Of a stretch of 27,897 nt of DNA, positions 1 to 27,897 are shown piece after piece. The translations under genes were made by a program, and so were the position numbers. How positions within the stretch are numbered: the first letter of the stretch is position 1; each line of letters begins with the position of its first letter. The DNA is from a virus. The DNA lies in the IMG/VR virus record IMGVR_UViG_3300027839_000058, positions 1-27,897 of that record. The stretch is one strand, 5' to 3'. The notes beneath the pieces are model-generated. The model saw nothing but the letters and a program-made list of their open reading frames with translations, was not told where the DNA came from and made no database searches.

Positions 1-18
1 AAGAACGGCAAGGAATAA
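1..18 (+). CDS. Possible 3' end of an upstream gene
   Basis: The first five codons read K-N-G-K-E followed by TAA at 16-18, two bases before the next ATG. That spacing matches the tight packing of the genes downstream. The AAGGAA inside these codons would also serve as the ribosome binding site of the next gene. With only five codons visible, the product cannot be identified and even the frame is a guess. Confidence 0.25.
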   Translation, partial: KNGKE

Positions 19-20
19 AA

Positions 21-215
21 ATGAAATACATAAAATTAGAAGGTCCATGGACCCCTGTACCTCATGTACCTCATCCCAGTCACCAAAGTCGTGAATACAC
101 CATGTCGTTAATTGAACGAACTCTTGAATTATTTGCATCAGTACACCCAACCATGGGCAATGAAAGAAAGAAACACAGAAAAGAAAAGAAGAAACCCAAG
201 AAACAAAAACCCTAA
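21..215 (+). CDS. Small basic protein of unknown function
   Basis: This 64-codon gene starts at an ATG six bases after AAGGAA (10-15), a good ribosome binding site. Its N-terminal third is rich in Pro and His (residues 9-22), the middle could form one helix (SLIERTLELFASV, residues 29-41), and the C-terminus is strongly basic (about 14 Lys/Arg in the last 17 residues), as in nucleic-acid-binding tails. No family is recognised. The stop TAA (213-215) shares its last base with the ATG of the next gene, so the two are probably translationally coupled. Function unknown. That it is a real gene is supported by the ribosome binding site and the coupling only. Confidence 0.5.
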   Translation: MKYIKLEGPWTPVPHVPHPSHQSREYTMSLIERTLELFASVHPTMGNERKKHRKEKKKPKKQKP

Positions 216-475
216 TGGAAGACAAGGAACAAACCATAATCTCCATAACGGATATCATAGAGCTAAAAGTCAAACGAGAGCTAGAACTCCAAGATTACGA
301 AAGGCAGCTGAATGAACTCCAAAAGAAAAAGTATTGGCTAGAAAAAGAAATACAGATGGCAACCTTCATCATCGCTGCAGTAAGAAAAGAAATCACCACA
401 AAAGACTTAGTAAAAGAAATAACAAAAGACCAAAGCCTACTCGACATATACTACCAAGAGGATAAAACAGAGTGA
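215..475 (+). CDS. Small coiled-coil protein, unknown function
   Basis: This 86-residue protein is almost entirely charged and helical. Residues about 10-50 (IIELKVKRELELQDYERQLN and onward) have the heptad-like spacing of a coiled coil, so it probably oligomerises or pairs with a partner. There is no signal peptide, membrane segment or catalytic motif. The start ATG overlaps the previous stop by one base (TAATG), and the stop overlaps the next start (GTGA at 472-475). The gene thus sits in a coupled series of small phage genes. Function unknown. The coding call rests on the coiled-coil pattern and both overlaps. Confidence 0.6.
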   Translation: MEDKEQTIISITDIIELKVKRELELQDYERQLNELQKKKYWLEKEIQMATFIIAAVRKEITTKDLVKEITKDQSLLDIYYQEDKTE

Positions 476-747
476 AATACCAATGGACATCTAAACTCAA
501 AAACGTCACCTATGATCCAACCTCCAAGGAGTATAGTTGGAGTGAAGAACAAACCGAAATCGAACCCTATCCTATATTAACAGATGACATCATCCAACAA
601 GGCAGACTCTATGAATTTACTACTAACCACAAAACTTTTCGAGTTCACCCGCATGATGCAAAGCATAATGCTGAAGTATCCGATGCTAATCGAGTTCACC
701 AACCGACACTTCATCCAAAAGACACCAACAAAAAAGAAAAAGAATAA
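472..747 (+). CDS. Hypothetical protein, GTG start; 3' half uncertain
   Basis: The GTG at 472 overlaps the preceding TGA (GTGA), and no better start is seen. The first 50 or so residues (MKYQWTSKLKNVTYDPTSKE and onward) look like a normal acidic folded protein. From about residue 55 the composition turns odd (many His, Asn and Asp). At the same place the +1 frame, open from 584 to 862, reads as a more natural sequence (LFEFTRMMQSIMLKYPMLIE). Either two genes overlap here, or the two frames are joined by a frameshift near the A4/T4 run CAAAACTTTT (630-639). Function unknown. Confidence 0.45.
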   Translation: MKYQWTSKLKNVTYDPTSKEYSWSEEQTEIEPYPILTDDIIQQGRLYEFTTNHKTFRVHPHDAKHNAEVSDANRVHQPTLHPKDTNKKEKE

Positions 748-754
748 AGCATCC

Positions 755-862
755 ATGTCCCCTGAGCTATGCGGTATTATTATCCTTATACTAGGACTGA
801 GTGCGATGATAGGTGCAATGCTTATAACAATTATGGTCTATGAATGGTTTCTTGACAAATAA
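755..862 (+). CDS. Small single-span membrane protein (alternative start at 584)
   Basis: From the ATG at 755 the product is 35 residues and is dominated by one hydrophobic helix of about 22 residues (GIIILILGLSAMIGAMLITI), ending MVYEWFLDK, so it should insert in the membrane. The same frame is open back to an ATG at 584, giving a 92-residue version with a basic linker (KTPTKKKKNK) before the helix. The longer form would overlap the 472-747 gene by 164 bases. No strong ribosome binding site marks either start. The stop (860-862) abuts the next ATG at 863. Function unknown. Confidence 0.4.
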   Translation: MSPELCGIIILILGLSAMIGAMLITIMVYEWFLDK

Positions 863-1054
863 ATGGTGCAGATGGTTATTCTAAATTATCAGGGAATTGA
901 ACCTACTGTCAGCTGGTCTGCATATGTTGATACCCCCGGTGCTACTAATAAACAAAAGATTTTCTTAGGTACATATAGCACCCTAGAAGAAGCAGTTGAT
1001 GCTAGAGATAATGCCGAAAAGAATATGTCCTCTTATGGTGACAGAGATTTATAA
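863..1054 (+). CDS. Small AP2-domain-like DNA-binding protein
   Basis: This 63-residue protein matches the core of the AP2/ERF-type DNA-binding fold. It has a three-strand part with Trp18 (WSAYVD) and Phe34-Leu-Gly-Thr-Tyr (FLGTYST), followed by the amphipathic helix LEEAVDARDNAEKN (41-54). The pattern W-x-A-x-V ... F-L-G-x-Y-x-T-x-E-E-A-x-x-A-R is the AP2 signature. In bacteria and phages AP2 domains occur in homing endonucleases and short stand-alone proteins. There is no nuclease domain here, so it is probably a free DNA-binding protein. The ATG at 863 directly follows the previous stop; an in-frame ATG at 872 is an alternative. The gene lies directly upstream of the candidate origin and promoter region, so a regulatory role is possible but unproven. 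Confidence 0.6.
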   Translation: MVQMVILNYQGIEPTVSWSAYVDTPGATNKQKIFLGTYSTLEEAVDARDNAEKNMSSYGDRDL

Positions 1055-1060
1055 TGACCC

Positions 1061-1091
1061 TGTGTATAAGTCTGTGCATAACTGTGTATAA
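1061..1091 (-). promoter_or_regulatory. Three tandem DnaA-box-like 9-mers
   Basis: TGTGTATAA (1061-1069), TGTGCATAA (1073-1081) and TGTGTATAA (1083-1091) are reverse complements of TTATACACA or TTATGCACA. All three fit the DnaA box consensus TTATNCACA. They share one orientation, with starts 12 and 10 bases apart, about one helical turn, so bound DnaA molecules would lie on the same face. They may recruit or titrate host DnaA. Confidence 0.5.
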
Positions 1092-1102
1092 CTTTCTCTG
1101 AG

Positions 1103-1121
1103 GGCGGAGCTTCAGCCCGCC
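1103..1121. repeat. GC-rich hairpin
   Basis: GGCGG, a bulged A and GC pair with GC and CCGCC around a TTCA loop. It stands out in AT-rich DNA. No T-run follows, so it is not a typical intrinsic terminator. It lies 11 bases after the DnaA-box-like cluster. Confidence 0.4.
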
Positions 1122-1172
1122 AGACAAGCTGTCGGGTCGCATAAAACCATCCTGAATGCTAATCATCCGCAT

Positions 1173-1212
1173 TAAGCAATAAACCGTTTTGTAAATGGTG
1201 TTTTATTGCTTA
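1173..1212. repeat. 11-bp perfect inverted repeat
   Basis: TAAGCAATAAA (1173-1183) is exactly complementary to TTTATTGCTTA (1202-1212), with an 18-base loop. The arms are AT-rich. In the candidate origin this could be a hairpin or cruciform, or a dimeric protein-binding site. It is not followed by a U-tract, so a terminator is unlikely. Confidence 0.5.
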
Positions 1213-1292
1213 TACAGACGAGAAACCGATAGAATATTACTATAACCCTCACGGTTTTGGTGATCCTTATCGCATATGTCCGACGATTTTTC

Positions 1293-1342
1293 AAGGGGTT
1301 TCGGAGAAAATTATTGCGTATATACATCTAAAACTCTGAAAT
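1293..1342 (+). promoter_or_regulatory. Possible weak promoter with upstream box
   Basis: AAGGGGTTTCGGAGAA (1293-1308) resembles the box found just upstream of the -35 at two other promoters (1935 and 4214). Five bases after it comes TTGCGT (1314-1319) and, 17 bases further, TGAAAT (1337-1342; 4 of 6 to TATAAT). The box is convincing, but the promoter core is weak. Confidence 0.25.
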
Positions 1343-1378
1343 AAACAATATTCTTCTAAAAATACCGTGAAATAGGGG

Positions 1379-1407
1379 TTGCAATTCCACTAGGAACCTT
1401 CTACCAT
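1379..1407 (+). promoter_or_regulatory. Sigma-70-type promoter core (TTGCAA-17-TACCAT)
   Basis: TTGCAA (1379-1384), a 17-base spacer and TACCAT (1402-1407). The core closely follows the promoter at 1953: same -35, same spacer end (AACCTTC) and the same GGATG after the -10. The -10 is poorer than TATAAT, and the upstream box is missing. Because the ATG at 1406 lies inside the -10, this promoter's transcript would begin downstream of it. Confidence 0.45.
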
Positions 1408-1441
1408 GGATGGTACAAATCAAGCTAATAGAGAGAAATCT

Positions 1442-1621
1442 GTGAAAACTAACGACCAACTGCTAGAAGAATACCTATCAAATGGGGGGGAAATTACTGT
1501 AGTTCCTGCAAAGAAAGTAGTACCCCATTCACATATCACCAAATCTCATAGGTTCGGCGGGAAATATACCAGATATAACATGGGAGGAAAGTATAGAGCA
1601 ATGGGGAGGAGAACCTCTTAA
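1442..1621 (+). CDS. Small basic hypothetical protein (GTG start proposed)
   Basis: The frame is open from an ATG at 1406, but that codon overlaps the -10 box of the 1379 promoter. The in-frame GTG at 1442 has a purine-rich AGAGAGA a few bases upstream and gives a 59-residue product beginning MKTNDQLLEEYL. The protein has an acidic N-terminal helix, a Val-rich strand (EITVVPAKKVV) and a basic Gly/Arg/Tyr-rich C-terminus (GGKYTRYNMGGKYRAMGRR), suggestive of nucleic acid binding. The stop is one base before the next ATG (1623). No family is recognised. If transcription starts further upstream, the 71-residue form from 1406 is possible. Confidence 0.5.
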   Translation: MKTNDQLLEEYLSNGGEITVVPAKKVVPHSHITKSHRFGGKYTRYNMGGKYRAMGRRTS

Positions 1622-1622
1622 T

Positions 1623-1817
1623 ATGTCAAATATTATAAACTTTCCTATAGTAGAACCTATAGCTGAACCTGAATATGATTGGGACGATTCGGAGCATATC
1701 ACTGGGGAGATGCTGTGTGAATTCCTCATAACTCATAATATCGAATGTGCTAGCGATCTCAAGGATTTCTCACATTTCGTGGCATATATCTGTAAAAACA
1801 CCCGTTTTGAAACCTAG
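1623..1817 (+). CDS. Small acidic hypothetical protein
   Basis: This 64-residue protein is preceded by a strong GGAGGAGA ribosome binding site (about 1605-1612), which fixes the start. The N-terminus (MSNIINFPIVEP) resembles other short phage proteins that open with a hydrophobic strand. It then has an acidic linker with a Trp (EYDWDDSE) and a compact helical C-terminal half (MLCEFLITHNIECASDLKDF) with three Cys in all. There is no membrane span. It forms one unit with the gene ending one base upstream and is the last gene before the promoter at 1953. Function unknown. Confidence 0.6.
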   Translation: MSNIINFPIVEPIAEPEYDWDDSEHITGEMLCEFLITHNIECASDLKDFSHFVAYICKNTRFET

Positions 1818-1840
1818 CTGACGACCCCCCTAGAGGACGA

Positions 1841-1853
1841 GTAAACCATTGAT
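1841..1853 (+). repeat. 13-mer repeat GTAAACCATTGAT, copy 1
   Basis: Exact copy of the 13-mer also found at 1918-1930 and, inverted, at 4135-4147. Each copy lies shortly upstream of a promoter, which suggests an operator or activator site. Confidence 0.45.
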
Positions 1854-1917
1854 ATCCCTAGAGATTCCCATAAGTATTTTGTACCCAGAAGTCACCAATT
1901 CGAGGTATTCCTGGGCT

Positions 1918-1930
1918 GTAAACCATTGAT
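1918..1930 (+). repeat. 13-mer repeat GTAAACCATTGAT, copy 2
   Basis: Exact copy of the 13-mer at 1841, ending 22 bases before the -35 of the 1953 promoter. The promoter at 4232 has a degenerate copy (GTAAGTGATTGAT, 4197-4209) at the same distance. Confidence 0.45.
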
Positions 1931-1934
1931 CCCT

Positions 1935-1981
1935 AAGGGTTTCGAGAATCACTTGCAATCCTAGTGAAAACCTTCTATAAT
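1935..1981 (+). promoter_or_regulatory. Promoter with upstream box (TTGCAA-17-TATAAT)
   Basis: The -35 is TTGCAA (1953-1958), the spacer is 17 bases and the -10 is a perfect TATAAT (1976-1981). AAGGGTTTCGAGAA (1935-1948) ends four bases before the -35. Positions 1915-2001 align without gaps to 4194-4280 with about 70% identity by hand count, including nearly all of the 20 bases after the -10. It should drive the small genes from 2083. The leader is about 95 bases long. Confidence 0.7.
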
Positions 1982-2082
1982 GGATGTATTGAAATTGAAA
2001 AGGGTTGATAGATTCCAACTGAATAGTCTGTAAGATAACTGGCACAACCCGAACATTACATAAAACTGAAAGGAAACAAAAT

Positions 2083-2325
2083 ATGAGCTTAACAATGTAC
2101 GGTGGTATTGATATGGCATTAATAGTCGAACATGGGGGAGAATTCGATAATCTGTTGGATGATGTAAATCCTAAGGTTCCCATGGGTGACTTTGCCTACG
2201 ATTATTCGCATTGTTACAAGTTGGTTGATCCAGTGGCATATGGCCTCTCATTTTATGATTGGTACTGCTGTAAGATGGAAGACCTTGCTGATTCTGGCGT
2301 GTCATGGGAGATCATGGGACGATGA
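2083..2325 (+). CDS. Small acidic hypothetical protein, paralogue of the next gene
   Basis: An 80-residue product; the ATG is preceded by AAGGAAAC (2070-2077). The C-terminal half has the pattern Y-x-Y-S-x-x-x-K-x-x-D-P-x-x-Y-x-x-x-F-x-x-W (residues about 40-61, YDYSHCYKLVDPVAYGLSFY). This recurs in the next gene (PYSYALKKMDPDYYRRAFHS), so the pair look like a tandem duplication. Similar short proteins with a YSY...DP..Y...F..W core occur in many phages, but their function is not known to me. It is the first gene after the promoter at 1953, and its stop overlaps the next start (ATGA). Confidence 0.65.
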   Translation: MSLTMYGGIDMALIVEHGGEFDNLLDDVNPKVPMGDFAYDYSHCYKLVDPVAYGLSFYDWYCCKMEDLADSGVSWEIMGR

Positions 2326-2519
2326 GCAAGGAAGATACAATACCGACTGGTTTTACGTTGGGTATCAGCGACTTCGATAACGAGCTAGATGATACCACAA
2401 GCGGTGTATACATTGGCGATATACTCTATCCATATAGCTATGCACTAAAGAAAATGGACCCGGATTACTATCGACGTGCTTTCCATAGCTGGGCCGAAAA
2501 TAAGGAGATACTGATATGA
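2322..2519 (+). CDS. Small hypothetical protein, paralogue of the previous gene
   Basis: The chosen start is the ATG at 2322, which overlaps the preceding TGA (ATGA) and gives 65 residues; an in-frame ATG at 2304 is less likely. GGGAG at 2306-2310 could serve as ribosome binding site. Residues about 35-60 repeat the YPYSYALKKMDPDYY...FHSWAENKE pattern of the preceding gene. The N-terminal part is acidic with a Gly-Asp turn (YIGDILYPYS). The stop overlaps the next start by four bases. Function unknown. Coupling to its paralogue suggests a shared role or a heteromer. Confidence 0.6.
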   Translation: MSKEDTIPTGFTLGISDFDNELDDTTSGVYIGDILYPYSYALKKMDPDYYRRAFHSWAENKEILI

Positions 2520-2791
2520 GCATGATGAAGCGTAAAGCATACGAAACCACCATGTTAAGCGGACTGTCCGAGGGTGGATGGCGTATACGTTACACCAAGG
2601 ACGGTAGCAGTGATGTGGCCTTCTTGGTCGAGCGCACGCTGCTTGGTGCTGTTGCTGTGTTCAACGCCCTTGACCGTACCTCGGGCTTCGACACCGATCT
2701 GACCATCGAGCGGGTGGGCACCTACGGTGACGTGACCAACACATGGGTCATGGCGGGCCGTTATGGCGTCCCGATGGAGGTGACCTCATGA
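2516..2791 (+). CDS. GC-rich hypothetical protein
   Basis: A 91-residue product with a good AGGAG (2503-2507) eight bases before the ATG, which overlaps the previous stop. The sequence reads as a soluble alpha/beta protein: strands around GGWRIRYTKDG and SDVAFLVERT, a helix LLGAVAVFNALDR, then DTDLTIERVGTYGD. Its base composition is unlike the neighbours. A hand count of 2641-2760 gives 75 G+C of 120, while a late gene stretch (15121-15180) gives 16 of 60. This points to recent acquisition from a GC-richer genome. The stop overlaps the next ATG (ATGA). No family is recognised. Confidence 0.6.
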   Translation: MSMMKRKAYETTMLSGLSEGGWRIRYTKDGSSDVAFLVERTLLGAVAVFNALDRTSGFDTDLTIERVGTYGDVTNTWVMAGRYGVPMEVTS

Positions 2792-2892
2792 AACAGGCAC
2801 TAAAGGGTTGGGCGTGGCTAGTGGCGCTGTGGACGCTTATCACGGTGAGCACGCTACAGGCCATAGGCGTTATAGGGTTCGTAGGTGCTTGA
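2788..2892 (+). CDS. 34-residue membrane peptide
   Basis: This short gene starts at an ATG overlapping the preceding TGA (ATGA, 2788-2791), with GGAGG at 2777-2781 as ribosome binding site. The product (MKQALKGWAWLVALWTLITV, then STLQAIGVIGFVGA) has a basic start and one continuous hydrophobic segment from about residue 9, so it is a single-span membrane peptide or an uncleaved signal-anchor. It shares the high GC of the upstream gene and probably came with it. Function unknown. Confidence 0.5.
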   Translation: MKQALKGWAWLVALWTLITVSTLQAIGVIGFVGA

Positions 2893-3064
2893 GTCACCAC
2901 GCATCGCTTTGATGGCCTCTGATACACATATAGGCCGTTTCAAGGGTTGGGGAGGAACAGCCGGAGTAAGGGGGGTGGCCGAAAGTGATCCATGTCATGT
3001 CAATGGTTATAGAAATACTCAAAAAATCCCGGGGACCTAAATCCCCTTTGAAAGGTAATTTAAT

Positions 3065-3448
3065 ATGAAACACACAACCCCATGGAGTGACCAAAAGATG
3101 AATCCTATTGATGTACAGGAACGCATTGATGGTTATGTTGATATGGTTCAGCATAAAATGAATGATTATTGGAATAGTATGAATTTCACTAATGATGGCC
3201 GTGATAATGAAGTACCTGTTATCGAAATTGAATATGGTAATAAGTATGCCCGTGTTATTCATCGTGATTACAGTGGTTTTCAACGGTCTGTCCATTCATT
3301 TGTTAATATGATAAATGGTGACATACTCAAAGCAGGTGGTTGGAAAGCGCCTGCACCTAATGGTGTTCGTGGTAACATTTTTACTGATGATTTTGGTGCT
3401 AGTGTAGTAAACAATTATGGTGCAAGTTATTTGAAAGGACCGAGGTGA
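3065..3448 (+). CDS. Conserved-looking phage protein of unknown function
   Basis: A 127-residue product; GAAAGG (3050-3055) lies about nine bases before the ATG. The N-terminal half is helical and charged. Residues about 55-100 (VIEIEYGNKYARVIHRDYSG, then RSVHSFVNMINGDILKAGGW, KAPAPNGVRGNIF) carry a pattern seen in many small phage proteins: an I-x-x-G-x-K-Y-x-R-V strand, S-V-x-x-F-V, and NGDILKAxxWKxPAxxxRGNIF. I know it only as a hypothetical family. It is separated from the GC-rich pair by 172 bases in which I see two weak inverted repeats (2914-2936, 3031-3046) and no clear promoter. It starts the run of four genes to 4095. Confidence 0.7.
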   Translation: MKHTTPWSDQKMNPIDVQERIDGYVDMVQHKMNDYWNSMNFTNDGRDNEVPVIEIEYGNKYARVIHRDYSGFQRSVHSFVNMINGDILKAGGWKAPAPNGVRGNIFTDDFGASVVNNYGASYLKGPR

Positions 3449-3455
3449 TAATAAT

Positions 3456-3644
3456 ATGGAATTTGCAGAATTTGTAGTTAATGATATGTACAAGGATCTT
3501 CATGGATCTCGGCCTAATAAAGAGTGGTGGAAAGAAACATGGAAAGCGGCTTCTGATGAGGGTCAGAATAGAATATACAATGAGCTTCTAACGGCTCTAA
3601 CAGCTAAGAGGGTAGCAGAGTTATGGGGAGGTACTAAAAAATGA
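3456..3644 (+). CDS. Small phage protein with LHGxRP motif
   Basis: A 62-residue product, seven bases after the previous stop; AGGACCGAGG (3437-3446) lies shortly upstream of the ATG. The sequence FVVNDMYKDLHGSRPNKEWW has the MYKDLHGxRP core found in many short phage hypothetical proteins, followed by two helices (WKAASDEGQNRIYNELLTAL). It has no membrane segment and no catalytic motif. Its stop overlaps the next start (ATGA at 3641). Function unknown, but the recurrent motif makes the coding call fairly secure. Confidence 0.65.
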   Translation: MEFAEFVVNDMYKDLHGSRPNKEWWKETWKAASDEGQNRIYNELLTALTAKRVAELWGGTKK

Positions 3645-3883
3645 CTGTATGGACAAAACAATGGATATTAGATAGTCAGATAGGTACAAAGGTGACTGAT
3701 TTAGTGGATCCTCTGGATGTACAGTATGATAGGTTAGGTAGGCCTTATATCTACTCGGAAGAAAAGGGTTATCAGTCTACTATCACATATTGTAATTTTG
3801 AGAAGTATGATGGTGGTTATATGACTCAGTATGGTTCTGGAGATAGTGCTTATTGGGTGATTGATAGAGGGCCGGTAGAATGA
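3641..3883 (+). CDS. Hypothetical protein
   Basis: An 80-residue acidic, Tyr-rich soluble protein, coupled at both ends by four-base overlaps (ATGA at 3641 and 3880), with GGGAGG (3627-3632) upstream of the start. No known domain is recognised. Residues 1-45 (MTVWTKQWILDSQIGTKVTD and onward) suggest mixed alpha/beta, and the remainder is Gly/Tyr-rich. Its position directly before a SWIM-finger gene in a coupled series suggests the two are made together. Confidence 0.6.
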   Translation: MTVWTKQWILDSQIGTKVTDLVDPLDVQYDRLGRPYIYSEEKGYQSTITYCNFEKYDGGYMTQYGSGDSAYWVIDRGPVE

Positions 3884-4095
3884 CTGCAGCAGAGCTTAGA
3901 GAATGGGCTAACAGACGGGTAAAAGAGGATATGGCTAATCGTAATAGTTCATATAATGCAGTTCCTATTACTCGCAAGATTAAAGGTAGTTCTGGTAATT
4001 CTTATACCTTAACTACCTTTGGTAATGGTACTCGGACTTGTTCTTGTCCTGGGTTTCTTTATCGTCGGAAATGCAAGCATCTCTCCACTCCCTAA
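3880..4095 (+). CDS. Small SWIM zinc-finger protein
   Basis: A 71-residue protein ending in a SWIM-type zinc finger. Cys54-x-Cys56, then Cys65-x-His67, give CxCx8CxH, the exact SWIM ligand pattern, preceded by the typical strand YTLTTFGNGTRTCSCPGF. The N-terminus is a short charged helix (ELREWANRRVKEDMANR). SWIM fingers bind DNA or protein and are usually domains of larger proteins (MuDR transposases, SWI2/SNF2 ATPases); here the finger is nearly the whole protein. It starts at an ATGA overlap with the previous gene and is the last gene before the 4232 promoter. A transcription-regulating or DNA-binding role is plausible but not shown. Confidence 0.7.
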   Translation: MTAAELREWANRRVKEDMANRNSSYNAVPITRKIKGSSGNSYTLTTFGNGTRTCSCPGFLYRRKCKHLSTP

Positions 4096-4110
4096 GGATT
4101 TGGAGAATAA

Positions 4111-4176
4111 ATGGTGTTTTTTTTCTTGTTATTAATCAATGGTTTACATAGGTTTTTTGGGGTATTGGGAGTTTGA
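4111..4176 (+). CDS. Possible 21-residue hydrophobic leader peptide
   Basis: GGAG (4102-4105) stands five bases before an ATG that opens 21 codons (MVFFFLLLINGLHRFFGVLGV) in the otherwise empty gap between the SWIM gene and the AAA+ operon. The product would be a very hydrophobic peptide. The run of eight Ts encoding Phe may be just AT-rich DNA. It overlaps the inverted copy of the 13-mer repeat. The ribosome binding site is good, but nothing else supports it. Confidence 0.25.
   Translation: MVFFFLLLINGLHRFFGVLGV
4135..4147 (-). repeat. 13-mer repeat GTAAACCATTGAT, inverted copy
   Basis: ATCAATGGTTTAC on the + strand is the exact reverse complement of the 13-mer at 1841 and 1918. It lies 84 bases upstream of the -35 of the 4232 promoter. 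Confidence 0.45.
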
Positions 4177-4213
4177 AATATTGGTATTTTGGTGTTGTAA
4201 GTGATTGATTTAT

Positions 4214-4260
4214 AAGGGTTTTGAAAAACATTTGACATACCTTGTGGAACCGTGTATAAT
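4214..4260 (+). promoter_or_regulatory. Full-consensus sigma-70 promoter with upstream box
   Basis: TTGACA (4232-4237), a spacer of exactly 17 bases and TATAAT (4255-4260). AAGGGTTTTGAAAA (4214-4227) ends four bases before the -35, as at the 1953 promoter. The -10 lies 26 bases before the ATG of the AAA+ gene. This should be the strongest host-polymerase promoter in the window. Expression is therefore likely early unless a repressor uses the shared upstream sequences. Confidence 0.8.
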
Positions 4261-4286
4261 GGATGTACTGAAATTGAGAAATATTG

Positions 4287-5480
4287 ATGAAAAAAGTGAT
4301 TAAAATGTCTGCCAAACGGGTTGCCCTAGTAAGTGCCGTTCGTGCCGCATATGGTGAAGAGGCCTCTGTAGTGACCCGTAAGGAATTGCAGGCCATTGTG
4401 GATGTAGAGCCTAGGGTACATTCTTGGCCTACTTGGTTGGTGAATAATGATGATTTGCGATTGGATCGTGGGTTGTATGTTTTGCCGCAAGATAATGGCT
4501 CTTATGATGATGGTTCAAAAGAGGTTTCGGTTAGTGAGATGATTACCCCTGAGGCCAGTTCTTTGGCTACTGTTTCTTTGGCCACTAATGTTGAGGTCCA
4601 AGATGAGCAGGATTCTTATGTCCCAGCCAAATACTCTGGTTATGTTCCTTTTGGTAATTTTAGTACTGTCCGTGACGTTTTGAAGTCTGGTACCTTTTAC
4701 CCGATGTTTATTACTGGGTTGTCTGGTAACGGTAAAACACTCATGGTTCAGGAGACTTGTGCCCGACTAAAGCGTGAATATGTCAGAGCCAATGTCACAA
4801 TTGAGACTGATGAGGACGACCTAATCGGTGGTTTTCGTTTGCTTAATGGTGAGACAGTCTGGCATGATGGTCCTGTGATTACTGCCATGAAGCGTGGTGC
4901 CGTGTTATTGTTGGATGAGATTGATTTAGCCTCTAATAAGATTATGTGCTTACAGCCCATTCTTGAAGGCTCATCGATATATATTAAAAAGATTGGCAAA
5001 TGGGTTCATCCTGTTCCGGGTTTCACTGTTATTGCTACTGCTAATACAAAAGGTCAAGGATCTGATGATGGACGCTTTATTGGTACTAACGTATTAAATG
5101 AGGCCTTTCTAGAGCGTTTTCCTATTACCCTTGAGCAGTCTTATCCAGGCACCAAGATGGAAGAGAAGATTCTCACCAACGAGTTTGCAAAATCTGATAA
5201 AACAGAGCCAGAGTTGGTTGTCAATCTAGTTCGTTGGGCCGATGTTATTCGTAAGACGTTTTCCGAAGGCGGCTGTGATGAAATTATCTCAACCCGTCGT
5301 TTGGTACACATTGTAAATGCCTATAATATCTTTGAAGACAAAATGAAGGCCATTCAGTTGACGGTTAATCGTTTTGATGATGAGACCAAGGAATCGTTTC
5401 TTGATTTATTCACCAAGATTGATGCTGGCGTCGAAATTGAAGAAAATGTCGAAACAGACGAAGAGGAATTTGATGTATGA
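4287..5480 (+). CDS. MoxR/CobS-like AAA+ ATPase
   Basis: A 397-residue AAA+ ATPase; numbering here is from a TTG one codon before the chosen ATG. Walker A is GLSGNGKT (145-152), Walker B is LLLDEID (208-214), sensor 1 lies at TANTKG (252-257), and LERFP (276-280) precedes the usual arginine region. The N-terminal 110 residues form a separate, possibly winged-helix-like domain (TRKELQAIVDVEPRVHSWPT) with an acidic linker. The ATPase resembles CobS/MoxR proteins, ring-shaped remodellers that act with VWA-domain partners. Exactly such a partner follows, overlapping by four bases (ATGA at 5477). GAGAA (4276-4280) precedes the ATG. The promoter at 4232 drives it. Cobalamin synthesis is unlikely, as no other cob genes are present; an energy source for the VWA/peptidase partner is more likely. 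Confidence 0.85.
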   Translation: MKKVIKMSAKRVALVSAVRAAYGEEASVVTRKELQAIVDVEPRVHSWPTWLVNNDDLRLDRGLYVLPQDNGSYDDGSKEVSVSEMITPEASSLATVSLATNVEVQDEQDSYVPAKYSGYVPFGNFSTVRDVLKSGTFYPMFITGLSGNGKTLMVQETCARLKREYVRANVTIETDEDDLIGGFRLLNGETVWHDGPVITAMKRGAVLLLDEIDLASNKIMCLQPILEGSSIYIKKIGKWVHPVPGFTVIATANTKGQGSDDGRFIGTNVLNEAFLERFPITLEQSYPGTKMEEKILTNEFAKSDKTEPELVVNLVRWADVIRKTFSEGGCDEIISTRRLVHIVNAYNIFEDKMKAIQLTVNRFDDETKESFLDLFTKIDAGVEIEENVETDEEEFDV

Positions 5481-7687
5481 GCGATTCTGTAAAAAGTGAC
5501 CGTATTGCCAAGTTATTGGCTACTGAGGATGTAACGGTTCGTCATTCTGTGACGGCCAAAACGGCATCCTTTGATACCAAAAGCCGTGTACTCACTTTAC
5601 CCGTGTATTTGGTCAAGAATGATAATGTCCATGATATGATGACTGGCCATGAAGTCGGTCATGCCTTGTGGACTAAGCCACTTGACTGGATGACGGCCTT
5701 GACTAATGATTATAATAAAGACATTCTCAATATAGTTGAGGATGCCCGTATTGAGAAAAAAATCAAGGTGCGTTATCCGGGTATTGTTCGTAATTTCATC
5801 GAAGGCTATAATATTCTTGCTGGTAATAAATTCTTTTATGATGATGAATCACAAATTCTCGATATGCAGTTTATTGACCGCATGAATTTGTATTTCAAGT
5901 TGGGCCTATCGGCAAAAGTGAAATTTAATGCCGAAGAACAAGAATTAGTCGAAATGGTGGCTGATTGTAATTCTTGGAAAGAAGTTTTAGCCGCAACCCG
6001 AGCAATTATGGAATTTACGGCTCAGGAAATGCGAGATGAGGAAGGCGAGGAAGGCGACGTTCAAGAATTTGATCAATTTGGCGAATCCAACGAGTTAGAA
6101 GCTGATGTTAGCAAAATGTCTAATAAGGAACTTTCGGATGAGCTCGATTCTCAAAATATGAAGTCAGAAACTCAGGAAAAGTTTGATGAAAACGCTGAGA
6201 AAATGACAGAAGGTGAGAAAAATGAATTACGGGATAGTCGAAATTATAGCGAACCGTTGTATGGTCGTTTGCCGAAAGCGAATTTGAACACGGTTGTGAT
6301 TCCTTACAAAAAGGTTATCGACCAACTTGCTATAGATATTGATTACAGCAAAAGATACGCCATTCTTGATTCTGACCCCAATGGAATTGAAAAACACTTT
6401 TACGCTTCGATGGAAGGCGATTATGTTACTTTTGACACTATCGAAAGTCGATATAAAACCTTCCGAACGAAAACAGCGAAAATCGTCAACTATATGGTCA
6501 AAGAATTTGAACGTAAAAAGGCAGCTGCTGAATATCGCAAGGAACATATTTCTAAGACGGGCGTGCTTGATGTGAATAAGTTATTTTCATACAAGTATAA
6601 CGAGGATGTATTTTTAAAGAATATCATCAAGCCCGATGGCAAGAATCACGGTATGGTTTTCTTACTTGATTGGTCCAATTCAATGACTGGCCATTTAGGG
6701 GCCACGGTGAATCAACTGTTGTCCTTGATATGGTTCTGTAAAAAGATAAACGTGCCGTTTGAAGTTTATGCCTTTACGAATGGTTGGAAAAGTGAGCGTT
6801 TTAGCGAAATGAGTATTGCAGAGATGGAACTGGAAGCTAATGAAAGATTCAGTTCCAACATAGGAGAAATTCAGCACGCCAATCACACCTGTTTCAATCT
6901 GATGCAGTTGTTTAGCACCAAGATGAATGCTTCTGACTTGAATAAAATGTGCAAGATGATTTACACATTCGCTCACGCATACCAAGGTATGAGGAATCCT
7001 GATTCTAAGTTTGGTATGGGTTCTACTCCTCTTGTCGAGGGGCTATCTTGTCTGACTGAAATTATCCCGATGCTCAAGAATAACTATAACTTGGATATCG
7101 TCAACCTGTTTGTGCTGACTGACGGTGATGGTAACTCACACTTTTCAACAGTGTTAGAAGCTGGAGGTCGTGCAGGTATCGGACCGAATCTAATAGTTGA
7201 GAATCCTGTCACTAAGAAATCTTATAACACAGGTGAACTGGGACGGTCATTGAGAAATCAAGGTTCATACCACTATAACAACCAGTGGATAAAGTTGAAA
7301 GGTCAAGAGTATGCTGTGCTGAACATCATCAAGGAAACACCGGGCGTCAATATGGTCGGCCTCTTCCTAGACGGTAGTAGTATGAACGGTCGATACAATA
7401 AGCATGTACATGACAAGTTTATGCAGACTCGTATGTGGAGCGAAATGAAACGCAAGCATATTGAGCAACGTAAATATATGAAGAAGTGTGGCTTTACATC
7501 TCACAAGTGGATGGCATACGATGCTTTCTACATTATCCCGGCAGCCACTATCCGGGACACTAGTGAAGAACTTGAGATTACTAGTGACATGAAAGCTGGG
7601 CAGATGAAAAGAATCTTCGGACAACACCAGAAGAAAAAGTGGAATTCAAGAGTATTTGTTAATCGTTTAATGGAGATAATATGTTAA
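5477..7687 (+). CDS. HExxH metallopeptidase-like and VWA-domain protein (CobT-like)
   Basis: A 736-residue protein with two recognisable parts. The N-terminal domain has HEVGH (58-62), a zinc-metallopeptidase HExxH, followed by NIVEDARIE (85-93), whose Glu88 is a likely third ligand. An acidic, coiled region follows (about 185-250). The C-terminal VWA domain has a complete MIDAS: DWSNS (398-402), Thr517 in GSTPL, and TDGD (548-551). CobT and other VWA proteins paired with MoxR-type ATPases share this architecture, and fusions with a metallopeptidase domain (DUF2201-like) are known. It is translationally coupled to the AAA+ gene, so the two probably form one complex in which ATP hydrolysis remodels a target gripped by the VWA domain, perhaps with proteolysis. 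The target is unknown. Its stop overlaps the next start by seven bases. Confidence 0.85.
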   Translation: MSDSVKSDRIAKLLATEDVTVRHSVTAKTASFDTKSRVLTLPVYLVKNDNVHDMMTGHEVGHALWTKPLDWMTALTNDYNKDILNIVEDARIEKKIKVRYPGIVRNFIEGYNILAGNKFFYDDESQILDMQFIDRMNLYFKLGLSAKVKFNAEEQELVEMVADCNSWKEVLAATRAIMEFTAQEMRDEEGEEGDVQEFDQFGESNELEADVSKMSNKELSDELDSQNMKSETQEKFDENAEKMTEGEKNELRDSRNYSEPLYGRLPKANLNTVVIPYKKVIDQLAIDIDYSKRYAILDSDPNGIEKHFYASMEGDYVTFDTIESRYKTFRTKTAKIVNYMVKEFERKKAAAEYRKEHISKTGVLDVNKLFSYKYNEDVFLKNIIKPDGKNHGMVFLLDWSNSMTGHLGATVNQLLSLIWFCKKINVPFEVYAFTNGWKSERFSEMSIAEMELEANERFSSNIGEIQHANHTCFNLMQLFSTKMNASDLNKMCKMIYTFAHAYQGMRNPDSKFGMGSTPLVEGLSCLTEIIPMLKNNYNLDIVNLFVLTDGDGNSHFSTVLEAGGRAGIGPNLIVENPVTKKSYNTGELGRSLRNQGSYHYNNQWIKLKGQEYAVLNIIKETPGVNMVGLFLDGSSMNGRYNKHVHDKFMQTRMWSEMKRKHIEQRKYMKKCGFTSHKWMAYDAFYIIPAATIRDTSEELEITSDMKAGQMKRIFGQHQKKKWNSRVFVNRLMEIIC

Positions 7688-7911
7688 TATTCGACCAAGT
7701 TTTAGGATGGATTAAAAAATTGACAGAAGCCGGTGTGTCTTTATTGGCATTAATTATTGTCGCACAAATCATTTTTGGTAAGGCAGTTCCTTTTACTGGT
7801 GTAGATGTTATTGGTAACATTACAGCAATCGTTGGAACTCTTGGCGCACAGGGACTGATTGGTTTAGCATCAGTTGCTGTTATCTATGCCATCTTTACTA
7901 GAAGCAAATGA
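7681..7911 (+). CDS. Small two-span membrane protein
   Basis: A 76-residue protein with two hydrophobic segments (about 18-33, GVSLLALIIVAQIIFG; and about 41-71, VIGNITAIVGTLGAQGLIGLA and onward), a short amphipathic N-terminus (FDQVLGWIKKLTEAG) and a basic tail (TRSK). It could be a hairpin in the inner membrane. The ATG at 7681 overlaps the VWA gene stop by seven bases, and the next gene overlaps by four, so it belongs to the same unit. Its size and topology would allow a holin, but no lysin gene is nearby, and it may instead anchor the AAA+/VWA complex. The function is open. Confidence 0.65.
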   Translation: MLIFDQVLGWIKKLTEAGVSLLALIIVAQIIFGKAVPFTGVDVIGNITAIVGTLGAQGLIGLASVAVIYAIFTRSK

Positions 7912-8126
7912 TAACTTACGGTAAAGCAGTCGCCCCTCAGGAGAATCCTGTGGGACATGATTCTGAAAATGATAAATTCTGGAGAGAAGTAAAATCTAAA
8001 GATGGTAGGGTGGGTGTTGCGCCTAGGGCAAAACAATATAAAAGTCAGCATACAATAGCACCCGCATACAATAAGGGTGCCTATCAAGTTATACCCCTTA
8101 AAGAAATTAAGGATATAGGCCGATGA
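7908..8126 (+). CDS. Hypothetical protein in the AAA+/VWA operon
   Basis: A 72-residue soluble, basic, Pro/Gly-containing protein (MITYGKAVAPQENPVGHDSE and onward), with little predicted structure apart from a C-terminal strand (AYQVIPLKEIKDIG). Both ends overlap neighbours by four bases (ATGA at 7908 and 8123). No family, membrane span or catalytic motif is recognised. It is inferred to be co-expressed with the membrane protein before it and the oxygenase after it. Confidence 0.6.
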   Translation: MITYGKAVAPQENPVGHDSENDKFWREVKSKDGRVGVAPRAKQYKSQHTIAPAYNKGAYQVIPLKEIKDIGR

Positions 8127-8767
8127 AATTAACAAATGAATGGTATTATTTTATAGATGCTATTACTCCAGAGAAGTGTGATGAGATTATAGAATTAGGA
8201 CACCAATTAAAATTTACAGAAGGTAAAGCAGGTACTAATTCAGATGAATTGACAGCCGAAGAAAGAAAAACTGGAAGAAAAGATATCCACGGTAAATCGC
8301 CATTTAGAAATAGTAATATAGCCTTTGCGGATAACCAAGATTTGTATGATTTAGTTTTTCCATTTATGCGGCATGCCAATCAAGAGGCTGGTTGGGGTTT
8401 TGATATGAATAATTGTGAAACTCCCCAAATAACAGAGTATAAAAAAGGACAATTTTATAATTGGCATAATGATGGTATCAGTGATAGATTATCGATGTAT
8501 ACCAAAGAAGAAGTTGGTGATAATGAATTGATGTTAGGAAATGTGAGAAAATTGAGTATGACTATATTACTTAATGATGATTATAAGGGAGGACAATTCC
8601 AATTCCGAAGTTTTTCTCAAGGTAAACCCACCGTTATAAATCCTTCCATTAAAAGTAAAGGTAGTATAGTTATATTTCCCTCCAGTATGGTGCATAGAGT
8701 TACCCCTGTAACAAAGGGTGTTAGATATTCTGTGGTGGTTTGGTTTCTTGGCCCACCCTTTAAATAA
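8123..8767 (+). CDS. 2-oxoglutarate/Fe(II)-dependent oxygenase (prolyl-hydroxylase type)
   Basis: A 214-residue protein of the 2OG-Fe(II) oxygenase superfamily, P4H/PKHD (PiuC-like) type. Iron ligands are His115 and Asp117 in NWHNDG and His191 in SSMVHRVTPV; Arg201 in KGVRYSVVVWF is the expected 2-oxoglutarate-binding residue. The core strands LSMTILLND and GSIVIFPSS match the double-stranded beta-helix. Such enzymes hydroxylate amino acids or other substrates using O2 and 2-oxoglutarate, and they are frequent in T4-like aquatic phages, where substrates are mostly unknown. It begins at an ATGA overlap and is the last gene before the terminator at 8784. The substrate could be a protein of this operon or a virion protein; neither is shown. 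Confidence 0.85.
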   Translation: MKLTNEWYYFIDAITPEKCDEIIELGHQLKFTEGKAGTNSDELTAEERKTGRKDIHGKSPFRNSNIAFADNQDLYDLVFPFMRHANQEAGWGFDMNNCETPQITEYKKGQFYNWHNDGISDRLSMYTKEEVGDNELMLGNVRKLSMTILLNDDYKGGQFQFRSFSQGKPTVINPSIKSKGSIVIFPSSMVHRVTPVTKGVRYSVVVWFLGPPFK

Positions 8768-8783
8768 TAATCCAGTTGTTTTG

Positions 8784-8806
8784 AACCCCCGAAAGGGGGT
8801 TTTTTA
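8784..8806 (+). terminator. Rho-independent terminator
   Basis: AACCCCC (8784-8790), loop GAAA (8791-8794) and GGGGGTT (8795-8801), running into a T tract to 8806. This is a perfect stem with a GNRA-type loop and U-tail, 16 bases after the oxygenase stop. It closes the 4232 transcription unit and separates it from the late structural genes. Confidence 0.9.
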
Positions 8807-8820
8807 TTGCCTAAAATCCA

Positions 8821-8828
8821 GATAAATA
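8821..8828 (+). promoter_or_regulatory. T4-late-type promoter (GATAAATA)
   Basis: GATAAATA differs at one base from the T4 late -10 TATAAATA, which is read by a phage sigma (gp55 in T4) without a -35. It lies 15 bases after the terminator and 47 bases before the gp5 start, where a late promoter is expected. The same octamer recurs at 13363. Confidence 0.5.
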
Positions 8829-8875
8829 GGTGGGTGAATATAAAAAATAGAACAATAGACCCGGAGAAATAAGTA

Positions 8876-11800
8876 ATGGCTTTCTTTGGGCAAGACGGCT
8901 TTGAGTTCGGCATAGGTGTAGTAGAAGATAGATTTGATCCCTTACAACTTGGACGAGTTAGAGTAAGGTGGCTGGGTCTACATGATGAAGATAAAGATAA
9001 AATTCTGACAAAGGACTTACCTTGGTCAGAAGTTATGCAATCTGCTCACGGAAATCCTGCAGCTGGCGTAGGACAAAATTCTACCTTAACAGAAGGTAGT
9101 TGGGTGTGTGGGTTTACAAAGGATCCCAGTACCCTACAAGATTGGATTATAATGGGTACATTGCCTGGTTGGAATGTCACTACTGCTATAGGTAGTGGCG
9201 TTGCTGGGGGAAAATGGGCCGAATATAGAGGTCCTTATAAAGAATTCACAACTAAACCAGGAACGGTGTCTAGTAGTTCAGATATTAAATCTTTTGATTA
9301 TGAGAAAGGGTTTGCTGATCCTACAGTAGACCAACGAAATATTCCTCATCCTCCGAGTTATGTTTCTTGGAGAAGTCCTGTATCCGTGCCGGCAGCTACT
9401 TATGTAAAGGTAGATTGGACAAAGGAAGGTAGTTCTAGTGTTACTGATGGTTGGCCACAAGTTCCAGATGAGAATAATGATTTTACTTATGTAAATGATA
9501 TAGGATCTCCAGCATGGGTATATCCAACTACACCTTCAACAGCACAAACAAGAGCCACTCATTCTGATACACTACACGCTTTATTTGGAACGACACGACG
9601 AATAACTGCTGATAAACGATTCGCTAACAGTTGGACACATTTTGGTACATTTAAATGGCCAGATGTAAGGACTTATTCACAAGCGGGTAATGATACTGCT
9701 CCTAAGGAACAAGAAACTGGGAGAAATGTTGAGAGTCCTGATACCCTTTATAAAACAGGTCGAGACGGTGTTATATTTTCAACTGGGTATTTAGAACCCA
9801 ATTTTACGGCTGTAGATTCAAGTGGTGCACCTGTTCTTCCCTTATTTCCCGTAATGCGGGATTTACCCGCCGTCTCTTTTGATCCTACTGCTTACACTGG
9901 TATTACAAATACAGATACTCGATTTACAGCAGGATCGTCTGGATATGAAGTAGGAGATTGGGCTAGTACGCAAGAAGATTTTAGATTACCCAATCCCAGG
10001 GTCAATTGGTTATCTAAAGGTAGTTTAAGTCCCACAGAAAGAAAAACTGTTATGGATTTATTTGATAGTGGACAATATGGTAGTGGTGTTTATAATATTA
10101 ATAGTCCTAAACTGGGTAGACATGATATAGAATGGAAAGATGTATCAGAAAACGATTTAGTTATAGTTCCTAAACCAGATACTAATCCCTTAGCAATGGG
10201 TGGCATTCCTATTTCTGGTATAGATAATACATTTTTAAAGGTCACAACTCAATCAAAATTGTGGGGAGATACATCTTATTTTGCAACTGCTGAGAGAAGT
10301 ACTGGAAATCCTGCCATACCAACATTACAAGCTGGTGATATAGTTCAACTTGCTGGTGTTAGGGGTATGCAGGAAGTAAATGGTAGAATTTTTAGATGTA
10401 TGAGTTGTTCTGAGAGCGATGGTACCTTTACAATGGAATTGGGAACAGTTAATGGTAGCGTTTGGGCTGGACCTGCTCCTATTTCATGGAAAACGGGTGG
10501 TACAGGTTTGGGTACTGCTACGATTTCTGACCAATTTGTGGCAACTTCAAGTTTTTCAGCTTATTTGGAAGGAGGGGTTGTTATACCCCACCATCCACAT
10601 TGGTCTTTATGTTGGAAAGCAGATCAACGAGAACGACAAATTAATATTGGTTCACCTAATGCCGTAACAGGTATAGAATACGGTCATTGGAACCAACCAT
10701 CAGGTGACTTTAATGCCAGATACCCATTTAACCATGTATATGAATCTGAATCTGGTCATCTTATGGAGTACGATGATACTCCGGGTGGGGAACGCATCCA
10801 ACAAATGCATCGTTCCGGAACTTACTATGAAATAGACCATAACGGTACAAAAGTAGATTATGTCAAGGGTGACAACTACGACATACGCATACATGATGAT
10901 TATATGTATGTTAAGGGTAAAGTAGCACACACCTTTGATGACGAGGTGATGATACGATACAATGACCGTGCTGACATCTCTGCTAAGTGGAAACTACAAC
11001 TGTGGTCTGGTGGTGACTTAGAGATAACATCCAAACGAAACATCAACCTCAAATCTGATGGTGATATCAATATGCAGGCTGGTGGTCATATCAATATGAA
11101 TGCCACTGGTTTAACTCCTACATCTTCAGAAAATAAGGCGGGAAGTAGAAATCCCAATGAACGATCCAAGATACGGATGAAAGCTGGTCATTTAGAAGTG
11201 GAAATGATAGGTAATGAAACTCTACAAAATGAATATGGTATTACTTTACAGTCAAATCAAAGTGGTATTATGATAAAGACTCTACTAGGATATGGTTTAG
11301 TCGATAATGAGAGAACAATGAGTGGTGATATTAATATTGCCTCAGCAGCAGATATGAATTTATATGCTTATGATAATCATTATAGAGAAGCATCGCTTGG
11401 TAACATAGAAGATTTTGCACAAGTTGATTCTTACTTAACCGCAGAAACTGGAAGTATTTACGAAACAGCTCAAGCTGAGAGTATATATTATACTGCTAAA
11501 AAGGCTATTGATATAAAGGCATGTGGTATTGATGGGGTAAGTGCAGGAACTGTTGATATTTGGGCAAAAGAATCTATTAATATCAAAGCTGATAGTTCGG
11601 CAGATACAGCTTTAACTAATACTGGGTTAATAAACATACAAGCAATAGGTAGAACTGATGTGGCTGTTCCTGCCGGCACTACAGGACATATAAGTATTGT
11701 GGCACCTAGATATATTCAAACATTCTCTGGTAATGTTTCCGTAGATGCTGCTTATAATATTAATATGAAAGCCGGTACTGCAGCTGCCAGTGCTGGTACG

Positions 11801-12487
11801 ATTAATTTAGAAACACAATCTGGTGTGGGCTTTGGTTCCGACATTAATATAAAATCTAATGCAGGGTTTTCTATGGAATCAGCCAATAATGCAAATATAC
11901 TTGTTACTGGTGCTTCCCAGATGGTTAAAATGACTACAAGCCATGCATTGGGAACGATTCATATGAATAGTTCTGGTGAGGCTGCGGCTTCTGCTGGTTC
12001 TGCCACTGTTACACCTACCACCGCGGCAGCAACAGCAACTAGCGCTAGTGGCGCAATGCGTTCCTATATACCTAATAGTTTAGAATTGTTGTCTATAGAT
12101 TTGCCTGAACCTCGACCTGCTATGGGAACTAGTATTACTATGTTGGCCCTAAATGCTAATTTAGCAAATGGATATGGAGGAGAGAACATTCGCAACCTCC
12201 AAGACACTATTGCTGATATGCAATCAGGTGTAAGTGCATATTGGACTAAAGAAGGAGTTGCAACAAGTGCTGGCGGCCGTACTTATGTTACTGACCAAAA
12301 TAACTATGATTGGGATACATTAATGACAGATAGCACTACCACGACAACAGAAGCGCCATGGACGGGGTATACAGAAGAATATAAGAAAGTAGAACCATTA
12401 GGTAATACTGATAACACTGGTAAACGAAATAATCCATCTACAAGAGCCACAGGTGATGTGGTAACAGATACAAAATCACCATGTTAG
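8876..12487 (+). CDS. 5: Baseplate central hub/spike protein, gp5-like
   Basis: A 1203-residue protein. The N-terminal 100 or so residues are the gp5/VgrG OB-fold (GIGVVEDRFDPLQLGRVRVR WLG, then LPWSEVMQSAHG and SWVCGF). Around residues 655-745 the repeats of the triple-stranded beta-helix needle begin (VKGDNYDIRIHDDYMYVKG, then INLKSDGDINMQAGGHINMN) and continue irregularly to about 1040. An Ala/Thr/Ser-rich linker (about 1040-1060) and a less structured tail follow. The trimer should form the membrane-piercing needle under the tail tube. The protein is about twice as long as T4 gp5 (575), with a long insert (about 120-640) in place of the lysozyme domain; no lysozyme active-site pattern was seen. 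CGGAGA lies before the ATG. The PAAR tip gene follows two genes on. Confidence 0.9.
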   Translation: MAFFGQDGFEFGIGVVEDRFDPLQLGRVRVRWLGLHDEDKDKILTKDLPWSEVMQSAHGNPAAGVGQNSTLTEGSWVCGFTKDPSTLQDWIIMGTLPGWNVTTAIGSGVAGGKWAEYRGPYKEFTTKPGTVSSSSDIKSFDYEKGFADPTVDQRNIPHPPSYVSWRSPVSVPAATYVKVDWTKEGSSSVTDGWPQVPDENNDFTYVNDIGSPAWVYPTTPSTAQTRATHSDTLHALFGTTRRITADKRFANSWTHFGTFKWPDVRTYSQAGNDTAPKEQETGRNVESPDTLYKTGRDGVIFSTGYLEPNFTAVDSSGAPVLPLFPVMRDLPAVSFDPTAYTGITNTDTRFTAGSSGYEVGDWASTQEDFRLPNPRVNWLSKGSLSPTERKTVMDLFDSGQYGSGVYNINSPKLGRHDIEWKDVSENDLVIVPKPDTNPLAMGGIPISGIDNTFLKVTTQSKLWGDTSYFATAERSTGNPAIPTLQAGDIVQLAGVRGMQEVNGRIFRCMSCSESDGTFTMELGTVNGSVWAGPAPISWKTGGTGLGTATISDQFVATSSFSAYLEGGVVIPHHPHWSLCWKADQRERQINIGSPNAVTGIEYGHWNQPSGDFNARYPFNHVYESESGHLMEYDDTPGGERIQQMHRSGTYYEIDHNGTKVDYVKGDNYDIRIHDDYMYVKGKVAHTFDDEVMIRYNDRADISAKWKLQLWSGGDLEITSKRNINLKSDGDINMQAGGHINMNATGLTPTSSENKAGSRNPNERSKIRMKAGHLEVEMIGNETLQNEYGITLQSNQSGIMIKTLLGYGLVDNERTMSGDINIASAADMNLYAYDNHYREASLGNIEDFAQVDSYLTAETGSIYETAQAESIYYTAKKAIDIKACGIDGVSAGTVDIWAKESINIKADSSADTALTNTGLINIQAIGRTDVAVPAGTTGHISIVAPRYIQTFSGNVSVDAAYNINMKAGTAAASAGTINLETQSGVGFGSDINIKSNAGFSMESANNANILVTGASQMVKMTTSHALGTIHMNSSGEAAASAGSATVTPTTAAATATSASGAMRSYIPNSLELLSIDLPEPRPAMGTSITMLALNANLANGYGGENIRNLQDTIADMQSGVSAYWTKEGVATSAGGRTYVTDQNNYDWDTLMTDSTTTTTEAPWTGYTEEYKKVEPLGNTDNTGKRNNPSTRATGDVVTDTKSPC

Positions 12488-12501
12488 GAGAATATGTAAT
12501 A

Positions 12502-12690
12502 ATGGTTGCTGGAGAATTGATAACATATACAGATTACGATGATATTCCCGATACGTTTGAGCACGTGATTAAATTTATACCAGATTGGCCTGAGGAGCCT
12601 CATACACAAGAGGATCACAATCTTATGGCAGTCTTTAATGATAAACTACAAGTGTTAATGGAGATAGAAAGAAATGCCAGCAGTAACTAG
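12502..12690 (+). CDS. Small conserved protein between hub and PAAR genes
   Basis: The ATG at 12502 (62 residues) is chosen because AGGAG (12486-12490) precedes it. An in-frame ATG at 12481 (69 residues) overlaps the gp5 stop but has no ribosome binding site. The core FEHVIKFIPDWPEEPHTQED, then HNLMAVFNDKLQVLMEIER, matches a small acidic protein I know from other T4-like aquatic phages at about this position (pattern HVI-F-PD--PHT-E-H). Its function is unknown; it may be a chaperone or a minor hub component. It overlaps the PAAR gene by 17 bases. Confidence 0.65.
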   Translation: MVAGELITYTDYDDIPDTFEHVIKFIPDWPEEPHTQEDHNLMAVFNDKLQVLMEIERNASSN

Positions 12691-12970
12691 ATTTGGTGAT
12701 GCCGATGTAACACATTGTACCGGCATGACAAGATTAGATAAGAGTTCAAATGTGTTTGCAAATAATATTGGTATATCTAGACAAGATGATAATAATACTG
12801 CTCATTTATTGCCACCAGATGTTCCTCCATGCCCAGGTCATTCAGCACCGATTACTACTGGTAGCACGACGGTGTTTGTAAATAATAAAGGATGCGGTAG
12901 AGTGGGGGATGCGATTACTGGATGTACCTCAGTAGCCGCTGGTTCTAGCAGTGTGTTTGCTGGGCCTTAA
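12674..12970 (+). CDS. PAAR-domain spike-tip protein (gp5.4-like)
   Basis: A 98-residue PAAR protein: N-terminal PAVTRFGDADVTHC, then three repeats with the PAAR rhythm (SSNVFANNIGISRQDD, STTVFVNNKGCGRVGD, SSSVFAGP). His14, His44, Cys53 and Cys84 are candidate ligands for the structural metal. PAAR proteins form a cone that caps and sharpens the gp5/VgrG needle (T4 gp5.4). The full length is close to that of a bare PAAR domain, so there is no extra effector. It starts inside the previous gene, with GGAGATAGAAAG upstream of the ATG. Confidence 0.88.
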   Translation: MPAVTRFGDADVTHCTGMTRLDKSSNVFANNIGISRQDDNNTAHLLPPDVPPCPGHSAPITTGSTTVFVNNKGCGRVGDAITGCTSVAAGSSSVFAGP

Positions 12971-12993
12971 TTTATAATAGGAGAAATTAAAAG

Positions 12994-13230
12994 ATGTTAA
13001 GTACTGTGAGAGAAAAAATTAAAGATAGAGATTTGAGTTTGGGTGCCATAATGGTGATTATTGGCGTCTTAATTTGGATAATTCCAGTTAAATTGGTATT
13101 ATCAATATTTGTACTGTATGGAATAGTACAAATCTTCTGGAAGAAAGAAGAAGCTGTAGAAGAACACCATCATCACCATCATCATAATGGACAGAAGAAA
13201 AAAGTAACAAGGAAAAAGAAAAGTGGCTAA
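12994..13230 (+). CDS. Small membrane protein with natural His7 run
   Basis: A 78-residue protein; AGGAG (12979-12983) precedes the ATG. A charged N-terminus (KIKDRDLS) leads into a long hydrophobic stretch (about 17-48), long enough for two close spans or a hairpin: LGAIMVIIGVLIWIIP, then LVLSIFVLYGIVQIFW. An acidic stretch, seven consecutive His (residues 58-64) and a Lys-rich tail (KKKVTRKKK) follow. The His run may bind metal. The protein sits among baseplate genes, but its membrane character suggests it is not a baseplate part. Function unknown. The stop overlaps the next gene's GTG start by eight bases. Confidence 0.65.
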   Translation: MLSTVREKIKDRDLSLGAIMVIIGVLIWIIPVKLVLSIFVLYGIVQIFWKKEEAVEEHHHHHHHNGQKKKVTRKKKSG

Positions 13231-13363
13231 GAAAATACATGTATTTTCAACAAGAAAAAATAAAATAAAAAAGAGAACATCTATAGGAGACTCGATTCGT
13301 TCTAGGCCTAATAATAAAAATAAAAGACGTTGTTGGAAAAAGTATAAAGGTCAAGGTAAGTAG
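13223..13363 (+). CDS. 46-residue basic protein, GTG start
   Basis: A frame opening at GTG 13223 runs 46 codons to TAG 13361-13363, filling the gap before gp25. The product is VAKKIHVFSTRKNKIKKRTS, then IGDSIRSRPNNKNKRRCWKK and YKGQGK. The C-terminal pattern TSIGxSxRSRPxNKxKRR-x-x-KKYxGQG is one I recognise from short highly basic proteins of T4-like aquatic phages, usually near gp25. AAGGA precedes the GTG. The strong positive charge suggests nucleic acid binding; the actual role is unknown. Its stop codon overlaps the late promoter motif at 13363. Confidence 0.7.
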   Translation: MAKKIHVFSTRKNKIKKRTSIGDSIRSRPNNKNKRRCWKKYKGQGK

Positions 13364-13370
13364 ATAAATA
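13363..13370 (+). promoter_or_regulatory. T4-late-type promoter (GATAAATA)
   Basis: Same octamer as at 8821, beginning on the last base of the upstream stop codon and ending six bases before the gp25 ATG. A start site at normal late-promoter spacing would lie almost at the ATG, giving a leaderless or nearly leaderless gp25 message. Confidence 0.45.
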
Positions 13371-13376
13371 TTCCAT

Positions 13377-13841
13377 ATGGCAGCACCACAATATAATACA
13401 GGGTTCACAGACGCTGAATCCGTTAATAATAGTTCTCAAAGTACCTTCATTTATAAGGATTTGAGTTTATTTTTTACTCGCAACCCGGTTACGAGCGATG
13501 TTGCTACGGTTACAGATGTACAAGATATTAAAAGAGCAGTAAAACATATTGTTCTTTTGAATCCTGGAGAAAAACCATTTCATCCAGAGATTGGTACAGG
13601 AGTAAGGCAATCTTTATTTGAGAATTTTACCCCACCTGTTAGGGAAACCCTAAGAGGTAAAATAGAATTCTCTTTACAGAAATATGAACCTAGAGTAACG
13701 GTTACTAGTGTTGTATTTGAAGATACTAGTGATTTTAAAAATATGGATAATAATACTCTGGTTGTACAGATAAATTTTTACCTTAATAATATTCCACAAC
13801 AAATAGAATCAGTAGAAGTAATGCTAGAGAGAATAAGATAA
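13377..13841 (+). CDS. 25: Baseplate wedge protein gp25
   Basis: A 154-residue protein of the gp25/TssE family, which joins baseplate wedge and sheath (T4 gp25 is 132 aa). Diagnostic segments are AVKHIVLLNPGEKPFHPEIG (about 53-72), SLFENFTPP and KYEPRVTV, whose EPR motif is the family hallmark. The N-terminal extension (about 25 residues) is polar and probably flexible. The ATG at 13377 has no Shine-Dalgarno at usual spacing, and an in-frame stop lies just upstream (13365-13367), so no longer form is possible. The next gene begins on the last base of its stop (TAATG). Confidence 0.92.
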   Translation: MAAPQYNTGFTDAESVNNSSQSTFIYKDLSLFFTRNPVTSDVATVTDVQDIKRAVKHIVLLNPGEKPFHPEIGTGVRQSLFENFTPPVRETLRGKIEFSLQKYEPRVTVTSVVFEDTSDFKNMDNNTLVVQINFYLNNIPQQIESVEVMLERIR

Positions 13842-15742
13842 TGGCAGCAGGACTCAATACAAAAGGAAAGATGTCAATTACAGAATTAGACTTTGATAGT
13901 ATTAAAGCTAATTTAAAAACCTACCTTAAAGGTCAATCAGATTTTACAGATTATGATTTTGAAGGTTCTGGTCTTAATATTCTGTTAGATACACTTGCTT
14001 ACAATACACATTACAATGCCTTTATGGCCAATATGTTGGCTAATGAAATGTTTTTGGATACTTCAGTTAAAAGGGATTCGGTAACCTCACATGCTAAGGC
14101 ATTGGGTTATACTCCCACCTCTGCTAATGCAGCAACTGCTAGTCTTAAAGTACAAGTTAATGATGCTAATACTACAACGCTCACAATGGCAGAAGGTTTT
14201 GTTTTTTCAACAACGATAAATGGTGTTGGATATCAATTTGTTAATATTTCTGATAGAACCATAAATCCCACCGAAGGGGAATATATTTTTGGTACTGATA
14301 CTCTAGGTATTTCTGTTTATGAAGGAACTTGGGTAACTACAAAATATACTAAAGATTCCACAAATGCAGACCAAAAATTTATTATTGAAAATGATAATGT
14401 TGATATTTCTACATTAGCGGTCCAAATACAAACAAGTGCGACCGATACTACTAAAACCACTTATACAAAATCAACTACATTGGTTGATATTGTTTCTACC
14501 ACAACTGCTTACTTTATTCAAGAAACAATTGATGGTAAATGGGAAATTTATTTTGGTGATGGTGTATTGGGTAAAGCTTTGACTGATGGTAATGTTGTTA
14601 TTTTAAAATACATCATTACAAACAAAACAGATGCTAATGGGGCAACCGCATTTACTCCTAGTGGTAATATAGGGGGTTTTAGTGATATTACGGTTACAAC
14701 TATAGGTGTAGCGGCTGGTGGTGCAAATGCAGAGACTTTAGAGTCTATTAAGTATAATGCCCCGTTTAATTATGCTGCACAGAATAGAGCAGTTACAGCT
14801 GCTGATTACAAAACTATTGTTCCAACAATTTATCCCAATGTTGAATCTATTTCTGTATGGGGCGGTGAATATAATAATCCTGCCGTATATGGGAAAGTGT
14901 ATATTAGTATTCGACCTCAAGCAGGTAATACATTAACAGAGGCGACTAAAACTTCTATTATTACTTCATTGGAAGAATATAATGTAGTTTCTATTACTCC
15001 TGTTATACTGGATCCAGAAACAACAAAAATTATTCCAGTAGTTAATTTTAAATATAATGAAACTATTACTTCTAAGAGTAGAGAAACTTTAGCAGCTGAA
15101 GTTTCTACTGCTATAGTGACTTATTCAGATGATACTTTAGAAAAACACGAAGCAATATTTAGATATTCTCCGTTTGTTAATTTGATTGATGAAGTAGACC
15201 CATCTATATTATCTAACATCACAACCATTAAAATGAGTAAAACTTTTCTACCTACATTAGAAACAGCGACAAAATATACTATAGATTTTGCTAATGCGTT
15301 TTTTAATCCCCATTCTGGTCATATGGCATCTACCGCCGGCATAACACCGGGCGGCATTTTATCGTCAACTGGCTTTAAATATACAGGTGATGCTACTAAT
15401 GTTTGGTATTATGAGGATGATGGTGCTGGGTTAGTTAAAGCCTATTATATTTTAAGTTCTGCTAAAGTATATAAAGCGGCTAGTGTGGGTACTATTGATT
15501 ATTCTACTGGTATTATCGTTATCGCCAAGGATAATATTGACTCCGTAGAAGATTATAATGGAGCAACTCAAACCTACATTAGATTAACAGTAGTACCGAG
15601 TTCTAATGATATTGTTCCAGTAAGAAATCAAGTTTTAGAAATTGATACTACAAATATGAGTATTACAGGAGCAGCAGATAGTATTGCGGGTGGTTCGTCA
15701 GATGGCGGTACTACTTATTCTACTAGTGCTTCATATGCCTAA
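13841..15742 (+). CDS. 6: Baseplate wedge protein gp6
   Basis: A 633-residue protein of the gp6/baseplate-J family (T4 gp6 is 660). The N-terminus (ITELDFDSIKANLKTYLKGQ), then FEGSGLNILLDTLAYNTHYN and MFLDTSVKRDSVTSHAKALG (about residues 69-88), is the highly conserved gp6 region. The middle is beta-rich and Thr-rich. AAQNRAVTAADYKTIVPTIYPNV (about 311-333) is the typical baseplate-J motif around Y-N-A-x-x-x-A-x-x-x-x-A-V-T-x-x-D-Y. Gp6 dimers form the ring linking wedges around the hub. The start overlaps the gp25 stop by one base. The C-terminal 150 residues have no clear T4 match and may be lineage-specific. Confidence 0.92.
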   Translation: MAAGLNTKGKMSITELDFDSIKANLKTYLKGQSDFTDYDFEGSGLNILLDTLAYNTHYNAFMANMLANEMFLDTSVKRDSVTSHAKALGYTPTSANAATASLKVQVNDANTTTLTMAEGFVFSTTINGVGYQFVNISDRTINPTEGEYIFGTDTLGISVYEGTWVTTKYTKDSTNADQKFIIENDNVDISTLAVQIQTSATDTTKTTYTKSTTLVDIVSTTTAYFIQETIDGKWEIYFGDGVLGKALTDGNVVILKYIITNKTDANGATAFTPSGNIGGFSDITVTTIGVAAGGANAETLESIKYNAPFNYAAQNRAVTAADYKTIVPTIYPNVESISVWGGEYNNPAVYGKVYISIRPQAGNTLTEATKTSIITSLEEYNVVSITPVILDPETTKIIPVVNFKYNETITSKSRETLAAEVSTAIVTYSDDTLEKHEAIFRYSPFVNLIDEVDPSILSNITTIKMSKTFLPTLETATKYTIDFANAFFNPHSGHMASTAGITPGGILSSTGFKYTGDATNVWYYEDDGAGLVKAYYILSSAKVYKAASVGTIDYSTGIIVIAKDNIDSVEDYNGATQTYIRLTVVPSSNDIVPVRNQVLEIDTTNMSITGAADSIAGGSSDGGTTYSTSASYA

Positions 15743-15750
15743 ATTTAAAA

Positions 15751-18700
15751 ATGTCTACAATAAAAAGTAAAGTTTCTATACAAATAGCTGGCCAACAACC
15801 AGATTTTGTTCAAGCGGATCATCCAGATTTTTTAGCTTTTCTAAAAGCTTATTATGAATTTTTAGAATCTGCTGAATTACAACTAACTACTTTAGGGTCT
15901 GTTGATTCTCTTTCATTAGAGGCCTCTGCTGGAGCTAATTCTCTTCTATTACAAGAGAGTCTTAATCGTTACCGTACTGGAGAAATTGATACTGTCCTTT
16001 TAGAAGATACTACTTATGGGGCTTTTCTTAATGGTGAAACTATTACAGGACAAACATCAAAAGCAACCGCAGTTATTAGAGTCCAAGATATTAATTTAAA
16101 TTCTAGACTCTTTATTTCATCGCAAAATAATTTTATTATAGGTGAACAAGTCATTGGTGCTGACACTAATGCTTCTGGAGTTATTGGTGGTTATACAGCC
16201 AATCCTGTGCAAAATATTACACAGTTGATGGAATATTATGATGTGGATGATACCATAGATACTTTTTTCACAGAATTTAAAGAATCATATATGCGGACTA
16301 TACCTAAAGGTTTGGCTGCTGGTCTTGATGAAAGAAATCTTCTAAAAAATATTAAAGACCTTTATCGTGCAAAGGGTACTAGGGGCGGTCACGAATTATT
16401 TTTTAGAATGTTACTTGATGAAGATGCTATTATTACATATCCCACTAAAAATATTATGCGATTGTCTGATGGTACTTGGACAGATGATACCATTCTCCGT
16501 AGTTATGCTTTAGATTCTACTATTGTTATGGAAGATTCTTCCTCTGCTAATGGATTTATCTATATTCTTCTGGAAGATGGTGGTCAAATAATGACGGAAG
16601 ATAATGTTAATAGCAATGATGATTTAACAGGATTAGTAGGAGAAACTATTACACAGGCGGCTGTTACAGATTTGAGTATTCTTATCGGTGGTGCATATTA
16701 TAACCAAGGATTTGAGGTTATTTCAGAAGCTACTGCTATAGTAGATAGTATATTTCAATATAATTTAAGTGGTATCACAGTAACAGAATTTATATTGAAT
16801 CCAGGCAGTGTGGATGGAACATTTGTTGCGGGCCATAGAATTTCTGGTCCCAATAGTGTAACAGGAGTAACATTGACTGGCAAAATTGCTAGTATTTTAG
16901 ATAAGACGGTTACTACTTTAAGTGATTTTAGTTCGAGTCAATATTTCAAAACTACTGATGGTCTAACTGTTACATCTGATGTTGGGGCCGATGGCATAGC
17001 AACTATAGATAGTGTTTCTTCGGGCACTATTAGTAATATAATAGTAGATAACGGAGGTTCTGGTTATGAGATTGGAGATAAAGTTGTTGTTAATAATACA
17101 AATACTAATGGTGCAGATTTGGCCGGGGAAATTTCCTTAGTTAATGGTGGATTTGCTCCCGAAACAGGAACACTAACTGATAATTTTAGAATTACATTAG
17201 AAAGTGGAACTCCAGGACAACCCGGAGAGATTTTACTAGAAGAATCTATTATTACATATGAACTTCCCACAGGAACTTTTAATATCGGAGAAACTATTAC
17301 AGGAATTACTTCTGAGGCTACCGGTACAGTTGTTTCTATAGAACTTGATGTAACAACCATACTGTATGTACCCCTAACTGGAACTTTTACTTTGGGAGAA
17401 CGCATTGTAGGCAGTGTTACTGGTTTTAAGTCTACTGTGGTAACAAATACAATAAACATTTTTGTTGCCAACGAAGAAGATTTGGGAATGGTAGCTGCTG
17501 ATAGATTTATATTAGAAGGTGAGACCACAATGGACTCCTCTTATCTCGGAAGAAGTATTGCTCAAGAAAGGGACACCGGTGGAAGGGATATTACTAATGT
17601 TAGAGTAACCAAAGAGGGTTGGGGATATACAGCTTTACCGACATTAACGATTACAACATCTGCTGGTACTAATGGTACAATACGAGCCAAAGGTACTAAT
17701 GTAGGTAAGATTTCTGCCGTCAATATAGTTGACCAAGGTATTCATTATACCGATCCAGCTTCTACTAAAATTGTAGCAAGTACTAATTATCTATGTACTG
17801 CAATTTCAGGTATTTTCCTTGTTGATGAAACAATTACTGGTGCCACATCAGGTGCTACGGGTAAATTTAAAATCCAATATGATCCGACTGGTATCATAGA
17901 ATTGAATACAGTAAGTACCACTCCATTTATAGCAGGTGAAACAATCACCGGTGGAAGTTCTGGACAAACAGCTAAAATAGATTCATTTACTTCAACGAGT
18001 ATACCCGTTAGTATAGATACAGTTGTAAATCGAACGGGTAAATATCTTACTGAAACTGGTTGGTTAGATTCTGCATCAAGTAAAATTATAGATAGTTATT
18101 ATTATCAGGATTATTCGTATGTTGTAAGTACAGCAACATCTATTGTGGATTGGAGAGAAGAATTATTAGCTGCAGTTCATCCGGCAGGTTGGGCAGTATT
18201 TGGTGAAGTAGATATTGGCGGTAATTCGCCTGCATTGGGTTATCTTGCTAACATCACCTCTGTAACAGGTCTTGGAGCTCTTTACTCACAAGTATGGAAT
18301 GCTCTTATTGGACGTAGATTGGGCACAACAACCCAGGGACCAATTAACCCAACTCCAATGGCAGAAGCAAATGAACCGGATGATAAAGCCAATCTTTATA
18401 ATCCTGCTCTTAAAGTAAGTCCTGGTGGAGGTGCTTTTACTTTATACGAAACAATTACAGGTGCTACTTCTGGAGCAACTGCTAAAGTAGTTTTGGATAA
18501 TACCACAGACGAGGGTGTTCGTATAATTACCTTTGAACAGGGATATAATCAAGGTATTTTCCAAATCAATGATGTTATTACTGGTTCTATTAGTGGACGG
18601 TCAACTACTGTCCAAGAAGTGTATGGTTTGCGTGGTAAACGAGATGTTACCTTGCGACAAGTTCTGGAAACTAGATTCCAAATGGGCCCGAAAGGGAATG

Positions 18701-19194
18701 ATGCTGGTGTTCCTCCAAATCTCGGTGATCTTAATAGATTTATGTTTTCACCCAGTATGGTAGCTTCGTCTGCTTCTTCACTTACTTTTAGAAGTCACAA
18801 TGTATATGTAACGGGCATTCCTTTTAGCACATTAAGTAGTGGTATAGATACAAGTGTAACAACTATTCCTGTAGCTTCTGATACTAGTTATCCCACAGCA
18901 GGTACAATTGAAATAGATAATGAATTAATAGATTATACAGGTAAAGCAGGTAATACTCTTACTGGGTGTACTAGGGGACAACATTCAACTGCTGCAGCTG
19001 CTCATTTAACAGGAGCTGTTGTTGATGCGGTTCGGTGGGGAATAAAACAAGATGAAACAAGACCTGGATATAGAATTAGTGATTGGCTAACAGATTATCA
19101 AGGTACAACCTTAACAATTGGGGATATAACTAATTATCCCAACAGAAAAAACGATATTAGTCCTCCATTACAGGTTACGATATATAAAACGTAA
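15751..19194 (+). CDS. Large baseplate wedge/tail structural protein in gp7 position
   Basis: An 1147-residue protein between gp6 and gp8, where T4 has gp7 (1032 aa). The N-terminus (IAGQQPDFVQADHPDFLAFL KAYYEFLES) and the helical block ESYMRTIPKGLAAGLDERNL, then IKDLYRAKGTRGGHELFFRM (about 180-225), match a large structural protein of T4-like aquatic phages. The rest is beta-rich, with at least eight copies of a GExITGxTSGATAxV repeat (first at residue 95, last about 940), N-x-G-x-GY turns (VDNGGSGYEIGD, TKEGWGYTALP) and one TTIPVASDTSYPTAGTIEID-type module near the C-terminus. Such repeats suggest an extended, possibly trimeric beta-structure on the baseplate rim. Calling it gp7 is by position; direct T4 similarity was not checked. 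Confidence 0.75.
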   Translation: MSTIKSKVSIQIAGQQPDFVQADHPDFLAFLKAYYEFLESAELQLTTLGSVDSLSLEASAGANSLLLQESLNRYRTGEIDTVLLEDTTYGAFLNGETITGQTSKATAVIRVQDINLNSRLFISSQNNFIIGEQVIGADTNASGVIGGYTANPVQNITQLMEYYDVDDTIDTFFTEFKESYMRTIPKGLAAGLDERNLLKNIKDLYRAKGTRGGHELFFRMLLDEDAIITYPTKNIMRLSDGTWTDDTILRSYALDSTIVMEDSSSANGFIYILLEDGGQIMTEDNVNSNDDLTGLVGETITQAAVTDLSILIGGAYYNQGFEVISEATAIVDSIFQYNLSGITVTEFILNPGSVDGTFVAGHRISGPNSVTGVTLTGKIASILDKTVTTLSDFSSSQYFKTTDGLTVTSDVGADGIATIDSVSSGTISNIIVDNGGSGYEIGDKVVVNNTNTNGADLAGEISLVNGGFAPETGTLTDNFRITLESGTPGQPGEILLEESIITYELPTGTFNIGETITGITSEATGTVVSIELDVTTILYVPLTGTFTLGERIVGSVTGFKSTVVTNTINIFVANEEDLGMVAADRFILEGETTMDSSYLGRSIAQERDTGGRDITNVRVTKEGWGYTALPTLTITTSAGTNGTIRAKGTNVGKISAVNIVDQGIHYTDPASTKIVASTNYLCTAISGIFLVDETITGATSGATGKFKIQYDPTGIIELNTVSTTPFIAGETITGGSSGQTAKIDSFTSTSIPVSIDTVVNRTGKYLTETGWLDSASSKIIDSYYYQDYSYVVSTATSIVDWREELLAAVHPAGWAVFGEVDIGGNSPALGYLANITSVTGLGALYSQVWNALIGRRLGTTTQGPINPTPMAEANEPDDKANLYNPALKVSPGGGAFTLYETITGATSGATAKVVLDNTTDEGVRIITFEQGYNQGIFQINDVITGSISGRSTTVQEVYGLRGKRDVTLRQVLETRFQMGPKGNDAGVPPNLGDLNRFMFSPSMVASSASSLTFRSHNVYVTGIPFSTLSSGIDTSVTTIPVASDTSYPTAGTIEIDNELIDYTGKAGNTLTGCTRGQHSTAAAAHLTGAVVDAVRWGIKQDETRPGYRISDWLTDYQGTTLTIGDITNYPNRKNDISPPLQVTIYKT
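16033..18620 (+). repeat. GExITGxTSGATAxV coding repeats
   Basis: Copies start near 16033, 16141, 17287, 17395, 17824, 17935, 18445 and 18567. Examples are GETITGQTSKATAVI, DETITGATSGATGKF and YETITGATSGATAKV. Related copies occur in the next two genes (about 20335, 20488, 20959, 22087, 23206, 23310). Each probably forms a beta-hairpin. Some copies are also close at DNA level, so they could recombine. Confidence 0.7.
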
Positions 19195-19203
19195 TGAAAG
19201 TTT

Positions 19204-19224
19204 TATAAATAGTGGATATAAATA
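19204..19224 (+). promoter_or_regulatory. Two tandem T4-late promoters (TATAAATA)
   Basis: Perfect TATAAATA at 19204-19211 and again at 19217-19224, 13 bases apart, in the 48-base gap before the gp8 gene. A ribosome binding site AGGAAA (19230-19235) follows. This is the strongest late-promoter evidence in the window. Confidence 0.7.
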
Positions 19225-19242
19225 TACGTAGGAAATAATGCT

Positions 19243-20655
19243 ATGGCAGCTATTGTAACACATCAATTTAGATATAATAACGCAGATCAATTCTATAATG
19301 AATGGGCACTTGCAAATCATTCTTTTTATCTGTATGTAGGGAGGCCGCAACCCTTTTCTGCTGGTACAGGAGGAGGCACAGATAGTGCACCACCCACACC
19401 ATTAGACAATGTAGATGATATCTATATGTATTGGCGAGATATGCTTGCAATTAAACGAGTGCCAGCGGCCGACCGACAATATGCTATACCTAGGCATGAT
19501 TGGACTAGTGCTACTGTCTATGATTACTATAGAGGTGATTATGGAGCAACTGTAAACGCCGCTACTGTAACAACTGTAGCAGGTGGTACAGATATGTTTT
19601 CTACTACTACCAAAATGTATGTTAAAACTACAGATAATAATGTTTATAAGTGCATGGGTAATAATGGTGGTGCCGCTGGGGGATCAACTGTTATGCCAAC
19701 GGGTACTAGTAATAATGAGTTTGTCACTGGTGATAGTTATATTTGGAAGTATATGTATACTCTTTCCACTACACAAATTACAGATTTTCTTACTACAGAT
19801 TTTATGGGAGTTGCTACAAATTCAACGGTTTCAACCGCGGCGGTAGATGGGGCGGTTAGACAATACAAAATAGAAAATGGTGGTTCTGGTTTTTCAGCTG
19901 CTACAGTTACTGGCCAGACCCTGCGGGGCGATGGTTCGGGTGCTACATTTACTATCGTAACTTCTGGCGGGGCGATTACTTCGGTAACGTCCACCAATGC
20001 AGGAACAGGATATACTTTTGCCGATATTAATGTTGGTGGCATTTCTGGTATTGGTAGTGGAACCGGTGCAGTAGTTACTCCAATTATAGGACCTAACGGT
20101 GGGCATGGATCCAATGCAATCACAGAATTAGGTGGATTTTATATAATGACTAATACGACAATTGCTGGTACGGCAGGATCTGGTGATTTTGTTGTAGACC
20201 AAGATTTTCGTAGAGTTGGCATGGTATTAAATCCTTACAATTATGGAACAACAACTGTTTCTACCGCGGATACATTAAGTGCTTTGAAGTCAGTAACATT
20301 TGCTGCTTCACCTACTCCAGGCACATTTACTGCTGATGAAATAATTACAGGTGGTACTTCGGGTGCTAAAGGTGTCGTTGTGGATTGGGAATCTTCTACA
20401 AGAGTTTTGAAATATATCCAAACACAATGGACAGGCGTTTCTGTTACAGTCGGTGCTACTCAGGGTAACCTTGTTGCCTTTGCTGCTTCTGAAGTAGTAA
20501 CAGGAGCTGATTCGGGTGCAACGGGAACCGTTTCTGCGGTTACTGCTCAAGAAGTTGCATATTATTCTGGCACACAACTTTATGTAGAAAATAGAAAACC
20601 AATTACCAGAGCCTCAGACCAAACAGAAAACATAAAGTTAATCATCGAATTTTAA
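19243..20655 (+). CDS. 8: Baseplate wedge protein gp8
   Basis: A 470-residue protein with a gp8-like N-terminal half: MAAIVTHQFRYNNADQFYNE, HSFYLYVGRPQPFS, W-R-D-M-L-A-I-K-R-V (64-73), then YVKTTDNNVYKCMGNNGGA and DSYIWKYMYTLS (about 168-179). The Y-K-C-x-x-N and Y-x-W-K-Y-M-Y elements are characteristic of gp8, which dimerises in each wedge (T4 gp8 is 334). The C-terminal portion is expanded by Gly-rich N-x-G-x-G-Y/F turns (IENGGSGFSAATVTG, NAGTGYTFADIN) and two ITGxTSGAxG repeats (near residues 366 and 417). Preceded by a double late promoter and AGGAAA. It ends 11 bases before the next gene. Confidence 0.9.
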   Translation: MAAIVTHQFRYNNADQFYNEWALANHSFYLYVGRPQPFSAGTGGGTDSAPPTPLDNVDDIYMYWRDMLAIKRVPAADRQYAIPRHDWTSATVYDYYRGDYGATVNAATVTTVAGGTDMFSTTTKMYVKTTDNNVYKCMGNNGGAAGGSTVMPTGTSNNEFVTGDSYIWKYMYTLSTTQITDFLTTDFMGVATNSTVSTAAVDGAVRQYKIENGGSGFSAATVTGQTLRGDGSGATFTIVTSGGAITSVTSTNAGTGYTFADINVGGISGIGSGTGAVVTPIIGPNGGHGSNAITELGGFYIMTNTTIAGTAGSGDFVVDQDFRRVGMVLNPYNYGTTTVSTADTLSALKSVTFAASPTPGTFTADEIITGGTSGAKGVVVDWESSTRVLKYIQTQWTGVSVTVGATQGNLVAFAASEVVTGADSGATGTVSAVTAQEVAYYSGTQLYVENRKPITRASDQTENIKLIIEF

Positions 20656-20666
20656 GAGTATAAAAT

Positions 20667-23600
20667 ATGCCAGCTAAAACAGATTTTAATGTATCTCCTT
20701 ATTGGGATGATTATACTATATCCGATGATTTTTATCGAGTATTATTTCGTCCAGGATATGCAGTACAGGCAAGAGAACTAACAACATTACAAAGTATTTT
20801 ACAGAATCAAATTGAACAATTTGGTAATCATGTATTTAAAGATGGTGCTCTTGTTATCCCAGGCAGTTTGGCGTATGATAGTAAATATTATGCTCTAAAA
20901 CTACAATCTACATTTGGTAGTAATACTGTTGCTACCTATTTAAGTCAATATGTTGGTGCTATCATCACTGGCGTCACTTCTGGTGTTACAGCTCAAGTTA
21001 TAAATTATTCGGCTGCAGATTCAAGTACTGGAGATCCAGACACTTTATTTATAAAATATATTACTACTTCTACACTAGATAATTCAACAGTAGTTTTTAG
21101 TGATAATGAAAATATTTCTGCAAATAAAGCAATTTCATCTTATTCAGTAGATGCTGCTTCGGCAACTGGTCAGGCAACTAGTGCCACAGCAACAGGTTCG
21201 GCAGCAACCGTACTGGGTGGCATTTATTTTATTCGTGGGTTTATGGTACAAAATACCGAACAAACCCTAATTTTAGACAAGTATACAAATACACCATCGT
21301 ATAGAATTGGATGGACAATAACAGAATCTATAATTACATCAAATGATGATACATCGCTTTTAGATAATGCTCAAGGTTCTTCTAATTATGCAGCTACCGG
21401 CGCTAATAGATTTAAAATTACTTTAACTTTAGCGAAAAGAACCTTAACGACAACTGATGATAGTGATTTTGTAGAATTGGCTAGAGTAGATAATGGTCTT
21501 TTAGTTAATAAAATCATGGCTACGCAGTATAGCATTATTAATGATATGCTTGCTCGCCGCACAAATGATGAATCTGGCGATTATATTGTAAAACATTTTG
21601 ATATAGAGGCAAGAGAGAATTTAGATGACGGCACAAACCGAGGTGTTTATACTGCTGCAAATGGCGGTGTGGAAACTAAAGAAACATTTTCCATTTCACC
21701 CGGTAAAGCTTATGTTGATGGATATGAAGTAGAGTTGCAAGGTGCTTCTTATATTAACTTTGATAAAGCTCGTACTACAAGAAATGTGCAAAATGATACA
21801 GTGCCAGCTAACCTTGGCCAATATGCTAAGGTGGATAATGTTTATGGTCAACCAGATGTTACCCAATCTGGTTCTACTTTGGATGCCTTTAAAGAGGTAC
21901 AACTCTATGACCAACAAACCTCAAGTAGAGGTTCTAGTTCTGGTACACAAGTTGGTTTAGCTAGGTCCCGTGCCTTTGAGTATGGCTCTGGTGATGCAGA
22001 TGCCGTAACTGGAATTTATAATCATTATTTGTTTGATGTTACAATGTTTAATACGATTGATGTTTCTCTTGCAAATACACTAACATTAAATGCTTTAATA
22101 ACTGGTGTTACTAGTGGTGCTACTGGTTTTGTTGTGGCTGCTATTTCAGCTGCTGCACAATTTAAAGTAATGCAACAATCTGGTTCCTTTATTACTGGTG
22201 AAAGTTTTACTAGTAATGTTTCAACAGATACAGTAGCGGGTACTATTTTAGTTACTACCAATTCTTCTGCTACTCAAAAAGTTTTTGCTCGTGATGTAAA
22301 ACAAATTTTTATGGATACTTCTGCTTCAGGTGCCATAGATTATACAGCGGATCTTTCTTTGACAGAAGATAAAACTTTAGCCGGTCAAGTGAGTTGGGCT
22401 ACTCTAACAACTGTTACTGGTTTAAATACAGATTTTGAATCTGATTTAGTAGTGGGTGATATTGTAGCTTTCCCAAGTGGCGCCGCTGGCGCTTTAGAAG
22501 AAAGACGAGTTACCGCTATTGGTAGTGCTACCACGCTTACTATTGCGTCTGTTTTAAGCAATGCAGTCACCAATGTTAGTGCTACTAGAAAACGAGCCAA
22601 ATTCCATGATGAAGAAGAAGTGGTATTACTCTACAAAATGCCGGAAGATGGAGTTAAGACCCTTTTAAATTCTGGTGGCGCTACAGATACAAGTTTTATT
22701 TTTAGAAAACAAATTACCGGCGTAACTACTAACGCTTCGGGCGTGTGTACATTTACTGTACCTTCTGGTCAAACCTTTACTACTCCCACTGTTGATAGAA
22801 ATTATACTATGACTATAATAGTGGCTGGTAGTGGTACAGGAGCAGTTGGTGATGTTGTAGACATTACGACACTAGCAACGGGTAGTGGTACTACCACGTT
22901 GACTGTCACAGCATTGTCTATTTTAGGTAATGCTGCAACTGTAGAATTAACGGCATCTATTAGTGTTGCCGTTGCTACTCAGAGAAGTAAAACTGCTCAG
23001 AAAATGACAAATAAAGCTATCGCTTCCAGTGCAGCAACAGGTACTTACCAACAGATTTATGGTGAACGTATTGGTGATTCTGATATATCCTTATCATATG
23101 CAGACGTTTATAAATTACACGCTGTGTATGAATCAACTGCGATTGGAACGCCAGCAGTTGCTCCCACTTTAACTATATCTGGTGCCACGGGCACTTTTAC
23201 TGTGGGTGAATTAATTACTGGATCTGCTACAAGTGCAACCGCCAGAGTAATTTCTATTGCTGGTTCTACTTTAACTTATGTAAAAATTGCGAGCACGTTT
23301 ACAACCTCTGATAGAATTACGGGAGCTACATCTGGATTTAGTGCTACTATTACCGCAGTCACGCTTGGTGATAGAGTTGTCACTAACAATTTCTTATTAG
23401 ATACAGGACAACGTGATTCTTTTTATGACGTTGGTCGTATTTCTAGAAAACAAGATGTACAAACACCTATAGGTGCATTATTAGTAATTTATGATTATTT
23501 TACTCATGGCACCGGTGATTATTTCTCTGTTGATTCTTATACTAACCAAGTGGATTATGATGAGATTCCAGAATATCAGGCTTCAAAAGTGGATCCAGAA

Positions 23601-26600
23601 TCTAGAACTCCAAAGGGAGTTTATCAATTAAGAGATTCGTTAGATTTTCGACCGGGTGTTAAAAATCAAACGGCGCCTGGAGTTTCTCCTTTTGTATTTG
23701 TAGCTAAGGATTTTGAAGGTACTGGTTCATCAAATGGTAATTTAGTACAACCTGATGGAAATATTACTAGTGATTATGATTTTTATTTGGGAAGAAAAGA
23801 TTTACTTTATCTAGATAAATTAGGTAATTGGATTATTGTACAAGGTACACCGGCAGAACAACCAATCTTTCCTGCAACTGAAAATATTAATATGTTGGTT
23901 GCTAAATATACGGTACCTGCTTATACATTTGAATCCAAAGATGTTGAAGTCCTTTATCAAAAAAATAAAGGATATAATATGTTAGATATTGGTAATCTTG
24001 AGGAAAGGATTGCTAAGTTAGAATATGCTACATCTCTTGGTCTTTTAGAAAGAGAAACAGATTCCTATATGATTCTAGATGGTGACGGACTTAATCGTTT
24101 CAAATCTGGATTTATTGTAGACAATTTCGTAGGTCATAATGTGGGTAATAGTCAATATCCAGATTATCAATGTGCTGTAGATTCGGCATTAGGACATTTA
24201 CGTCCAGTTGGCATACAGAATATGGCAACTTTGTCCGAAGAAAATACTACGGATTCACAACGAACAGTTGATGGGTATAAGAAAACTGGCGATTTAATTA
24301 CATTACCTTATACTGAAACTGCTGAAGTTACTCAACCTTATGCTACAAGAGCTGAAAGTGTTAATCCATATAGTGTTACACAGTGGATTGGTAATATTCA
24401 ACTTGATCCAGAAACGGATATTTGGATGGATGATGCTCGTATTCCTGCCATTACAATTAATGTTGAGGGTAACTATGAACAATTGCTTCGTGAACAAACA
24501 GAAGCTGGTGCTTTAGGAACTATTTGGAACTCTTGGAATACAACTTGGTCAGGTAACAGACGAGCGACATCATCGGGTTCTGGCGGTTCGATATGGGGTG
24601 CTGGCGGTTGGACTAGTACTACGACTTCTGTAGATTTAAAACAGAAACGTACAGGACAAAATACTCGTTTAGTAGAACGTATTGATAATATAAGTGCTGG
24701 AGATCGTGTAACAAATATTGAAATTGTTCCGTGGATAAGAACTAGGAATGTAGATTTTGTAGCTCAGAATTTGAAACCCAATACACGGGTTTATGCTTTC
24801 TTTGATAAGGTGGATGTTAATGCTAATGTTAAACCAACAGGTACAACATCTAGCAGCACAACATTAAGTAGTAATTTACCCAAAGTTGATACTACAGTAA
24901 CAGTTGCCTCTACGACAGGATTTCCTACTACAGGAACTATTGCTGTGGGTAACTTAACAGAGTCGGATCCTTTTGGTCCTGGATTTATAACTGCTGAAGA
25001 AATTACCTATACTGGGACTACATCTACCACGTTTACTGGTTGTACTCGCAACAGTAATTTTGTTTTAGATGAAGCAAAGAATTGGCTTAGTGGCACAACG
25101 GTAACTGACCAAGTATATGGTTCAGAACTTATAACAAATAATATTGGAACTTTACACGGCCGATTTAGAATTCCTAATACAGATGCTAAACGATTTCGGG
25201 TAGGACGTAGAAGTTTTAGATTAACTGATAGTGTAAATAATAGTTATGTTGTCGGCCTTGTTAATACAGCTGGTGAAAAAGAGTATCAAGCACTTGGTCA
25301 TGTTCAAACTAAACAAGAACTGATTATGGCTACTCGTAATGGCCAAATAACTGTTAAAGAACTTGAAGAAGAAAGGGCATTTACACAAACTACTACTACA
25401 ACGAGCCGTGGGGGTTGGTATGACCCATTGGCACAAACAATAATGTGTGATAGAGCGGGTGGCATGTTTATTACTAGTGTAGATTTATTCTTTTCACAGA
25501 AAGATGCTACTTTACCTGTTTGGATAGAAGTAAGAACCGTTAAAAATGGTTATCCAACTCAAGAAATTCTTCCATTTTCAGTAAAGCAATTGACACCAAC
25601 AGATGTGAGTGTTAATGCTACTGATGGATCAACAGCAACGACATTTACTTTTGATTCTCCTGTTTATTTACGACAGGGTGAGGAATATGCATTAGTAGCA
25701 GCATCTAATTCTCCTGATTATAAGATTTGGATATCACGATTGGGTGAAGTAGATATTGGCGGCGTTCGGGCTGTAACAACACAACCGACATTGGGTTCAC
25801 TGTTTAAATCACAGAACGCTTCTACTTGGACGGCATCACAATATGAAGATATGAAGTTTACTTTAAAACGAGCTTCATTTACTACAGGTGCTACAGGCCA
25901 ATATACTGTTGTTAATAATGAATTGACTGTGGATGATGGATATATTCCTTTACTTGCTACTAATCCTATAGTAACAAATTCTACAACAACGGTTAAAATT
26001 AATTTCGTTAATCATGCTAACTATGATGTTGATAGTAATGTTATTGTTTCGGGAATAATCTCAGATGTAGGAAATACGGCGCTCAATGGTGCATTAACGG
26101 CAGTTGCAACAACCATTACTATGGATGATGTTAGTAATTTTCCAACTGCGGGTACTGTAAAAATTGATGATGAAATTATCACATATACAGCCAAAAGTGG
26201 TACAACCCAATTAACGAGTTGTACTAGAGGTGCGGTTGACCAAACAGGTGCTAATACTACAGCAGTTGCCCATGATGATAATAGTATTGTAAAACTTTAT
26301 ATGTTTGCAGGTGTTCCTCTTATAGAACTTAATGCTACTCATGTTGGAATTGGAAATATTGAATTAGATAGTTTTACTGTTACAACTACAACGGCTGCGA
26401 CAAGTACGACAACTGGCGGCGGTTCAACAGTTAGAGCTACAAAGAATATTCCGGCAGATGTAATGCAACCCCTTATCCAAACAATGGAGTTGCCCAATAC
26501 AACCCTGACTGGTTTATTACAAACAACTACGGGTAAATCGGTTAATTCAACTACCCAGAATGCTTATACACCCACAGCATTATCTAATGCTTTTGCTTTA

Positions 26601-27254
26601 CCATTAAATGAAGATTATTACTTTAATGCACCGCAAATAGTTTGCTCACAAATAAATGAGACAAACGAATTGGCCGGTGCTAAGTCATTAAGATTGTCTG
26701 TAAATATGACTTCTAGTTTAGAAAATCTTTCACCAGTTATTGATACTCAACGCATGGGAATGATATGTGCTTCTAATCGTCTTAATAACATTAATTCTGC
26801 GTCAGACATTGGTTCATTGAGTAATTATACTCCGATGACTAATCCATCTGGTGATAATAATAAAGCACTTTATCTTACGAAGAAAGTAGCTTTGGCACAA
26901 AATGCTACTGCTCTTAAAGTTTATTTTGATGGTGTTAATATGGCTGATGCTAATATTAAAGTTCTTTATAAAATTCAACGTGTAGATGAAACGCAACCTT
27001 TTGATGATTTACCTTGGGTATTCTTTACAGGCTCTGGTGGTACGGCTGATGGATTATCAAATCCAGCTGTTCTTGTTTCTAAGAATAGAGATGATTTTAA
27101 AGAATATCAATATCTGGCCGGTAAGGCGGTGGATGGAACAGGAACCGCTTTAGACGAATTCGTTTCATTAGCCATAAAAATTGTATTACAAGGAACCAAT
27201 TCTAGTTTACCACCAATGGTAAAGGATTTGAGAGTAATAGCTTTAGCAACATAA
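20667..27254 (+). CDS. Giant tail/baseplate structural protein (DUF4815 type)
   Basis: A 2195-residue protein. The N-terminus (FNVSPYWDDYTISDDFYRVL, FRPGYAVQARELTTLQSILQ, QIEQFGNHVFKDGALVIPG) is the domain I recall as DUF4815, found at the start of large virion proteins of T4-like aquatic phages next to gp8. ITGxTSGxTAxV repeats occur in the first 900 residues. Residues about 1100-1350 carry a conserved block (YNMLDIGNLEERIAKLEYAT). Two TTI-V---FPT-GT modules lie near 1404-1480 and 1806-1874. GGWYDPLAQTIMCDRAGGMF (about 1580-1599), followed by a beta-sandwich-like region (VDLFFSQKDATLPVWIEVRT), is a hallmark of this family. It is probably a baseplate-rim or fibre-attachment protein (gp10 or fibre-hub role); whether it contacts the host is unknown. 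Confidence 0.82.
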   Translation: MPAKTDFNVSPYWDDYTISDDFYRVLFRPGYAVQARELTTLQSILQNQIEQFGNHVFKDGALVIPGSLAYDSKYYALKLQSTFGSNTVATYLSQYVGAIITGVTSGVTAQVINYSAADSSTGDPDTLFIKYITTSTLDNSTVVFSDNENISANKAISSYSVDAASATGQATSATATGSAATVLGGIYFIRGFMVQNTEQTLILDKYTNTPSYRIGWTITESIITSNDDTSLLDNAQGSSNYAATGANRFKITLTLAKRTLTTTDDSDFVELARVDNGLLVNKIMATQYSIINDMLARRTNDESGDYIVKHFDIEARENLDDGTNRGVYTAANGGVETKETFSISPGKAYVDGYEVELQGASYINFDKARTTRNVQNDTVPANLGQYAKVDNVYGQPDVTQSGSTLDAFKEVQLYDQQTSSRGSSSGTQVGLARSRAFEYGSGDADAVTGIYNHYLFDVTMFNTIDVSLANTLTLNALITGVTSGATGFVVAAISAAAQFKVMQQSGSFITGESFTSNVSTDTVAGTILVTTNSSATQKVFARDVKQIFMDTSASGAIDYTADLSLTEDKTLAGQVSWATLTTVTGLNTDFESDLVVGDIVAFPSGAAGALEERRVTAIGSATTLTIASVLSNAVTNVSATRKRAKFHDEEEVVLLYKMPEDGVKTLLNSGGATDTSFIFRKQITGVTTNASGVCTFTVPSGQTFTTPTVDRNYTMTIIVAGSGTGAVGDVVDITTLATGSGTTTLTVTALSILGNAATVELTASISVAVATQRSKTAQKMTNKAIASSAATGTYQQIYGERIGDSDISLSYADVYKLHAVYESTAIGTPAVAPTLTISGATGTFTVGELITGSATSATARVISIAGSTLTYVKIASTFTTSDRITGATSGFSATITAVTLGDRVVTNNFLLDTGQRDSFYDVGRISRKQDVQTPIGALLVIYDYFTHGTGDYFSVDSYTNQVDYDEIPEYQASKVDPESRTPKGVYQLRDSLDFRPGVKNQTAPGVSPFVFVAKDFEGTGSSNGNLVQPDGNITSDYDFYLGRKDLLYLDKLGNWIIVQGTPAEQPIFPATENINMLVAKYTVPAYTFESKDVEVLYQKNKGYNMLDIGNLEERIAKLEYATSLGLLERETDSYMILDGDGLNRFKSGFIVDNFVGHNVGNSQYPDYQCAVDSALGHLRPVGIQNMATLSEENTTDSQRTVDGYKKTGDLITLPYTETAEVTQPYATRAESVNPYSVTQWIGNIQLDPETDIWMDDARIPAITINVEGNYEQLLREQTEAGALGTIWNSWNTTWSGNRRATSSGSGGSIWGAGGWTSTTTSVDLKQKRTGQNTRLVERIDNISAGDRVTNIEIVPWIRTRNVDFVAQNLKPNTRVYAFFDKVDVNANVKPTGTTSSSTTLSSNLPKVDTTVTVASTTGFPTTGTIAVGNLTESDPFGPGFITAEEITYTGTTSTTFTGCTRNSNFVLDEAKNWLSGTTVTDQVYGSELITNNIGTLHGRFRIPNTDAKRFRVGRRSFRLTDSVNNSYVVGLVNTAGEKEYQALGHVQTKQELIMATRNGQITVKELEEERAFTQTTTTTSRGGWYDPLAQTIMCDRAGGMFITSVDLFFSQKDATLPVWIEVRTVKNGYPTQEILPFSVKQLTPTDVSVNATDGSTATTFTFDSPVYLRQGEEYALVAASNSPDYKIWISRLGEVDIGGVRAVTTQPTLGSLFKSQNASTWTASQYEDMKFTLKRASFTTGATGQYTVVNNELTVDDGYIPLLATNPIVTNSTTTVKINFVNHANYDVDSNVIVSGIISDVGNTALNGALTAVATTITMDDVSNFPTAGTVKIDDEIITYTAKSGTTQLTSCTRGAVDQTGANTTAVAHDDNSIVKLYMFAGVPLIELNATHVGIGNIELDSFTVTTTTAATSTTTGGGSTVRATKNIPADVMQPLIQTMELPNTTLTGLLQTTTGKSVNSTTQNAYTPTALSNAFALPLNEDYYFNAPQIVCSQINETNELAGAKSLRLSVNMTSSLENLSPVIDTQRMGMICASNRLNNINSASDIGSLSNYTPMTNPSGDNNKALYLTKKVALAQNATALKVYFDGVNMADANIKVLYKIQRVDETQPFDDLPWVFFTGSGGTADGLSNPAVLVSKNRDDFKEYQYLAGKAVDGTGTALDEFVSLAIKIVLQGTNSSLPPMVKDLRVIALAT
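24880..25110 (+). repeat. FPTxGTIxI...CTR coding module (copies also at 18820 and 26080)
   Basis: About 60-75 codons with the pattern T-T-I/V-x-V-x-x-x-x-x-F/Y-P-T-x-G-T-I-x-I ... E-x-I-x-Y-T-G ... T-G-C-T-R. Copies: 18820-19030 in the gp7-position gene, 24880-25110 and 26080-26290 in the giant protein. The 24880 copy has a short insertion. Probably a small beta domain reused in several virion proteins. Confidence 0.65.
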
Positions 27255-27255
27255 T

Positions 27256-27489
27256 ATGTATAATGTAACGGATAGAATAGATTTAAAACGAGATCCTGCG
27301 TCAGGAGCTATTATTAATGTTGATACTGATGCTTATATGGCTTCGGTTATGGCAAGTAAAAATAGACAAGTTTCCAAGAAACAGTTGGAAGACAATACAA
27401 ACGATATAAATAGTATAAAGGAAGAAGTATCGGAAATTAAAGATATGATGAAACAATTATTAAACGGATTTAGAGACAATGGCAGATAG
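27256..27489 (+). CDS. Small coiled-coil protein of the tail cluster
   Basis: A 77-residue protein whose ATG comes one base after the previous stop. The N-terminal half (VTDRIDLKRDPASGAIINVD, then AYMASVMASK) is a pattern I recognise from small proteins downstream of large tail genes in T4-like aquatic phages. The C-terminal half (LEDNTNDINSIKEEVSEIKD, MMKQLL) is a clear coiled coil. It could trimerise with fibres or act as a small assembly factor. A perfect TATAAATA lies inside the coding sequence (27405-27412). The end overlaps the next gene by 11 bases. Confidence 0.7.
   Translation: MYNVTDRIDLKRDPASGAIINVDTDAYMASVMASKNRQVSKKQLEDNTNDINSIKEEVSEIKDMMKQLLNGFRDNGR
27405..27412 (+). promoter_or_regulatory. 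Intragenic T4-late promoter (TATAAATA)
   Basis: A perfect late octamer inside the coiled-coil gene, 66 bases before the ATG at 27479. It could give separate late expression of the small structural genes that follow. In AT-rich DNA a chance match is possible, but exact copies are few in this window. Confidence 0.4.
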
Positions 27490-27673
27490 AAACGTACCTA
27501 CAACGGCGACAATAGAAACATTCCGTACAACATATAATCTCTCCGCAGTAGATATAGGACCTATTGCCGACTTGAATAATACATTCTCAGGCACACCAAC
27601 AAATTTAGTGGAGGGTGTTAATGCAGCTTCTTCCAAAGGATTTACTATTGCTATGGCAGTAGCATTAGGATAA
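27479..27673 (+). CDS. Small virion-associated protein (FRTTYN type)
   Basis: A 64-residue protein overlapping the previous gene by 11 bases. The sequence (ATIETFRTTYNLSAVDIGPI, then LVEGVNAAS) follows the pattern TxxTFRTTxNxLxxDxGxI ... LVExVN, which recurs in tail and fibre proteins of T4-like aquatic phages, often at the N-terminus of longer fibre proteins. Here it stands alone. It is probably a minor structural or fibre-linked protein. There is no membrane span or enzyme motif. It ends 11 bases before the next start. Confidence 0.65.
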   Translation: MADRNVPTTATIETFRTTYNLSAVDIGPIADLNNTFSGTPTNLVEGVNAASSKGFTIAMAVALG

Positions 27674-27684
27674 GGTAAAGAATT

Positions 27685-27897
27685 ATGGCAAATGATTTTA
27701 AAAGCGTAGCAAAACAAAATATCGCAATAGACAGTGGTACATTTGACACGATGTACACAGGACTAAGTGCTAAGGAAACCATCCTTCTAGAAATAGATAT
27801 GGCTAATACTACAGTAGGAGATGTAACTGTTTCTATAAAATTAGCCAAGAGTGGGGGAGATACAGTTTTCTTAGTTAAGGCTGCTCCAATACCCGCC
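27685..27897 (+). CDS. Structural protein, 5' part (cut by window end)
   Basis: An open frame of 71 codons from ATG 27685 to the window end with no stop. AAGG (27672-27675) precedes the ATG. The product begins MANDFKSVAKQNIAIDSGTF, then continues TMYTGLSAKETILLEIDMAN, VGDVTVSIKLAKSGGDTVFL and VKAAPIP. This YT-x-L-x-x-x-E-T-I-L-L-x-I-x-x-A-N ... V-T-V-x-I-K pattern is common in beta-sandwich virion proteins of T4-like phages that end a tail-fibre cluster. The full length is unknown. Confidence 0.7.
   Translation, partial: MANDFKSVAKQNIAIDSGTFDTMYTGLSAKETILLEIDMANTTVGDVTVSIKLAKSGGDTVFLVKAAPIPA

Follow-up and report, generated by a model that had tools for sequence, protein, structure and literature searches.

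A MoxR-type AAA+ ATPase and a VWA partner with a zinc-peptidase motif: a candidate remodelling metallopeptidase pair of T4-like phages

The window, a 27.9-kb IMG/VR virus fragment from a marine phage, contains five tandem genes that lie, with their promoter and terminator, on the + strand. A sigma-70-type promoter, TTGACA-N17-TATAAT, is found at 4232-4260 with a 17-base spacer and a consensus score of 12/12. It is the sole 12/12 site on either strand of the window, where 0.05 would be expected per window from dinucleotide-preserving shuffles. The ORF list places the genes at 4287-5480, 5477-7687, 7681-7911, 7908-8126 and 8123-8767, with overlaps of 4, 7, 4 and 4 bases at the successive junctions; we took the ATG at 4287 as the start of the ATPase gene, one codon downstream of the TTG at which the mechanical list begins. 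An intrinsic terminator follows at 8783-8802, with a stem of eight pairs, five of them G-C, and a T-rich tail. It is the first in the ranked terminator list for positions 1-14000, its sequence is unchanged in 5/5 close relatives, and it stands between the five-gene unit and gp5. The original prediction of a full-consensus promoter, five genes overlapping by 4 to 7 bases and an intrinsic terminator is therefore borne out, and so are the gene identities that it proposed (AAA_5, E 1e-19; 2OG-FeII_Oxy_3, E 1.4e-15; HExxH and MIDAS in the large protein). Relative to the related contig L008, dN/dS is ~0.21 for the AAA gene, ~0.13 for the large protein, ~0.14 for the 72-aa gene and ~0.51 for the oxygenase, the 76-aa gene being left out because its copies are all identical. 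All four genes are under purifying selection, with a clear signal in the ATPase, peptidase and 72-aa genes and a weaker one in the oxygenase gene.

T4-like baseplate genes lie downstream of the unit. The product of gp5 (8876-12487) is a gp5-like hub of 1203 aa that matches Gp5_OB and DUF2345, while a lysozyme domain was not found in the Pfam search. The ORFs at 12674-12970 and 13377-13841 we take to be PAAR-like and gp25-like, respectively, and the gene at 13841-15742 is gp6-like, its identity confirmed by sequence matches. By gp6, the closest cultured phages are the Pelagibacter phages Mosig and HTVC008M (51-52%) and the Methylophilales phage Melnitz (48%). Melnitz is thus near the Pelagibacter phages, yet it is missing among the hosts listed in the peptidase search; apparently its peptidase gene was lost or has diverged beyond detection. 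A small protein encoded between PAAR and gp25 (12994-13230) has a hydrophobic span, a run of five to seven His and a tail rich in Asn and Lys. All ~20 relatives found in the window's clade keep the His run, and counterparts of the protein are encoded at L010:15049-15276, L088:10410-10691 and L112:18077-18352. Just 5' of the promoter, positions 3880-4095 encode a 71-aa protein with a SWIM-like CxC...CxH pattern. In several relatives, its homologues (30-54%; L010:9252-9500, L012:1888-2208 and L112:9239-9496) are encoded next to the ATPase gene or the peptidase gene. A tRNA scan and an Rfam scan of the window gave no match.

The gene at 4287-5480 encodes a MoxR/AAA_5 ATPase, the 'CobS' of T4-like phages (phrog_249, E 2.9e-117), which scores 71.4 bits against PF07728 (AAA_5; cut-off 22). 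Walker A, GLSGNGKT (4716-4739), and Walker B, LLLDEID (4905-4925), consist of residues that are invariant in the alignments. The family phrog_249 is that of the cyanophage CobS and is annotated as 'porphyrin biosynthesis'. Against the CobS equivalog model TIGR01650, the protein reaches 69 bits, below the cut-off of 558.55. Its nearest solved relatives in the PDB are midasin, CobS (9ujv, E 2.6e-22) and NorQ (9qh4). In a tree whose deep branches are weak, the T4-like ATPases are placed apart from canonical CobS. The Staphylococcus Kayvirus ATPase forms a very long branch in the tree, and its locus showed no VWA partner next to it.

The large protein encoded at 5477-7687, the 'peptidase' or CobT of T4-like phages, belongs to phrog_459 (E 6.5e-162), a family present in 463 phage records. 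Single-sequence and profile searches returned no useful solved structure for it. The AlphaFold2 model of the full chain has a pLDDT of 80.8 and a pTM of 0.76. Its N-terminal domain (aa 1-192, 5477-6052) is zincin-like and carries an HEVGH zinc-peptidase motif at aa 58-62 (5648-5662), in which H58, E59 and H62 are identical in 103/103 T4-like relatives. A second motif, N-IV-ED-A-R-I-E (aa 85-93, 5729-5755), is similarly conserved: N85, E88, D89 and R91 are kept in 102-103 of the 103 relatives and E93 in 100, and all five are invariant in alignment A1. E88 is the probable third zinc ligand. The protein therefore has the HExxH and the conserved downstream acidic residue of a zincin. Modelled alone (198 aa), the N-domain has a pLDDT of 90.0, and its structural neighbours are almost all zinc metallopeptidases, with Z-scores that are only modest: ZMPSTE24 7.0, BepA 6.5, ArdC 6.2, BlaR1 6.0, proabylysin 5.9, PprI 5.8 and Spartan 4.9. 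Because HExxH enzymes are the neighbours that the motif leads one to expect, the agreement fits despite the modest Z.

The C-terminal VWA domain (aa 389-736, 6641-7684) was recognised from its fold match and its MIDAS, which is made up of D398-S400-S402 (6668-6682), T517 (7025-7027) and D549 (7121-7123). Across the 103 T4-like relatives, D398, S400, S402 and D549 never differ, and T517 is kept in 102. The best fold matches of the domain are the midasin MIDAS domain (8ql1, Z 15.7) and the NorD VWA domain bound to NorQ (9qh6, Z 15.6). As the ATPase is nearest to midasin, CobS and NorQ, both halves of the pair indicate the same AAA/VWA couples. With its Walker A and B motifs intact and a neighbouring VWA protein that has a complete MIDAS, the ATPase fits a MoxR AAA+/VWA couple.

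Downstream of the pair, a 76-aa protein with two hydrophobic stretches (7681-7911) occurs only in the identical contigs L006, L007 and L160 and had no significant family match in profile searches. The 72-aa protein (7908-8126) has a C-terminal motif as in phrog_4593 (E 0.0012), and the last gene (8123-8767) encodes a 2OG-Fe(II) oxygenase with H115-x-D117...H191 (PF13640, 58.4 bits against a cut-off of 27; phrog_61, E 6e-39). PADLOC gave no match for the pair and matched the oxygenase only to a generic 2OG model, so a defence system was rejected. The original prediction had treated all five genes as one machine, in a combination not known as a described system, and had asked whether the last three genes travel with the pair. 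To compare gene content, we used 40 other contigs of the clade, leaving out the near-identical L006-L009. The membrane gene is present in 0/40 and the oxygenase in 1/40, there with 29% identity and at a different location. Only the 72-aa gene recurs (19/40), at varying positions and at times directly 5' of the ATPase gene. Differences are also seen close to the window: L008 and L009, whose CobT is 96% identical to the window's, show a clean absence of the membrane gene, and in L008 another small gene abuts the ATPase start where the promoter would be expected, the promoter itself being absent. The predicted machine therefore holds as a MoxR couple with a metallopeptidase motif but, by the refuting test set with the prediction itself, not as a conserved five-gene unit, and its core is known from T4-like cyanophages and other tailed viruses. 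We do not count the 76-aa, 72-aa and oxygenase genes as parts of the machine but regard them as co-transcribed neighbours, mostly local passengers; of their three products, only the 72-aa protein is a candidate accessory. As a unit, the five genes are the outcome of ordinary gene shuffling at the locus.

The pair itself is already described and is not new. A published study names it the viral cobST cluster, places it in the cyanophage core genome and considers cobT 'mistakenly annotated as a peptidase' (PMC8651126). Both families are widespread in T4-like cyanophages and also occur in Pelagibacter, Stenotrophomonas and Ochrobactrum phages. At 107 loci, four reference phages included, the pair lies within the replication cluster (gp46/gp47/gp45). 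At 50 other loci, on 44 contigs, the pair, or the ATPase alone on short contigs, lies upstream of baseplate genes (gp5 or gp25). No contig has both contexts, and the proteins from the baseplate-side loci group as a single clade (support 100/100). The peptidase gene precedes the ATPase gene in 101/101 replication-side loci and in 29 of the 36 baseplate-side loci that have both genes. The order in the window, ATPase first, is seen in the remaining 7/36 and in 0/101 replication-side loci; the seven are the close relatives L006-L009 and L011, plus L014/L095 (one contig). In the window's clade, which is uncultured, the pair has moved to the front of the baseplate genes, away from the replication cluster.

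The company kept by the pair elsewhere is that of DNA replication or recombination in 10 of 11 carrier types, which are examples picked from hit lists. In T4-like phages it lies among gp46/gp47 and gp45/gp44, in Vibrio phage ICP2 it adjoins primase, helicase and polymerase genes, and in Pseudomonas phage Nican01 its neighbours are DNA ligase and PolIII alpha. Phage-plasmids have dnaE beside the pair, the IncC plasmid has ssb-bet-exo beside the VWA-protein locus, and Gordonia phage Hanem has primase/DnaB. The neighbours in the Halomonas element are presumably RecT/exonuclease-like, as we read them from the ORFs. The eleventh type, a Staphylococcus phage, is uninformative. Although drawn from hit lists, and with the window's clade breaking the pattern, these examples suggest that the pair acts at replicating or recombining DNA. 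We also observed that an HExxH-VWA protein is encoded close to DUF3150, or to a protein resembling DUF3150, in the IncC plasmid (L226:6935-14864), the Halomonas element (L223:1228-7773) and plasmid pT75-VIM (L224:3527-7701). Genes of the bet/exo recombination type are near it in the first two, and the annotation of the IncC and pT75-VIM stretches includes an AAA ATPase. The Methylomicrobium genome (L232, L233; the same genome as L218) has two copies of the HExxH-VWA protein.

Because the pair carries cobalamin names, we compared the large protein with canonical CobT, represented by Rhodobacteraceae only (PF06213 with E down to 1e-99 in 13/13 genomes). Nine reading frames had a legible MIDAS and were used, and three others were set aside because their longest frame was wrong. 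HExxH is absent from 9/9 of these cobalamin proteins. It is kept in the VWA proteins of the IncC plasmid, the Vibrio hepatarius and Halomonas elements, Methylomicrobium, an E. coli phage-plasmid, plasmid pT75-VIM, Gordonia phage Hanem and Vibrio phage ICP2. Among nine such mobile-element proteins, with 21-56% identity to the first sequence, the residues H, E, H, T, N, D, I and E are invariant. The T4-like profile matches the mobile-element set over both domains with a probability of 99.7% (E 2.9e-25); against canonical CobT the probability is 4.9%, a comparison of limited power given nine close Rhodobacteraceae sequences. PF06213 matches 8/56 T4-like members, at best with E 0.0036, and 6/9 mobile-element members. 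Neither CobT family of Pfam (PF06213, PF11775) matches the window's large protein, and PF06213 is also unmatched in the window's own record. By these profile matches, remote homology of the large protein family to CobT is real. The proteins are most simply read as one superfamily, with the protease site retained by the mobile-element members and missing from cobalamin CobT. Our literature search found no paper naming CobT together with HExxH. Since the zinc-peptidase motif is invariant here and absent from canonical CobT, we favour an ATP-driven remodelling metallopeptidase over a cobalamin enzyme.

We think it reasonably probable that the core of the locus is a two-gene ATP-driven machine composed of the MoxR-type AAA+ ATPase and its zincin/MIDAS-VWA partner; its ring, plug, proteolysis and substrate we infer. 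In NorQD, a finger of the VWA domain sits in the ring as a plug, and an acidic patch is held by the MIDAS (PMC9976466); by analogy, the phage pair would likely also act by ring, plug and pull. The ATPase would assemble as a hexameric ring and the VWA domain would plug into it, with the MIDAS metal gripping an acidic site on the target protein. ATP hydrolysis would pull the target open, and the zinc site of the zincin domain could then clip or trim what is exposed. In most carriers, the target would probably be a phage or host protein of DNA replication or recombination, while in the window's clade a role in virion assembly may also be considered. HExxH is missing in some relatives, Pseudomonas phage Nican01 and pDD520, so proteolysis is not required in every carrier. 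We found no usable data in the cyanophage and pelagiphage literature on the timing of cobS or peptidase expression or on presence in the virion.

The pair could instead be a non-proteolytic activase that remodels a target for metal insertion or inhibitor release, with HExxH only binding or handing over metal. Most known AAA/VWA couples are chaperones (PMC7159879), and the closest solved couples are NorQD and midasin. However, metal binding alone would not need the catalytic-type E59 to be as invariant as both histidines, as it is in 103/103 relatives, and we find this reading unlikely. The position of the window's pair raises the possibility of a chaperone for virion or tail assembly, comparable to p618/p892 of Acidianus two-tailed virus (ATV), that serves the baseplate encoded downstream. 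At all 50 clade loci, gp5 or gp25 lies downstream of the pair or of its ATPase, and the clade is a single, fully supported branch; ATV offers a precedent, a viral MoxR/VWA pair in tail development (PMC4124505). Such a role is nevertheless unlikely, as the family sits among gp46/gp47/gp45, away from tail genes, in 107/107 replication-side loci, and the terminator separates the unit from gp5.

A viral cobaltochelatase is the published reading (PMC8651126; PMC2984593): CobS and CobT would join host CobN, insert cobalt and raise the supply of cobalamin, for example for ribonucleotide reductase. The ATPase is indeed akin to CobS and the large protein remotely akin to CobT, and CobN is present in various bacteria and archaea, such as Synechococcus elongatus; among the window's genes, the window being a fragment, no ORF has the length and identity of CobN. 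The invariant zinc-peptidase motif that canonical CobT lacks argues against this reading, as do the CobS equivalog score far under the cut-off, the missing CobT Pfam match, the place of the T4-like ATPases in the tree (weak as its deep branches are) and the kindred pairs amid replication genes on IncC plasmids and phage-plasmids. Pelagibacter phages, moreover, have the pair, though to our knowledge SAR11 is generally thought unable to make cobalamin. SAR11 is also without MetH and MetE, according to one paper. Taken together, we find a cobaltochelatase quite unlikely. That all five genes of the unit, ATPase, peptidase, membrane protein, 72-aa protein and oxygenase, cooperate as a new system is highly improbable. 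Its overlapping genes, single promoter and single terminator are what one would expect of such a system, but L008 lacks the promoter and the membrane gene, and the clade counts of the membrane gene and the oxygenase led us to reject it.

The metallopeptidase reading bears on a widely repeated label. The gene cobS, reported from >90% of T4-like cyanophages, is as a matter of routine listed among the auxiliary metabolic genes for vitamin B12 (PMC10665884). If its partner is an active metallopeptidase, much of the 'cobalamin metabolism' annotation in viruses is mistaken, and a gene pair that ranks among the most abundant in marine viruses becomes an unexplained AAA+ protease. The main value of our analysis lies in this re-reading of the 'cobalamin' label on a near-universal marine phage gene pair.

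The pair shares features with several known systems. Midasin (Rea1/Mdn1) has the closest AAA sequence and the closest VWA/MIDAS fold, but it is a single giant multi-AAA chain that acts on ribosomes, and we know of no peptidase domain in it. The NorQ/NorD and CbbQ/CbbO activases likewise combine a MoxR ATPase with a VWA partner that has a MIDAS; the window's N-domain differs from them in being zincin-like, and NorD-type and CbbO-type controls have no HExxH. Aerobic cobaltochelatase CobS/CobT has a related ATPase, a VWA partner and a remote similarity to the CobT profile, whereas the window's proteins fail the curated cut-offs and the large one has the HExxH. ATV p618/p892, likened here by description, are also a virus-encoded MoxR ATPase and an interacting VWA protein, but of an archaeal virus and, in the portion of the source available, with no peptidase reported (PMC4124505). 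The VWA proteins of IncC and integrative elements (phrog_1576-like, some beside DUF3150) share HExxH, N..ED.RIE and MIDAS with the large protein, at ~17% identity and in other gene company. It is possible, and we propose it only tentatively, that these proteins, the T4-like pair and the phage-plasmid pairs make up one mobile-element family of ATP-dependent AAA+/MIDAS/zincin metalloproteases that release or process proteins on DNA undergoing replication or recombination, with cobalamin CobT as a branch minus the protease site. Lastly, the CobS-peptidase pair of T4-like cyanophages and pelagiphages (phrog_249/phrog_459) is of the same families at near full length, with adjacent genes (a 4-base overlap here) and the same motifs. 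It usually has the peptidase first and lies between gp46 and gp45, whereas the window has the ATPase first, upstream of gp5 and with extra co-transcribed genes.
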